From Gammaproteobacteria bacterium (GTDB lineage Bacteria > Pseudomonadota > Gammaproteobacteria > GRL18), in contig JADGDG010000003.1 in assembly GCA_016744995.1 (NCBI GenBank), positions 62,001 through 126,000 of the forward strand: 64,000 bases of DNA. The letters run 5' to 3'. This document shows, in pieces, positions 1 through 64,000 of the stretch. The position numbers and the translations under genes are program-made. Below the pieces are notes generated by a model, which saw nothing but the letters and a program-made list of their open reading frames with translations, had not been told where the DNA came from and made no database searches. Positions within the stretch are counted from its first letter, which is position 1; the number at the start of each line of letters is the position of its first letter.

Positions 1-329
1 ATCGTACATAATCTTTGTGTCAATTCAGGCAATGCAGCCAGATGTAAGTATGAAAAAAGAATGTGTTTCCTGTCTAATAGAGACAGTTCCGGCTCAACCG
101 GTTCTTTCACCTTAACAATGATCTCTGATGCTTTGTAAAGAGATTCCGCATCAGGTAAAACGGTTAAGCCTGACTTGATATATTCTTCATCATTATAACC
201 GCTGAGGATCCCAGCCTGGCTTTGAATATAAACCTCGTGCCCCTGAGTAACCAGCTGAGCAGCAGCCTCTGGAATCAGAGCAACTCGCCCTTCTTTTGGT
301 TTGATTTCTTTAGGTATTCCTATTTTCAT
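1..329 (-). CDS. ald: Alanine dehydrogenase, N-terminal part (cut by window edge)
   Basis: The reverse strand reads MKIGIPKEIKPKEGRVALIP from an ATG at 329 and stays open to base 1, giving about 109 residues. The N-terminal IPKEIK..E.RVAL pattern and the later VKVKEP and YLHLAA motifs are those of the alanine dehydrogenase / NAD(P) transhydrogenase alpha family. The YLHLAA.PELT stretch fits alanine dehydrogenase better. The enzyme would interconvert L-alanine and pyruvate plus ammonia with NAD. The Rossmann domain and C-terminus lie outside the window, so transhydrogenase alpha is not strictly excluded. It is divergent from trxB and shares a 123-base intergenic region with it. Confidence 0.85.
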   Translation of the reverse strand, partial: MKIGIPKEIKPKEGRVALIPEAAAQLVTQGHEVYIQSQAGILSGYNDEEYIKSGLTVLPDAESLYKASEIIVKVKEPVEPELSLLDRKHILFSYLHLAALPELTQRLCT

Positions 330-353
330 ACTATTAGTCTCTAAAATCATTAA

Positions 354-1409
<1,056 letters not shown>

Positions 1410-1456
1410 CTTTTAATTCAGTAGCCACCGGAATCAGACTTTTAGTTCACCCTCGT

Positions 1457-1480
1457 TGCCCCCCTTATTTTGGAGGGGCA
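1457..1480. other. GC-rich inverted repeat downstream of trxB
   Basis: TGCCCC (1457-1462) and GGGGCA (1475-1480) form a short strong hairpin inside otherwise AT-rich DNA. No T tract follows, so it is not a terminator by itself. It may stabilise the trxB 3' end ahead of the terminator at 1516-1540. Confidence 0.4.
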
Positions 1481-1515
1481 GCTAAGGGCTTACTATTTAT
1501 AAACAGAACTTATTT

Positions 1516-1540
1516 GCTAGCCTTTTGCTAGCCTTTTTTT
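1516..1540 (+). terminator. Rho-independent terminator of trxB
   Basis: Two copies of the self-complementary hexamer GCTAGC (1516-1521 and 1527-1532) flank the loop CTTTT. They are followed by C and seven T, which is a compact stem-loop plus U tract. It sits about 107 bases after the trxB stop codon. Confidence 0.65.
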
Positions 1541-1690
1541 ACTTTATTTACTATTGACAGATACAAGATAATTGCTTATCTTGGTACGTATTTACCCTCT
1601 TCTTACCTTTAAAAGATATTAGTCATAGTTGGTTTAAGCTACTATTTGCTTGCTAGCACAAGATTGGATCTTTAAATGGAATGATAATAG

Positions 1691-3106
1691 ATGAAACAGG
1701 ATATGTTGATAAATAAATCTTTCTTGGGCGATGCTTCCTTAAGCCATCAAAGCACTTTTTCGTGTAACAATAACCTTAGACAAAGCCAATTACCTAAAGT
1801 GCTTTTTAATGCCTGTATAGTTGGCATGCTAAGCTTTAGTACAAGTATTCAGGCAGAAAACTTACTTGAAGTTTATGGACTGTCTTACCAGACCGATCCG
1901 GTTCTTAAACAGGTTATTTCACAAAGGCAATCTATTGGTGAGGGCTCTGTTCAGGCATTTGCAGCATTTTTACCTCAAATCAGTGCCTCAGCCAGCACCA
2001 CTGCAATTAATCAGGATAAACCGCAGTCCAGAGACAGCGATGTATCTTATAATCAACATGGCTATAGCCTCGACTTAAATCAGAGCATTTTTGATAATCG
2101 TAATTTAGTTAACTACAGAATTGCTAATATCAATATCAATAAAGCAGATGCCAATCTCAGTGCTACTCAGCAAGACCTTATTATTCGAGTTTCTGAAGCT
2201 TATTTTACCAGCCTGTCAGCCATTGATAAGGTAACATTTTCTAATGCAGAGAAAAAAGCCATTGGCCGCCAGCTGGATCAGGCAAAACGCCGTTATGAAG
2301 TGGGTATTATTGCCATCACTGACGTACATGAAGCACAGGCTGGTTATGATAATGCCAATGCACAGGTTATTGCCGCTGAAAATGATTTATTAATTGCTAA
2401 AGAAGTATTACGAGAGCTTGCGGGCCAATATATTGATGACATTGCTCCTTTAGCTGAAAAAATCCCCCTTGAACCACCAGCACCGGAAGATATTCAACAC
2501 TGGGTTGATCAATCACTTATCGGCAATTTTAGTCTTCTGGCAGCAAAAGAAGACACTTTTGTCCAAAAAGAAAATATTAATCTGCAACGTTCAGGGCATT
2601 ATCCTACACTGGGATTAAAAGCATCTTATGGGTACAATAAAGCCAATGGCCCTATTTCAAATATTGCCTCCCAATATCATGAAGGTTCAATTGGCCTGAA
2701 TATTTCCATACCAATTTACGAGGGCAATTCAGTCACTTCTAAAACACGACAGGCTCAATACGATTACCAGAGCAGCCAGGATGCCTATAGTGAAGTGCTT
2801 AATGCCACAGAAAAAAATACCCGCAGCAGTTACTTGAATGTCATATCTGAAGTTAGTCGGGTTCAGGCACTGAAGCAGGCTGTTATTTCAAATCAAAGTG
2901 CTTTAAAAGCCACTGAAGCAGGTTTTGAAGTAGGTACACGTACTATTGTAGACGTACTGAATGTTCAACGTGATCTCTTTCGTGCAAAGCAGGAGCACTC
3001 CAACTCAAGATATACTTACATTTTAAATGTACTCAAGCTTAAACAGGCTTCAGGAGAACTGGCCCGAGTTGATATTGAAACAGTTAATGGCTGGTTAATG
3101 CCTTAA
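1691..3106 (+). CDS. tolC: TolC-family outer membrane channel protein
   Basis: This is a trimeric outer-membrane exit duct used by type I secretion and multidrug efflux systems. The 471-residue protein has the family's two repeated halves with heptad-rich helices. Typical signatures are ARRYEVGI-like QAKRRYEVGIIAITDVHEAQA near residue 200 and EAGFEVGTRTIVDVLNVQRD near 415. The signal peptide is unusual: a hydrophobic segment (VLFNACIVGMLSFSTSIQA) ends near residue 55, so about 35 polar residues precede it. The true start may lie further in, but no later ATG or clear ribosome binding site settles this. No inner-membrane or adaptor partner gene is adjacent, so the specific role within the family is open. 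Confidence 0.88.
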   Translation: MKQDMLINKSFLGDASLSHQSTFSCNNNLRQSQLPKVLFNACIVGMLSFSTSIQAENLLEVYGLSYQTDPVLKQVISQRQSIGEGSVQAFAAFLPQISASASTTAINQDKPQSRDSDVSYNQHGYSLDLNQSIFDNRNLVNYRIANININKADANLSATQQDLIIRVSEAYFTSLSAIDKVTFSNAEKKAIGRQLDQAKRRYEVGIIAITDVHEAQAGYDNANAQVIAAENDLLIAKEVLRELAGQYIDDIAPLAEKIPLEPPAPEDIQHWVDQSLIGNFSLLAAKEDTFVQKENINLQRSGHYPTLGLKASYGYNKANGPISNIASQYHEGSIGLNISIPIYEGNSVTSKTRQAQYDYQSSQDAYSEVLNATEKNTRSSYLNVISEVSRVQALKQAVISNQSALKATEAGFEVGTRTIVDVLNVQRDLFRAKQEHSNSRYTYILNVLKLKQASGELARVDIETVNGWLMP

Positions 3107-3126
3107 TCAAACTTCGTTTGAATAAG
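3102..3126 (+). other. Hairpin overlapping the tolC stop codon
   Basis: CTTA-A-TCAAAC, loop TTC, GTTTGA-A-TAAG forms a near-perfect stem with one A/A mismatch and includes the stop codon. No T run follows. It could be a 3'-end stabiliser or a weak terminator. A second small hairpin (GATGG/CCATC) lies at 3142-3164. Confidence 0.4.
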
Positions 3127-3281
3127 CTTGCTAATAATTAAGATGGGCGGAGTCGTCGTCCATCCTTCCAGCTCTGAAAATACTCATTCTTTTGATGGCT
3201 CACTACATTTACAACAAATCCAATAGCTTCTATACTGATCATTCAGGACAATCTATTTCTCTTCCAGATTAAAGAATAGCC

Positions 3282-3653
3282 ATGTTAAAATATCAGTTAA
3301 TCTTTTTAGGTGAAATTAACGATTTATTTCAACTAGATAGAGTCAGACATTCATTTAAAAAACGTTTTAAACTATCAGAATCTCAAACCAATATTCTATT
3401 TTCCGGCAAAGAAATTATTCTTAAAAAGGATCTTAATCAGCATGATGCTCTGCAATATGCCTTATACATTGATGGACTAGGTGGAGTTTGCTACATTGAA
3501 GCCATGAAATCGGAGCTTTTCCTTCCTGAAGGAGTCACTTTTGAGCGACGTAATCAAATCAGACGAGCTCAGACAGAACGTCGCCTTCATGATAGAAGTA
3601 CTCTCAATATGGACAGACGTATTCATCATGAACGTAGAAGTAGTGTCGCCTGA
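3282..3653 (+). CDS. Small protein with Arg-rich tail, unknown function
   Basis: The 123-residue product is not assigned to a named family. Residues 1-75 look like a compact alpha/beta domain with the pattern LFSGKEIILKK followed by a helix, with no signal peptide. Residues about 85-123 are strongly basic, with repeated RR pairs spaced about ten residues apart (ERRNQIRRAQTERR, then DRR and ERR). That tail suggests contact with nucleic acid, acidic lipid or another protein, which is inference. It stands alone, convergent with the PilZ-like gene downstream. Confidence 0.65.
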   Translation: MLKYQLIFLGEINDLFQLDRVRHSFKKRFKLSESQTNILFSGKEIILKKDLNQHDALQYALYIDGLGGVCYIEAMKSELFLPEGVTFERRNQIRRAQTERRLHDRSTLNMDRRIHHERRSSVA

Positions 3654-3697
3654 CTTCCTTAAAAAACCGAGCCTTTATTTCAATAATGTCTGTTCAA

Positions 3698-3723
3698 TTT
3701 ATAGGGACTGTTTATAGGAACTG
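3698..3723. repeat. Tandem 13-bp repeat, two copies
   Basis: TTTATAGGGACTG is followed directly by TTTATAGGAACTG, with one mismatch, between two convergent genes. No function is apparent. Confidence 0.5.
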
Positions 3724-3726
3724 TAT

Positions 3727-5451
3727 TTAAATTTTATCCCATATTTTTTCAAATTGAGCGGCCTTGTTCTTTTTCTCCTCAGTCGTCAGTTGTGTGGTCT
3801 CTGCTTTTTCAAAAAGATAGAGAGAATAGTCCAGTACCTCATTTACCTTCTGAATTAATCTGATATTTATTGAACCTGTCTTGTGGGTCAATTTTAAATA
3901 GTCGGTTCTGCTATTATAAAATTTCTCAATAAATGTGTGAGTAAATAAAATGGGTTTAAATTGATGCTCTTTGCCTCCAGGAAAAACAAAGCTATCCAGA
4001 ACACCGATCTTTTCTGAGTTTTCCTGCTGCAACAATGTCTTGTTTTTTTGTTCAGAAGAAATTTTGGATATTTGCACTGGTTCTGCCATTATACTGAGGT
4101 ACTCTATGCCCAATTCAATATCAGCCTCAGATGTTTCTCTCATCCAGCGAAGATAACCAACCTGAATATTATCATCAGCATGTTTAATGGCTATAATTTC
4201 TCCCATATTTGGGTTAATAGATTTTTTTGAATGATGATTAATTTTCAGGCGGATCCCTTTAGATGATTCATCGATCAGATAAGCCTGATAGAACGAATAA
4301 ACTGAAGATGCGGGTTCAAGGCTTTTATTTTGCTCAGTATCAAACTTCAATATTTTTGAAGGTGTATCAACCCGAGACAAAAACTGAGAAATACAAGAAA
4401 CACCAATAGCAATGGTAACTGGCTCAATCAACTCTTTCCTCGGCAGTTTACGAATATTAGTCCCCATCCAGGCACGTAATAACCGATTAAAAAAATAAGC
4501 TGTAGTGCCTGTAGAATGATTTTTTTTATCCAGGTAGGATATGAGGTCTTTTGTTTCCAATCCCCAGACTGAATCTGAATTGAAATCAGGCAGATCCATA
4601 TCACTAATATTACCTAAGCGGTGATGGCTATGGTTTGAAAAAGGAGCTTGATCACTATAGGGCTTTATTATAAACGGATATTCACGTTGCAAAACTTTTT
4701 CGGTGTCAACATTAACAACTGCAAATCTGGACCAATGGTTGAGTGCATCCCAGAGTTGAGCCATTTCTGATATAGATAAATGGTAAGGGTTGGCTAAAGA
4801 AAAAAGAAGGATTTTTTTATAGAGATCATCAATTGTAAGTTCTGTTTCTGTATTTTCATCAGAGAAGAATTGATGCCTGATGGCTTTATTAATAAGATTT
4901 CTTTTTGAAGCAAAGCGATAAACCTGATGAATATCCCGCCAGATATTATCACTGCAGCAAGAATACAGCATGTAGTTAGAATACAATTGCTCATTCAGAT
5001 AATATATAACTGAATAGAGTGCACAGCTTAAGTCCTGCTGTTTTTCTTTTTGTTTAAAAAAGGGGGTAAAAAAATGACTTTCTGACAAATCATCAATAAT
5101 TATTTTATGCCCTTTGGCTATTTCAGACCAAAATGCATTCACCATTTCAACAAACTTGATCTTGTTTCCCGCTAAAGGCAGTCCGGTCCCTGAATATTTT
5201 TTTGATAATTTAGAGATTATTTTAAGAACTGGTGCATGCATACACTCCAGAAAAATCAGTCGCTCATGAACCGGTAAGTCTAAATCATTCACTTCAGCCA
5301 GAAGTTGAAAATAAAGACGTGCCCGCTCCCCCAGCTTAAGGTTTGAATTACGTTTTATCCATTGACTGAGATCCGTAATAGAGGAATAAAGATCTCTACC
5401 ATCTGACTTACTTCTCTCATGCAGTTGCAGCCATAAAATTGTATCTTTCAT
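3727..5451 (-). CDS. Large cytoplasmic protein with C-terminal PilZ-like region
   Basis: The product has 574 residues and no signal peptide or membrane segment. The N-terminal 300 residues are mostly helical and not recognised. Around residues 390-460 are YQAYLIDESSKGIRLKI and GEIIAIKHADDNIQVGYLRWMRE...ELGIEYLS. These match the usual PilZ layout: a D-x-S-x-x-G strand, then 'iG.VRW' and 'lGIE.L' strands. PilZ domains often bind cyclic di-GMP, but the upstream RxxxR motif is not obvious here, so binding is uncertain. Function is otherwise unknown. It is downstream of purL on the same strand with a 90-base gap, and is probably transcribed separately. Confidence 0.7.
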   Translation of the reverse strand: MKDTILWLQLHERSKSDGRDLYSSITDLSQWIKRNSNLKLGERARLYFQLLAEVNDLDLPVHERLIFLECMHAPVLKIISKLSKKYSGTGLPLAGNKIKFVEMVNAFWSEIAKGHKIIIDDLSESHFFTPFFKQKEKQQDLSCALYSVIYYLNEQLYSNYMLYSCCSDNIWRDIHQVYRFASKRNLINKAIRHQFFSDENTETELTIDDLYKKILLFSLANPYHLSISEMAQLWDALNHWSRFAVVNVDTEKVLQREYPFIIKPYSDQAPFSNHSHHRLGNISDMDLPDFNSDSVWGLETKDLISYLDKKNHSTGTTAYFFNRLLRAWMGTNIRKLPRKELIEPVTIAIGVSCISQFLSRVDTPSKILKFDTEQNKSLEPASSVYSFYQAYLIDESSKGIRLKINHHSKKSINPNMGEIIAIKHADDNIQVGYLRWMRETSEADIELGIEYLSIMAEPVQISKISSEQKNKTLLQQENSEKIGVLDSFVFPGGKEHQFKPILFTHTFIEKFYNSRTDYLKLTHKTGSINIRLIQKVNEVLDYSLYLFEKAETTQLTTEEKKNKAAQFEKIWDKI

Positions 5452-5541
5452 ACTGATTTGTTACCTTATCAATGCTCAGGCAGTCATAAATAATGTGTCA
5501 GCTATTCAGAATCCTTTCTCGGTCAGGCACATGGCTAGGAA

Positions 5542-8500
5542 CTAATCAATCCATTTTCTGGCATTCCTGAACATCCTCATCCAGGGGGCATCTTCTCCTT
5601 TGTGCTCTGTAAGCCAGGTATTTTGTACTGAACGAAAAACCCGCTCCGGATGCGGCATCATTATTGTAAATCGACCATCTTCACTACATAAACCCGTGAT
5701 ACCATTGGGTGAGCCATTTGGATTTAATGGGTATTCTTCAGTGGCTCTGCCGTCATTCGAAACATAACGCATGGCGACCAGGCCAGAATTAAGTGCCTGT
5801 TGTGCCGTGCCTCCTAAATGGAACTCTGCTTTTCCTTCGCCATGAGCAACTGCAACAGGCATTTTTGAGCCTTCCATACCCGCAAAGAATAAAGAAGGTG
5901 TAGGCAGGATCTCAACCATAACAGTTCTTGCTTCAAACTGCTCCGATTCATTTTTTACAAAGTGAGGCCAATGCAAAGTACCAGGGATTAACTCATGAAG
6001 ATTTGACATCATCTGGCAGCCATTACAAATTCCAAGTCCGAAGGTGTCCTGACGGGTAAAGAATTTTTCAAACTGCTCTCTTGCTCTGTCGTTAAATAAA
6101 ATAGATTTAGCCCAACCTTCACCGGCTCCAAGCACATCACCATATGAAAACCCGCCACAGGCCACCAGCCCTTTAAAGGCATCAAGTGATAACTCACCTT
6201 CAAGAATATCTGACATATGGACATCACGAGTTGAGAACCCTGCACGTTCAAATGCGGCAGCCATTTCTACCTGACCATTAACACCTTGTTCCCGCAGAAT
6301 TGCCATTGTTGGCTTGATGCCGGTATTAATATAAGGCGCACAAATGTTGTCATTTACATCATATCCAACTTCAGTAAGCAATCCCGGATCACCTGCTTTT
6401 AATATGGCATCATATTCTTGCTGTGCACATTCAGGGTTGTCACGGAGTTTCTGCATTTGATAGGAGGTCTCTGACCATGCCCTATGAAACTGCGTTCGGG
6501 AATCACTTAGGATCATAGTATTGTTAAAATTAAAATCAATTTGATCGGAACGTGTGGGAATGGCAATCACATGGGCCATACTTCCCATTTTCATTTCTTC
6601 TATATAAGTAAAAATTGCATCATGATCAGATTTTCTAATCTGGATCACCGCCCCCAATTCTTCATTGAATAAGGCCGGTATAATGTCTTCCTGGTTAACA
6701 CAAGTATGATTCATCTCAACATTAAGGCCACAATTTCCAGCAAAGGCCATTTCCAGCAGTGTTGTAAATAAACCGCCATCCGAACGGTCATGATAAGCCA
6801 GCAGCTTATTGTTTACATTTAATTCCTGGATCAATTTAAAAAAGGACTTAAAGGTATCTGTATCATCAAAATCCGGAGCAACATTGCCGATCTGTCGGTA
6901 TACCTGAGCTAAAGCCGAACCACCCATACGCTGACGGCCTCGGCCCAGATCAATCAAGACCAGTTCTGTTGCCCCCTGATCCATCTTTATTTGAGGTGTC
7001 AGCGTGGCCCGCACATCCTGAACTCGACCAAATGCGGACACGATAAGAGATAAGGGTGCAGTGACGGATTTTTCTTCTCCCTTATCATTCCAGACAGATT
7101 TCATTGACATGGAATCTTTGCCCACTGGTATAGTAATACCTAACTTCGGACAAATATCCATACCCACTGTTTTTACCGCATCATACAGTCCGGCATCTTC
7201 ACCGCTATGGCCTGCAGGTGCCATCCAGTTGGCTGAAAAAACAATATCAGAAAGTTGATTAATTCGTGCAGAGGCAATATTTGTCAGAGCTTCACCTATA
7301 GCCATGCGAGCAGAAGCCGCCTGATCAATAAGCGCAATAGGAGTACGTTCACCAATAGACATCGCTTCTCCGGTGAACTCCTGATAACCACTACAGGTAA
7401 CGGCAGCATCTGCAACAGGCACTTGCCATGGGCCAACCATTTGCTCCTGCACAACTAACCCCGTCACAGAACGATCACCAATGGTGACTAAAAATGACTT
7501 ATCAGCAACAGCAGGCAGATGTAATACTCGATTTGCCGCATCCTCAAGATTAATATTCCGGGTATCAAAGGGATCTTGATTCACCTGAACATGAACAACA
7601 TCACGCGACATTTTAGGCGGCTTGCCCAGCAATACCTCCAGAGACATATCAATAGGTTTATTAGCAAAATGCTTATCATTGAGTATCAGGCGCTGTTCTT
7701 TTGTTGCATGGCCCAATATCGCATAAGGTGCACGTTCGCGCTGACAAATCTGCTTAAATTGCTCAATATTATCTGGACTGATTGCCATAACATAACGTTC
7801 CTGGGATTCATTACACCAAATCTCCATAGGTGACATGCCATACTCATCATTTGGTACTTCACGCAATTCAAATTCTGCCCCCATACCGGCATCATTAACC
7901 AGTTCGGGCAGAGCATTGGATATACCACCAGCACCAACATCATGAATGGACAGGATCGGGTTATTTTTCCCCAGCTGCCAGCATCGATCAATGACTTCCT
8001 GGCAGCGACGTTCCATTTCAGGGTTGCCCCTTTGAACGGAAGCAAAATCCAGATTTTCACAACTGCTGCCGGAATTCATAGAAGATGCTGCACCACCGCC
8101 CAGACCAATTAACATTGCTGGACCGCCCAGCAAGACAATCTTAGATCCTTCCGGAATATCACCTTTAAGAACATGTTCTGCTTTAATATTACCGACACCA
8201 CCTGCAAGCATAATGGGTTTATGGTAACCACGCACTTCAGTGCCGCTTTCTGTTTTAACCTTCTCTTCAAAGGTTCTGAAATAACCACAAATATTAGGCC
8301 GACCAAATTCATTGTTAAATGCAGCTGCACCAATGGGAGCATCAAGCATAATGTCCAGAGCAGAAACAATGCGATCAGGTTTGCCGTAATCCTGTTCCCA
8401 GGGCTGCACTGAGTGAGTTATTTTTAAGTTAGAGACAGAATAACCACTTAAACCTGCTTTTGGTTTTGAACCAAGCCCTGTCGCTCCTTCATCACGAATC

Positions 8501-9450
8501 TCACCTCCCGCACCAGTCGCTGCACCAGGCCATGGTGAGATAGCCGTTGGATGATTGTGTGTTTCTACCTTCATCAGGATGTGACTGTCTTCCTGTGAGT
8601 AGCTGTACTCTGAGGTATTGCTGATGGGGTAAAAGCGCTTTACATTAAAACCTTTAATGACAGCACAATTATCACTATAGGCAGATAGAATGCCCTCTGA
8701 ATTCTGATGATAGGTATTTCGTATCATCGAAAACAGCGATTTGTCCTGCGCTGTGCCGTCAATGGTCCAGTCTGCATTAAATATTTTATGCCTGCAGTGT
8801 TCAGAGTTGGCCTGGGCAAACATCATCAACTCAACATCAGTCGGGTTGCGCTTAAGTTGAGTGAAGTTTTCAACCAGATAATCAATTTCATCTTCTGCCA
8901 ATGCCAGACCCAGTTTAACATTGGCATCAACCAGAGCTGAACGCCCTTGTTCCAGAATATGAACACTGGTCAGCGCTTCAGGATGGTGTTGTTCAAACAA
9001 AGCCTGAGCCTGTTCAATATCGTAAAAACAAGTTTCAATCATTCGGTCATGTAATTCTTGAGCCAGTTCATCCCGATGCAGTTCGGTCAAATTCAGATTA
9101 CCCGGTATATCGATCGTATACAAAATACCTCGTTCAATACGTTTAATGTCTTTTAAATCACAATTGTGGGCGATATCAGTAGCCTTACTGGCCCATGGCG
9201 AAATTGTACCAATACGTGGCACCACTAGAATTTCAGTCCCGGTAAAAGTGATTTCATTTGAATGAGCACCGTACATCAGGATCCGTTCTAATACTGTTTG
9301 CTGTGCTGGCTTAAGAGGATTATTTGAATGAATGAAATGGATATACTGACTGGTCACTGCCTGTATGCCAGGTACAACTGCGCGCAGTTTGTGTAATAAT
9401 TTTTCAATTCTAAAGGGTGATAAGGCAGATTTGCCACGCAGAATAAACAT
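5542..9450 (-). CDS. purL: Phosphoribosylformylglycinamidine synthase
   Basis: This enzyme catalyses the fourth step of purine synthesis: FGAR plus glutamine and ATP gives FGAM. The 1302-residue length is that of the large single-chain proteobacterial form. It has an N-terminal PurS-like region, two AIR-synthase-like modules ([12 protein letters not shown] near residue 295, [19 protein letters not shown], and KDSMSMK in the second module) and a C-terminal class I glutaminase. The glutaminase nucleophile lies in [11 protein letters not shown] and its His/Glu pair in PHPERVFR. It is a single gene facing the RDD gene, so purine regulation would act in 9451-9637. No clear PurR operator was seen there. 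Confidence 0.98.
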
Positions 9451-9637
9451 TTACAGATCTCTCTTTAAAGATAATGAGGAAAAATAACAGATAATTCTGA
9501 TATTCTAGCAAAAACTGAGCATTTTAGGGTGAACACTATTTAATTTTTAAGAAAAAAAGTAAAATAAAATTGAGAATTTTATTTTTATTATGATTTGTAC
9601 CTGTGTCAGGTCAGATATTCTATTCAGAGCACTAAAA

Positions 9638-10237
9638 ATGAGTGAGAAAAAACAAAGCTTTACCGAAAATCTGTCTGTTGAGCCCAAAGATCGGCCTGCA
9701 GCTTCTTTTTTCAAATTATTAGGCTGCTGGGTATATGACTTTATGCTGCTCAGTGCTGTCTGGCTGCTGGCCGTCATTATTTATATTATCCCCGCGCAAA
9801 TGCTTATTGGGGTTGATGCCACCAATAAGAACAATCTCAGCACCACAGAATTTTCTGGGCCGATTTTTTACAGTTATCTGTTTTTCATTACCTGGTTCTT
9901 TTTTGCCTGGTTCTGGACTCATGGAGGACAAACTCTGGGCCTCAGAAGCTGGTCTCTGCGCTTAGAAACAGAAGACGGGAACACTCTTAACTGGGTGCAG
10001 ACCTTACTCAGATTATTAATCGCCGGCACTCCCTGGCTGGCTGCATTATTTGTATATCAACAGTTGACTATTCATAAAATACTCCCGACACCCTACCAAT
10101 ACGGTGCTTTTATTATCGGTTTTATTGGGCTGTTCTGGATCCTCATTGACAAAAAGAATCGCAGTATACAAGATATACTGACTCAAACTCGTATTGTTTC
10201 AGTGCCAAAAAAAGCAAAACGAAACAAGCTTTATTAG
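9638..10237 (+). CDS. RDD-family membrane protein
   Basis: The product is about 199 residues from the ATG at 9638. An ATG at 9590 would add 16 unlikely residues. It has three to four membrane segments: LLGCWVYDFMLLSAVWLLAV, YSYLFFITWFFFAWFW and two near residues 130-170. The GGQTLGLRSWSLRLETEDG segment after the second helix is the RDD family hallmark. The usual 'RR..D' at the first helix is reduced to K..D. RDD proteins are poorly characterised; some are linked to ion transport. The stop codon overlaps the convergent esterase gene by four bases. Confidence 0.85.
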   Translation: MSEKKQSFTENLSVEPKDRPAASFFKLLGCWVYDFMLLSAVWLLAVIIYIIPAQMLIGVDATNKNNLSTTEFSGPIFYSYLFFITWFFFAWFWTHGGQTLGLRSWSLRLETEDGNTLNWVQTLLRLLIAGTPWLAALFVYQQLTIHKILPTPYQYGAFIIGFIGLFWILIDKKNRSIQDILTQTRIVSVPKKAKRNKLY

Positions 10238-10806
10238 GGATTTAGAAACCGATAAATAGCCTCACAATGCTGCTTAAAATTGATGAATGAATGATCACCG
10301 CCTGATTCAATTCTCAACTGAGAATTGGCGTATTTACTCTCTGCCAGTTGATAATCCAGAACTTCATCATTTGTTTGCAGCATGACCATTAGATTTTTGG
10401 GAGAGGTCAGCCTTTCAACATTAATCTGTAGCAGCTGTGAAATATGCTCCGTAGTCAGTTCATATTGTTTGTTGGTGTAATAATTTGTGTTTTTACCCAA
10501 ATAGTCCAATAGCAATTCCTGAGGATTAACTGCGGGATTAATCAGCGCAGCCTTTAAAGCAAATTTCTGAGCAAGGAAGGTAGCATAAAATCCACCCAGT
10601 GAACTGCCGAGTAAAGCAACCTGAGACGATTTAACATGCTGTTCAATCGTCCGGGACAAAAAGCTTATCGCCTGTTCGGGAAAGTCCGATAGTTGCGGAG
10701 CAAGAAACTCATCATGCGGCTGCATAGTCTGCAAATACTGTGAAAAACACTGAGCCTTATAGGATTGCGGCGAACTATTAAACCCATGTATATAAATAAA
10801 TAACAT
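10234..10806 (-). CDS. yqiA: YqiA-type alpha/beta-fold esterase
   Basis: A 190-residue cytoplasmic esterase of the YqiA/UPF0227 type. The N-terminal FIYIHGFNSSPQSYKA is the oxyanion-hole strand. The nucleophile elbow is GSSLGGFYATFLA near residue 70. The acid is likely in MLQTNDEVLDY and the catalytic His in GGDHSF near residue 170, giving a complete Ser-Asp-His triad. Physiological substrates are unknown; E. coli YqiA hydrolyses short acyl esters in vitro. In E. coli yqiA sits near parE and cpdA, so this location by lptF is different. Confidence 0.85.
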   Translation of the reverse strand: MLFIYIHGFNSSPQSYKAQCFSQYLQTMQPHDEFLAPQLSDFPEQAISFLSRTIEQHVKSSQVALLGSSLGGFYATFLAQKFALKAALINPAVNPQELLLDYLGKNTNYYTNKQYELTTEHISQLLQINVERLTSPKNLMVMLQTNDEVLDYQLAESKYANSQLRIESGGDHSFINFKQHCEAIYRFLNP

Positions 10807-10844
10807 AATATTGGCGTTTAGTAAGTGATCATACCTCCAGTTCT

Positions 10845-11306
10845 TTATTTAATTTTATATTCATCCTTAATTTTTTTAATTATTTCTTTGGCTGATTTTT
10901 TTTCACTTGAAGATAATTCTCCACCTAATTGTGAAACTGAGTCAGCAGCAGCGGAATAACCATTATCCATAGAAATTTTCAGCCATGCATAAGCTTCAAC
11001 CAGATCAGAACTGCCACCCTGCCCGTTTGCCAGCATAATTCCAAGATTATACTGTGCCTGATTATGATTTTTCTGAGCGGCTTCACGCATCCATTTTTGT
11101 GCTTTACCCATATCACTGATAACACCATTACCCTCATAATACATCACAGCTAACGCAAACTGGGCATTACTTTCCCCTTTTTCTGCCATCGCAGTACAGA
11201 CATCGGCAGCATCATAAAAATCCTCACTTTTTACCAAATCAATACATTTATTAGCCCATACTGACTGGCTGATGCTCAGCAATAATAACATTGTAAGATA
11301 TTTCAT
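10845..11306 (-). CDS. Secreted Sel1-repeat protein
   Basis: The start at 11306 is preferred because the reverse strand has AAGGA seven bases upstream. An ATG at 11327 would put that site inside the gene. The 153-residue product begins with a Sec signal peptide, MKYLTMLLLLSISQSVWA. At least two Sel1-like repeats follow (NAQFALAVMYYEGNGVISDMGKAQKWMREAA and NQAQYNLGIMLANGQGGSSDLVEAYAWLKIS). Two or three cysteines lie near the mature N-terminus. Such helical repeats scaffold protein interactions in the periplasm. It lies 61 bases downstream of lptF, in the place where lptG is usually found. Confidence 0.85.
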   Translation of the reverse strand: MKYLTMLLLLSISQSVWANKCIDLVKSEDFYDAADVCTAMAEKGESNAQFALAVMYYEGNGVISDMGKAQKWMREAAQKNHNQAQYNLGIMLANGQGGSSDLVEAYAWLKISMDNGYSAAADSVSQLGGELSSSEKKSAKEIIKKIKDEYKIK

Positions 11307-11367
11307 TTTTTTTCCTTTCTTTCTCAATTAATACTGATTTATGTGTATAAACAATGTTTTAAAATAT

Positions 11368-12495
11368 TCAACGATTAACCAATTCATCAAATTCATTGGG
11401 ACAGTGGATCACATCATGTGTTTTACGTTTTAAACCACGAAGCCAGCCCATTTGACGAATAAACAACACTAAAAATAATACAAAGAAGATAAGGTGTACC
11501 CACCACATACCAATAGCGGGATCAACCAAACCTTTTCTTACCCAGTTCATTGCCACAACAAGCAGGTTTGAATAAGCGACATATAATAGGATAGCCAGAG
11601 CCATTTTTGCATAACGTCCTTGCCGTGGCGCACTTTTACTCAGAGGTACAGCAAGTAGAGCAAGAATAATCATCATTAGTATCTGTGAAATACGCCATTG
11701 AAGTTCAACTTTATGGCTTAATTTCTGGCTGGCCCACAATTTATCTGATGTAATCGATTCTCTGTCAAGAATTACATTGCCCATGGCTTTACCTTCAAGC
11801 AATACACCATAATCTTTAAATTTAATAAATCGATATTCCAGAGAACCTGCCACACCATCATAGCGATTGCCGTTTTGAAAAACGATATAGCGTGCTCCCT
11901 GCCTGTTATCAGTAATAATATTGGCGCCATTTGATGCCATTACGCTACTGGTATCACCATTATCAACATGCAGAAAAACATCCGTTAATCGAGTAGGCCC
12001 CGGCATATCCTGGGCATATAAAACACGTTGCCCACCATCGGCAACATTGAACTGACCGGGTGTGATCAGTTCGATATCAGCCTCAGCCTTATAGGATTCC
12101 TCAGCATGCTGTATTTTATTACTGGCCCAGGGGGCCAGTACCATAGCCAGGGAAATTTCAAGAAAGATAAACGAAAATAAGACGATTAAGATACTTTTTA
12201 ATAAAGTGCCGGGGCCAATTCCACAAGCAGAAAGAGCAACCATTTCACTGTCTTTGTATAACCGGCTTAGAGCCAGAAGAATTGATAGAAACAAAGTCAG
12301 GGGAAGGATCAGTGTCAAACTGGCAATATTTTTGAGGAACAGGAGAGAAAAAAGAAAATCGATAGCAATTTTACCTTCAGCAACAGCGGAAAGCGCACGA
12401 AGCAGCTGAGTACTTAATATAATCAGAAAAAGAACGAGAAAAACACCGGCAAATGTCCTTATTACCTCTTTTATCACATAATCCCTGATTATCAA
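11368..12495 (-). CDS. lptF: LPS export ABC transporter permease LptF
   Basis: LptF is one of two inner-membrane permeases that with LptB2 extract lipopolysaccharide and feed it to LptC. The product has 375 residues: N-terminal MIIRDYVIKEVIRTFAGVFLVLF typical of LptF, three helices before about residue 120, a periplasmic jellyroll region (about 130-255), then three helices. It is divergent from pepA, as in many gammaproteobacteria. The expected partner lptG does not follow. Confidence 0.95.
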   Translation of the reverse strand: MIIRDYVIKEVIRTFAGVFLVLFLIILSTQLLRALSAVAEGKIAIDFLFSLLFLKNIASLTLILPLTLFLSILLALSRLYKDSEMVALSACGIGPGTLLKSILIVLFSFIFLEISLAMVLAPWASNKIQHAEESYKAEADIELITPGQFNVADGGQRVLYAQDMPGPTRLTDVFLHVDNGDTSSVMASNGANIITDNRQGARYIVFQNGNRYDGVAGSLEYRFIKFKDYGVLLEGKAMGNVILDRESITSDKLWASQKLSHKVELQWRISQILMMIILALLAVPLSKSAPRQGRYAKMALAILLYVAYSNLLVVAMNWVRKGLVDPAIGMWWVHLIFFVLFLVLFIRQMGWLRGLKRKTHDVIHCPNEFDELVNR

Positions 12496-12844
12496 TCTAT
12501 CGCCCTTTGCAATAAGAAGTCATTTATACGCCGTATTAGTGGTATCATTTGTATATATAATTGTATATTTTACTGGATTTGTTTAAGTTTTTCGTTAAAC
12601 TACTCATATAAATATATTTTAACTATATTGTCCGAGTATTGATGGTAGGACCATCCTACTCCTGTATTAGAGTTCTATCTTACAATAAAATAAACATAAT
12701 ACATAATGAGAGCAGTTAATCTATCTGACATGCTTTTTTTAATTTAGTTACAAATAAAATAGCTATTAGTAATAATTATCAATCAAAGACTGAAAGCAGC
12801 AGCCTTTTTTATAGAAATATTGATTATACCGTTATGGAGCCAGC
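12496..12844. promoter_or_regulatory. lptF-pepA divergent intergenic region
   Basis: This 349-base AT-rich region must hold the promoters of lptF (reverse) and pepA (forward). A 15-bp inverted repeat lies at 12645-12659 (see separate entry). No ORF, tRNA or clean -35/-10 pair stood out. GGAG at 12836-12839 is the pepA ribosome binding site. Confidence 0.5.
12645..12659. promoter_or_regulatory. Inverted repeat GTAGGA-CCA-TCCTAC, possible operator
   Basis: Perfect six-base arms around CCA lie near the middle of the lptF/pepA divergent region. The GC-rich block stands out in AT-rich surroundings. It could be a regulator site or an RNA hairpin; no known operator was matched. Confidence 0.35.
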
Positions 12845-14338
12845 ATGGAATTTAGTGTAAAAAGCGGAAGTCCCGAAAAGCAGCGCACCGCCTGCGTTGT
12901 TGTCGGAGTTTATGAACCAAGACGATTGACTCCTTCAGCTCAGAGACTTGATGATTTGACTGATGGTTATATCTCCAGTCTTATCCGCCGTGGTGATTTA
13001 GAAGGAAAAGCAGGACAAACTTTATTGTTGCATAATACTGAGAATACATTATGCGATCGCATTTTATTAGTAGGTTGCGGCCGAGAACGCGATCTCAATT
13101 TTACCCAATACCGTAAAATTATTTCCCATGCAGTCAGTACTCTTAATGATACCGGTTCAATGGAAGCTGTTTTTTATCTGACGGAACTCCCGGTAAAGGG
13201 CTGTAATAGTTCTCAACGTATTCGCCATGCCATTGAAGCGGCACAAAATTCACTGTATCGATTTGATCAACTGAAAAGTAAAAAAGATACCGCACGACGT
13301 CCTTTAAGAAAAATTGTTCTGACTGTACCCAATCGTCGCGATCTGGCCGGCGGTGAGCAAGCAGTCCGTGAAGGGATGGCAATCACCCAGGGTATAAAGG
13401 TAGCCAAAGATCTGGGCAACATGCCTGGTAACATATGTACCCCCACTTATCTTGCGGATCGAGCAAAAACACTTAGTAAGGTATACTCCAACCTCAGTGC
13501 AGAAATTATTGAAGAAGAACAGCTTGAAGAAATGGGCATGAATGCCTTTCTATCTGTTTCAAAAGGCAGTCGTCAACCGGCAAAATTAATTGTTATGAAT
13601 TTTTTAAATGGTGATCCAGCGACACCACCCATATGCCTGGTTGGTAAAGGGGTTACATTTGACTCCGGAGGAATTTCATTAAAGCCCGGAGCCGCTATGG
13701 ACGAGATGAAATATGACATGTGTGGTGCGGCCACTGTTCTCGGTACTATGAATGCTATTGCTGAATTACAACTTGAAATCAATGTCGTCGCCGTCATACC
13801 AGCAACAGAGAATCTTCCCGATGGTCTGGCCAGTAAACCAGGTGATATTGTCACCAGTTATTCAGGCACAACCATTGAAGTATTAAATACAGATGCTGAA
13901 GGTCGACTCATTTTATGCGATGCTTTAAGTTATTGTGAAAAATTCAACCCGGCTGTTGTTATTGATGTCGCCACACTTACTGGTGCCTGTGTTGTCGCCC
14001 TTGGTAAACATGCCGCAGCTTTATACAGCAATCACAGTCCACTAGGTCATGAGTTGCTCAATGCAGGCAAATCAACAGGTGACCGTGTCTGGGAAATGCC
14101 TTTATGGGATGAATACCAGGAACAATTAAAGAGTAATTTTGCTGATTTGGCTAATATCGGTGGTAAAGAAGCCGGCTCAGTCACTGCAGCAATTTTTCTT
14201 TCTGCTTTTTGTAAAAAATACAATTGGGCTCATCTTGATATCGCCGGAGTTGCCTGGGAATCTGGTACCAAAAAAGGAGCAACAGGACGTCCGGTCTCCT
14301 TACTAACCCAATTTATCATTGACCAATTAGACAGTTAA
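12845..14338 (+). CDS. pepA: Leucyl aminopeptidase (M17)
   Basis: A cytosolic hexameric metallopeptidase that removes N-terminal residues from peptides; in E. coli it also binds DNA. The 497-residue length is typical. The catalytic domain shows [16 protein letters not shown] (Lys and Asp ligands), the family signature [10 protein letters not shown] and a later GGKEAGS.TAA..L. The start has GGAG five bases upstream. It leads the order pepA-holC-unknown-valS, with 21 bases to holC, probably one operon. Confidence 0.97.
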
Positions 14339-14359
14339 CACAATGATACCAATAACATA

Positions 14360-14797
14360 ATGACACAAATTGATTTTTACATTTTAGGTGAAAATTCACC
14401 AAGAAATATTAACCAGATGGTTTGCAGCCTCTGTGAAAAAGCACTCAGTCAAAAAATGACCGTATTTATTTATACTCTATCAGCCGATCAGGCCCATCAA
14501 CTGGATGAACTTTTATGGACGTTTAAAGCAAATAGTTTTATTGCCCACAAAAATCAACTCAATGAAACAGACAATGAATCCACATTTTCATACCCTGTCA
14601 TTATTAGTAATAGTGAAGTAAGTGAGACGTATAATCAGTTATTAATCAATTTAACAGCAGAAATACCCGTTTTTTTTAAACAATTTAAGCGGGTGGCAGA
14701 ATTAGTGGGAAAACAGAGCGATGAAAAAGAAATAGCGAGGAATCGTTATCGTTCTTATCTCCAACAGGGTTATACTTTAAATAAGTATGATTTATAA
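14360..14797 (+). CDS. holC: DNA polymerase III chi subunit
   Basis: Chi links the clamp loader to single-stranded DNA-binding protein. The 145-residue product opens with MTQIDFYIL and has LDELLWTFKANSFIAHK, the common HolC 'LW.f....FiPH' segment. It ends with an R.RYR..LQQGY helix, the usual HolC finish. The position between pepA and valS is diagnostic in gammaproteobacteria. No strong ribosome binding site is visible, so translation may depend on pepA. Confidence 0.93.
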   Translation: MTQIDFYILGENSPRNINQMVCSLCEKALSQKMTVFIYTLSADQAHQLDELLWTFKANSFIAHKNQLNETDNESTFSYPVIISNSEVSETYNQLLINLTAEIPVFFKQFKRVAELVGKQSDEKEIARNRYRSYLQQGYTLNKYDL

Positions 14798-14838
14798 TAT
14801 CTGTCATACAACATAAATAATTATTGGTATTACTACTT

Positions 14839-15513
14839 GTGAGCACTGAAGACAACGATAAAGGTAGTCGATTTACATCAGCCATGGGCGATCTTAAAGG
14901 ACTTCTTGATAAGGAAGGTATTAATGTCAAATCCCAGGAAAAACTGGTTAAAAAAGCAATCGCTGACTCTGAAGATAATTCAGATATTGATATCAGTGAT
15001 GAAATAATCCCCACACTTAAAATAGTCGAGCCTGACAACGCCGATCTGCATGACAGATCAAATCAGGAAGTTGATATTCCCTATATTCATAATGATATAT
15101 CTCCAGTCAATTTACCGACGCTCTCTGGTACAATTACAGTGGTAGATGAAAGTGAACCAGGCTTTGTTCCCATTGATGATTCTCCATCAACTCCTTTAGT
15201 TGTTGAAAGCTCTAATACAGCTGATCTCGATGATTATATTTCAGATTTTGACGATGATCAGTTAGAAATGGATGGTTTTGCAGATTCTTTCAAAGAGTTA
15301 GAGGAAAAAGTAGCTTCTATCACTGAACCGGGACATCTCCATAAATTTAAGCAGAGCGGATCAAACAATGCTCATTTGGAGCAATTAAAATCACAATTAC
15401 AAGAAAAACTGGCACAAAAGATTGAAATAAGAATAGATGAATTAAAATCTGATCTGCTGGACTCAATAGAATCCGAGATCAATGAACTATTTAAAAACTT
15501 AATCAAAAAATAA
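14839..15513 (+). CDS. Acidic coiled-coil protein of unknown function between holC and valS
   Basis: The start is probably GTG at 14839 (VSTEDNDKG); a TTG at 14824 is also open. The product is about 224 residues, very acidic in the middle, with two similar motifs (IIPTLKIVEP near residue 58 and NLPTLSGTITVVDE near 92). Its predicted C-terminal helix, about 180-224, alternates Leu/Ile with charged residues and looks coiled-coil. There is no membrane segment or signal peptide. Uncharacterised acidic proteins are known at this locus in other proteobacteria. A replication or tRNA-related role is only positional inference. Confidence 0.7.
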   Translation: MSTEDNDKGSRFTSAMGDLKGLLDKEGINVKSQEKLVKKAIADSEDNSDIDISDEIIPTLKIVEPDNADLHDRSNQEVDIPYIHNDISPVNLPTLSGTITVVDESEPGFVPIDDSPSTPLVVESSNTADLDDYISDFDDDQLEMDGFADSFKELEEKVASITEPGHLHKFKQSGSNNAHLEQLKSQLQEKLAQKIEIRIDELKSDLLDSIESEINELFKNLIKK

Positions 15514-15651
15514 GCCTGGTCAGCAAAGTTCAGGTGCTTTCTCTCTTTCAGGAGCATGGGTGCCCCGCTTGTCCACATAACAACATATCTTCCCAAACTT
15601 ATCTATACAGAACAACTAACTGTTTGCTCCTAATTATAGCCTGCACTAAGT

Positions 15652-15721
15652 ATCAGCTCCTGTTTAATCATTTTAGTGGGATTACGCAACCCGAACTCAA
15701 TAATATGTAATAGGAGCTGAT
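15652..15721. repeat. Long-range inverted repeat with nested hairpin
   Basis: ATCAGCTCCT at 15652-15661 pairs perfectly with AGGAGCTGAT at 15712-15721. Inside the 50-base loop, AGT-GGG and CCC-ACT segments (around 15675-15696) can form a second stem. It is either a structured RNA or a two-site operator upstream of valS. Confidence 0.5.
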
Positions 15722-15775
15722 GTGGTTTCTCAAGCAATAATATTCACCATTTAGTAAATTGCTTATATAAAGGTA

Positions 15776-15804
15776 TTACCTTTCCATAGAGATAAGACTA
15801 TAAT
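15776..15804 (+). promoter_or_regulatory. Predicted sigma70-type promoter of valS
   Basis: A perfect TATAAT -10 box is preceded at 17 bases by TTACCT, a weak -35. Transcription would start about 65 bases before the valS ATG. Confidence 0.5.
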
Positions 15805-15876
15805 GTCAGGTCTAATTTTACCGTCTTATTCTGACCATTTATTCAGAAAAATATTATTTGAGAGAAAGCCGCTACT

Positions 15877-18711
15877 ATGGAAAAAATATATAATCCTCAT
15901 GCAATTGAACAACGCTGGTATGAGACCTGGGAAAGTAATGGTTATTTCTCACCCAATTTAAATTCTGCTCAAACTTCAAAAAAAGACAGCTACTGCATTA
16001 TGATCCCACCACCCAATGTGACAGGTCGTCTGCACATGGGGCATGCTTTTCAAGATACTATTATGGACACCCTGACACGCTTCCACCGTATGAAGGGTGA
16101 CAATACGCTCTGGCAACCTGGTACTGACCATGCGGGAATTGCCACACAGATGGTGGTTGAGCGTATTATTAATGCCGAAGGTCAAACTCGCCATGATGTC
16201 GGACGAGAGGCATTTATCGAAAAAATATGGGACTGGAAAAAAGAATCCGGTAATACCATTACCAGACAGCTCAGACGTATGGGCGCATCACTGGATTGGC
16301 AACGCGAACGTTTTACCATGGATGACGGCCTTTCTGAAGCCGTCAAAGAAGTTTTTGTACAGCTCTATGAAGAGAATTTAATCTATCGCGGCAAACGCCT
16401 GGTTAACTGGGATCCTGTGTTACATACTGCAGTATCTGATTTAGAAGTGCTTTCCGAAGAAGAAAATGGCCATTTTTGGCACATGCGCTATCCCCTGAGT
16501 GATGGCAGCGGTTCACTGATTGTCGCCACAACCCGACCAGAAACTATGCTCGGTGACAGCGCTGTTGCGGTTCATCCAGACGATGAACGCTATCAGTCAA
16601 TGATTGGTAAAAGCATAAAATTACCATTAACTGACAGAGAAATTCCAATTATTGCAGATGACTATGTTGATCCTGAATTTGGAACCGGCTGTGTCAAAAT
16701 TACGCCTGCACATGACTTTAATGACTATGAAATGGGCAAACGACATGATCTGGCCATTATCAATATCTTTACAGTGGATGCTGCTATTAATGAAAATGCT
16801 CCTGAAAAATATCAGGGCATGGATCGTTACGTAGCCCGTAAAGCCATCATTAAGGATCTTGAGCAGTCTGATTTACTGGTAAAAATTGAAGATCATCGGT
16901 TAATGGTACCCAGAGGTGATCGCTCGGGCGCTGTAATTGAACCTTATCTGACAGATCAATGGTATGTAAAAATCGGTCCCCTGGCCGAACCTGCAATTAA
17001 AGCCGTTCAGGATGGTGATATTAAGTTTGTACCCGATAATTGGAAGAATACTTATTTTGAATGGATGAATAATATTGAAGACTGGTGTATCTCCCGTCAA
17101 ATCTGGTGGGGGCATCGAATCCCTGCCTGGTATGACAACGAGGGCAAAGTCTATGTCGGACATGATGAAAAAGCCGTTCGTGAAAAATACCAGTTAGACG
17201 ACTCTTTCATTCTTAAGCAGGATAACGATGTACTTGATACCTGGTTTTCCTCTGCCTTATGGCCTTTTTCTACTTTAGGATGGCCTGAAAAGACACCGGA
17301 ACTCGATACATTTTATCCAACTAATGTTTTAGTGACAGGCTTTGATATTATCTTTTTCTGGGTTGCCCGCATGATTATGATGGGACTCAAGTTCACCGGT
17401 CAAGTCCCATTTAAAGAAGTTTATATCCACGGTTTGGTGAGGGATTCTCACGGACACAAAATGTCCAAGTCCAAGGGTAATGTCCTTGATCCAATTGACT
17501 TAATTGACGGCATTGAGCTAGAAGCTCTGGTTAACAAACGAACCAAAGGCATGATGCAGCCGCAAATGGCCAAAAAAATTGAACAGGCTACCCGTAAAGA
17601 GTTTATAAATGGCATCCCTTCTTTTGGTACCGATGCTTTACGTTTTACTTTTGCTATCCAGGCAACCACTGGACGTGATATAAAATTTGATATGGGACGA
17701 ATTGAAGGTTATCGTAACTTTTGCAACAAACTATGGAATGCCTCACGATATGTACTGATGAACACCGAAGGTCATGACTGTGGTATCGGCGGCAAAGAAA
17801 AAAATAATGAGATGGTTTTCAGTCTTGCTGATAAATGGATCCTTTCCCGTCTTCAGGAAACTAAAAAACAAGTCATTGATTCTCTCAACACCTACCGCCT
17901 TGATCTAGCAGCCAAAGCAATTTATGAGTTTACATGGAATGAATACTGTGGCTGGTATCTGGAACTTTCTAAATCAGTACTGAGTTCGAGTGCAGATAGC
18001 TCAAATAAAAACAGTTCAAATAAAAATGATTTAAATTCTGCCCAACAACTGGGAGCACGCTATACTCTGGTACATGTTCTTGAGAATCTTCTGCGTATAA
18101 CTCATCCGATTATGCCTTATATCACAGAAGAGATTTGGCAACGGGTTGCACCATTAGCAGGTATTACAGAAGATACTATCATGTTGCAGGACTACCCTGC
18201 TCCAGACAATGATATCATCGATCAATCTGCTCTGGAAGAGATGAGCTGGCTACAGCAGTTTGTACTGGGTGTCCGTCAGATCCGCAGCGGTTATGATATA
18301 AAACCGGGGAAACTTCTCAATGTTTTATTACAAAATGGTTCAGCACTCGATAAAGAAAATTTATTAAATAACGAAAAAATGCTGAAAAAATTAGCACGTT
18401 TAGAAAGTATTACCTGGCTTGAGAAAGAGGACACAGTACCTGAATCATCAACCACCCTTGTTGGGGAAATGCAGGTTCTTATTCCCATGGCGGGTTTAAT
18501 TGATGTTAATGCCGAAAGAGAACGTCTGGATAAAGAAATTAAAAATAACCAGGGTTTTATTAAAAGCCTTGAAGGCAAGTTATCAAATGAAAATTTTATC
18601 AGTCGTGCACCTGAAAATGTGGTTGCTCTTGAACGCAAAAAATTATCCGATGCTCAAAGTAAGCTCAACACTTTAACTGAACAGCTTGAAAAACTAAAAA
18701 CGTTATCCTAA
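15877..18711 (+). CDS. valS: Valine-tRNA ligase
   Basis: A class I aminoacyl-tRNA synthetase that charges tRNA-Val, 944 residues. It has the HIGH motif as [13 protein letters not shown] near residue 45, the editing-domain [10 protein letters not shown] near 215 and [12 protein letters not shown] near 528. A C-terminal coiled-coil arm (about 880-944, ending in alternating Leu/Lys) is also present. A Ser/Asn/Lys-rich insert at about 700-722 in the anticodon-binding region includes a 15-bp DNA duplication (18001-18030). Confidence 0.98.
18001..18030 (+). repeat. In-frame 15-bp tandem duplication inside valS
   Basis: TCAAATAAAAACAGT is followed by TCAAATAAAAATGAT (12 of 15 identical). They encode SNKNS and SNKND in a low-complexity insert, probably a surface loop that tolerates slippage. 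Confidence 0.6.
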
Positions 18712-18730
18712 GTAATATAATATTACTCTT

Positions 18731-18787
18731 CCGACCATTTACCAGATGGATTCATCAGGCAAAATGGTCTGGGCTTATTTTTTTTAT
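18731..18787 (+). terminator. Rho-independent terminator after valS
   Basis: GACCATTT and AAATGGTC form the outer stem. A second stem (CC-GATG / CATC-GG) forms inside it, and TTATTTTTTTT follows. It separates valS from the DUF349 gene. Confidence 0.85.
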
Positions 18788-18816
18788 ATACACAAGACAA
18801 TTCAAGGTATTTTCTC

Positions 18817-21807
18817 ATGGTTAAAAAAGAAAATGTATTAAACAAATTCTTTAAACCCTTTTTCGCCTCATTTACTAAAGATAAATGGCAAAGTCGAAAT
18901 CCTGATGTTCGAAAAAAAGCTGTTCAGGAATTGCCTGTGAGTGAGCAGGAAACTTTAAGCAATATTGCCATGAATGATTCAGAAGAATCCATTCGTGCCA
19001 TTGCAGCCAATAAACTCAGTGACCTTGACTTACTGCAGACCATTATTATGAAAGGTACCAATGGCACAGTTAAAGAAGCTGCGCAGAACCGACTCTTTCA
19101 ACTCATCTCTGGTTTAAAACACCCAATCCCTGACTATGATGTCAGAGAAAAAATGATCCGTGGAAGTCGTAATTCTGCACTGCTTGAATTTGTTGCAGCC
19201 AATGCAGATGAAGCCTCACTAAGGGAAATTACTATTAAAAAGGTCAGCAGAGATCCTCTATTAGGTAATATTGCCCTTTCAGATGACAGTCCGCATATTC
19301 GACAACTTGCAGCACAACAAATAGCAAAACGTTCAACTCTGGAACGGGTCACAAAACAATCAAGGCGTAAAGATAAACGTGTTTATAAAATTGTAAAAAC
19401 AAAACTTGATCATATTATTGAAGACGAAGCTCGCCCTGCACTATTAGCCAAAGAAGTGGTTGAGATCTGTAATAAACTGGACAAATTACAAAAACGCAAC
19501 CTTCTCTTACAGGAAAAATCAACATTCGAGAACTATGTTGCCCGTTGGAGTGAAATTCAAAATTTTGCTGATGTGCAAACAACTGAACGTTATCATAATA
19601 TCTGTTCCAGTATCATTATCAGCATGGATGAGCTTGAATTGAGGCTGAAAAAAGAACAGGACGCCATTCAAACTCTTGAAACCCTTCTTAACAATTTATC
19701 AAACGCTGTTGATGACTTGCTTAACGCCAGAGAAAATCAGGATCCTGATAATGCTGAACAGGAAGCAATAAAAACAAGTGAAAAAACCATACTTAATCTT
19801 GGCCGGGAGTGGGACGAGGTTATAAAATGCCTGACCCATGAAGATGTCATATCAGACTATAATTCAAAGTTTCAATCAATCCTCAATCTTGCTGATGAAA
19901 AAACTTTTTTTGAAAACAAAACAGGTGATGACAGCCTGAAAATAATTCAGAGTCTGGCAGAACAATGTGAAAACATGCTCAGTAAACCCGGAGTTATTTT
20001 TGAAAAATCCATTTCAGCAATACAAGATAAATTTCAACATCAGATTGACAACGTATATCAGGCTTCAGACTCTGATCATTCTGATCAATCAGAAAAATTA
20101 GCTCAATTCCAAACAAGGTTTAACACAGCTATTGTGACCCTCAAGGAACAGCTAAGTATTCAACAGAAAAAAGCAGAAAACTTTAATGAAACAATAGTCA
20201 CTAAAACGGATAAAATTAAATCATTAATAGAGCAAGGATTAGTATCCCAGGCTGAAAAATTACTTAAGCAAGAACTTAAACTAATTGACAAATCCGATCT
20301 TATTTCGAATATTGAAAAATCAAAGCATCAGAATAGCCTGCAAAAAATACATTCTCAGCTTGGTGATTTATCCGCCTGGCGTAACTGGGCACATGATCAT
20401 GAACGTGAAAATTTAACAATAAAAGCTGAACAGCTTGCTGAACAAATAAATAATTCCAATGACTTTAAGACTGAATACACCGATATTACTTCACAGGTTA
20501 AAGACTTCAGAAAACAATGGAAATCAATGCACAGCCATACACAGGAAGAAATGTGGCAACGTTTTAACAATGCATGCAATCATGCTTATGAGCAATGTAA
20601 GCCTTATATTGATAAACAGAATGAACAACGTCTTGATAACCTCAAGGCTAAACAGGCACTCTGCGAGCAGTTAGAGCACTATATAAAAACTATGCAATGG
20701 CCTTCTAAAGAAGAGCTTGAGGTTAATCAGTCAATTGACTGGATTCAGGTTGATAAAATCACCAGACAAGCCCGAAAAGAATGGGGCAGCATTGGTTTTG
20801 TTGATAGAAAACATCATCGTAATATCAATGCCCGGTTTGACAAGTCAATTGAAATCATTCGTGATGAGCTTAAAAAAGTCTGGCAGGTTAATCAGGATAA
20901 ATTTTATGATCTCATCCATAAGGTCGAAGCATTAGAAGACATAGTTGAAGATAATTTAAATGATGCTATTAATAGTGCAAAAGCTTATCAGTCCGACTGG
21001 AAAAAAATTGGTCCTGTATCTTCTTATCAAAGAAATAAGCTCTGGAAAAAATTCCGTGGTGCCTGTGATATCATTTTCAATAAACGTCAGGAAAACATTG
21101 AGCAGAAAAATAAAGTCAACACAGAAAAATTAAGAGAAAAAGAAGCTATATGTGAAAATTTAGAAGCGCTTAATCAACAGCCTCTGAATAAAAAGGACCT
21201 TGAAAATGCCTTTCTTGACATAAAAAACCTATGGTTCGAGCTAGGTTCTCAATCCAGATCTTTGAGTAAAGAAGTCAATAAACGCTATGCCCTTGCTCTG
21301 GAAGTCTACCAGGAAAAAATAAAAAGCCTTAACATTGAACTGGAAAAACAATTACTGGTTCAGATCACCCAGGAAGCTGAATTATGTACAAAGGTAGAAG
21401 CTTCAACCGATACAAGCGAAGAAGCAATCAACGAGTTCAGCCAGCACTGGCAAGCTCTCAACAAAGACAAGGTGAATAAATTTCAACTGAGCAAACGTTT
21501 TAATAATTCACTTAAATCTATCGTGACTGATAAAAGTACTCAAATACAGGCCGAAATTACAGCTAAACAACATTTCTGTCTCAAATATGAGATTTTACTT
21601 GCTAAAGAAACACCCGCTGAATTTCAACAATCACGCATGGAAATGCAAGTTGATTTACTTAATTCAAATCTTGGCAGTAATCGAAGTGATGATTCCAATA
21701 CAAGCGTTATAACTGATCTGGAATTACAGTTAGAATGGTATAGCCTGAATAACTATTCACAGGATGCAGACTTAGAGGATCGATTTAAACAATTGCTCTC
21801 TAATTAG
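18817..21807 (+). CDS. DUF349 / HEAT-like repeat protein
   Basis: The product has 996 residues and no signal peptide or membrane helix. Residues about 20-200 look like HEAT-type repeats (RNPDVRKKAVQEL, then DSEESIRAIAANKLSD, then DDSPHIRQLAAQQIAK). The rest is charged and helical, with repeated W-x-x-x-x-x...F segments (for example FRKQWKSMHSHTQEEMWQRFNNACN and YQSDWKKIGPVSSYQRNKLWKKFRGACD) that are the DUF349 repeat. DUF349 proteins are widespread and uncharacterised. AAGG precedes the start. It is a transcription unit after the valS terminator. Confidence 0.85.
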   Translation: MVKKENVLNKFFKPFFASFTKDKWQSRNPDVRKKAVQELPVSEQETLSNIAMNDSEESIRAIAANKLSDLDLLQTIIMKGTNGTVKEAAQNRLFQLISGLKHPIPDYDVREKMIRGSRNSALLEFVAANADEASLREITIKKVSRDPLLGNIALSDDSPHIRQLAAQQIAKRSTLERVTKQSRRKDKRVYKIVKTKLDHIIEDEARPALLAKEVVEICNKLDKLQKRNLLLQEKSTFENYVARWSEIQNFADVQTTERYHNICSSIIISMDELELRLKKEQDAIQTLETLLNNLSNAVDDLLNARENQDPDNAEQEAIKTSEKTILNLGREWDEVIKCLTHEDVISDYNSKFQSILNLADEKTFFENKTGDDSLKIIQSLAEQCENMLSKPGVIFEKSISAIQDKFQHQIDNVYQASDSDHSDQSEKLAQFQTRFNTAIVTLKEQLSIQQKKAENFNETIVTKTDKIKSLIEQGLVSQAEKLLKQELKLIDKSDLISNIEKSKHQNSLQKIHSQLGDLSAWRNWAHDHERENLTIKAEQLAEQINNSNDFKTEYTDITSQVKDFRKQWKSMHSHTQEEMWQRFNNACNHAYEQCKPYIDKQNEQRLDNLKAKQALCEQLEHYIKTMQWPSKEELEVNQSIDWIQVDKITRQARKEWGSIGFVDRKHHRNINARFDKSIEIIRDELKKVWQVNQDKFYDLIHKVEALEDIVEDNLNDAINSAKAYQSDWKKIGPVSSYQRNKLWKKFRGACDIIFNKRQENIEQKNKVNTEKLREKEAICENLEALNQQPLNKKDLENAFLDIKNLWFELGSQSRSLSKEVNKRYALALEVYQEKIKSLNIELEKQLLVQITQEAELCTKVEASTDTSEEAINEFSQHWQALNKDKVNKFQLSKRFNNSLKSIVTDKSTQIQAEITAKQHFCLKYEILLAKETPAEFQQSRMEMQVDLLNSNLGSNRSDDSNTSVITDLELQLEWYSLNNYSQDADLEDRFKQLLSN

Positions 21808-21882
21808 ATTAGTCTTCATGTTTTAAGCAGAGTATTTATCTCGAATAGGCAATACAGTATAAATGGAGCTCAAATACTCAAT

Positions 21883-22704
21883 ATGGACACTGATACAACG
21901 CTAAAACATGGTATAAAAATTCGTCACCCTGAATTTGATTTCAAAAGTAATATACCTCAATACTGGTTTTGCGATAACCCGGTCATTACCCACAATTTTA
22001 ACGGCTATAATTTGCTGTTTCCTGAATTTGAACGCTTTTTTGTTCGTTCAGTGAATTATTTCAGATCACAAATCCATGACCCAAAATTATTGCAACAAGT
22101 TATAGTTTTCAGTGCTCAGGAATCATTACACGCACAAGCGCATGAAGATTACTTTAAAGTGCTTGAGCGACAGGGCTATAAAATTGATCGTTTTTTACGC
22201 TATTATAAGCGCTATGCTTTAATGATAGAACGGATGGCAACACCTAAACTCTGTATCGCACTCACTGCAGCCGCAGAACATTATACTGCCACTATTGCCC
22301 ACATCGTTTTCACTAACCCGGAATTATTTCATGGGATGCATCCCACCATGAAGAAACTTATCATCTGGCACTCTGCCGAAGAAGTGGAACATAGAAGTGT
22401 TGCATTTGATGTGATGAAAACAGTTGGAGTCAACTACCCTACCCGGCTGCTTGCATTTTTTATGACATCTCTGGACATGCTTTTATGGTCAACTCTCAGC
22501 ACTCTCATGCTGCTGCATCAGGATAGAATTTCTTTGCTTAAAAGTTTTCAGTTTAAGCGCCAGTTCAGTAAACAATTCGGCTCCATCAAAAGACAAATGA
22601 GACAGTCTTTACTGGCCTATATCAAAGCAGACTTTCACCCCGATGATATTAATGATCTTCAACAGGCACATAAGCAGCTTAAGGAAGTAGGTATTAATGA
22701 GTAA
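21883..22704 (+). CDS. Ferritin-like 'metal-dependent hydrolase' family protein (COG3687 type)
   Basis: A 273-residue helical protein. Carboxylate/histidine motifs ESLHAQAHEDYF (near residue 84), AAAEHYTA (near 126) and HSAEEVEHRSVAFD (near 167) resemble a four-helix di-iron site. This pattern is typical of the predicted metal-dependent hydrolase family PF10118, whose chemistry is unproven. A di-iron oxygenase is equally plausible. GGAG precedes the ATG. It overlaps iorA by eight bases, so it is translationally coupled to the 2-oxoacid oxidoreductase genes and opens the nine-gene run. Confidence 0.8.
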   Translation: MDTDTTLKHGIKIRHPEFDFKSNIPQYWFCDNPVITHNFNGYNLLFPEFERFFVRSVNYFRSQIHDPKLLQQVIVFSAQESLHAQAHEDYFKVLERQGYKIDRFLRYYKRYALMIERMATPKLCIALTAAAEHYTATIAHIVFTNPELFHGMHPTMKKLIIWHSAEEVEHRSVAFDVMKTVGVNYPTRLLAFFMTSLDMLLWSTLSTLMLLHQDRISLLKSFQFKRQFSKQFGSIKRQMRQSLLAYIKADFHPDDINDLQQAHKQLKEVGINE

Positions 22705-24541
22705 CACACGATTCGGAGATGGCAATGATGCTATTGCCTGGGCCGCACAAGATGCCGGGGTTAACTATATTTCCCACTACCCCGGCTCGCCAGTTAATCG
22801 TGTTATTAATGTCTTAGAAGAATCAAATCATCAATACATTATCAACCACGCACTAAATGAACATATAGCAGCTTTATCTGTTATGGGGGCGAGTCTTTGT
22901 GGTGCACGTTCATTATTGATAATGAAACATGTGGGGCTCAATATTGCTGCAGATCCGCTGAACTATTCCGCTGTCACACAAATAAAGGGCGGTATGGTGA
23001 TTGTCGTAGGCACTGATCCCGGCGCCCGCACCAGTACCGGGGAAGAGGATGTCCATTGGTATGCACCACAATTTAATTTACCATTATTAGAGCCGGCTAC
23101 AGTACAGGATGTGTATCATTTTGTTCAGCAGGCATTTGAACTTTCAGAGCAATCCCGGCTGCCAATTTTGATCTTTGTACCGGGCAGGTTGGCCTATCAA
23201 TCCAGTCTTATATCACGCAATCCATCTGAAACAATCAAAAATGCCCCTTTACCTGAGTTTAGTTTTCAAAAAGATCCTGATACATTAATTAATGTTGGTA
23301 AAAGAGCAATAAAAAATCATCGTCAGCATATTCTTCGCCTGAAAAAATTTCAGCAGCAATCAACTGATCATTTCAGCACACATTTTAACCCTGAGGCAAG
23401 CTTTGGTGTGGTCACCCGGGGAGCCAGTTATAGTATTTGTTATGAAATCATTAGCTCATTAGATCTGACTGATAAAATACACTTGCTCAATATTGAATTA
23501 ACCTACCCCTTAAATATAAACTGCTTTATTAATTTTGCACAAAACAAACAGAAGATTATTATCATTGAAGATCAGGATGGGTTTCTGGAAACCATGATCA
23601 AGCGAGAAGCTTTTGGTCTGATCCAGTGCACGGTTCAGGGAAAAGATCTATTTCCAATCTGGGGAGAGCTGAATGATGATCTGATCAGGAAATATTTGGC
23701 TAAAGAATTTAATTGCTTAGCAGAAGAAATCAATAATGATAACAAGCTGGATATTCATATTAACTGCCCTGAGCGCCCTGGTACTTTTTGTGAAGGTTGC
23801 CCACATCGTTCCTCTTTTTATGGTATAGACAAGGCGCTTGATGAAATCAGACTAGAGCAGGGAGACCATCTGCAAACTTCAACCGGAATTATTGGCGGGG
23901 ATATTGGCTGTTCATCATTGCCGCCACATCGTACAGACTGGCTATTATGCATGAATGCTGGTATCGGCATATCTCAGGGTATTGCTCACTTGCTGCCTGA
24001 ACAAAATCTGGTTTCTACCGGTGGTGAAGGCAGCCTTTTTCACGGCGGATTAATTGCCCTGCAAAGTGCTGTTGAAAATGAAATCAACCTGACTCATATA
24101 ATTTTTGATAACCGCAGTATCGCAATGACCGGGCATCAAAATTCTCCAACATCAACGGGGAAAGTTGATCTGGAAAAATTACTGGAAGCTATTGGTGTCG
24201 AACATATTTTTACAGTCAATGCCTTTGTTTCTTCACAAACCAGCCAAGCGATTAAAGAAGCAACAAAACTTCATGGCGTAAAAGTCATCTGGGTACAGGG
24301 AGATTGTGCTCTACAACCCAATCCAGAGGCTCTGAGACGTTTTAAAGAACGTAAGCTGTTTATCCACAATGAACTCTGCAAAAATTGCTCTTTGTGTTAT
24401 GAACAACTGCAATGCCCTGCTATTATACTGACTGCTCAAAAACTGCTGGAGATTGATCTCCATCGCTGTCGACGTTGTGCAGCCTGCTTAGATGTTTGTC
24501 CAAATAATGCCATTGAGGTTGATGATTGCCATGCAGGATAA
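22697..24541 (+). CDS. iorA: Indolepyruvate ferredoxin oxidoreductase alpha subunit-like protein
   Basis: A thiamine diphosphate enzyme that oxidatively decarboxylates 2-oxoacids (classically aryl pyruvates) to acyl-CoA with reduction of ferredoxin. The 614-residue product has an N-terminal pyrimidine-binding domain (YPGSPVNRV, HVGLNIAADPL). A CEGCPHR motif lies near residue 364, and the TPP-binding GGDIGCSS...LCMNAGIGISQGIA and DNRSIAMTGHQNSP follow. Two C-terminal [4Fe-4S] motifs are C-x2-C-x2-C-x5-C-P (near 560) and C-x2-C-x2-C-x3-C-P (near 589). Strong AGGAAG-type site upstream. Substrate is uncertain. Confidence 0.92.
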   Translation: MSNTRFGDGNDAIAWAAQDAGVNYISHYPGSPVNRVINVLEESNHQYIINHALNEHIAALSVMGASLCGARSLLIMKHVGLNIAADPLNYSAVTQIKGGMVIVVGTDPGARTSTGEEDVHWYAPQFNLPLLEPATVQDVYHFVQQAFELSEQSRLPILIFVPGRLAYQSSLISRNPSETIKNAPLPEFSFQKDPDTLINVGKRAIKNHRQHILRLKKFQQQSTDHFSTHFNPEASFGVVTRGASYSICYEIISSLDLTDKIHLLNIELTYPLNINCFINFAQNKQKIIIIEDQDGFLETMIKREAFGLIQCTVQGKDLFPIWGELNDDLIRKYLAKEFNCLAEEINNDNKLDIHINCPERPGTFCEGCPHRSSFYGIDKALDEIRLEQGDHLQTSTGIIGGDIGCSSLPPHRTDWLLCMNAGIGISQGIAHLLPEQNLVSTGGEGSLFHGGLIALQSAVENEINLTHIIFDNRSIAMTGHQNSPTSTGKVDLEKLLEAIGVEHIFTVNAFVSSQTSQAIKEATKLHGVKVIWVQGDCALQPNPEALRRFKERKLFIHNELCKNCSLCYEQLQCPAIILTAQKLLEIDLHRCRRCAACLDVCPNNAIEVDDCHAG

Positions 24542-25160
24542 AACAATCTGCAATCTTATTATCTCTGGTATTGGGGGACAAGGCATTAATAGTCTTGCTC
24601 TGGTACTGGCTGATTTTTTTTACCAGTCCGGTTACGGCTGTCAGTTCACTATTCATAAAGGTGGTGCACAATCATTAGGCAGTGTTTATGCAGAGTTCCG
24701 GATCAGTAAACAGAAACTAGCCGTATTGGGTCCGGGAATTCCCCATAATCAATTGGATATTCTGATTGCTCTGGAGCCATGGGAAGCTTTACGGCACCTG
24801 TCTCTGGCACACAGCAAAACACTTGTTTACGTTGAAACAGAAACCATGCCGTTATTTACCGAAAGAGACTCTGAGCGGATCACTGGAAAAGAGGCAGCTG
24901 CTCCACTTAAGCTGCCACAAACACAATTACAAGAGCTGCCCTTACACATCCAATGGCAGTCATATCGAAAGACTGCCTTGCAGAAAAATGGCATTGTAAA
25001 AATGGCTAATTATTATGCAGGACTTGATTGTCTTACGGCCATTAAACAGATCTTTGTTCACTGTTCAGACAGCAATGAGAAACATCTCTTTGACAAGCTG
25101 TTTTTTAAACAGATAAAAAAAGCTAAACCACGGCTTGATTTAGATTATGACACAGAATAA
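24531..25160 (+). CDS. iorB: Indolepyruvate ferredoxin oxidoreductase beta subunit-like protein
   Basis: Partner subunit (gamma/beta type 2-oxoacid oxidoreductase). The N-terminal LIISGIGGQGINSLALVLADF is the family's glycine-rich motif, and KGGAQSLGSVYAEFRIS is the next conserved block. The ATG at 24531 gives about 209 residues and overlaps the iorA stop; an ATG at 24522 is also possible. It overlaps the radical SAM gene by 14 bases, indicating coupled translation. Confidence 0.9.
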   Translation: MQDKTICNLIISGIGGQGINSLALVLADFFYQSGYGCQFTIHKGGAQSLGSVYAEFRISKQKLAVLGPGIPHNQLDILIALEPWEALRHLSLAHSKTLVYVETETMPLFTERDSERITGKEAAAPLKLPQTQLQELPLHIQWQSYRKTALQKNGIVKMANYYAGLDCLTAIKQIFVHCSDSNEKHLFDKLFFKQIKKAKPRLDLDYDTE

Positions 25161-26586
25161 ATGGCAGGCTAAACAGGGAAGACCGGCACAACACTGGCAA
25201 CCCTTTAAATTGGACCGGGCAGAATGTCGCTTGTGCCCACGTCATTGTCAGCCAAAAAATAATCGCATGGGTTTTTGTGGTGTACGCGGCACTGTTGAAG
25301 GGAAATTTCAAACATTTAATTTCGGACTCTCACTGGCAGCAACTGAAGAAGTGATTGAAACAGAAGCAGTCAATCACTTTAGTCCCGGCACCCGAATTCT
25401 GAGTATGGGTAATATCGGTTGCATGATGGCGTGTTCCTTTTGCCAGAACTGGGAAACTTCTCAGATAAAGCATCTTGATCCTCAGGCAGTACGACATTAT
25501 AGTCCTGCTGAAGTGGTAGAAATATGTCTGAAAAATAATATCCCAATGATCTCCTGGACATATAATGATCCAGTTGTCTGGCACGAGTTTATTATTGAAA
25601 CTTCCACCCTGGCACAGCAACATGGAATTAAAACACTTTATAAGTCAGCTTTTTATATTGAACAGAAACCCGTTGAAGAGTTATTGCAATGTATAGATAT
25701 TTTCAGTCTGTCATTAAAATCACTTAATGACAAATTTTATCAGAAACACACGAAGGCCAGAATTCAGCCGGTACTTGAGCGAATTAAACAAGTTGCAGCA
25801 TCAGATAAACATCTCGAGATCAGTCAACTCCTCATTCCCGAATTAAACGATTCAGATGAGGATATTATCCAGACAATTGACTGGGTATTAAAAAACCTGG
25901 GCACCGAGATACCTCTGCATTTTGTTGCCTTCCATCCTGCTTATCAATACCAACAAGTTAACCGAACAGACGTCTCCAGCCTCAAACAGGCACGCAGGCT
26001 TGCATATTCAAAAGGCCTGAAGCATATCTACCTTGGGAATACTTTGGACGCAGGGTTAAATGATACATTTTGCCAGCAATGCGGCGTACTTCTGGTGCAG
26101 CGTTATGGACTGCATGCTAATGCAATTAATCTGGATGAACATTCACACTGCTGTCAATGCGGCACTCTCTCCTCTATCATCAGACCATTATCATCCTCAC
26201 CTGAATTAACCTTCCCTTCCTTCAGCATGGAGACATCTACTTTTGATAAAGAAGGAGGAGGCCATACTGAAGACACTAAGAAAAAACAAATAATAATCCA
26301 CTGGCATGAAGAAGCTCAAAGCATTCACATCCTGCAACTTGATGCTAAAGGTGCAAGTGATACTCTATTTATTCGTTCTATTGGTTATAATCATGGTATT
26401 AAAAAAACCTTGTCACATGGACTTGAGCGTTTTATTATTTCACGTCAGCATCCTTCTGAGACCGGGGTGGTGATCAGCTGGGAGTCAGATTGCCAGTATC
26501 AAGCTCTGGCATTATTAGATCGGGCTCATTATCCTACGTATTCATGTACATCAGAACAACAGATAATGCCGCTTATATCAGATTAA
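25147..26586 (+). CDS. AmrS-like radical SAM enzyme with extra C-terminal domain
   Basis: The 479-residue protein has a family-typical N-terminal Cys set (C27, C30, C34, C44 in CRLCPRHC...GFCGVR). The radical SAM cluster motif is C-x3-C-x2-C at C92, C96 and C99 (GCMMACSFCQN). A cysteine pair CQQCG near 309-312 and CCQCG near 335-338 resemble the AmrS end. AmrS belongs to the AMMECR1/MEMO/radical SAM trio; neither partner is in the window. About 130 further residues (350-479), starting with a Ser/Pro-rich linker, are not recognised. Substrate is unknown. Confidence 0.85.
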   Translation: MTQNKWQAKQGRPAQHWQPFKLDRAECRLCPRHCQPKNNRMGFCGVRGTVEGKFQTFNFGLSLAATEEVIETEAVNHFSPGTRILSMGNIGCMMACSFCQNWETSQIKHLDPQAVRHYSPAEVVEICLKNNIPMISWTYNDPVVWHEFIIETSTLAQQHGIKTLYKSAFYIEQKPVEELLQCIDIFSLSLKSLNDKFYQKHTKARIQPVLERIKQVAASDKHLEISQLLIPELNDSDEDIIQTIDWVLKNLGTEIPLHFVAFHPAYQYQQVNRTDVSSLKQARRLAYSKGLKHIYLGNTLDAGLNDTFCQQCGVLLVQRYGLHANAINLDEHSHCCQCGTLSSIIRPLSSSPELTFPSFSMETSTFDKEGGGHTEDTKKKQIIIHWHEEAQSIHILQLDAKGASDTLFIRSIGYNHGIKKTLSHGLERFIISRQHPSETGVVISWESDCQYQALALLDRAHYPTYSCTSEQQIMPLISD

Positions 26587-26587
26587 A

Positions 26588-26663
26588 TTTTATAAGGCTA
26601 AACTTTATAAGACTAACTTTTATAAGACCAGATTTTATAAGACTTAATTTCATAAGATAAAAA
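26588..26663. repeat. Five tandem 15-bp repeats between the radical SAM and PLP genes
   Basis: TTTATAAG recurs at 26589, 26604, 26619, 26634 and (as TTCATAAG) 26649, each followed by seven variable bases. The period is exactly 15. The array starts right after the radical SAM stop codon and ends about 30 bases before the PLP gene. It could be slippage-prone spacer DNA or a protein-binding array. Confidence 0.8.
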
Positions 26664-26692
26664 ACAAAACAAACAGATAGATAGAAAACAAA

Positions 26693-27829
26693 ATGAATAA
26701 AACACATCCGGAAACAGAAGCTCTGCATTTTAGGATCAATAATGCAGAAACTCACCCTGTTGCAACACCTATCTATCAAAACAGTGCTTTTACTGCAGAC
26801 TCACCCTATTTTTATACTCGTAAAAGCAATCCGAATAATGTTGAATTTGAAGGGGCTCTGGCACTGCTGGAAAAAGCCCGGCATGTTATCAGCACAACAA
26901 CAGGAATGTCAGCAATTATGCTGGTTCTCCAACAGCTTCACCCAGGCGACCATCTGGTAATTAACCAGTATATTTATGGATGCAGTTATAAGCTCTTTCA
27001 ACGATATACTGAGCACATGGGGATAACACTTTCTATTGTTGATTTATCTGAACCTTCCGGACGCGAAAATATTCCTGACAATGTATCAATGGTCATATTT
27101 GAAACACCCACCAATCCTTTTTTAAAAACCATACCAATAAAAGAAGTGTCTGATATTGCCAGGGGGAAATCACCGGGGGCATTAATCGTCGTAGATAATA
27201 CCTGGGCAACCCCTTTGTTTCAAAATCCTTTAGACTGCGGTGCCGACATTTCGCTGGCCAGTGCCACTAAATATATTTCAGGACATAGTGATGTTATGGG
27301 CGGCTTTATTGCGCTGAATGATGATACCTTAGCCGAAGCACTGCTTGAAACACGTTTTTATTCCGGTGCTATTTTGGATCCCAATAGTGCCTGGTTATTA
27401 CGTCGAAGCTTACACACATTCCCTCTGCGCATGCGTGAGCATGTTCAAACCACTCAGAGCCTGTATCATTTTTTAAAAACACGTGATGAGATCAAAATTA
27501 TTTATTACCCCGAGAAATCAACACAACAGTTACGAGACTATGGTGGTATTTTATTTTTCCAATTCAGTGAAGAGCATCAACACAGTTATGCTCAGTTTAT
27601 TCAATCTTTAACACTTTTTGATACCGGTACCGGTATGGCCTGCGTCAGTTCAATGGTCGCTCAGCCCTGGTCAGGCAGCCATGCATCACTGTGTGATAGT
27701 GAAAAAACGGCAATGGGAATTAATACTGATCTGGTAAGGCTCTGCTTTGGTCTGGAGAATAGTCAGGATTTAATCGCTGATTTAGAAACAGCTTTTTTGT
27801 CTCTGAGCGCCCTTGAAACTCATGAATAA
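26693..27829 (+). CDS. Cys/Met-metabolism PLP-dependent enzyme (cystathionine gamma-synthase family)
   Basis: The 378-residue product has the family's substrate/cofactor YTR motif (Y41-R43), the PLP-nitrogen Asp D168 in VVDNTWATP and the Schiff-base Lys K193 in SATKYISGHSDVMGG. Family members catalyse gamma- or beta-elimination or replacement on cysteine, homocysteine and homoserine esters. The specific reaction cannot be told from sequence, and cystathionine or methionine lyase activities are options. It overlaps the desaturase gene by eight bases. Confidence 0.88.
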   Translation: MNKTHPETEALHFRINNAETHPVATPIYQNSAFTADSPYFYTRKSNPNNVEFEGALALLEKARHVISTTTGMSAIMLVLQQLHPGDHLVINQYIYGCSYKLFQRYTEHMGITLSIVDLSEPSGRENIPDNVSMVIFETPTNPFLKTIPIKEVSDIARGKSPGALIVVDNTWATPLFQNPLDCGADISLASATKYISGHSDVMGGFIALNDDTLAEALLETRFYSGAILDPNSAWLLRRSLHTFPLRMREHVQTTQSLYHFLKTRDEIKIIYYPEKSTQQLRDYGGILFFQFSEEHQHSYAQFIQSLTLFDTGTGMACVSSMVAQPWSGSHASLCDSEKTAMGINTDLVRLCFGLENSQDLIADLETAFLSLSALETHE

Positions 27830-28604
27830 TAAACCGCTATTTCCCTGGAAGCTCGCTCTATTTCCTCTATTGGAATTTATTTTTTTTATTGCAGCTCTTT
27901 GGGCCAGCCCTATGTATTTATCTTTGCTTTTTATATTGATTGCAGGTGTTTTATTAAGTTTTAGTATTCACATTTTTTTTCATGAATGTGTCCATTTTAA
28001 AGATGAGTACTCGACCAGTACCCATATTCTCTACTCACTCCTATTGGGTTTGCCCTTTGACGGCTATCGAGTCCATCACTTCAATCACCATACCCATTCT
28101 AATAGTCTGAAAGATTTTTCAACAACCTGGTACCTGGTAAATAATGAAAAAAAAGCCTATTCAGCCTGCCGTTATACTTTTGGCTGGTTACGACAACTTT
28201 CAATAGCAGTTCATGAAGCAGAACCTTTTGATAAGGACATGGACAATGTTAAACAAATTAAATCTCGTATAGGCCCGCAAAAAATAGCCATTATTGGTTT
28301 TTACTTTGTCCTGGCATTGATCAGTTTAAAAGCATTTCTACTTTATTTTACACTAACTTATCTGGGCTGGGCATTTTCTGCCTTACATAATTATGGCCAG
28401 CATCCACCTGATGGAACTAATACTATATGTACTTATGCTAACAAAACGTATAACTGCATTTTTTTTAATAATGGGCTACACTGGGAACATCATCAAAAAC
28501 CGGGTTTAAGTTGGGATCAACTGTCATTAGAGAACAATAGCTCTCGAATAAAATATCCACATTTAGTCAATCCATGCATGGAAATCTTAATGGACAAAAC
28601 ATGA
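27822..28604 (+). CDS. Membrane fatty-acid desaturase-like protein
   Basis: The start is ATG at 27822 (a TTG at 27813 would add three residues), giving 260 residues. The three His boxes of membrane di-iron desaturases are present: HECVH at 54-58, HHFNHHTH at 85-92 and HWEHH at 220-224, plus HNYGQH near 189. Hydrophobic segments lie at about 11-50 and 150-182. It probably desaturates or hydroxylates an acyl or other lipid chain in the membrane; regiochemistry is unknown. It overlaps the next gene by ATGA. Confidence 0.88.
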   Translation: MNNKPLFPWKLALFPLLEFIFFIAALWASPMYLSLLFILIAGVLLSFSIHIFFHECVHFKDEYSTSTHILYSLLLGLPFDGYRVHHFNHHTHSNSLKDFSTTWYLVNNEKKAYSACRYTFGWLRQLSIAVHEAEPFDKDMDNVKQIKSRIGPQKIAIIGFYFVLALISLKAFLLYFTLTYLGWAFSALHNYGQHPPDGTNTICTYANKTYNCIFFNNGLHWEHHQKPGLSWDQLSLENNSSRIKYPHLVNPCMEILMDKT

Positions 28605-28780
28605 ATAAAATCAAGCCTGAACCAAATAACAATAATAGTAATAAGCAAACAAATTCCCGACAACACAATAATGGCAGCATCCTGTCATCATTTTTATTGA
28701 TCATCTGGTATTTGTTCTTAGCAGCCCTGTCCATTACGGCACTGGGTCTGGTTGCACTCTTTGTTGTGTGTATGATTTAA
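28601..28780 (+). CDS. Small one-helix membrane protein
   Basis: The start overlaps the desaturase stop as ATGA, which indicates coupled translation and supports a real gene. The 59-residue product has an Asn-rich hydrophilic N-terminus (about 30 residues), then a hydrophobic helix (SFLLIIWYLFLAALSITALGLVALFVVCMI). No family is recognised. It could be an accessory subunit of the neighbouring membrane enzymes. Confidence 0.6.
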   Translation: MNKIKPEPNNNNSNKQTNSRQHNNGSILSSFLLIIWYLFLAALSITALGLVALFVVCMI

Positions 28781-28808
28781 ACCATGCGTAAATAGAAATG
28801 GAAATAGA

Positions 28809-29552
28809 ATGGAATTCAACCTCATCCATCATCATGACATTCTCGGTTCCGGCAGTCGTCTGAGCTATCAGTTTTTTGTCATTATTGCAATGCTGGCTGG
28901 CGGCTGGCTGGTTCGGGAAGACTCCAGTAAATGGCTCATAACAGCAACACAGCGCTGGAGCATACTTGGAATCGCTTTTTTTGGTGCTCTCATTGGTTCA
29001 GCTATACCGGCTTTTTTTGCCGGCGGTTTTGTTGAACAGCTTGCCTGGTCTGTGCCCATCACCCCAAAGACCGTCATGGGCGGAATTCTCTGTTCTTTTT
29101 TATTTGTTGCAATCTATAAAAAAATAACACTTATTCATTATGATACCAGTGATGGTTTTGCCCGAGGTGCCATTGCGATAATGGCTATTGGCCGTATAGG
29201 CTGCATATTTCAACACTGCTGTTATGGTAAACAAGCCTCCTGGGGAATGCATTTTGGTGATGGATTATTACGTATACCCGTACAATATTTTGAAGCCTTT
29301 GGCCTTTTCGGTATTTTTTTCCTGATTCAATATTTACACACTAAGAATTTATTTTCAGGACGACGACTCTTTATTGTCTTTGCATTATATGGCCTGCTTC
29401 GATTTTCTCTGGAATTCTGGCGACAACAGATCGCTGGTATTTATTTCGGTATTGGTTTCTACCAGTGGATTGCCCTGCTTATTTTATTTACTGGAATTTG
29501 GCAAATTAGTCACCGTTCATTCAATAGAAAACAACAAGTTGAAGCTGCATGA
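28809..29552 (+). CDS. Lgt-family (prolipoprotein diacylglyceryl transferase) paralogue
   Basis: A 247-residue polytopic membrane protein with about seven hydrophobic segments. The Lgt signature is altered: GRIGCIFQHCCYG at 128-140 replaces the usual GR.GNF.N.E..G, but the Arg (R129) remains. Near the end, LLRFSLEFWRQQ (R198, R205) matches the conserved 'R...EF.RQ' segment of Lgt. Lgt moves a diacylglyceryl group from phosphatidylglycerol to a cysteine thiol. The changed motif suggests a different acceptor or role. Overlap with the next gene is ATGA. Confidence 0.82.
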   Translation: MEFNLIHHHDILGSGSRLSYQFFVIIAMLAGGWLVREDSSKWLITATQRWSILGIAFFGALIGSAIPAFFAGGFVEQLAWSVPITPKTVMGGILCSFLFVAIYKKITLIHYDTSDGFARGAIAIMAIGRIGCIFQHCCYGKQASWGMHFGDGLLRIPVQYFEAFGLFGIFFLIQYLHTKNLFSGRRLFIVFALYGLLRFSLEFWRQQIAGIYFGIGFYQWIALLILFTGIWQISHRSFNRKQQVEAA

Positions 29553-30712
29553 TATTCCTTCAGGATGCTATTTGTCCGGCACTTGAACAACGCAGCTTAC
29601 TTTGTCAAAGCGTTCAGCAGGCACATAAAGAAGCACTATCCATAGTCAATAACATCACCGGATACCATTCAATAATTCAGACCAGGCATAAAACAAACAA
29701 TCAATGGACGGTTACTCTGGGTGATAATTTATTATTTGATCTAACGGGTCTTAATGCCATAAAAGAGGCAATAGATTCTTATCAGGGAAGTTCCAGACAG
29801 TTAAACTTTAAGCTCAGACTTTCACCTCAGGCAATACGTGATTATTATAGTCATAATATTTATCTTGATAAAAATGGTCTGATCGAGCTGCCCGTAACAG
29901 CGACAAAAGCATCAATCCATAACAATGCAGACACAGACAAACAGGAAACATTAAACATCACTCTCAATGAGCTAAGCACTTCAATTATTTATCCTCTGGC
30001 ACTCACTAAACCCGATTTAAATAACACACCTCTGGCACTTCTTATACCTTTCAGTTGTGATCATGACAGCCTTTTTGCTAATCAAATTGCACTTTTTTCC
30101 CAATTAAATTATTGCTTAAGAAAACAAATAATACGCTCACCCATGCTCTGGTTAAAGGTTTTATTATCCCGAAGAAAAATCAATTTGAAACAAAAATTAT
30201 CACTTGCGTGGAAACAGATCCACCCCCGGGCTGATATCCATCATACTGCAGTCATTGAAGGTTCTGTTATTGGTGAAGGCTGCCGTATTGGTGCACACTG
30301 TGTAGTACGCTATAGTGTTATTGGAAAAAATGTACAATTACATGATGGAGCTAAACTTGAATACTCTGTCGTTGATGATAATAGCTGGCTTATGCATGAT
30401 CTTGTTTTATATCGCACTGTGGTTGAAAAAAATTGTTTTCTGATACATGGCCCCTATCAATTTTCTTATTTTCAAAATGAAAGTGCAGCTTTTGCCAATA
30501 TTATGATGGACTACCGTCCTGACAACAAACCCATTCGCATTAATACACCTCATGGCATACGTGACTATCAGGGACGTTTTTTAGGAGCCTTATTGGAAGA
30601 AGGAGGCAAGGTCTTTGGCGGTACTTTGACAGCACCGGGTGTTACTATACCGAAGAGGCAGGAAATTAGCTGTGATATTAAAAATATTACTACGGCAAAA
30701 AATCTAGGGTAG
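29549..30712 (+). CDS. Left-handed beta-helix (hexapeptide repeat) protein, probable acyl- or nucleotidyltransferase-like
   Basis: The 387-residue product has an unrecognised N-terminal region (about 1-220), then hexapeptide repeats (ADIHHTAVIEGSVIGEGCRIGA onwards, about 227-300) of the left-handed beta-helix type used by many acyltransferases and sugar nucleotidyltransferases. A His lies in the loop (LIHGPYQFSY), and RFLGALLEEGG and APGVTIPKRQ follow. The N-terminal half lacks a recognisable GTase motif. It overlaps the Lgt paralogue by ATGA and is the last gene of the run. Confidence 0.75.
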   Translation: MIFLQDAICPALEQRSLLCQSVQQAHKEALSIVNNITGYHSIIQTRHKTNNQWTVTLGDNLLFDLTGLNAIKEAIDSYQGSSRQLNFKLRLSPQAIRDYYSHNIYLDKNGLIELPVTATKASIHNNADTDKQETLNITLNELSTSIIYPLALTKPDLNNTPLALLIPFSCDHDSLFANQIALFSQLNYCLRKQIIRSPMLWLKVLLSRRKINLKQKLSLAWKQIHPRADIHHTAVIEGSVIGEGCRIGAHCVVRYSVIGKNVQLHDGAKLEYSVVDDNSWLMHDLVLYRTVVEKNCFLIHGPYQFSYFQNESAAFANIMMDYRPDNKPIRINTPHGIRDYQGRFLGALLEEGGKVFGGTLTAPGVTIPKRQEISCDIKNITTAKNLG

Positions 30713-30720
30713 ATGAAAGT

Positions 30721-30750
30721 CAGGACAGACAGGCTAAGCCGCCTGCCCTG
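30721..30750. other. Hairpin between convergent genes
   Basis: CAGG..CAGGC, loop TAAGCC, GCCTG.CCTG forms a stem followed by six A on the forward strand. No T run follows in either direction of transcription, so a terminator role is uncertain. Confidence 0.35.
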
Positions 30751-30779
30751 AAAAAACTCAATAAGTTAGAAGCAGATAG

Positions 30780-31352
30780 TTAGAAGTCCCCTTCTGCTGC
30801 ACGCTCCATAACTTCAAGAATAATGGTTTTGACAGCTTCCGCTTCTTCTTTCAGAGCAGGAGGCAAAGGTTTACCACCATGAATCATAAGATCCATATTC
30901 AAACTATACAGCCATAATTTACCGGCTTTATCTTCAACCAGACTAATCCGACAAGGTAAATAAGCTGAGAAAGCATCATTATAATCCAGCATCTGTGCCG
31001 CAGTTAAAGAGTTGCAGAAAAGGAAAATTTTAACAAAGCGGTAATCTTTTCCTGAACGAGCAGCAATGTCCTTTGATAAAGGTAACTCACCCACATTTGC
31101 AATATTAAGCTCATTAGCAATCATTTTTAAGCTTTTTTCAACATCTTCAGCGGTTAAACCTTCTTCAACTTCAAAACGCCAGACTGTTGCACTCGCAGCA
31201 TCTTTTGTTTCCAAAATATTAGTAAACAGTTCTATATAGGTATCTGCTGCACCCGGGTCAAACTCACTCAGGGTATTTTTAACATTCAGATAAAGGATTC
31301 CAGCGGCAATGACTGCAACTAAGCCAATTAAGGCAAAGAGATTCTTAAGCAA
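30780..31352 (-). CDS. DUF302-domain membrane-anchored protein
   Basis: The start is TTG at 31352, supported by GGAG eight bases upstream; no ATG fits. The 190-residue product begins with a signal-anchor helix (LFALIGLVAVIAAGILYL). The region around 60-170 resembles DUF302 (an AEDVEKSLKMIANELN helix, then FCNSLTAAQMLDYNDAFSAYLPCRISLVED). DUF302 has no settled function but is often found in sulfur-oxidiser and cell-envelope contexts. It is convergent with the hexapeptide gene. Confidence 0.75.
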   Translation of the reverse strand: MLKNLFALIGLVAVIAAGILYLNVKNTLSEFDPGAADTYIELFTNILETKDAASATVWRFEVEEGLTAEDVEKSLKMIANELNIANVGELPLSKDIAARSGKDYRFVKIFLFCNSLTAAQMLDYNDAFSAYLPCRISLVEDKAGKLWLYSLNMDLMIHGGKPLPPALKEEAEAVKTIILEVMERAAEGDF

Positions 31353-31563
31353 AATTATTCTCCAATTTTATGATTTATATAAAACAAAACTAAAAATGTT
31401 GTCAAAAGATATTATGGTTTTCCATCATCCAGATAGGCGTTTTAAGTGTTTTTAATGCTTTTTTATTATAATAGGGTTTAAAACGTTTGATTTTAAAAAT
31501 TTTTTTTCAATATAACATAAACGTATGGTTTTTTACCATTTATTCTATAATTTTTGTAACTAT

Positions 31564-33231
31564 TCAAGCAGTCCCTTTTATCTCCGCTTCATTTTTAAAT
31601 AATGATGCAGTCAAAAGGTTTCGAGTATAGTTTTCTTTAGGTTCATTAAAAATCTGGCTGGTTTCCCCGGTTTCAATAATTTGACCATTTTTCATTACCA
31701 TAATGCGATGTGCAACCGCTTCAATGACTTTAAGATCATGGGTTATGAATAAATACGAAATTTTATGACGCTGTTGCAGTTCTCTGAGTAAAACCAATAC
31801 TTGTTTTTGCACAGAAACATCCAGAGCGCTGGTGGGTTCATCTAATAAAATAAGTTTTGGTTCAAGAATTACAACACGTGCAATGGCAATTCTTTGTCGC
31901 TGACCACCGGAAAATTCGTGGGGATAACGCCACAGAATATCCTCATCTAAGCCCACTTCAAGCAGCACTTTTTTAATTTTTTCTCGCCTTTGTGCCTTAT
32001 CCAGATGAGGGAAATGTATCTTCAAACCTTCCCCGATGATCTGTTCAATAGTCATTCTTGGTGACAAAGAAGAGTAAGGATCCTGAAAAACTACCTGAAA
32101 TTCTTTTCTTAATGGGCGCAGTGCAGTATGTGACAGCTGATCAATTTGTGCATTATTAAAATAAATATCTCCGCTGCAATTTTCCAGCCTTAATAAACAT
32201 CGTCCCAGAGTTGATTTACCTGAGCCGGACTCACCCACAATACCTAATGTCTCACCTTCTCTTAAAAACAGATCAATATTATCGACTGCTTTAATTGTAG
32301 TCCGTGTACGCTTAAAAAAACCCTTGCTTGAGCTGAAGTGGCATTTCAATTGCTGACCGGACATAAGTTGAGGTTTATCCTGCAAACTATCCGTTTCGCC
32401 CTCAGGAATGATACGTTCAGGCTCGCTATTGAGTAATTTTATGGTATAGGGATGCTGAGGATCATCGAATAAGCTTTTTACATTCCCCTGCTCGACAATA
32501 TTGCCATCCTGCATCACACAAACCTGATCAGAAAAACGTTTTACCAGATTAAGATCATGAGTGATCATTAACACAGCCATTGAAAATTCTTTTTTTAATT
32601 TTTCTAATAACAGCAAAATCTGCAGCTGTACTGTGACATCAAGAGCGGTTGTCGGTTCATCGGCAATCAGTAGTTTCGGCTCACAGGCAAGAGCCATGGA
32701 GATCATCATGCGCTGCCGCTGACCACCAGATAACAGGTGCGGAAATGCATCAAAGCGATAATGCGGCTCAGGAATACCGGTCAGCTCCATTAATTCTATG
32801 GCGCGTTTTTTTGCAGCTGTTCGACTCATGCCTTTATGGATGAGCATAGGCTCCATTATTTGAGTACCCACAGTAAACGTCGGATTTAATGATGTCATCG
32901 GCTCCTGAAAAATCATTGAGATTTCACTGCCACGTACTTTTTTTATTGCCTCTTCATCCTTTAGCAGATCTTGACCACGAAAACAAACAGAACCCGATGA
33001 ATACTCAACCTTTTCTTCATCGTGAAGACGTAAAACAGACATGGCAGTGACCGATTTTCCAGAACCAGACTCACCCACCAGCGCCATGGTTTCACCGGAT
33101 TTAACTGAAAAATTAATATCTCTAACGACATTAATATGACCCGCCAGAGTATTAAAACCAACACTCAGATCAGCTACTTCAAGAATTGTATTTGCAGAAA
33201 CCTTAGAGTTTTTATTCACTTCATTATTCAT
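31564..33231 (-). CDS. yejF: ABC transporter ATP-binding protein YejF
   Basis: The double ATPase of the YejABEF oligopeptide (microcin C) importer, 555 residues with two nucleotide-binding domains. Walker A GESGSGKS occurs near residues 52 and 345. Signatures are LLSGGQRQRMMISMAL and EFSGGQRQRIAIARV, with Walker B motifs LLIADEPT and LILLDEPTSALD. It follows yejE with a five-base gap and is the last operon gene. Confidence 0.96.
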   Translation of the reverse strand: MNNEVNKNSKVSANTILEVADLSVGFNTLAGHINVVRDINFSVKSGETMALVGESGSGKSVTAMSVLRLHDEEKVEYSSGSVCFRGQDLLKDEEAIKKVRGSEISMIFQEPMTSLNPTFTVGTQIMEPMLIHKGMSRTAAKKRAIELMELTGIPEPHYRFDAFPHLLSGGQRQRMMISMALACEPKLLIADEPTTALDVTVQLQILLLLEKLKKEFSMAVLMITHDLNLVKRFSDQVCVMQDGNIVEQGNVKSLFDDPQHPYTIKLLNSEPERIIPEGETDSLQDKPQLMSGQQLKCHFSSSKGFFKRTRTTIKAVDNIDLFLREGETLGIVGESGSGKSTLGRCLLRLENCSGDIYFNNAQIDQLSHTALRPLRKEFQVVFQDPYSSLSPRMTIEQIIGEGLKIHFPHLDKAQRREKIKKVLLEVGLDEDILWRYPHEFSGGQRQRIAIARVVILEPKLILLDEPTSALDVSVQKQVLVLLRELQQRHKISYLFITHDLKVIEAVAHRIMVMKNGQIIETGETSQIFNEPKENYTRNLLTASLFKNEAEIKGTA

Positions 33232-33236
33232 ATCAG

Positions 33237-34286
33237 TTATTCGCGCCGGGTATCAAAAGCTTCACGTAAAGCTTCACCAATAAATATTAACAACACCAAT
33301 GTACCAACCAATACAGAGAATGTCGTCATTGACAGCCACCAGGATTCAATATTGTCTTTACCCTGAGAAAGCAGCTCTCCCAGACTGGGAGTGGAAGGTG
33401 GTACACCCAGGCCAAGATAATCCAGACTGGTTAATGCCAGTATGGCCCCACTGACACGAAAAGGTAGAAAAGTGAGTACTGGAACCATACTATTAGGCAA
33501 AATATGTTTAAACATAATGGCAACATTGGAAACTCCCATAGCACGTGCGGCCTGAACATAATCCAGATTTCTGCCACGTAAAAATTCAGCCCTGACATAA
33601 TCGGATAAACTCATCCAGCCAAACAAGGATAATAAAACAACCAGTAAACCAATGCTCGGTTTAAAAATAGAGGCAAAAATAATGAGTAAATAGAGCTCCG
33701 GCATGGAACTCCATATTTCGATTAAACGCTGCACCACCAAATCGACCTTGCCCACAAAGTATCCCTGAATACTGCCGACAATAATCCCGATAAGCACACC
33801 AATGGCAGTTAAAACCAGGGCAAAAATAACCGAAATGCGAAAACCATATATAAGACGTGCCAGAACATCCCGTCCACGGTCATCGGTGCCTAAGAAATTT
33901 TGCTCAGAAGGACGAGCCGGATTGGGTAATGTGGCAAAATAATTAATCGAATCATAACTATAATTATTCAGAGGATAAACCGCCCAATTACCCTCTTTGG
34001 TGATCTTATCCTTGATATAAGGATCATTGTAATCTGTCATGGTGGCAAAATCGCCACCAAATGTCTTCTCTGGATAGTCATTCAGTAGTGGAAAGTAATA
34101 GTGCTGCTCAAATTGAATAATCAGAGGTTTATCATTACTGATGAACTCAGCAAACAGACTGACCACAAATAAGATAATAAAAATCCACAGTGAATAATAA
34201 CCCCGTCGATTATTTTTAAAACGCAGCCACGCCCTTTGTCGAGGTGACAGCTCAATCAATTGCTCATTTGATAAATGCTTAGCCAT
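33237..34286 (-). CDS. yejE: Peptide ABC transporter permease YejE
   Basis: Inner-membrane permease, 349 residues from the ATG at 34286. AAGG six bases upstream favours this over an ATG at 34292. It has an N-terminal helix, a periplasmic loop with GTDDRGRDVLARLIYG and the permease EAA-loop-like segment ARAMGVSNVAIMFKHILPNS. YejE in E. coli has the same N-terminal SPRQRAWLRFKNNRRG. Partner of YejB. Confidence 0.95.
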   Translation of the reverse strand: MAKHLSNEQLIELSPRQRAWLRFKNNRRGYYSLWIFIILFVVSLFAEFISNDKPLIIQFEQHYYFPLLNDYPEKTFGGDFATMTDYNDPYIKDKITKEGNWAVYPLNNYSYDSINYFATLPNPARPSEQNFLGTDDRGRDVLARLIYGFRISVIFALVLTAIGVLIGIIVGSIQGYFVGKVDLVVQRLIEIWSSMPELYLLIIFASIFKPSIGLLVVLLSLFGWMSLSDYVRAEFLRGRNLDYVQAARAMGVSNVAIMFKHILPNSMVPVLTFLPFRVSGAILALTSLDYLGLGVPPSTPSLGELLSQGKDNIESWWLSMTTFSVLVGTLVLLIFIGEALREAFDTRRE

Positions 34287-34294
34287 ACCCATCC

Positions 34295-35347
34295 TTAAGA
34301 ATTCCCTGAATCAAATTTAATACGGGGATCAATCCAGACATAAGACAGGTCAGTAATAAGCTTGGTGAAAAGCCCAAGCAGAGTAAACAAATAAAGAGAG
34401 CCTAAAACAACCGGATAATCTCGCCGTACTATCGATTCATAGGACAACAGGCCTAATCCATCCAGTGAAAATATGGTTTCGATTAATAAACTACCGGCAA
34501 AAAAAGACGCCAGAAAACTAGCAGGAAATCCAGTGACCAGAGGTATCAGCGCATTTCTAAAAACATGTTTGTAAAGCACCTGATTACTAGTCAAGCCTTT
34601 AGCCTTAGCAGTGACTACATAGTTTTTTCTTATTTCTTCAAGGAAACTATTCTTGGTCAGCATGGTCATTACAGCAAAACTGCCAATCACAGATGAAATG
34701 ATCGGCAGCACCATATGCCATAAATAGTCAGTTATTTTATCAAACCAGCCCAACTGTTCCCAATTATCAGAAGTCAGTCCCTTAAGAGGAAAGACATCAA
34801 AAAAACTACCACCGCCAAATAATACCAGTAACAAAATAGCCAGAACAAAACCGGGGATTGCATAGCCCACCAAAACAATAGTGCTGGTTACGATATCAAA
34901 GCGTGAGCCGTCTCTCACGGCCTTGGCAATTCCAAGGGGGATACAGGTAAGATAAGTAATAAAAAATGTCCACATGCCCAGACTGATAGAAACAGGCAGT
35001 TTATCCACCATTAACTCAGTAACAGATTGGTGATGATGATAACTATCACCAAAATCAAAGGTCAGATAATTTGTCATCATGTTAATAAAACGTTCACTTG
35101 CAGGTTTATCAAAACCGTATAAGGCCTTAATTTCATCCAGACGTTGTTTATCAATACCTTCTGCACCACGATATAATTCACTGGCAGTACTACCAGCTTC
35201 GGTCATTTGATCCTGTCCGGTCAGTTGTGCAACTAACTGCTCAACGGGACCGCCCGGTACAAACTGGGTGATCGAAAAAGTGATCAACATGACGCCAAAT
35301 AAAGTCGGGATCATAAGAAGTAAGCGTTTGAGTATGTAATAAAGCAT
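34295..35347 (-). CDS. yejB: Peptide ABC transporter permease YejB
   Basis: Inner-membrane permease, 350 residues, with MLYYILKRLLLMIPTLFGVMLITF and QFVPGGPVEQ as in YejB and other OppB-type permeases. The EAA loop is VVTAKAKGLTSNQVLYKHVFRNALIP. It forms the channel with YejE; the two genes are separated by a few bases. Confidence 0.95.
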   Translation of the reverse strand: MLYYILKRLLLMIPTLFGVMLITFSITQFVPGGPVEQLVAQLTGQDQMTEAGSTASELYRGAEGIDKQRLDEIKALYGFDKPASERFINMMTNYLTFDFGDSYHHHQSVTELMVDKLPVSISLGMWTFFITYLTCIPLGIAKAVRDGSRFDIVTSTIVLVGYAIPGFVLAILLLVLFGGGSFFDVFPLKGLTSDNWEQLGWFDKITDYLWHMVLPIISSVIGSFAVMTMLTKNSFLEEIRKNYVVTAKAKGLTSNQVLYKHVFRNALIPLVTGFPASFLASFFAGSLLIETIFSLDGLGLLSYESIVRRDYPVVLGSLYLFTLLGLFTKLITDLSYVWIDPRIKFDSGNS

Positions 35348-35365
35348 TGAGTTATTAAATACCTG

Positions 35366-37243
35366 TTAATGAGTCAGGGTAGAATTAAGGGTTCTATACT
35401 CTGCTTTAAACCACCAGGTTGAAAGCATCCAGCCTTTCGCTGAAAAGTAAACAGGCAGAGTATCTGGAAATTCAAATTTATCCCAGTAGGCAATTCTATG
35501 AGTAGAAATATACCAGTGTGGAACCAGGTAAAATTCACTTAGAAGTACTCGGTCAATAGCCCGAGTCAGACTAATAATTTCATCTCTGTCCGTGGTGACA
35601 GATAATTGTTCTAATAAAGAATCAATCGCTGGACTTTTAATACCAGGATAGTTTGCAGAGCCATCCACATCCGCTGTTTTCGAATGCCAGCGACCAATTA
35701 ACTCATTCCCAGGTACCTGACTTTGCGGGTAACTGGAAACGATCATATCAAAGTCCTTGGTTTCAACTTTACTCTTATACAAGGCAAAATCAACCGTACG
35801 ATAATCCATGGTAATGCCTAATTTTTTTAAATTTCGCGCATAGGATGCGGCGATTCTTTCAAACGCTTTTTGTGACAATACCAGATCAAATCGAAAAGCC
35901 TGTCCTTTACTATTACGTAAAGCACCATTTTTGTACTTCCATCCAGCTTCATTTAATAGTTCAATGGCTTTTTTTAAATTATTTCTTAATGACGAAGGTG
36001 GTATCGTTGTGGGCGGAGTCCAGGCATTACCATAAACCTCAGGCTGCAGTGAACTTTTAAATGGTTCCAGCAATGCTTCTTCAGCTTTAGAGATCATTCC
36101 TTTTGCCGCCAGCTCAGTATTACTAAAATAACTATTGTTACGCTGGTATTGGTTATAAAATAACATCCGGTTGGCCCACTCAAAATCATAAGCAAGAACT
36201 AAAGCTTCGCGAACTCTTTTATCACTGAATAGAGGCTTGCGGGTATTCATAATAAATCCTTGAATACCGGCGCTATTCTGATGGGCTATATTGTCTTTTA
36301 AGATTTCATTATTATTAAAAACACGACCGGTATAATCCCTTGCCCACATCTTTGAGTTGTATTCATGGCGAAAGTCATATTCCCCCGCCTTGAGAGCTTC
36401 CAGAGCAATAGTATTATCCCGAAAATACTTATAAACTATCTCATCAAAGTTAAACATTCCTTTACGAACACCCAGCTCTGCTCCCCAATAGGCTGGATTG
36501 CGCTTAAACTTAAGTTGTTTACCCATATCGTAACTATCAAGTAAGTAGGGGCCGCTGCCAATGGGGGATTTTATCGCCGTTTCTTTAAACTCAAGTTCGC
36601 CAACCCAACGCTTTGGAAAAATAGAAAGATAACTACTTAATAACATCGGAAGTTTGGCATTTTTTTCTTTAAAGTTAAATCGAATGGTTTGTGGATCAAG
36701 AATAACCGCTGCTTCGATATTGCCCAGAGTTATTTTATAAGCGGGGTGAACATGTTTATCCTGCATCAGAGTGTCAAATGAAAATTTAACGTCTTCAACA
36801 GTCACGGGAGTACCATCAGAAAATATGGCTTTAGGGTTTATATGATAAGTAACCGATAAACCATCTTCTGCCAGCGAAATATCATCCGCTAATAAACCAT
36901 AAAAAGTATAAGGTTCGTCCAGACTCTGTTCCATCAAGGTCTCAAAAATCAGCCCATCAATACCATCGGCAGAAACGCCCTTAAGAAGAAATGGATTTAG
37001 GCGATCAAAGGTACGAGTGCCATTTAAATCAAGACGCCCGCCTTTGGGTGCATCAGGATTCACATAATCAAAATGAGAGAAATTTTTAGCATACTTAGGG
37101 GTATAACCATAAGCAATTGCATAATCAGAAAAAGCTGATTTACTAATAAATGAAAGGCATAAAAAGAGTAAAAAGCTAAGAGAAAGAAGCGTATAATGAT
37201 TTATAGTATGACCTTTTATGACATGGCTATGTTGAGTCGGCAT
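35366..37243 (-). CDS. yejA: Periplasmic peptide-binding protein YejA
   Basis: The solute-binding subunit (SBP_bac_5 family), 625 residues. A long signal peptide ends near SFISKSAFS. The mature part has FSHFDYVNPDAPKGGRLDLNGT, typical of YejA, and the family block SDGTPVTVEDVKFSFDTLM. It is the first gene of the yejABEF operon. The promoter would lie in 37244-37529, shared with fabI on the other strand. Confidence 0.95.
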   Translation of the reverse strand: MPTQHSHVIKGHTINHYTLLSLSFLLFLCLSFISKSAFSDYAIAYGYTPKYAKNFSHFDYVNPDAPKGGRLDLNGTRTFDRLNPFLLKGVSADGIDGLIFETLMEQSLDEPYTFYGLLADDISLAEDGLSVTYHINPKAIFSDGTPVTVEDVKFSFDTLMQDKHVHPAYKITLGNIEAAVILDPQTIRFNFKEKNAKLPMLLSSYLSIFPKRWVGELEFKETAIKSPIGSGPYLLDSYDMGKQLKFKRNPAYWGAELGVRKGMFNFDEIVYKYFRDNTIALEALKAGEYDFRHEYNSKMWARDYTGRVFNNNEILKDNIAHQNSAGIQGFIMNTRKPLFSDKRVREALVLAYDFEWANRMLFYNQYQRNNSYFSNTELAAKGMISKAEEALLEPFKSSLQPEVYGNAWTPPTTIPPSSLRNNLKKAIELLNEAGWKYKNGALRNSKGQAFRFDLVLSQKAFERIAASYARNLKKLGITMDYRTVDFALYKSKVETKDFDMIVSSYPQSQVPGNELIGRWHSKTADVDGSANYPGIKSPAIDSLLEQLSVTTDRDEIISLTRAIDRVLLSEFYLVPHWYISTHRIAYWDKFEFPDTLPVYFSAKGWMLSTWWFKAEYRTLNSTLTH

Positions 37244-37364
37244 TTTTTCCTGAATTTTTAGTCTTTTTTTTAATAATGTCTAGTGTATTGCTTTTATCAA
37301 AGGTATCATATCTGTAATAGGATTTTTTACAAGCAGTAATAGCCCTATTTTGCAAAGACTTTTG

Positions 37365-37385
37365 TTGTCAAATGTTGTCAAAATG
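37365..37385. repeat. Tandem 10-bp repeat upstream of fabI
   Basis: TTGTCAAATG is followed directly by TTGTCAAAATG in the yejA/fabI divergent region. A TGAC-TGAT-GTCA palindrome lies next to it. A one-turn spacing on the same DNA face would suit a regulator, but none was identified. Confidence 0.45.
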
Positions 37386-37529
37386 ACTGATGTCACTCTT
37401 GCTATAAAAGAGATACTCTTAAATAGTTACTGCAAACAACTTTTTCATAGAGTTAATAAACCGCATGATGCAACTTATTGACCTTATATCAATTAATTGA
37501 ATATATCCGTACTTTTCAAGGAGTCAAAT

Positions 37530-38327
37530 ATGGGATTTATGCAGGGTAAACGAGCACTAATTGTTGGTCTTGCCAGCAATCGGTCTATTGCATGGGGTAT
37601 TGCTCAGGCAATGAAACGAGAAGGGGCTGAGCTTGCATTTACTTATCAAAATGAAAAGTTAAAAAGCCGTGTCGAAAAACTCGCAACTGAATGTGATTCA
37701 GATATAATTCTACCGTGTGATGTTTCCGATGATGCTCAAATTGAAAAGGTGTTTGAAGATCTGGACAATTTCTGGGATCACCTGGACATTATTGTCCACT
37801 CTGTTGCTTTCGCACCAAGAGAAGAACTCAGTGGTGAATATCTGGACAGCGTAACCAGAGCAGGTTTTATCACTGCCCACGAAATCAGTTCATACAGTTT
37901 TGCCGCCCTTGCAAAGGCCGGGCGCAATATGATGGAAGGTCAAAACGGCGCACTATTGACCCTCTCCTATCTTGGCTCTGAGCGGATCATGCCAAACTAC
38001 AATGTAATGGGACTCGCCAAGGCAAGCCTTGAGGCCAATGTACGTTACATGTCTGAATCACTGGGACCTGATGGTATCCGGGTTAACTCAATTTCTGCAG
38101 GTCCTATCAGAACACTGGCAGCGGCAGGCATCAGTGACTTTAGAAAAATGCTGTCTCATGTTGAAGAAAATGCCCCGCTACGCCGTAATGTCACCATTAA
38201 CGATGTCGGTAACACTGCAGCATTTTTATGCTCTGACCTTGCATCAGGGATCACCGGCGAAAATATCTATGTTGATTCAGGCTACAATCATATTGGCATG
38301 GGTGCTCTGAATAAATCAGACAGTTAG
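37530..38327 (+). CDS. fabI: Enoyl-ACP reductase (NADH)
   Basis: Reduces trans-2-enoyl-ACP in fatty-acid elongation. An AAGGAG site at 37518-37523 fixes the start at the ATG at 37530, giving 265 residues; a TTG at 37497 would add 11. It has the cofactor motif [43 protein letters not shown] with the catalytic Tyr and Lys, and [13 protein letters not shown]. It is the target family of triclosan and isoniazid-like inhibitors. Confidence 0.98.
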
Positions 38328-38338
38328 GAAATTTGTTC

Positions 38339-38393
38339 CAGCCAATAAAAAAGCCAGTCCCCGAAGTATCGGGACTGGCTTTTTTATTGGCTG
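38339..38393. terminator. Bidirectional rho-independent terminator, fabI and ppiD
   Basis: Perfect 23-bp arms (38339-38361 and 38371-38393) with AAAAAA and TTTTTT tracts inside them, forming a strong stem-loop with U runs on both strands. It sits between convergent fabI and ppiD. Confidence 0.95.
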
Positions 38394-38463
38394 CTATTTT
38401 TGATAATGCCTCAAGAAACTATAACAATTTTAGCTTGCAGTCATTTTAAAACGAACGCCATTC

Positions 38464-40344
38464 TTACTCTTGCTCTTCAAGCAGCTTGGCATTAATAACA
38501 ATATTAGATTCAGAACGGATCTGAAGAGTAGATAGTGCAACTTCTACATTACCCTTATTTTGTAATAAAGCTGCTTTAATATTATCAAATAAGGCCTGAT
38601 CACCGCTATTGCCGTCTTCTATGGCTTTAATTTCAACAATTGCTATGTCACCATTAAGTAATTTAGTTGTCGCAAATTTCATCTCACGCGGCATGGTGAA
38701 TGCTTTTGCCAGTACTTCCGGAGAAGCCTTGATATCCTGGCGATCAATGGCGCCTGTAGTTTCAATAGTTAAGGAATGTTCCGATGCTATTTTATCAAGA
38801 GAACTGCCATCGCCATCAGTGAGTTGTTTCACCAGTTCATCTGCTTTCTCCTGCGCTTTTGAACTGATTAATCCTTGCTTTAAACGGGTTTGAATTTGCT
38901 CTTTAACTTCATCTAAAGGCTTGGCATTAGCAGGGATCCTTTCAATAACACGTATCACCGCAACATGATCATCACTTAATTCAATCAGATCACTATTATT
39001 ACCCTCTTCAAGCACACTTTCTCCAAAAGCAATGTTAACTAGTTTGCTATTAGAAAAAATACCTTTTCCACCTTCACGAGTTATCAGCTCACTTTGTTTA
39101 ATAGTAACATTAATCTCAGCTGCCACAGGCTCTAGTGAATCCGGCTGCTCATAGGCAATGGTTTGCATTTGTTCAGCTTTTTCAAAATAAGAAGTTTCAA
39201 TTTGATCAAACTGAATAGACTCAGTTATTTTATCTTTAACTTCTTCCAGAGGTTTTGCTTCACCACCTTCAATAGAAGCCAGCTTTATTATGTGATAACC
39301 AAAAGAAGATTCAACCAGCTCAGATACTTCATCAGGTTTTAAAGAAAATGCTGACTCTTCAAAGGCTGGAACCATTTCACCTCGCCCAAAAAATCCCAGG
39401 TCGCCACCATTGTCTGCTGAGCCTGGATCCTTTGAATATTCTTTAGCCATCTCAGAAAAATCATCACCTTGTTTAATCTTATCCAGAACAATCTGTGCTT
39501 CAGCTTTTACTTTCGATTTCGCATCATCAGCATCTGTCGGGTAAGTAAAAAGAATATGACTTGCATGACGACGTTCAAGCTGCGTGTATTGCGTCAAATT
39601 ATCCTGATAGTATTTATTAATTTGTTCTTCAGAGACCGGCAAGTTTTTTGCCAGATCTTTACGAGCCAGTTCAATATAAGCTAATTTTATTTGCTCAGGG
39701 TTCTCAAACTGATTAATAAAATTCTGATAATAGGTTTTGATTTCTTCTTCGCTAACTTCAATTTCATCCTGATAATTTTCAGCTTTGATTATCGTAAAAG
39801 CAATGTCTCTTTTTTGTTTAACAAGCTGAATGACTCGTTTAACTTCTTGTTCAGAAACAAAGGATGAGGCAACAATACCATTAGAGAATTGCTCGATTAG
39901 CAATTGAGTCGTGACAGAATTGCGATAGTTTGATTTACTATAGGAGCTGGGCAAATAACGATTATATAAATCTTCGGAGAACTGACCATCTAACTGGAAT
40001 GAACTATCGGTACGAATATACAGATCGATTTGATCTTTAGTGATAGATTGACCGGAAGCAGAAAGAAAATTAATCAAGGCCCGATTATTAATTAATTTTT
40101 CAAGCACAATTTTTTTAATTAATGCGTCGTTAATTTTACCTTTAAATTCTTTTGATTCATTTTGAACAGCATTCTGGAACTCCTGGATAGAGACCTTATA
40201 TCCATCGACATCAGCAACTGAAGGATTTACATCAGGAGTGATATAACTATTGATCCCCCATAATGCAAAAGGGATGGAAATCAGAATAACGATGACCCAG
40301 GCAAACCAACCCGTTGCCTTTTCTCTGATACTATGTAGAACCAT
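38464..40344 (-). CDS. ppiD: Periplasmic folding chaperone / peptidyl-prolyl isomerase PpiD
   Basis: Membrane-anchored chaperone facing the periplasm near the Sec translocon. The 626-residue product opens MVLHSIREKATGWFAWVIVILISIPFALWGI, a single anchor helix. A SurA-like N-terminal domain follows. One parvulin domain lies around residue 255-355 (RRHASHILFTYPTD, then ADNGGDLGFFGRGEMVPAFEESAF and SSFGYHIIKL). It lies downstream of hupB as in many gammaproteobacteria, separated by two tRNAs. Confidence 0.95.
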   Translation of the reverse strand: MVLHSIREKATGWFAWVIVILISIPFALWGINSYITPDVNPSVADVDGYKVSIQEFQNAVQNESKEFKGKINDALIKKIVLEKLINNRALINFLSASGQSITKDQIDLYIRTDSSFQLDGQFSEDLYNRYLPSSYSKSNYRNSVTTQLLIEQFSNGIVASSFVSEQEVKRVIQLVKQKRDIAFTIIKAENYQDEIEVSEEEIKTYYQNFINQFENPEQIKLAYIELARKDLAKNLPVSEEQINKYYQDNLTQYTQLERRHASHILFTYPTDADDAKSKVKAEAQIVLDKIKQGDDFSEMAKEYSKDPGSADNGGDLGFFGRGEMVPAFEESAFSLKPDEVSELVESSFGYHIIKLASIEGGEAKPLEEVKDKITESIQFDQIETSYFEKAEQMQTIAYEQPDSLEPVAAEINVTIKQSELITREGGKGIFSNSKLVNIAFGESVLEEGNNSDLIELSDDHVAVIRVIERIPANAKPLDEVKEQIQTRLKQGLISSKAQEKADELVKQLTDGDGSSLDKIASEHSLTIETTGAIDRQDIKASPEVLAKAFTMPREMKFATTKLLNGDIAIVEIKAIEDGNSGDQALFDNIKAALLQNKGNVEVALSTLQIRSESNIVINAKLLEEQE

Positions 40345-40446
40345 TGATTTATCTCATCCTGTTGATTAAAACAAAAAAACTGACTATTAGGTTGACGCAA
40401 AAAAATTTGAAAAAAAAAGCGCGTCATAAACGCGCTTCTTATTATT

Positions 40447-40523
40447 TGGCGGAACGGACGGGACTCGAACCCGCGACCCCCTGCGTGACAGGCAGGTATT
40501 CTAACCAGCTGAACTACCGCTCC
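40447..40523 (-). tRNA. tRNA-Asp (GTC anticodon)
   Basis: The reverse strand folds as a 77-base cloverleaf, GGAGCGG...CCGTTCC, with anticodon loop CTGTCAC, TTCGAGTC T-arm and encoded CCA. Confidence 0.97.
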
Positions 40524-40630
40524 AAATTTTAAATAAAAACAGTAACAACTATTATCAAAAATGAACTATCAAAAATGAACAGCATTTAGGCTAGTCAAAG
40601 GATAAAAATAATACCACTACTGAATTTAAA

Positions 40631-40707
40631 TGGTGGGTGATATAAGATTCGAACTTATGACCCCCGCCTTGTAAGGGCGGTGCTCTAACCAGCTGAGCTA
40701 ATCACCC
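40631..40707 (-). tRNA. tRNA-Val (TAC anticodon)
   Basis: The reverse-strand cloverleaf starts GGGTGATTAGCTCAGCTGG, has anticodon loop CTTACAA, a TTCGAATC T-arm and encoded CCA. Confidence 0.97.
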
Positions 40708-40771
40708 TGTTTACTCTGGTAAATATTTATAAATAACATGATTTATAAAATATCACCTTTAAGAAAGTGGC

Positions 40772-41044
40772 TTAGTTTACCGCTTCTTTTAGTGCTTTAC
40801 CAGCTTTAAATGCAGGATTTTTTGATGCTTTAATCTGGATGGTTTCACCAGTACGAGGATTACGTCCAGTACGTGCAGCTCTCTCTCTCACTTCAAAAGT
40901 ACCAAAACCAATCAATGTGACAGGCTCATTACTGGCAAGTGAATCAGTAATTGCCTTGATGGTTGCATCTAATGCACGACCAGCTTGTGCTTTAGGTAAG
41001 TCAGCATTCTCTGCAATCGCGCTTATTAGTTCAGATTTATTCAC
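40772..41044 (-). CDS. hupB: DNA-binding protein HU-beta
   Basis: A nucleoid-associated protein, 90 residues. The start is GTG at 41044, set by GGGGAG at 41051-41056 six bases upstream; the open frame runs 12 codons further up but begins unlike HU. It has [43 protein letters not shown] and the DNA-binding arm, and ends [20 protein letters not shown]. It is downstream of lon as in many gammaproteobacteria. Confidence 0.97.
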
Positions 41045-41529
41045 AAATAGCTCCCCTTTTTTAGGATCTATAAAAAACACAAAAGATTTAACCCATCAAT
41101 TCTAAAACAGAAATGAAAAATAAAGTTACAGTGTCATTATAGATAAAATAAGAAATTAAAAAAACATTAAATAATACAAGTGTTGTGTAACAACGGATAC
41201 AGGAAGTATTGAAGCAAAATTTATAGTTAAAATCTAGCAAAATTTATGTTTTCTTTGATATTTATACAAAATAATAATAAAACAAATAATAATACCCCTG
41301 AAGTACAGTTGATTTTCAGTCGATAAATATATATTAAAACAAGATCTTAGGGGCCAATATTAAAGTTAAAGTAGTCATATTCAAAGCTATGAGCATCAAT
41401 TAAAAAAATGACTTTAATATGAAAAATAATCAATACAATAAAACAATAGCAATGAAAATTAAGGCAAAAAAAAACACCAAAGCATGGCTTTAGTGCTTTT
41501 TTATTATTAATAAAGACAAAAGATATCGA
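41045..41529. promoter_or_regulatory. Long lon-hupB intergenic region
   Basis: This 485-base AT-rich stretch has no credible ORF. It holds the lon terminator (41466-41502), a 10-bp inverted repeat (ATATTAAAGT 41357-41366 / ACTTTAATAT 41411-41420), and CCCCTGAAG...CTTAGGGG pairing around 41295-41355. The hupB promoter must lie here. The repeats may be small RNA or regulatory structures. Confidence 0.45.
41466..41502 (-). terminator. Rho-independent terminator of lon
   Basis: CACCAAAGC and GCTTTAGTG (one G-T pair) surround ATG; the lon transcript continues into an uninterrupted T run. It lies about 28 bases after the lon stop. Confidence 0.85.
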
Positions 41530-43947
41530 TTAATGCGCTCGAATCGATACTGATTTTTTTCTTGTTTTTCCCTTTGATGCTGTTTGCGTTTGTTTAATTG
41601 GAACGGGTGAAGTCTCTAAAGCAATTTGTAATACTTCATCAATCCACTGCACCGGTATAATATCAAGTCTGGAAACAATATTTTTTGGCAAATCCACCAG
41701 ATCCTTCTTGTTTTCAAATGGGATAATAACAGTCTTTATCCCGCTTCTCAGAGCCGCCAGCAACTTCTCTTTAAGACCACCAATAGGCAACACTTCACCT
41801 CGTAGAGTTATCTCTCCAGTCATCGCTACATTCGCTTTTACAGGTATCTCAGTAAGTGCTGAGACCAATGCGGTACACATTCCAATACCAGCACTGGGGC
41901 CATCTTTTGGAATAGCTCCTTCCGGTACATGAATATGAATATCTCTGGTCTCATAGATTCCATGAGGTATGCCTAATGAATCTGAACGGCTTCGAACCAC
42001 CGACATCGCTGCCTGAATGGACTCCTTCATCACATCACCAAGTTGACCGGTAACACTATTTTTTCCTTTTCCAGGCATAACAGCTGTTTCTATGGTTAAA
42101 ATTTCACCACCCACCTCTGTCCATGCAAGCCCTGTAACCTGACCAACTTGATTTTCCTGCTCAACACTACCATAACGGAAACGACGAACGCCCAGATATT
42201 TTTCAAGATTCCGAGTGGTTACACTGACTTTTTTCTTCTTCTTATCAAGTAAAATTTCTTTAACTACTTTACGTGAAATTTTTGCAATTTCCCGTTCAAT
42301 GCTCCGCACACCAGCCTCTCGTGTATAGTAGCGAACAATATCACGAATTGCACCTTCACTAATCGTTAATTCGTTTTCCTTAAGGCCATTATTTTTTAAC
42401 TGCTTGGGGATCAAATACCGGGCAACGATATTAATTTTTTCTTCTTCAGTATATCCGGCAAGACGTATAACCTCCATTCTATCCAGCAAAGGGCCTGGGA
42501 TATTCATACTATTAGAAGTACAGACAAACATAACTTCTGAAAGATCGTAGTCAACTTCCATATAGTGATCAGCAAAGGTGTCATTTTGTTCAGGATCAAG
42601 AACTTCCAGCAAGGCTGATGAGGGATCACCACGCATATCCATTGCCATTTTATCAATTTCATCCAGCAGAAAAAATGGGTTTTTTACTTCAACCTTAGAC
42701 ATATTCTGGATAATTTTTCCCGGCATTGAACCAATATACGTCCTTCTATGACCCCGTATTTCAGCTTCATCGCGTACACCACCTAATGACATACGAGTAA
42801 ATTTACGATTGGTTGCCCGGGCAATTGACTGCCCCAGAGAAGTCTTACCAACACCTGGAGGCCCAACCAGACATAATATGGGTCCTTTTAATTTTTTCAT
42901 GCGCTGCTGGACAGCAAGATATTCCAGAATACGTTCTTTTACTTTTTCAAGACCATAGTGATCTTCTTCTAAAATGGCTTCGGCTTTGGCAAGATCGTGA
43001 CGAACCTTGGAACGCTTCTTCCAGGGAACATTTGTCAGCCATTCCAGATAATTTCGAACTACAGATGCCTCTGCAGACATCGGTGACATCATTTTTAATT
43101 TATTAAGCTCAGCAATGCCTTTTTTCTTTGCTTCAGCTGAAAGGCCGGAGTCTTTAATTTTGTTTTCCAGCTCTTCAAGCTCATTCGGCACATCGTCAAT
43201 ATCATTCAGTTCTTTCTGAATCGCTTTCATTTGCTCATTCAGATAATATTCACGCTGGCTTTTTTCCATCTGCTGCTTAACACGACCACGGATGCGCTTT
43301 TCAACTTGAAGGATATCAATCTCAGATTCCATTTGCGCCAACAGGTGTTCAAGTCGCTCACGAATATCTGAAATCTCCAGGATAACCTGCTTCTCTTCGA
43401 TTTTAAGCGGCATATGTGCTGCAATGGTATCAGCTAACCGACTTGGATCTTCAATGCTTGAAAGTGAAGAGAGGATTTCCGGTGGTACTTTATCATTCAT
43501 TTTGACGTATTGATCAAACTGATTCATAACCGTTCGGGTCAAAATATCGGCTTCTTTTTCTTCAATTTTACTGCTTTCACAAATTGAGATTTGGGCAGTA
43601 TAGTATTCATCTGAAGAAAAAAGATTATCGATATGAGCTCGCTCTTCACCTTCAACCAGGACTTTAACCGTGCCATCAGGTAATTTAAGCAGCCTTAAAA
43701 TTGAAGCAATAGTTCCAACCGGGTTAATATCTTCAGGTTTTGGATCATCATCTGAAGCGTTTTTCTGAGCGATTAAAAGAATCTTCTTATCTTCTTCCAT
43801 CGCTGACTCAAGTGCATTGATTGATTTTTCACGACCGACATAAAGAGGTATCACCATGTGTGGATACACAACAACATCTCTTAATGGTAAAACAGGATAA
43901 ATTTGTGTAGTGTCTGTGATTTTTGATGTCTTGGTTTCATTCTCCAT
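41530..43947 (-). CDS. lon: ATP-dependent protease Lon
   Basis: A cytosolic AAA+ protease for damaged and regulatory proteins, 805 residues. It has an N-terminal substrate domain ([19 protein letters not shown]), the AAA module with Walker [10 protein letters not shown] near residue 359 and Walker [10 protein letters not shown]. The peptidase domain has the catalytic Ser in PKDGPSAG and Lys in [10 protein letters not shown]. Length and order in the clpX-lon-hupB neighbourhood are typical. Confidence 0.98.
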
Positions 43948-44135
43948 AACGGAGCCCTCTTATCTTGCTTAGTTAAATAGTTAGATAGTTAAGTTTATGT
44001 ATTGTAATAACACAGTGTCTATTTTTATAATACTTCTTCATAAGCTACAAAAATGCACTTATGAATAACATTCTGTATGCTTTAAATATGGGTGTTAAGG
44101 GAAATAAATCAAGGTGAATTGAAATTATATAAGCA

Positions 44136-44179
44136 TCAAACATAAAAAAAGAGGCTAAAGCCTCTTTTTTTATGTTTGA
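44136..44179 (-). terminator. Rho-independent terminator of clpX
   Basis: Perfect 20-bp arms with AGAGGC/GCCTCT around TAAA, flanked by A and T runs. It is 57 bases past the clpX stop, separating clpX from lon. Confidence 0.92.
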
Positions 44180-44235
44180 ACATTGGGTATCTACCAGGTT
44201 CACATTTCAACATCAGGGAGTCATTTAATCAGCCC

Positions 44236-45510
44236 TCATTCACCCGATGCTTTTTTCTCAGCATTCGCATAGATAAGTAATGGCTCAGACAGACCACCAA
44301 TCACTGACTCATCAACCACAACAGTCTCAACATCTTCAATAGATGGCAATTCATACATGGTATCCAATAAGGACTGCTCTAAAATAGAACGTAAGCCACG
44401 AGCACCAGTCTTTCTTTCCATAGCTTTTTTGGCTATCGCCTTAAGCGCTTCTTCTCTTAAATCAAGTTGAGCGCCTTCCATTTCAATCAGCTTACTGTAT
44501 TGTTTGGCCAGAGCATTTTTTGGTTCAGTCAAAATCCGAACCAGAGCCTCTTCATCAAGTTCACGCAAAGTGGCAAGAACCGGCAGACGCCCAACAAACT
44601 CCGGAATCAATCCATAACGAGTTAAATCTTCCGGTTCGACATCATCAAGCCAGTCTCCAAAGCTCTTCTCGTCTTCTTTACTGGTCACTTCTGCACCAAA
44701 TCCAATACCACTCTTGTCGGAACGATTTTGAATAACTTTATCCAGACCAGAAAACGCACCACCACAAATAAATAAAATATTAGCAGTGTTCACTTGCAGA
44801 AATTCTTGCTGAGGATGCTTGCGGCCACCTTGGGGGGGGACAGAAGCAATGGTACCTTCAATTAACTTAAGCAATGCCTGTTGAACACCTTCACCAGAGA
44901 CATCACGAGTGATAGAAGGGTTATCAGATTTACGGGAAATCTTATCAATTTCATCAATATAGACAATGCCTGTTTGTGCTTTCTCTACATCGTAATCACA
45001 TTTTTGAAGCAATTTTTGAATGATATTTTCAACATCTTCACCGACATAACCAGCCTCTGTGAGAGTCGTTGCATCAGCCATAGTAAAAGGCACATCAAGC
45101 ATACGCGCTAATGTTTCTGCAAGCAGAGTTTTACCGGAGCCAGTAGGACCAATTAATAATATATTACTCTTGGACAACTCAACATCATCTTTTTTATAAC
45201 CACTTTCCAGTCTCTTATAATGGTTGTATACAGCAACTGAAAGAACCTTCTTCGCTCTAGTTTGACCAATGACATATTCATCCAGATTTTTATTGATCTC
45301 GCGTGGCGTTGGTAATTTTTTGCCTGGAACAGAACCGCCCTGCTCCTGAATTTCTTCACGAATAATATCATTACAGAGTTCAACACATTCGTCACAGATG
45401 AAAACTGAAGGCCCGGCAATTAATTTTCTAACTTCGTGCTGGCTTTTACCACAAAATGAACAGTATAGTAACTTTCCATTATCATCTTTGTTTTGAGTAT
45501 CATCACTCAT
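44236..45510 (-). CDS. clpX: Clp protease ATPase subunit ClpX
   Basis: The unfoldase that feeds ClpP, 424 residues. It has the N-terminal zinc finger [11 protein letters not shown]...CDECVELC, Walker A GPTGSGKT near residue 119, Walker B YIDEIDKI and the RKTGARGLR sensor segment. It sits directly between clpP and the lon gene, the standard order. Confidence 0.98.
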
Positions 45511-45651
45511 AAAACGAACCTCATTTTTGGGATTGTAAGCTATTTTTCGACATACTAGACATATATAAGACTTCTTGTTGAATAAATCAATCTTTATTCT
45601 TAAATTGTTCTGTTAATATTAAACCATACTACTCTCAAACAGGCTCAAATA

Positions 45652-46302
45652 TTAGCTCTCTTCTTCTTTACCTAAATCGCGCTTACTAACCACCTTATCA
45701 ACCAGACCATAATCAACGGCCTGATCTGCACTGAGAAAATTATCACGATCGGTGTCTTTAGCAATTATATCCATATTTTGGCCGGTGTGATCAGCCATAA
45801 TCTGATTCAGTTTATCTTTAAGAGTCAAAATTTCTCTCGCGTGAATTTCAATATCAGATGCCTGACCCTGGAAACCACCTAAGGGCTGATGAATCATCAT
45901 ACGTGAATTAGGTAAACAATAGCGCTTACCTTTGGCACCACCGGTTAACAATAATGCGCCCATACTGGCAGCCTGACCAATACACATGGTACTAACATCC
46001 GGCTTAATAAACTGCATGGTGTCATAAATGGCCATACCTGCAGTCACTGAACCACCAGGTGAATTGATATAAAGGTGGATATCTTTATCGGGGTTTTCAG
46101 ATTCTAGAAAAAGTAGTTGTGCAACAATTAAATTGGCCATGTGATCTTCAACCTGACCAACTAAAAAAATCACTCGTTCTTTTAATAAACGTGAATAGAT
46201 ATCATAAGAACGCTCCCCTCTGGCAGTTTGTTCGATAACCATTGGTACCAGACCCAGCGCATCAGCTTGCACAGCGCCACTTGTGATTTCATTATTTATC
46301 AT
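45652..46302 (-). CDS. clpP: ATP-dependent Clp protease proteolytic subunit ClpP
   Basis: A 216-residue serine peptidase of the ClpP tetradecamer. The catalytic Ser is in [12 protein letters not shown], His in [15 protein letters not shown], and the Asp near [10 protein letters not shown]. The short N-terminal extension is probably cleaved. It is located between tig and clpX. Confidence 0.98.
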
Positions 46303-46414
46303 TAAGTTACAGTCCTTTTTTAATTTTAAACTTAGAATTTATAAGTATAATCTACCTGACTAAAGGTAGAAAGATGTCTCTATCTCTAGTCAGCAGCCAT
46401 TTTATTGTTTTGAA

Positions 46415-47725
46415 TTAAGCCTTATCGTCCTCTTTAGGATTCATAAATTCTGTAAAGCTAAATTCTTTTTCTGCAACTGTTGCCTGCTCACAGGCCCAGT
46501 CAACAATTTTTTCTTCCAGCACAAATGACTCAATTTCAGCCAGCTTATCTTTATGAGACATATAATAATCCATCACTTCTTGTGGATTTTCATAAGTTGC
46601 AGCCATTTCATTGATTTGTTCTTTAACAGCTTCCGGGGTTGCAGTAATTTCATTAACTTTGACCAGCTCAGCCAACAGCATACCAAGAGCAACACGTCGC
46701 TTAGCCTGCTCTTCAAATAAGGAGGTCTGCAACTGAGTATCGCCTTGAGTTTCCATCTGGTATTGAGACTGCATTTGCTCTGCCATATTCTTGGCTTCTT
46801 CATCCACTAAAGCTTTAGGAACAGTAACATCATTAATTTCAAGAATACTATCCATTACCTGATTTTTGAGTTTGGCAGAAATTGCTTTATCTAATTCAAG
46901 CTGCATGTTCTTTTTAACTTCAATACGAAAGGCTTCATTACCGCCGTCAGTCACACCAAATTTTGCAAAAAATTCATCATTTAGTTCAGGTAAAGTGGCT
47001 TCTTTAACAGCAGAAACACTAATGGCAAACTGAACATCTTTACCTGCCACATCAGCATAGTGATACTCTTCTGGAAATTTTAGATCAAGCGTCAGTTCAT
47101 CTCCGGCTTTAGCACCCTTAATACCTTCTTCAAAGCCTTCAATCATCTGTCCCTGACCCAGTGTCACAGGTACAAGCTTACCTTCATTACCCTTGAATGC
47201 TTCACCATCAATAGTGCCGGTAAAATCAACAACAACCTGATCTTCGTCATGGGCACCACGTTCAACTTCAGTAAAGCTCTGATTCTGTTTAAGAATATTG
47301 TCAACAGTTGTATCAATATCTCCTTCAGAAATGGCAACTTTGGCTTTTTCAAAAGCCTGTCCATCTAATGATACCGGAGTTATTTCAGGATAAACCTCAA
47401 ATACAGCTTTATACTTAATGGTATCTTTATCATCATGGTCAACCATATCAATTGCTGGCTGGCCTGCAGGTTTTAGTTTTTCCTGATTAACAGCTTCATA
47501 GTAACTTTGCTGGAGCTTTTCATTCAATACTTCAGCTTCTACATGTCCGCCATAACGTTTTTTTATGACTGACATAGGTATTTTACCAGGACGAAAGCCA
47601 TTTATTTTTGCGGTCTTTGTTAAAGACTGTAAACGAGTACTCACTTCACCATTAATATCTGATGTTGGAAATTCAACTATCATTTCTCTTTCAAGAGCAT
47701 CTTTTGTTTCTACTGAAACCTGCAT
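46415..47725 (-). CDS. tig: Trigger factor
   Basis: The ribosome-bound chaperone and prolyl isomerase, 436 residues. It has an N-terminal ribosome-binding domain with the GFRPGKIPMSVIKKRYG signature, a central FKBP-like domain (VDFTGTIDGEAFKGNEG, LGQGQMIEGFEEGIKGAKAGDE) and a C-terminal helical domain. GAGG lies a few bases before the ATG. A long hairpin lies in the upstream region at 47759-47812. Confidence 0.98.
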   Translation of the reverse strand: MQVSVETKDALEREMIVEFPTSDINGEVSTRLQSLTKTAKINGFRPGKIPMSVIKKRYGGHVEAEVLNEKLQQSYYEAVNQEKLKPAGQPAIDMVDHDDKDTIKYKAVFEVYPEITPVSLDGQAFEKAKVAISEGDIDTTVDNILKQNQSFTEVERGAHDEDQVVVDFTGTIDGEAFKGNEGKLVPVTLGQGQMIEGFEEGIKGAKAGDELTLDLKFPEEYHYADVAGKDVQFAISVSAVKEATLPELNDEFFAKFGVTDGGNEAFRIEVKKNMQLELDKAISAKLKNQVMDSILEINDVTVPKALVDEEAKNMAEQMQSQYQMETQGDTQLQTSLFEEQAKRRVALGMLLAELVKVNEITATPEAVKEQINEMAATYENPQEVMDYYMSHKDKLAEIESFVLEEKIVDWACEQATVAEKEFSFTEFMNPKEDDKA

Positions 47726-47758
47726 TTTCTATCCTCGTTACAATCGAATTAATTTAAA

Positions 47759-47812
47759 AAAACTCATTACCAATATAAATATGAAGACAAATTCATATTG
47801 GTAATGAGTTTT
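47759..47812 (-). promoter_or_regulatory. Long hairpin just upstream of tig
   Basis: Perfect 18-bp arms (47759-47776 and 47795-47812) start 34 bases before the tig ATG. If the tig transcript begins upstream, this forms a strong 5' leader hairpin. It may otherwise be a terminator of the tRNA transcript, though no clear T run follows. Confidence 0.6.
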
Positions 47813-48077
47813 AAACAATATGGCTAGCTAATATATGTAGCTAAACCATGCATTATACAATATCTGACAGTGAATATTTAATACTTTTTTTAAAGAAACC
47901 AAGAAATATCATGAATTAGACAAAGATAAAGGGGAAATGTCAAAAAAGTTACCGTGTAAGGGTGCGTATGAAGCCGAGCGTAGAAACATGGGGAATTAAC
48001 AAAAGTGGAATATAACAATATATTATATTCAGGATATGAAGTTTAAATCATAAGCTAATAATTTAAAAAAAGAAAAA

Positions 48078-48162
48078 TGGTGCGGATGGAGAGACTCGAA
48101 CTCTCACGACTTGCGCCACTGGTACCTAAAACCAGCGTGTATACCAATTTCACCACATCCGC
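48078..48162 (-). tRNA. tRNA-Leu (TAG anticodon)
   Basis: An 85-base reverse-strand cloverleaf with the long variable arm of leucine tRNA. The anticodon loop is TTTAGGT, with a TTCGAGTC T-arm and encoded CCA. First of four clustered tRNA genes between tig and folD. Confidence 0.95.
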
Positions 48163-48284
48163 GTATACTTGAATTTAAAACATATTGTCTGCAAAGCTGT
48201 TGCTTATAGAACTAAGCATTTTCTAAAGTTTATTTTATGAATACTTTTCTTTTATAAAGTGTGAGTTTTATAAATAAAAGGTAA

Positions 48285-48361
48285 TGGGGTGAACGAAGGG
48301 GTTCGAACCCTCGACCGCAGGAGTCACAATCCTGAGCTCTACCAACTGAGCTACGCTCACC
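48285..48361 (-). tRNA. tRNA-His (GTG anticodon)
   Basis: The reverse strand shows the anticodon loop TTGTGAC, the extra 5' G opposite discriminator C that marks histidine tRNA, and encoded CCA. Confidence 0.96.
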
Positions 48362-48414
48362 ACAATATTCTTTAGAATGATACTGGATTATAAATAAACC
48401 CAACTAGGCAATGA

Positions 48415-48491
48415 TGGTGCGCCCGGCAGGACTCGAACCTGCTACCCTCGGCTTAGAAGGCCGATGCTCTATCCAGATGAGCTACGGGCGC
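48415..48491 (-). tRNA. tRNA-Arg (TCT anticodon)
   Basis: The reverse-strand cloverleaf begins GCGCCCGTAGCTCATCTGG, with anticodon loop CTTCTAA, a TTCGAGTC T-arm and encoded CCA. Confidence 0.96.
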
Positions 48492-48615
48492 AGAGTCTAT
48501 TTCTAAATCACTTTAACAAATTTTTTAAAACTAATCACTTGCAACTAATTACTACGATCAATTACTAATAACAGTGACCAATAAAAACCAATCATAAATG
48601 ACTTAGTAATAAAAT

Positions 48616-48692
48616 TGGTCGGGGTAGAGAGATTCGAACTCCCGACATCTTGCTCCCAAAGCAAGCGCGCTACCAGACTGCGCTATACCCCG
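48616..48692 (-). tRNA. tRNA-Pro (TGG anticodon)
   Basis: The reverse-strand cloverleaf begins CGGGGTATAGCGCAG, with anticodon loop TTTGGGA, a TTCGAATC T-arm and encoded CCA. The Pro-Arg-His-Leu order upstream of tig is a known gammaproteobacterial arrangement. Confidence 0.97.
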
Positions 48693-49071
48693 ATTAATGT
48701 TAGTATCTGCTGATGTGACATTCACTAAATTCAACTCGCATTTGTTAAAATGGCGGTTTATTTAGTAACAGCGACTAAACATCAAGTGGTGCGTATAATA
48801 ATGAGTTTGCCTGAGCAATGCAAGCGTTTTTTATAAATTTTTGTAACAATTTTACCTGTCTGATATTTACATCATTAATACAGATTATATAAGTGCTTTG
48901 TTGATTTTAATAGACCCAAATCTGATTGAGTTCTGCTTCAAAGAAGTCTTTTATTATTATTTTGTACATCATCTAACATTTCTTCTACTAAACCACACTA
49001 TTATTAGGTAAAATTGCACATTTAAAGCTATAACCCTACACAATATGTCACTTTTGGATGATAAATATAGA
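48693..49071. promoter_or_regulatory. tRNA cluster / folD divergent region
   Basis: A 379-base region without an ORF. A TATAAT box lies at 48794-48799 on the forward strand, with GCGACT 17 bases upstream, a possible folD or other forward promoter. The tRNA promoter on the reverse strand was not clearly resolved. Confidence 0.45.
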
Positions 49072-49938
49072 ATGAGCGCACAAATAATTGACGGCAAAAG
49101 TATTGCCAACGAAATAAAGGAGCAATTAAAACAACGTGTTGAAAAACGTTTAGCGCAAGGAATGCGTATCCCCGGACTGGCTGTTATAAAAGTGGGCAAT
49201 GATCCTGCCTCTGAAGTCTATGTCCGCAATAAGCGTAATTCCTGTGAAAAGGTTGGAATTACTTCTGTGGCACATGACCTGCCCGAAGACACTTCCCAGG
49301 AAACTTTATTATCCCTGATTGATCAGTTGAATGATGATGATGGTATTGACGGCATTCTGGTACAACTACCCGTCCCGGCCCATATTGATCCGGAAACAAT
49401 CACTGAGAGAATTAACCCTGATAAAGACGTTGATGGTTTTCACCCCTATAATGTCGGACGTCTGGCTCTGCGTATCCCGGTACTTCGTCCTTGCACGCCC
49501 CGTGGGATCATGACTTTACTGAACCAGACACTCGATAGCATCGATAAAAACATCAAGGGCTTGAATGCCTGTATTGTCGGTGCCTCTAATATTGTCGGCC
49601 GCCCTATGGGGCTTGAGCTATTACTGGCAGGATGTACGGTAACTACTTGTCACCGATTTACTGATAACCTTGAAGACCATGTCCGCCACGCGGACATTCT
49701 CGTTGTTGCTGTAGGTAAACCAGGGATTGTTAATAGTGAATGGATCAAACAGGGGTCTATTGTCATTGATGTAGGAATCAATCGTCTTGATAACGGTAAA
49801 TTGATCGGTGATATTGATTTTGATATTGCTAAAGAAAGAGCCGGTTACATAACTCCCGTTCCCGGAGGAGTAGGCCCAATGACCGTTGCAACTTTATTAC
49901 AAAATACCGTTGATGCGGCAGACGAATTGCATTGTTAA
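49072..49938 (+). CDS. folD: Bifunctional methylenetetrahydrofolate dehydrogenase / cyclohydrolase
   Basis: Interconverts methylene-, methenyl- and formyl-tetrahydrofolate in the cytosol. From the ATG at 49072 it has 288 residues, equal to E. coli FolD; an upstream ATG at 49045 would add nine. It has [14 protein letters not shown] with the catalytic Lys, the cofactor-binding [11 protein letters not shown] and [12 protein letters not shown]. It is convergent with the GIDE gene. Confidence 0.97.
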
Positions 49939-49954
49939 GGTTATAAATAAGAAT

Positions 49955-50932
49955 TTAACTCATAAAACGTATCCCTACAACCCATGCAAAAGTAATCCCA
50001 CCAAAGAAAAAACCAACAATACTGCCTCGGGAATACCATCGGTATTTCCCGGCAATGGCTTGCTGAGATTCCACAGAAATAATGAATGGACGTCGGCTGT
50101 CAATTGGACGAGAAACAGTATGTATTTCAGGTTGAACCAAACGTTCACCAAAACTTTTTTCAACCTGTTGTTCAGCCTTTACAATGACCTTTTGCCATTC
50201 ATCCATGTCTATTTCACCATCACCATTTTCATCAAAACCAGCAAGTAAAAAATCAGGTCGATTTTTCCATTTTGTCAGGAGATCTCTCACTTCACCTTTT
50301 TTATCTAATTTTTCTCTACGACCACCTATTGTCTTAAATCGTCCCAGTATGTACAGGGGTTCACCCACATCGATGCGTTTTTCTGAATAGCGATAATCAT
50401 TGCTGCCAATGAATCTTGCCAGAGAAAGAGCAGCACTAGCCGAAGCCGCATCAGTGGCATTAAAAGCCTTTGAACCATACCATGTTTTTGAGAAAGACGG
50501 CGTGATCACTGCACCTTCCGGATCAACCACACAAATTCCCGTCTCATCCGCTAATAAAAAAAGGTTATCACTGACTCCTGAATTAATAGTTTCCCAACTG
50601 CTGTTAGTGAGCGCATAATTATTGCTGGGACCAATATCATACTCTTTTACTTTGTGCTCAATTTTAAAACTATACCATAAACAGTGCTGGCCACTCAGAG
50701 GCGAAACAATCGGTGTGCCTTTCATTAAGCGTCCATCCCCCTCCAGTTCAACAAAACCTTGATGAGCCGAACGGATTTTAGATGTCGGGGTATCATCAAT
50801 AATACGAGAGCGATGAAAAAAGCGAAAAATACCGTACAAACTGCCACTGCAAAGAACAGCGAGAATGACTAAAAGTATAATAATTCCAATATCATCCGCT
50901 GTAAGAATTTGTTGTTTAAGGGATTCTAACAT
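49955..50932 (-). CDS. GIDE-domain membrane protein with EF-hand
   Basis: The 325-residue product has an N-terminal helix (GIIILLVILAVLCSGSLYGIF) and a C-terminal helix. Between them GFVELEGDGRL...PIVSPLSGQHCLWYSF and later blocks match the GIDE-like family (PF12483) that is often coded next to lemA. A canonical EF-hand loop, D234 x N236 x D238 G E240 I x x x E245, interrupts the domain. Calcium binding is predicted, not shown. It follows lemA after 34 bases, probably one operon. Confidence 0.82.
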   Translation of the reverse strand: MLESLKQQILTADDIGIIILLVILAVLCSGSLYGIFRFFHRSRIIDDTPTSKIRSAHQGFVELEGDGRLMKGTPIVSPLSGQHCLWYSFKIEHKVKEYDIGPSNNYALTNSSWETINSGVSDNLFLLADETGICVVDPEGAVITPSFSKTWYGSKAFNATDAASASAALSLARFIGSNDYRYSEKRIDVGEPLYILGRFKTIGGRREKLDKKGEVRDLLTKWKNRPDFLLAGFDENGDGEIDMDEWQKVIVKAEQQVEKSFGERLVQPEIHTVSRPIDSRRPFIISVESQQAIAGKYRWYSRGSIVGFFFGGITFAWVVGIRFMS

Positions 50933-50966
50933 TTGAAGATGGGGTATTTGATTTTAAATCAAAGAT

Positions 50967-51542
50967 TTATTGACTAAATAGAGACTTAATATCAACATCA
51001 GCCTTTTCTTCTTCGTCAAATTCCAATAAAGATTGTTCTTTAAAGTTGAAGAAACGCGCAATAATTAAATCAGGGAACTGTTCGATACGAACATTATTTA
51101 TATTAACACTGTCATTGTAGTATTCACGACGATCAGCAATAGCATCTTCCAGGCCGGTAATACGACTTTGCAGATGTTGGAAGTTCTCATTTGCTTTAAG
51201 TTCCGGGTAGGCTTCTGAAACCGCAAACAGACTACCTAAGCCTAATCTCAATTGCCCTTCTGCCATCCCCAGCGCGCCCATATCACCCGCTTCTCTGGCT
51301 TGGGAAACCCCGGAACGAGCAGCAATGATCTTTTCCAGAGCAGTGCCTTCATAATCCATATATTGTTTACAGACTTCAACCAGTTTAGGCAACTCATCAT
51401 GCCTCTGCTTGAGTAGGATATCGATATTTGACCAGGCTTGAGAGACATTATGCTTAATTCTGACTAAATTATTATAAATAGTCATGAAATAGAATGCCGC
51501 GATAACAATGACACCAATAAAAATAAAAGTTCCTACATCCAC
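50967..51542 (-). CDS. lemA: LemA-family protein
   Basis: A 191-residue protein with an N-terminal membrane helix (GTFIFIGVIVIAAFYFMTIYN) followed by the helical-bundle pattern VRIKHNVSQAWSNIDILLKQRHDELPKLVE and ENFQHLQSRITGLEDAIADRREYYNDSVNINNVRIEQFP, diagnostic of LemA. Function is unsettled. The adjacent GIDE gene supports a common role. Confidence 0.93.
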   Translation of the reverse strand: MDVGTFIFIGVIVIAAFYFMTIYNNLVRIKHNVSQAWSNIDILLKQRHDELPKLVEVCKQYMDYEGTALEKIIAARSGVSQAREAGDMGALGMAEGQLRLGLGSLFAVSEAYPELKANENFQHLQSRITGLEDAIADRREYYNDSVNINNVRIEQFPDLIIARFFNFKEQSLLEFDEEEKADVDIKSLFSQ

Positions 51543-51678
51543 AAAAAATGCCTCTTAATTAATGATTGGAAAATATATATAACTAAAGATAGCAAAGATC
51601 AAACAATAAATCCAAATGAGATTCAGGCAAATGTGAAGTGGAGAGAAACTTGTTCAGAGCAGTAAGCAGCTTAATAGT

Positions 51679-52263
51679 TTAAAACATATGCCCTAGTTTG
51701 CCTGCTTTGGTTGACAAGTAATGAGAATTATGGGGGTTTTCACCATGCTTCCATGGTAAACGTTCAACAACATCAAGGCCATGCTCTTCCAGAGCATTAA
51801 CTTTTTGGGGGTTATTAGTCATCAGACGTATTTTTTTAACTTGTAAATGTTCCAGCATATCCCGGGCAATATCATATTCCCGTAAGTCAGCATCAAAGCC
51901 AAGCTGTTCATTTGCTTCAACGGTATCAGCACCACCATCCTGAAGATGATAGGCCTTGATCTTGTTAATGAGACCAATACCCCGACCTTCCTGTCGTAAA
52001 TACAACAACACACCCCGGCCTGCTTCAGCAATATGCTTCAAAGCCGCTTCAAGTTGTGGGCCACAATCACAACGCAGGCTAAACATTGCATCCCCGGTTA
52101 AACATTCGGAGTGCATACGCATGTCAACCGGCTCTCCGTTAGCAATATCACCTAAAATCAAAGCAATATGTTCCTTGCTCGTTATATCATCCTCAAAACC
52201 ACAAATTGTAAATTCTGCCCATTGGGTAGGTAATTTGGCTGATTCAACAAACTTTAACGCCAC
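51679..52263 (-). CDS. ribA: GTP cyclohydrolase II
   Basis: The first step of riboflavin synthesis, 194 residues. The zinc ligands are in [27 protein letters not shown] is the GTP-binding and catalytic segment. The ending [12 protein letters not shown] is family-typical. It is stand-alone, not fused to RibB. Confidence 0.97.
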
Positions 52264-52389
52264 TGTGATTCCTCATCAGATTGTACTAATAAATTAATCA
52301 AGCATTTTAGCATTATCTAATTCATTTGGTAACTGTTCAGCCTAATTTTTTTACAATTCACATATAATGCCTGCTCATAAACTGACTTT

Positions 52390-52575
52390 TCAAAGTAAAC
52401 TTATCGGGCTCCTTAGCCTATCCCCTGCTTTCCTTTCCCGGGCTATTTTTTTAATGCGCCGCTTATGCTGCATATTACCCACTTCACACCAATTATTGTA
52501 TTGAGAAATTTCTTCGGGTGGCCAATAAAAGAAATCCTCTGATTGCGGGCAATAAGTTTTATTTAAATTTACCAT
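52390..52575 (-). CDS. Small basic protein of unknown function
   Basis: The start is ATG at 52575, supported by AAGGA six bases upstream; an ATG at 52581 overlaps the site. The 61-residue product has a Tyr/Trp/Cys-rich first half (YCPQSEDFFYWPPEEISQYNNWC) and a basic second half (HKRRIKKIARERKAG). No family is recognised. It has no membrane segment and is isolated between ribA and the response regulator. Confidence 0.55.
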   Translation of the reverse strand: MVNLNKTYCPQSEDFFYWPPEEISQYNNWCEVGNMQHKRRIKKIARERKAGDRLRSPISLL

Positions 52576-52737
52576 AGTCATTCCTTATAAGTTTTTTTAG
52601 TGTTAAATTAATTTAATCATTTAAATGTGTTATTCCTGCTGCTCTATTCTGGTTAAATAATGAAGAATAATGTCGGAATTATGGCAGTGATAGAATGACA
52701 CTTCTGAAATAAGCAGTTGAACGAGCAGGTATTTAAA

Positions 52738-53433
52738 TTGGGCAAACATATCGTTATTGTGGAAGATGAACCAAGTATCCGTGACAACTATGCTGAAATG
52801 CTGCTGCGGCAGGGATATCAGGTAAGCACATATGCCACAAAACAAACAGCAGAGACTGCATTCAATAGTAATATTCCTGATCTGGTTCTATTAGATATCG
52901 GCCTTGATGACGAGATTGAAGGTGGATTTGATCTATGCCGCCAGCTTCGACAAAAATCAGAAACACTGCCTATAATATTTTTAACCGCCCGCGATAATGA
53001 CTTTGATACCATTTCAGGCTTACGACTGGGGGCAGATGATTATTTAACAAAGGATATCAGCCTGCCCCACCTGAGTGCCCGGATCTCAGCTCTTTTTCGC
53101 CGTGCAAAAGCCATTCACAGTCAGCCTCCACTGGAAGATAAATTATTAACCATTAATCAACTTGAAATCAATCTGGAACGTTTAGAAATCAGATGGCTGG
53201 ATCAAATTATTGATTTGAGCCTGACAGAATTCTGGATGCTGCATTCTTTGGTTAAACATCCCGGTCATGTCAAATCCAGAGATCAGTTAATGGATGATGC
53301 CAGTACAGTAGTTGATGACAGTACCATCACCTCTCATATCAAGCGTATCCGACAGAAATTTAACCAGATTGACGATAACTTCGACTGTATAGAAACAATT
53401 TATGGTGCTGGATACCGCTGGCGTTGCCACTAA
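52738..53433 (+). CDS. pdsR: PdsR-type response regulator (proteobacterial dedicated sortase system)
   Basis: An OmpR-type regulator: receiver domain with phosphoacceptor D53 in LVLLDIGLDDEIEGGFDLC, then a winged helix ending GAGYRWRCH. The IGL.DEI.GGF.LCR and LGADDYLTKDISLPHL blocks are those of the response regulator of the proteobacterial dedicated sortase system (TIGR03787). The start is TTG at 52738 (GCAGGT upstream) or TTG at 52717. The stop directly abuts the kinase ATG. No sortase gene is present in the window. Confidence 0.85.
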   Translation: MGKHIVIVEDEPSIRDNYAEMLLRQGYQVSTYATKQTAETAFNSNIPDLVLLDIGLDDEIEGGFDLCRQLRQKSETLPIIFLTARDNDFDTISGLRLGADDYLTKDISLPHLSARISALFRRAKAIHSQPPLEDKLLTINQLEINLERLEIRWLDQIIDLSLTEFWMLHSLVKHPGHVKSRDQLMDDASTVVDDSTITSHIKRIRQKFNQIDDNFDCIETIYGAGYRWRCH

Positions 53434-55569
53434 ATGGATAACTCCCCCACTCATAAGCACAGTTATCGTGTTATAGGTTTGCGCGGTAAACTCTTACTGG
53501 CCACACTAGCACTTTTTATTTTACCTGTTGCCGGTCTGAGTTACTTAAAAGAATTAGAACATTTCCTAAAAAACAATCATTCTAAATCTGTTCTGGTCAT
53601 TGCAAAAACAATCGCTACTGTTTTTCATGATAATGCTTCTCTGCAAACCTTGAATCAACTCACTCTATCACCTTATCAGGCAATTTATTGTCACTCACTA
53701 AAACATAAAAAAAAAATTGATGGCTATAGTAGCGACTGGTTCGCTTTACAAAACCGACAGCAATTTTTTTATCCCCCGGCAAGTTCGGATAAAAACCTGT
53801 CACTGCTCTGCGTTAATGACGAACAATATTATTATTTTTTAATAACCATCAATACATCTTCAAAGAAAAACACCCAATCATTGGGTCAGGTTGACTTAAG
53901 TCATCCATCAAAAAAGCAGACTATCAATTTCCAATATCTGAATTATGCCCATAAAATTCAGGATTATTCTTTTGAGCTCAACTCTCCCGGTTGGGTTAAC
54001 GGCCAGTTAGCCAGTACTTTTTCAGTAACTAATCAGCAACAAATCCCTGCTCAATGGCAAGAAAATGAACACAGTTTTACCTTAGAGTTTAAGTTTCCAA
54101 TTAATCAGGTTAATCATTATATAGGTTTTAGATTAAATCAGAATAATCAACAAAATGAACTGCAAACGATCGTAGCAAAAGCAGCAACAGCTGAGACAGT
54201 AACAATACCAGCCACAAATTTGCAGACTGCATTTATTCAGCTTAATCCAGTCATACTTACAGATCCGCTCAGTACCTTAAAATTAAATCAACTGGTACCG
54301 CCAGATACACGCATCTGGTTGCTCAACAGGACACAGTTTATTAGTGCTAAAACAAGTCGTGAATTTAAGTCACACAAGGATTCAAAAAATGACTTTTCCC
54401 TGTTGGGCTTGTATCGGCGACTTTATCTTATCCTCAGTGATTATCCTGAACAAAAATCATTCTATGGCAGTAATCAGATACAAATTAATAACCATGACAT
54501 TCAATTAACACTAGATGGTACATCAACCACTCACTGGCTGGATACACCTCATAGTGACAAAATGCTCTTATCTGCCACCACTCCGATCTATGACAATAAT
54601 AATAAAGTGATTGGAACTCTGGTACTTGAACAAAACAACGAAACACTTCTGGCACTTCAGGATCAAACTTTTGAGCGCATTTTACTACTGACTATTGTCT
54701 TATTTTTTACCGTTGCTCTCATTCTGCTTTTTTTATCAACCCGACTTTTAAAACGCATCATAAATCTTCGTGATGATACTAATTTAGCTTTATCAAATGA
54801 TGGTATTATTTCAAATCAACTGTATCGAAATGACAATGATGAAGTGGGTGATCTGGCCCGCAGTTTTCACACACTACTCACTCGTATCGATCAAAACAAT
54901 CAATATTTACGCTCACTGTCTGGAAAATTATCACATGAACTCAGAACACCATTAACCATAATTAAGTCATCACTGGAAAATATGGAACCTGGAGTCTCAT
55001 CTGAAGAAAATAGAAAATATACCGTTCGGGCCTATGAGGGATGTACACGACTCAACAATCTGTTAAACCGGATGAGTGAAGCCAGCCGCCTTGAACAGTC
55101 GATTAACTCCATCGAGAAAGAAAACATTGATATGGTTAATTTTTTGGAAAATTATACTGATTCTCTTCAAGTTGCTCATGCTTCAAGCAAAATTCTATTT
55201 GATACCTTACTTAAAGAATTAATCGTCAATATCTCGCCTGAACTTATGGCACAATTATTAGATAAACTTTTCAGTAATGCCATCAGTTTTCACAAAGAAG
55301 GTACAGCAATTAAATTTAAAATAAGAAAAGAAAAAAAAGATATGTATATCGAGATCAGTAATTATGGTGAACTCATTAGCAATGATAAAATAGATTCAAT
55401 ATTTTCTTCACTGACCAGCTACCGAACTCAAAAGACAAAAGAAGTTCACCTGGGATTAGGTTTATATATTTCAAAACTCATTTGTGAATTTCATAATGGA
55501 CAATTGAGTGCAAAAAATAATAAAGAAAATCACTCCGTAAGCTTTATAGTCAGGATCCCTGTCAATTGA
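53434..55569 (+). CDS. pdsS: PdsS-type sensor histidine kinase
   Basis: A 711-residue inner-membrane kinase. A helix at about 18-36 (GLRGKLLLATLALFILPVAG) precedes a 370-residue periplasmic sensor region. A second helix lies near 412-436, then a HAMP-like linker, HisKA with SHELRTPL (His near 502) and an ATPase end with GLGLYISKL near 674. The start LRGKLLLATLALFILPVAG.SYLKELE matches the histidine kinase of the dedicated sortase system (TIGR03785). It starts at the base after the pdsR stop. Confidence 0.85.
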   Translation: MDNSPTHKHSYRVIGLRGKLLLATLALFILPVAGLSYLKELEHFLKNNHSKSVLVIAKTIATVFHDNASLQTLNQLTLSPYQAIYCHSLKHKKKIDGYSSDWFALQNRQQFFYPPASSDKNLSLLCVNDEQYYYFLITINTSSKKNTQSLGQVDLSHPSKKQTINFQYLNYAHKIQDYSFELNSPGWVNGQLASTFSVTNQQQIPAQWQENEHSFTLEFKFPINQVNHYIGFRLNQNNQQNELQTIVAKAATAETVTIPATNLQTAFIQLNPVILTDPLSTLKLNQLVPPDTRIWLLNRTQFISAKTSREFKSHKDSKNDFSLLGLYRRLYLILSDYPEQKSFYGSNQIQINNHDIQLTLDGTSTTHWLDTPHSDKMLLSATTPIYDNNNKVIGTLVLEQNNETLLALQDQTFERILLLTIVLFFTVALILLFLSTRLLKRIINLRDDTNLALSNDGIISNQLYRNDNDEVGDLARSFHTLLTRIDQNNQYLRSLSGKLSHELRTPLTIIKSSLENMEPGVSSEENRKYTVRAYEGCTRLNNLLNRMSEASRLEQSINSIEKENIDMVNFLENYTDSLQVAHASSKILFDTLLKELIVNISPELMAQLLDKLFSNAISFHKEGTAIKFKIRKEKKDMYIEISNYGELISNDKIDSIFSSLTSYRTQKTKEVHLGLGLYISKLICEFHNGQLSAKNNKENHSVSFIVRIPVN

Positions 55570-55617
55570 TAAACACTGGCACTGAACAGTTTAAAAACAA
55601 GATCTATCAGACAATTA

Positions 55618-55646
55618 TAAACAGAACGTGCAATCTTTGCTATAAT
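55618..55646 (+). promoter_or_regulatory. Predicted promoter of the HDOD gene
   Basis: TAAACA at 55618-55623, a 17-base spacer and a perfect TATAAT at 55641-55646, about 60 bases before the HDOD gene. Confidence 0.5.
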
Positions 55647-55705
55647 CAGTTATAAGGTTAATTATCAGACCTCCTATTAAATCAAATCTGTTATAAATCA
55701 CGCAT

Positions 55706-56908
55706 ATGGTTCTAAGATTCTTAAAGTTTTTCTTACCGTTTAAACATCTTAACGATCATCAGTTAATTGAGTTAGGAAATCTGATTCAGATAAAAAAAAT
55801 ACCTGCAAATGAAACATTTATTCAACTCTATAGCGACTCACCTTACCAGTATTTCTTAATTGAAGGCACAGTAGAAGTCGGTGATGAGACATCAACCCAA
55901 TGGCTTATTCACTCTGGCAGTGAAAATTCACGCAACCCGTTATCACGTTACCGCCCCAGTCGATATAGTGTTAAATCTGTATCACAAATTAAGGTTGTTA
56001 TTGTCGATCTTGAAACCGTCATACAATTTACCAACAAGGCTGCCAAAGAAGATGCCTTTGAAAAGATAAAAGAACATTATCTGTACAAACAATTAATGAA
56101 AGATCTGGGCAACAACCGCCTGCAGCTGCCCAGTGTCCCTGATGTCGCACTAAAAATTCGTCAATCACTTTATGATGAAAAGAACAGCTTTAAACATATT
56201 GCTAATATTATTTCCTCTGATCCGGCCATAACGGCCAAGATCATTAAAACAGCCAATAGTGCACTCTACCGTTCCATACATAAAATAGATGATTGTCAGA
56301 TGGCGGTGACACGTCTGGGAACAAAAGTAACTTCCCAACTGGTGACTTCTTTTAGTATGAAAGAATTATTTACCACAAAAAACAAGGCCTTAAAAAAGAA
56401 AATGATGGCCATTTGGAAGCACAGCCGTGAAGTCGCAGCACTCAGCTTTGTGCTGTCCAAAATTACGCCTGGCTTTAACCCTGAGCACGCATTATTGGCA
56501 GGACTGCTTCATGACATTGGTGCTATCCCGATTATTACCTATATCGACAAACATCAGGATATACTGAAAAACGAATTTGATATTGATTTGTTAATCAATG
56601 AAATAAAAGGTGAAGTCGGGGCAGCAATTCTCACAAAGTGGAATTTTTCAGAGGATTTAATTACCACAGCCAGAGAAGCAGACTATTGGCTTCGCCAACC
56701 AGGCGAAAAACCAGACTACTGCGATATTATTATTGTTGCTCAGTTACATGCCTTGGTAGGTCAGCCCGATGCAAAAAATTACCCGAAACTGGATGAAGTA
56801 CCAGCCTTTACTAAACTGGCTCTGGGCCAACTGACTCCTGAACTGAGTATCAAAGTTCTGGAACAGGCAAAAGAACAAGTTGAGGAAACCATAAACCTGC
56901 TTGCCTGA
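55706..56908 (+). CDS. HDOD-domain protein with N-terminal cyclic-nucleotide-like domain
   Basis: A 400-residue cytoplasmic signalling protein. Residues about 10-115 resemble a cNMP-binding fold (LIEGTVEVGDETSTQWLIHSGSEN, a shortened form). Residues about 140-340 form an HDOD domain (LPSVPDVALKIRQSL, LVTSFSMKELF, GLLHDIGAIPI), with the HD pair present but a noncatalytic type of domain overall. HDOD proteins act in signalling and motility. Ligand and partner are unknown. Confidence 0.83.
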   Translation: MVLRFLKFFLPFKHLNDHQLIELGNLIQIKKIPANETFIQLYSDSPYQYFLIEGTVEVGDETSTQWLIHSGSENSRNPLSRYRPSRYSVKSVSQIKVVIVDLETVIQFTNKAAKEDAFEKIKEHYLYKQLMKDLGNNRLQLPSVPDVALKIRQSLYDEKNSFKHIANIISSDPAITAKIIKTANSALYRSIHKIDDCQMAVTRLGTKVTSQLVTSFSMKELFTTKNKALKKKMMAIWKHSREVAALSFVLSKITPGFNPEHALLAGLLHDIGAIPIITYIDKHQDILKNEFDIDLLINEIKGEVGAAILTKWNFSEDLITTAREADYWLRQPGEKPDYCDIIIVAQLHALVGQPDAKNYPKLDEVPAFTKLALGQLTPELSIKVLEQAKEQVEETINLLA

Positions 56909-57092
56909 GTGCATTAACTGAGAAATCAGGGAATAAAGCAAACAAATACAATCAATATATTAGATTTTTCCAAAAATCTTGCTATATTTATTTTATAGTT
57001 CAATCAATTAAAATCGCTTTTTAAATTATATTGCCATTTATTTAACCCGCTTGGCAAAAAATGACTAAACCAAAACATAAGAGACTTAATAC

Positions 57093-58595
57093 ATGAATAG
57101 AAAGCTCAATCGATTTAGCCTGCAATCACTGCTGGCATTCCTTGTTCTGATCCTGCCATTTTCAATGGTCATTGCATCAGGTGATACCGGAATTGCTGTT
57201 GATCTTACATCTTCAACCTATGGAATTATTGCCGTCATTGTTTTCATTCTTGCTTATAGTCTGGTGATTGGCGAAGAATTCTTACACTTAAGAAAGTCCA
57301 AGCCGGTTTTAATTGCCGCCGGTATTATCTGGATCCTTGTCGGCATGGCATTTAACAGTATTGGTGAACCACATGCAGCAGGTATTGCCGTTAAACATAA
57401 TATTGAAGAGTATGCAGAATTATTGCTTTTTTTACTGGCGGCAATGACCTACATAAATGCTCTGGAAGAAAGAAATATATTTGATGCACTGCGTGCATGG
57501 CTGGTGTCACAGGGTTACTCACTTAAAATGGTCTTCTGGATCACCGGCTTGCTGGCCTTTGTAATTTCACCTATTGCTGACAACTTAACCACAGCCCTGC
57601 TTATGGCTGCGGTTGCTATGTCTGTCGGTGCCGGAAATCCAACCTTTGTTCTACTTGCCTGCATCAATATCGTTATTGCAGCAAATGCCGGAGGCGCCTT
57701 CAGTCCATTTGGCGATATCACAACCTTAATGGTCTGGCAAAAAGGCATTGTTCAGTTTGAACAGTTTTTTGCTCTAATGGTACCCTCTTTAGTAAACTGG
57801 CTGATCCCGGCAATTATTATGTCGTTCTCAATTCCCAAAGGCCATCCTAAACCCATTGAATCTGAAGTTGTTGTTAAACAGGGCGGCTACTTTATGATTG
57901 GTCTGTTCTTGTTTACTATTGCCATGGCAGTCAGTTTCCATAACTTTTTTCATCTTCCTCCTGTACTAGGCATGATGACAGGTCTTGGTTTGCTTAAACT
58001 TTTTGCCTTTTATCTAAAAAAACGAGAGAATGGGAAAAAAGGAGTGGAGTCATTAGAAGAGTCAGACATGTCAGATTCGGCCCTGCATGCCGGAGACAAG
58101 CCTGAAGGTTATGATATTTTCAGTATTTTAGCCAGAGCCGAGTGGGATACACTGATGTTCTTCTATGGTGTAATACTATGTGTTGGTGGTTTAGGTACAC
58201 TGGGTTATCTCGCCATGATCTCTGAAATGATGTACAGCGGCGCTGGAATCATGGGTACCGGCACCACAGGAGCCAATATTATTGTCGGTGTACTGTCTGC
58301 CATTGTCGATAATATCCCGGTGATGTTTGCGGTATTAACCATGATGCCTGACATGTCATTAGGGCAGTGGTTACTGGTTACACTGACCGCCGGTGTGGGC
58401 GGCTCGATGCTATCAATTGGATCAGCAGCAGGCGTTGCACTAATGGGTCAGGCAAGAGGCGTTTATACATTTTTCGGGCACATGAAATGGACCTGGGCCA
58501 TCGCACTTGGTTATGCCGCCAGCATCTGGGTTCACATGCTGATCAATGCTGATTTAATGGAAGTCGCCTTAAACTCAGCTAAAGCGACACACTAG
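57093..58595 (+). CDS. nhaD: Sodium:proton antiporter NhaD
   Basis: A polytopic inner-membrane antiporter of the IT superfamily, 500 residues, with an N-terminal signal-like helix. Typical blocks are FILAYSLVIGEEFLHLRKSKPVL, VFWITGLLAFVISPIADNLTTALLM and NAGGAFSPFGDITTLMVWQKG. The C-terminal repeat has VDNIPVMFAVLTM and GGSMLSIGSAAGVALMG. It exports sodium at alkaline pH and is common in marine and haloalkaliphilic bacteria. Confidence 0.95.
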   Translation: MNRKLNRFSLQSLLAFLVLILPFSMVIASGDTGIAVDLTSSTYGIIAVIVFILAYSLVIGEEFLHLRKSKPVLIAAGIIWILVGMAFNSIGEPHAAGIAVKHNIEEYAELLLFLLAAMTYINALEERNIFDALRAWLVSQGYSLKMVFWITGLLAFVISPIADNLTTALLMAAVAMSVGAGNPTFVLLACINIVIAANAGGAFSPFGDITTLMVWQKGIVQFEQFFALMVPSLVNWLIPAIIMSFSIPKGHPKPIESEVVVKQGGYFMIGLFLFTIAMAVSFHNFFHLPPVLGMMTGLGLLKLFAFYLKKRENGKKGVESLEESDMSDSALHAGDKPEGYDIFSILARAEWDTLMFFYGVILCVGGLGTLGYLAMISEMMYSGAGIMGTGTTGANIIVGVLSAIVDNIPVMFAVLTMMPDMSLGQWLLVTLTAGVGGSMLSIGSAAGVALMGQARGVYTFFGHMKWTWAIALGYAASIWVHMLINADLMEVALNSAKATH

Positions 58596-58619
58596 AGAGA
58601 CAGTAATAACTATTAATTT

Positions 58620-58675
58620 TGAATGTTTAATTAAAAACACATCCACTTTGATGTTCATTAAAAATTAAACATTCA
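58620..58675. terminator. Inverted repeat between convergent nhaD and sppA
   Basis: Perfect 13-bp arms, TGAATGTTTAATT (58620-58632) and AATTAAACATTCA (58663-58675), with a smaller ACATC/GATGT stem inside. No long T run; probably limits read-through in both directions. Confidence 0.55.
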
Positions 58676-58692
58676 TAATTAGTAATTCTCTC

Positions 58693-59685
58693 TCACCTCA
58701 ATTGAGGTGCAATATTAAAACCACTGATTTCTGCCATTGTTGCAGCCATTGAAGCACCCATTTTTTTAGCAAAACGGTCTAAGAAAGCTTCTGAAACAGT
58801 AAAGTCTTTAATTTTTTCTGCACCAATCACATCACGAGCAACAGAACTGCTGCTGCCCAGCTTATCAACCAGACCTAATTCAATTGATTGCTCTCCCGTC
58901 CAGACATAACCGCTGAACAGCAGAGGATTATCTTTAAGTTTATCGCCACGGCCTTTTTTAACTACTGCAACAAATTGTTCATGAATATTTTTCAACATGG
59001 TTTTCGCATGATCAATATCCCCTTCTTGAGGTTTGGAAAATGGATCAAGAAACCCCTTATGATCACCGGCAGTATACAAACGCCGGGTAACCCCGACTTT
59101 TTCAATAGCATTTTCAAAACCAAAGCCGTCCATCAAAACACCAATAGAACCCACCATACTACCCTTATCTGCATAAATTTCATCTGCTGCTGCTGCAATG
59201 TAGTAACCACCTGAGGCACAAATATCAACAATGACAGCATAAACTTTCACCTCTGGATGCAGTTCTTTGAGACGATAAATTTCATCATTAATATAAGCAG
59301 ATTGAACAGGACTGCCTCCGGGCGTATTCATGCGCAAAATCACACCCTTAGTTTTTTTATCTTCAAAAGCATCACGTAGAGCAGTAATAATATTATCTGC
59401 ACTTGCTTTAGACTCTGAGGAAATGACACCTTCAACATTAATCACTGCTGTGTGTTTAGCTGTAGCCTTTTCCAGTGAATTGGCATCAAATGGTGAAAAA
59501 ACCAAAACTGCAAGAACGATAATATAAGTCAAAAATGCGAGTTTGAAAAAAATACCCCAGCGGCGAGTTGTACGCCTTTCTTTAAGCGCAGACATGGCCA
59601 AATCTTCAACCAGCTTTTTCTCCCAGCCGCTTTTAGCAGTCATTTTGTCATAATCATCATTAAGTTGAATTTCATCTTTGTCCAT
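58693..59685 (-). CDS. sppA: Signal peptide peptidase SppA-type S49 peptidase
   Basis: A membrane-anchored serine protease, 330 residues from the ATG at 59685 (AGGAA upstream; an ATG at 59706 adds seven residues). One helix near 47-65 is followed by the S49 fold: VINVEGVI, MNTPGGSP, the nucleophile Ser in CASGGYYIA and the general-base Lys in AGDHKGFLDPF. It has only one half-domain, as in SohB or Gram-positive SppA types. The HAD-sppA order downstream of rluC matches Pseudomonas. Confidence 0.93.
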   Translation of the reverse strand: MDKDEIQLNDDYDKMTAKSGWEKKLVEDLAMSALKERRTTRRWGIFFKLAFLTYIIVLAVLVFSPFDANSLEKATAKHTAVINVEGVISSESKASADNIITALRDAFEDKKTKGVILRMNTPGGSPVQSAYINDEIYRLKELHPEVKVYAVIVDICASGGYYIAAAADEIYADKGSMVGSIGVLMDGFGFENAIEKVGVTRRLYTAGDHKGFLDPFSKPQEGDIDHAKTMLKNIHEQFVAVVKKGRGDKLKDNPLLFSGYVWTGEQSIELGLVDKLGSSSSVARDVIGAEKIKDFTVSEAFLDRFAKKMGASMAATMAEISGFNIAPQLR

Positions 59686-59751
59686 TTTTTGTTCCTGAAT
59701 GAGCACACTTAAGTGCCTGTCATTATTAATAAATTTATTTAGGTTTAATGC

Positions 59752-60405
59752 TTAGCACTTAAATAGCCAGTCAGACATTTCCGAAATACTGTCAACACAG
59801 GCTAAAGGCTTATGCTTCAATATATCAGCTTTGTCATGTACACCATAGCTAACAGCCAATGTATCCATACCAATAGAATTTGCCATCAGCATATCATATT
59901 CAGTATCTCCAACCATAATGGCGTCACTCACCTCCAGCCCAAACTCATCCAATAATTCTTCTAACATCTGAGGATGTGGTTTTGAGCGAGTTTCATCAGC
60001 ACAGCGACTGCCATGAAACAGATTTTTCAGATCCGTTTCTATGAGTACAGCCTCAAGCCCCCTCCTTGCCTTACCTGTGGCAATAGCCAGCATAAACCCT
60101 TGATCAATTAATTGCTTGAGCATTTTTTTCACATCATTAAAAAGACCCGAAGGTACATCATTGGCAGTAATAAAATGATATCTGTATCGATCAGCAAAGT
60201 GAGTAATTTGCACCTCGGTTAATTGCGGATAAAGTGATGCTATAGCTTCCCTTAAACCAAGTCCAATGATATTTTTTAATTGCTTCTCTGCAAGGGAAAT
60301 AAGCTGTAAATCTCTGGAAGCACATTGCAGGCAGTCAACAATTCTTGCCTGAGAATCCATTAATGTGCCATCCCAGTCAAAAATTATAAGTTTGTATGCG
60401 GGCAT
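59752..60405 (-). CDS. HAD-superfamily phosphatase
   Basis: A 217-residue phosphoglycolate phosphatase-like hydrolase. It has motif I DWDGTLMDS at the N-terminus, motif II near AIATGKARRG, the lysine in RSKPHPQML and motif IV VGDTEYDMLMA. Substrate is unknown. It sits between rluC and sppA, probably in one operon with a 60-base gap to rluC. Confidence 0.92.
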   Translation of the reverse strand: MPAYKLIIFDWDGTLMDSQARIVDCLQCASRDLQLISLAEKQLKNIIGLGLREAIASLYPQLTEVQITHFADRYRYHFITANDVPSGLFNDVKKMLKQLIDQGFMLAIATGKARRGLEAVLIETDLKNLFHGSRCADETRSKPHPQMLEELLDEFGLEVSDAIMVGDTEYDMLMANSIGMDTLAVSYGVHDKADILKHKPLACVDSISEMSDWLFKC

Positions 60406-60465
60406 TGATTCTATTACTGTAGGAGTTAATTATAAAATGGTCGATACACTGTTTGTTGAACTGAG

Positions 60466-61428
60466 TTAAATTGTTACATTTTTTCTTAAAACAACTAAAA
60501 ACTGTTCCAGTTCATCACTCAAAGGTGCTTTGACAGTGATATTCTTCCCTGATTCCGGATGTTTAAACGTCATTTGAGCTGCATGTAAAAACAATCGTTT
60601 AAGTCCCCGGTTTTTTAAACGCTGATTACAGGCATAATTACCATACTTAGTGTCAGCAGCAACATTATGCCCTAAGTATTTAGAATGAACACGTATTTGA
60701 TGAGTTCGCCCGGTCACAATTTTGATCTCGACCAATGCAGTATCATCAAAGCGTTCCTGTACGGAAAAGAAACTGGTTGATTCTTTTCCCTTTTGATCCA
60801 CCCGAACAAAACGTTCACCCGACTTGAGTTCTTCACGCAAAAGAGGAACCGATACTTTCTGTTTTTTAAAATCAGGCAGCCCACATAAAAGAGCCAGATA
60901 GCGTTTATCCGTTTGACGATAACGAAGTAAATCCTGTACGGCAACCAGGGCACTGCGCTTTTTTGCAATCAATAAACAGCCTGAAGTATCTTTATCCAAA
61001 CGATGAATAAGCTCTAAAAAAGGCTGTTCTGGCCTTAAAGCTCGAATTGCTTCAATAATACCATAACTGACACCGCTTCCACCATGTACTGCTACGCCGC
61101 TGGGTTTATTAATAATCAATAAACAGGAGTCTTCAAAAATAATAGAACCTTCTATCAATGCCAATAATGATCGCCCTGGAGCAGGCAGTGTTTTCTTTGC
61201 TGCAAGCTTAACCGGGGGAACCCTCACGCTATCACCATATTGAAGTTTATAGGTTTGCTTTATTCGCCCTTTATTAACCCGAACTTCACCTTTTCGAATG
61301 ATCTTATAAATATGGCCTTTGGGGATCCCTTTGAGTTGATTTAATAAAAAGTTGTCAATTCTTTGACCAGCATTTTGGTCATCAATTTCAATATATTTGA
61401 CAGAATGATTTATTATTTTATGATTCAT
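60466..61428 (-). CDS. rluC: 23S rRNA pseudouridine synthase RluC
   Basis: Makes pseudouridines in 23S rRNA (positions 955, 2504 and 2580 in E. coli). The 320-residue product has an N-terminal S4 domain (IDNFLLNQLKGIPKGHIYKIIRKGEVRVNKGR) and the catalytic Asp in ELIHRLDKDTSG near residue 143, then KRYLALLCG and RTHQIRVHSKYLGHNVAADTKYG. It is divergent from rne, the standard gammaproteobacterial layout. Confidence 0.95.
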   Translation of the reverse strand: MNHKIINHSVKYIEIDDQNAGQRIDNFLLNQLKGIPKGHIYKIIRKGEVRVNKGRIKQTYKLQYGDSVRVPPVKLAAKKTLPAPGRSLLALIEGSIIFEDSCLLIINKPSGVAVHGGSGVSYGIIEAIRALRPEQPFLELIHRLDKDTSGCLLIAKKRSALVAVQDLLRYRQTDKRYLALLCGLPDFKKQKVSVPLLREELKSGERFVRVDQKGKESTSFFSVQERFDDTALVEIKIVTGRTHQIRVHSKYLGHNVAADTKYGNYACNQRLKNRGLKRLFLHAAQMTFKHPESGKNITVKAPLSDELEQFLVVLRKNVTI

Positions 61429-61771
61429 GCAATATTTCTGTAATTAGACGTTGATGGAATTGGCTTCAGCTGTTATATTGATGCCGTTATATCTTCGCTT
61501 AGTGCGGAACTTATATTATTGAGTTTATTAACTATTTATGAACTTCTTATAAACTCCCGGTCAAGCATCAGATCTGAAGTCAGGAAGAAAATATCCTGAC
61601 AAATAAAGCCTGATTAATGAAGATAGAACCGAATTTGTTAAACATTTCATATTTTATCGAGATTTGTTCTACGAAAAGTAGTAAATAAAATTGATTTTAC
61701 CCAATTTTAGCTATATTTACGATGAATAGAATGCAGTTTAAACAAATAAAACATCATGTTTTACTTATTTA

Positions 61772-61874
61772 TGATTATTGTCCGTTAAAGGCACCCTGTT
61801 AGTTCGGTGCACGGCAATGGAAAGCACTTAAAAACAGTGTTGTACCAGGTTACCCAATTTTTAGACAATAATCA
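61772..61874 (+). ncRNA. Predicted structured RNA element upstream of rne
   Basis: TGATTATTGTC (61772-61782) and GACAATAATCA (61864-61874) form an 11-bp closing stem. Inside it, CCGT...GCACC pairs with GGTGC...ACGG, and GCACT pairs with AGTGT. This multi-branch layout resembles an aptamer or leader domain. No Rfam class was recognised by eye. Confidence 0.45.
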
Positions 61875-62028
61875 GAAAGGCTTATAGCCAAAGACAAACA
61901 CAAAAGTAAACGCATGTATAATTTATAGCTCCTGTGTAAAGTTTACAGGAAAAGTAACAAACGATTTATATAACCTGTTTCAACGCAATACCTGAAATGG
62001 GACTTGGACAATTTTTATGCTTTTAATA

Positions 62029-62062
62029 GCCTGAGCAATTGTAAAAACAATGCTTATCAGGC
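62029..62062 (+). promoter_or_regulatory. Hairpin in the rne leader
   Basis: GCCTG-AGC-A-ATTGT, loop AAAA, ACAAT-GCT-TAT-CAGGC: about 13 base pairs with one bulged A and a small internal loop. No T run follows, so it is a leader hairpin rather than a terminator. Confidence 0.55.
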
Positions 62063-62236
62063 TGAACGTACATTAGCAGTACCAGCATGGATTTATGTAA
62101 AACAATAAAAATGCATAACATAAACTCATGTATTGATGGCAGTTTTAACACCTGCTATCAATAACGTATCGCTCATAGCACGCATAATTTAAAAATTGTT
62201 ATACTTTAACAACTTACTTTGTACTGCTGAGACAGA

Positions 62237-62260
62237 CAAATCTTAATTAATTAAGATTTG
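62237..62260. promoter_or_regulatory. 24-bp perfect palindrome upstream of rne
   Basis: CAAATCTTAATT followed by its exact reverse complement, with no spacer, about 122 bases before the rne ATG. A TTGTTA-TACTT-TAACAA inverted repeat with a TATACT box lies just upstream near 62195-62211, so it may be an operator next to a promoter. Confidence 0.6.
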
Positions 62261-62381
62261 AATTTAAGACTCAATACAGACAAGTCAGTTTAATTCTAAG
62301 TCTGTTATTTTTTCCCGATATAAGCAATGCTGCTTATAAACTTTATATAGTTGAGCCTAAGAGAATTTTGAGCATAACTAT

Positions 62382-64000
62382 ATGAAAAGAATGTTATTTA
62401 ATGCAACTCAACCCGAAGAGTTGCGTGTTGCCCTTGTTGATGGTCAACACCTGTTTAATCTGGATATTGAAACTACCCAGAGAACCCAAAAAAAAGCCAA
62501 TATCTATAAAGCCAGAATTACCCGGGTAGAACCCAGCCTTGAAGCAGCCTTTGTTGATTATGGATCTGAGCGACACGGCTTCCTTCCTCTTAAAGACATC
62601 TCACGCCAATATTTTAGAAAATCTGTCGAACGCGGCAAACGCCCTAATATATCTGAACTACTTCAGGAAGGTATGGAAGTCGTTGTTCAGGTAGACAAAG
62701 AAGAGCGTGGTAATAAAGGTGCTGCTTTAACCACATTTATCAGCCTCCCCGGACGCTATTTAGTTCTGATGCCCAATAATCCCAAAGCAGGAGGAATTTC
62801 AAGACGCATTGAAGGTGATGAACGTTCTGAGTTAAAAGAAATTCTTAACCAGCTGGATGTACCTGAGTCAATGGGACTTATTGTTCGTACCGCCGGTATT
62901 GGTAAAAACATAGAAGAACTACAGCTTGATCTCGATTATTTACTGCATCTCTGGACAGCCATTGATAGCGCTTCAGTTGAACGCAAAGCCCCCTTTCTGA
63001 TTTATCAGGAAAGTAATATTGTCATTCGTGCAATTCGGGATTATCTACGTTCAGACATTACAGAAATTATCATTGATGAAGAAAAAACCTATAAAGAAGC
63101 TTATGACTTCATGCAGCGAGTCATGCCTCAGCATCTTCACAAAGTAAAACTCTATAAAGACAATATTCCCCTGTTTTCACGCTATCAGATAGAAAGTCAG
63201 ATTGAAACGGCCTTTCAACGTGAAGTTCATTTGCCCTCAGGCGGCGCCATTGTTATTGATCACACTGAAGCCTTAATTTCAATTGATATTAACTCCGCAA
63301 GAGCTACCAGAGGCGGAGATATTGAAGAAACAGCATTAAACACCAACCTGGAAGCTGCTGACGAAGTCGCCAGACAATTACGTTTGCGTGATCTCGGTGG
63401 TCTGGTTGTCATTGACTTCATCGACATGTCACCAACAAAAAATCAACGCGCCGTTGAAAACCGTATGAAGGATGCCCTGAAGCTGGATCGCGCACGTGTC
63501 CAGGTCGGACGTATCTCCCGTTTTGGTCTGCTGGAAATGTCTCGCCAGCGTTTAAAACCTTCTCTGGGTGAATCCAGTCAAATCACCTGTCCTCGCTGTA
63601 GTGGTCACGGTACAATCCGCGGCATCGACTCACTTGGCCTGTCGGTATTACGGATCCTTGAAGAAGAATCAATGAAGGAAAATACCGGACGAATTCTAGC
63701 TCAATTACCCGTCAATGTTGCCACCTTCTTACTCAATGATAAACGCGACATCATCAGTGACATTGAAAGCCGTCAAAAAATTACTATCACTCTGATACCC
63801 AATGAAAGCCTGGTCACTCCCCATTATAGAATTGAACGAATTCGTAATGATGAAAACATGACTGAACAATATCAGGTTAACAGCTATAACTTTAACCGCC
63901 TTCTTGATGATGATGAAGCCAACGGCCTGATTTCAGAACCAGTGAAACATGAAGAGCCTGCAGTTAGAGCACCCACATCAATGCAAGCTCAAAAAGCCAA
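62382..64000 (+). CDS. rne: Ribonuclease E, N-terminal part (cut by window edge)
   Basis: The endoribonuclease at the core of the RNA degradosome. The frame is open from the ATG at 62382 to the window end, 539 residues. It opens [21 protein letters not shown], as in RNase E. Then come the S1 domain ([24 protein letters not shown]), the catalytic Asp pair in SIDINSAR and VIDFIDM, and the zinc-link CPRCSGHG near residue 405. The C-terminal scaffold begins at the window edge. Confidence 0.97.

Follow-up and report, generated by a model that had tools for sequence, protein, structure and literature searches.

The Lgt of lipoprotein maturation, whose product is an S-diacylglyceryl thioether, acts on substrates in which a signal-type helix carries a lipobox Cys at its outer end. 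The residues Y26, H103, R143, N146, G154 and R239 are absolutely required in E. coli; the residues listed for the position of H103 are H, Y, W or F, and N146C is known among distant Lgt proteins (PMC13251419). The precursors of RiPPs and of other peptide modifications are small, carry one conserved modifiable residue and often occur in several copies. The other described systems closest to the genes presented here are the IorAB indolepyruvate:ferredoxin oxidoreductase, the AmmeMemoRadiSam system, the cystathionine gamma-synthases/lyases and Met gamma-lyases, the membrane fatty acid desaturases, the LpxA/LpxD/GlmU acyltransferases and the ST0452-type sugar-1-phosphate nucleotidylyltransferase/acetyltransferases, together with the aryl-polyene and type II fatty-acid-like clusters, which come with MMPL exporters. 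A described pathway with such a combination of genes was not found in the literature searched, in which the ferritin-like family PF10118 had an incidental mention only, TrsS was a list entry only, and the reaction or function of AmrS had no description (searches on AmmeMemoRadiSam and on AMMECR1/MEMO1/radical SAM). We read the nine-gene run described below as one biosynthetic operon for a lipid-type membrane product, in which the Cys of a one-helix mini-protein is the likely anchor or substrate, and give this reading a probability of about 0.4.

Results

In the window, i.e., the whole stretch of 64,000 nucleotides that was analysed, nine ORFs lie on the same strand at 21883-30712 (Table 1), as had been claimed by a sequence-only reading of this DNA, whose family names also hold in Pfam and NCBIfam profile searches. 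Seven of the eight junctions are overlaps or gaps below 30 bp, again as claimed, the exception being the 106-bp gap between AmrS and PLP; the ATGA or eight-base overlaps, however, had been given as three and we count four, namely 8 bp at Fer/IorA and at PLP/Des (Des start ATG 27822), and ATGA at Des/mini-protein and Lgt-like/LbH. IorB overlaps IorA by 11 bp when its start is taken as ATG 24531, in-frame starts upstream being possible, and AmrS by 14 bp, and a gap of 28 bp separates the mini-protein from the Lgt-like gene. Downstream, the run is delimited by a hairpin, beyond which lies a DUF302 gene in convergent orientation. Upstream, a DUF349-like gene of the same strand ends 75 bp before the run, and it is likewise upstream in another genome of the same genus (G012); beside the cluster it was not found in taxa other than these two genomes. 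PADLOC defence-system models matched none of the nine proteins.

Table 1. Features of the nine-gene run and its downstream edge (window positions)
Feature	Position	Strand	Basis or remark
Fer, ferritin-like di-iron protein (PF10118)	21883..22704	+	Pfam 242 bits
IorA-like TPP 2-oxoacid:ferredoxin oxidoreductase, two C-terminal 4Fe-4S motifs	22697..24541	+	TIGR03336 412 bits
IorB-like gamma subunit (PF01558)	24531..25160	+	profile match
AmrS-type radical SAM enzyme, extra C-terminal domain	25147..26586	+	TIGR04337 302 bits, cut-off 220
PLP, Cys/Met-metabolism-type PLP enzyme	26693..27829	+	PF01053 315 bits
Des, membrane fatty-acid-desaturase-type di-iron enzyme	27822..28604	+	PF00487 77.6 bits
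Mini-protein, one predicted TM helix	28601..28780	+	Cys57 two residues before the C-terminus (..LVALFVVCMI)
Lgt-like membrane protein	28809..29552	+	PF01790 56.9 bits, cut-off 24.9
LbH, left-handed beta-helix acyltransferase-like protein, degenerate nucleotidyltransferase-like N-terminal domain	29549..30712	+	LbH/hexapeptide Pfam, AF2 model
Hairpin, 13 pairs	30720..30751		likely boundary towards the convergent DUF302 gene

Taking IorA, IorB, AmrS, PLP, Des, Lgt-like and LbH as the core, homologues occur in roughly twelve gammaproteobacterial species, in a MAG labelled 'Geobacteraceae' and in a Bacteriovoracaceae MAG; nearly all of the loci come from MAGs, and MAGs assigned to Leucothrix and Cocleimonas are among the carriers. 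They lie as one block or as the same sub-blocks, with an order that differs between taxa, and in scattered clusters the recurring sub-blocks are IorA-IorB-AmrS, PLP-Des-(mini) and mini-Lgt-LbH. Every genome with the LbH marker has the PLP and Lgt-like genes and nearly all have the others; gene distances are correlated (r 0.86-0.99), mostly through common descent; and the cofactor and catalytic motifs of the enzymes are intact across homologues, except for the H103 equivalent of the Lgt-like protein. Gene-neighbourhood analysis, by which it had been proposed to check the cluster, with infrequent co-occurrence counting against it, came out in its favour: the same genes were together across genera and classes in changed order, and for this reason we regard the cluster as more than chance. 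That unrelated metabolic genes were brought together in a loose operon, by chance or lateral transfer, is very improbable: a sporadic distribution (2/16 sampled genomes of the same genus and 6/63 of one related order carry the genes) is what it would have in its favour, but it is contradicted by the neighbourhood data and by sub-blocks that recur despite changes of order. The gene set is rare yet clearly conserved, it has been inherited and rearranged as a set, and the nine genes form a real functional unit. A transfer to another phylum, suggested by the 'Aquificaceae' label of one locus (L015), was dropped, since the genome concerned (G390) belongs to the same order as G389, and a plasmid search with the Lgt-like protein gave no match.

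Fer had been counted as a member of the set, and it does sit in the run, but it is optional and outside the obligatory core, its gene being present in 5/12 genomes, with E80, H83, H87, E132, H133, E166, E167 and H170 invariant in the five sequences. Part of the core is also found in two Bacteriovoracia relatives (G419 and G524), in which no Des, mini-protein or second Lgt-like gene was seen, and this tells against our reading. In G419, IorAB, AmrS, PLP and LbH are paired with genes for a beta-ketoacyl synthase (KS), a FabA-like protein, ACP, SDR and MMPL, as in aryl-polyene and type II fatty-acid-like clusters, from which the window operon differs in having neither KS nor ACP. Together with the conserved gene set, these lipid-type partners give good support to the biosynthetic or lipid-modification role first proposed for the run.

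The IorA/IorB pair shares architecture and TPP and Fe-S motifs with IorAB, with E55, GDIGC and the eight C-terminal cluster Cys conserved in IorA and G-x-GGQG kept in most IorB copies. Both subunits, however, fall well below the NCBIfam equivalog cut-offs (650.9 for TIGR03336), and the pair accompanies lipid-type genes. AmrS, above the curated cut-off of its family, has invariant CxxxCxxC and N-terminal CxxCPxxC motifs (10 sequences), and a sequence search against solved structures matched pyruvate formate-lyase activases only. It differs from the AmmeMemoRadiSam system in its extra C-terminal domain, which is a gene of its own in G419 and G524 (split in loci L052 and L055), and in the operon having neither AMMECR1 nor Memo. 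Four of the ten operon-bearing genomes searched gave no AMMECR1 (G389, G390, G391 and G396), and in the genome of the window (G000) AMMECR1 adjoins Memo on a contig other than that of the operon. The PLP enzyme has the fold family and PLP lysine (Lys193, invariant) of the cystathionine and methionine enzymes, and a conserved Y95-G-C97, but falls short of the curated score for any named activity (best NCBIfam score 256 bits against a cut-off of 594), so that none can be assigned.

Des has the three histidine boxes of membrane fatty acid desaturases (HIFFH, HHFNHH and HWEHH; HxxxH, HHxNHH and HxEHH in 10/10 sequences). It may be observed that the operon combines oxygen-sensitive with oxygen-using enzymes. 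The AF2 model of LbH, which reached a pLDDT of 75.5 from 13 sequences (33 from 3 sequences), matches best the archaeal ST0452, over nearly its whole length (Z 21.0, 295 residues, 4.7 A), although the N-terminal domain is shorter and GxGTR, the nucleotide-binding motif, is absent from 13/13 sequences; its C-terminal left-handed beta-helix resembles LpxA/LpxD. LbH is modelled as an acyltransferase whose nucleotidyltransferase domain is dead.

A normal Lgt is encoded elsewhere in the genome of the window. The Lgt-like protein keeps R129, G140, R198, E202 and R205 (R143, G154, R239, E243 and R246 in E. coli), the equivalents of R143 and R239 being those that contact the phospholipid headgroup (PMC13251419), and the Y26 equivalent is kept in the window protein and in all copies but one. 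It differs from Lgt in having M or L at the H103 equivalent in 11/11 copies, with M90 in the window protein, Cys at the N146 and Glu151 equivalents, and a score far below the cut-off of NCBIfam lgt (TIGR00544; 22.1 against 118.9 bits). We had considered N146-to-Cys as excluding Lgt activity by itself and dropped this, the lspA-adjacent housekeeping Lgt proteins of Bacteriovoracia (L079 and L080) having the same Cys. A search of solved-structure sequences with a three-sequence Lgt-like profile gave no match. Distant Lgt-like proteins without the His adjoin Tes/TrsS-like radical SAM genes, and in these pairs too an Lgt fold lacking the H103 equivalent lies beside a radical SAM gene, although of another family and, in the short flanks read, with no PLP, Des, LbH or mini-protein. 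Because the proposed catalytic H103 is missing, the reaction may be other than thiol alkylation, and even diacylglyceryl transfer is something that we infer for this protein.

It was on thiol chemistry that the sequence-only reading had tentatively built its pathway, with the PLP enzyme, IorAB and AmrS making a small thiol to which the Lgt paralogue adds diacylglycerol, to give a thioether lipid. Enzymes of the PLP family do act on sulphur amino acids, and S-diacylglyceryl thioethers are what Lgt produces, with the lipid-binding Arg residues kept here; we nevertheless consider this improbable, since a small thiol has left no direct sign, the place of the catalytic His is taken by M or L, and the operon already encodes a conserved protein thiol, the invariant Cys of the mini-protein, which is the better candidate acceptor.

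A new finding here is that the mini-protein, the one-helix protein of the sequence-only reading, is central to the operon. It was found in 11/12 genomes, as 16 proteins including the window copy, of which only Met1 and Cys57 are invariant; the mean column identity of the alignment is 19% and the Cys is nonetheless constant, located where the helix is predicted to end on the outer side and 2-9 residues short of the C-terminus. Between close copies, changes are in excess at third codon positions (9/1/13 and 6/2/14 by codon position), and comparison of the sequences shows what we take to be a real protein, whose Cys, on the predicted topology, sits where a lipidated cysteine would sit. This is the right position for an Lgt substrate, and a lipobox-like SIMGC, which ends only 4/16 mini-proteins (L014, L015, L016 and L018), would suit a second, specialised true Lgt placing ordinary S-diacylglyceryl Cys on tiny lipoproteins, which LspA cleavage would turn into lipopeptides of two to ten residues, with the other genes supplying or altering the lipid. 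The Cys at the N146 position agrees with it as well, being shared with the Bacteriovoracia Lgt proteins and known from distant ones (PMC13251419). However, the H103 equivalent is outside the four residues listed there and the NCBIfam lgt score is low, and in most mini-proteins the Cys is preceded by V, I, T, S or L; the preceding residue being bulky in most of them, signal peptidase II would probably leave them uncut, with the helix kept as an anchor. We hold the true-Lgt explanation to be distinctly improbable.

A further alternative, doubtful but to be taken seriously, is a free lipid or polyketide-like product, the mini-protein being a structural or assembly subunit of Des and the Lgt-like protein and its Cys having a structural, palmitoylation-like or metal-binding role. 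Locus L015 has one mini-protein after Des and a different one before Lgt-like, and genome G391 has one of each placement (L044 and L016), as expected of enzyme-specific subunits, and the distant relatives without mini-proteins keep IorAB, AmrS, PLP and LbH with ACP and KS. Yet in a structural subunit one would look for conservation of the residues that pack the helix, whereas the terminal Cys alone is invariant, and the four near-tandem copies with divergent N-termini that follow PLP on 2.2 kb in L047 better suit a family of substrates.

Discussion

In the lipid-type operon that we favour, IorAB would convert a 2-oxoacid to acyl-CoA and/or reduced ferredoxin, serving AmrS, and the PLP enzyme would act on an amino acid by forming or cleaving a bond at its gamma or beta carbon, so that the three activities together would yield a small acyl or amino-acid-derived group. 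LbH would transfer an acyl group, and Des, with Fer where present, would carry out an O2-dependent oxidation of the acyl or alkyl chain. The Lgt-like protein would bind a phospholipid headgroup and attach the lipid portion to the mini-protein. The most likely site of attachment would be the Cys, at the outer surface of the inner membrane, and the helix would probably remain as membrane anchor. Any lipid or acyl identity given to the intermediates would be guesswork, and we would rank the IorAB, AmrS and PLP steps as better supported than those of LbH, Des and Fer, and these in turn as better supported than the joining step. A more specific form, tentative and in our view rather unlikely, is a peptide-lipid system apart from lipoprotein maturation, in which the His-less Lgt fold joins the C-terminal Cys of a tiny one-helix precursor to a lipid tailored by the radical SAM, 2-oxoacid, PLP and desaturase pathway.

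The whole looks like a pathway for a modified membrane lipid or lipopeptide undescribed in the literature searched, and the operon gives an AmrS radical SAM enzyme a setting that does not depend on AMMECR1. If our reading is true, the Lgt fold would be used outside lipoprotein maturation, in partnership with radical SAM chemistry and with a mini-protein dedicated to it in which one residue, Cys57, is directly testable, and membrane lipids or lipopeptides would be made by a new route.

Layout and borders of the run

The nine same-strand genes proposed in the sequence-only reading were confirmed as nine ORFs in the order Fer (ferritin-like), IorA, IorB, AmrS, PLP (a Cys/Met-metabolism-type enzyme), Des (desaturase-type), mini-protein, Lgt-like and LbH (beta-helix), and the tight spacing that it described holds, with an overlap or a gap of less than 30 bp at 7 of the 8 junctions, the sole wider one being the AmrS–PLP gap of 106 bp. 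Five imperfect 15-bp tandem units resembling TTTTATAAGACTAAA occupy much of this gap and were not seen in the matching, shorter gap of the same-genus relative's locus (L013). On the 3' side the run faces a convergent DUF302 gene, and a 13-pair hairpin separates the two. A gene for a coiled-coil protein of 996 residues, labelled DUF349-like by eye and giving no NCBIfam match, ends 75 bp upstream of the run, and a DUF349-like gene also lies upstream of it in G012, from the same genus. Profile scores agreed with the family assigned to each gene; for IorA, IorB, PLP and Lgt-like, however, they fall far short of the curated threshold for the activity after which the protein is named, and therefore these names denote folds, not reactions.

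Positions of the features in the window and in loci of the comparison genomes
Feature	Locus	Position	Strand
Nine-gene run	window	21883-30712	+
DUF349-like protein gene	window	18817-21807	+
15-bp tandem units	window	26587-26661	
Mini-protein (Cys57)	window	28601-28780	+
Lgt-like	window	28809-29552	+
Ferredoxin/reductase fusion	L009 (G024)	9540-10502	
Mini-protein group	L047 (G394)	65-2267	
HgcAB-like fusion and methyltransferase	L051 (G524)	8371-10165	
Block IorA-IorB-AmrS	L063		
Block PLP-Des, with or without mini-protein	L043, L044, L046		
Block mini-protein-Lgt-LbH	L014, L016, L018		

Conservation and distribution

That the run is a functional unit is borne out by the recurrence of the set in other genera and families, with its order altered or in sub-blocks. 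All nine genes are present in G012 (order unchanged, identity 70-85%), in G024, from another family, where the ferritin-like gene is last instead of first, and in G148, from a third family, where it is first. One scan of 84,980 species with the beta-helix marker yielded 11 loci; every genome behind them has the PLP gene, and all have an operon-type Lgt-like gene, which in G392 is present only as a fragment, on one of the short contigs. The set is divided into recurring blocks in G389, G391, G392 and G393, although this splitting may in part be due to assembly since these are MAGs with short contigs, and in G396 (Bacteriovoracaceae) it forms two divergent arms, IorA-IorB-x-mini-Lgt and AmrS-PLP-Des-LbH. 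Operon-type AmrS was not found in the fragmentary MAG G393, only a distant AmrS is present in G395, also fragmentary, and the ferritin-like gene was detected in only 5/12 genomes; because the comparison genomes are mostly MAGs, such absences may be assembly gaps. Some published genome names are unreliable, and 'Aquificaceae' MAG 28 falls in the order of G389. Pairwise protein distances across the set correlate (r 0.86-0.99), which shows its co-inheritance, though partly plain phylogeny.

The distribution of these genes is sporadic: the Lgt-like gene occurs in 2/16 sampled genomes of the window's genus, IorA of the operon type (identity of at least 60%) in 3/369 genomes drawn from the class (the window's own included), and LbH in 6/63 genomes of the order of G389 and 1/277 of the class of G394.

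The mini-protein and the proposed pathway

The most informative member of the operon is the mini-protein, which the sequence-only reading called a one-helix protein. The 16 found across 11 genomes (42-143 residues) share a single hydrophobic helix near the C-terminus and, at the end of the helix, a Cys with 2-9 residues after it; this Cys is the sole invariant column besides Met1 in an alignment with a mean column identity of 19%. Chance alone yields many short ORFs that combine a hydrophobic segment with a Cys at the end, so the case for the mini-protein rests on conservation; nucleotide differences between close pairs fall mainly at third codon positions (9/1/13 and 6/2/14). Two differing copies, one following Des and one preceding the Lgt-like gene, occur in L015 and likewise in G391, there on two contigs (L044, L016), and G394 has four in 2.2 kb on the 3' side of PLP, of which three carry zinc-ribbon-like Cys pairs in their N-terminal part. 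A 233-residue protein without a Pfam match sits among these four. A lipobox-like ending, SIMGC, is found in four mini-proteins; most of the rest have a bulky residue before the Cys, and for these, going by the lipobox pattern, cleavage by signal peptidase II is unlikely.

We propose, with a probability of roughly 40%, a lipid-type biosynthetic operon in which the mini-protein Cys is a putative attachment or carrier site, and whose reaction order, substrates and final product we can only infer. The main rival, a small-molecule pathway served by the mini-protein as a subunit, is only somewhat less probable.

In two distant relatives the partner genes are again lipid-type. In G419 (L052, L053), homologues of IorA, IorB, AmrS, PLP and LbH are grouped with a type II fatty-acid-like cluster (beta-ketoacyl synthase-like genes, named by eye, FabA-like, ACP, SDR and MMPL) and with a B12-binding radical SAM protein, and in G524 IorAB and AmrS are grouped with an MMPL-type protein similar to that of G419. 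IorA-IorB in G524 directly adjoin a methyltransferase and an HgcAB-like corrinoid fusion protein that scores 307.8 bits (NCBIfam cut-off 285), with two MiaB-like radical SAM genes close by. No mini-protein, Des or second operon-type Lgt-like gene was seen in either genome.

The accompanying enzymes

IorA retains its TPP and Fe-S motifs, Des its three histidine boxes, Fer its di-iron ligand set and the PLP enzyme its PLP Lys. An apparent 2Fe-2S ferredoxin/reductase fusion, judged by eye, is convergent with the adjoining Fer in G024 and is a possible redox partner. AmrS belongs by score to the AmmeMemoRadiSam radical SAM family, but a search for AMMECR1, its partner in that system, gave no match in four genomes with the operon. 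In G419 and G524 the C-terminal extension of AmrS is encoded by a gene of its own. The predicted LbH structure (pLDDT 75.5) is matched almost end to end by archaeal ST0452 (Z 21.0, 295 residues, 4.7 A) and, across the C-terminal helix, by the LpxA/LpxD acyltransferases, but the GxGTR motif is absent from 13/13 LbH sequences, and LbH is therefore most probably an acyltransferase with a dead nucleotidyltransferase domain.

The Lgt-like protein and a wider group

The operon's 11 Lgt-like copies, aligned with the window genome's own Lgt and other Lgt, all retain the equivalents of E. coli Lgt Gly154 and of R143 and R239, which hold the phosphatidylglycerol headgroup (PMC13251419), and all have Met or Leu at the His103 position and Cys at that of Asn146. 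N146C is not decisive, because it is also carried by the lspA-linked housekeeping Lgt of two Bacteriovoracia and has been reported in distant Lgt (mBio 2026, PMC13251419), and the His103 change is the stronger one, since H, Y, W or F are given for that position (PMC13251419). The lspA-adjacent Lgt of G524 and G419 (L079, L080) have LAGCCYG replacing the FINGE-type motif and Tyr replacing His103.

No paper describing the gene combination was found among the open-access papers searched. The enzymes belong to known families; neither their combination nor the mini-protein seems to have been described before. We rate the operon as belonging to a known sort, a putative biosynthetic/lipid-modification operon; that it is a new class of peptide-lipid modification is less likely than not, though far from negligible.

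Among 398 genomes drawn from the phylum, ten more distant Lgt-like matches were found (L091-L100). A radical SAM gene, classed by eye as Tes/TrsS-like from its likeness to the G038 protein, adjoins nine of them (L091-L097, L099, L100), all without the HGG histidine; the remaining one (L098) is an ordinary Lgt of the HGG type. The same adjacency is found in G038 (L011), whose radical SAM protein scores 283 bits for TrsS and 262 bits for Tes, both under cut-off. The literature searched gave no function for such pairs. These pairings therefore indicate a wider His-less Lgt-fold group linked to radical SAM genes that have a lipid enzyme among their relatives, and are a pointer to use of the Lgt fold for lipid chemistry outside lipoprotein maturation.
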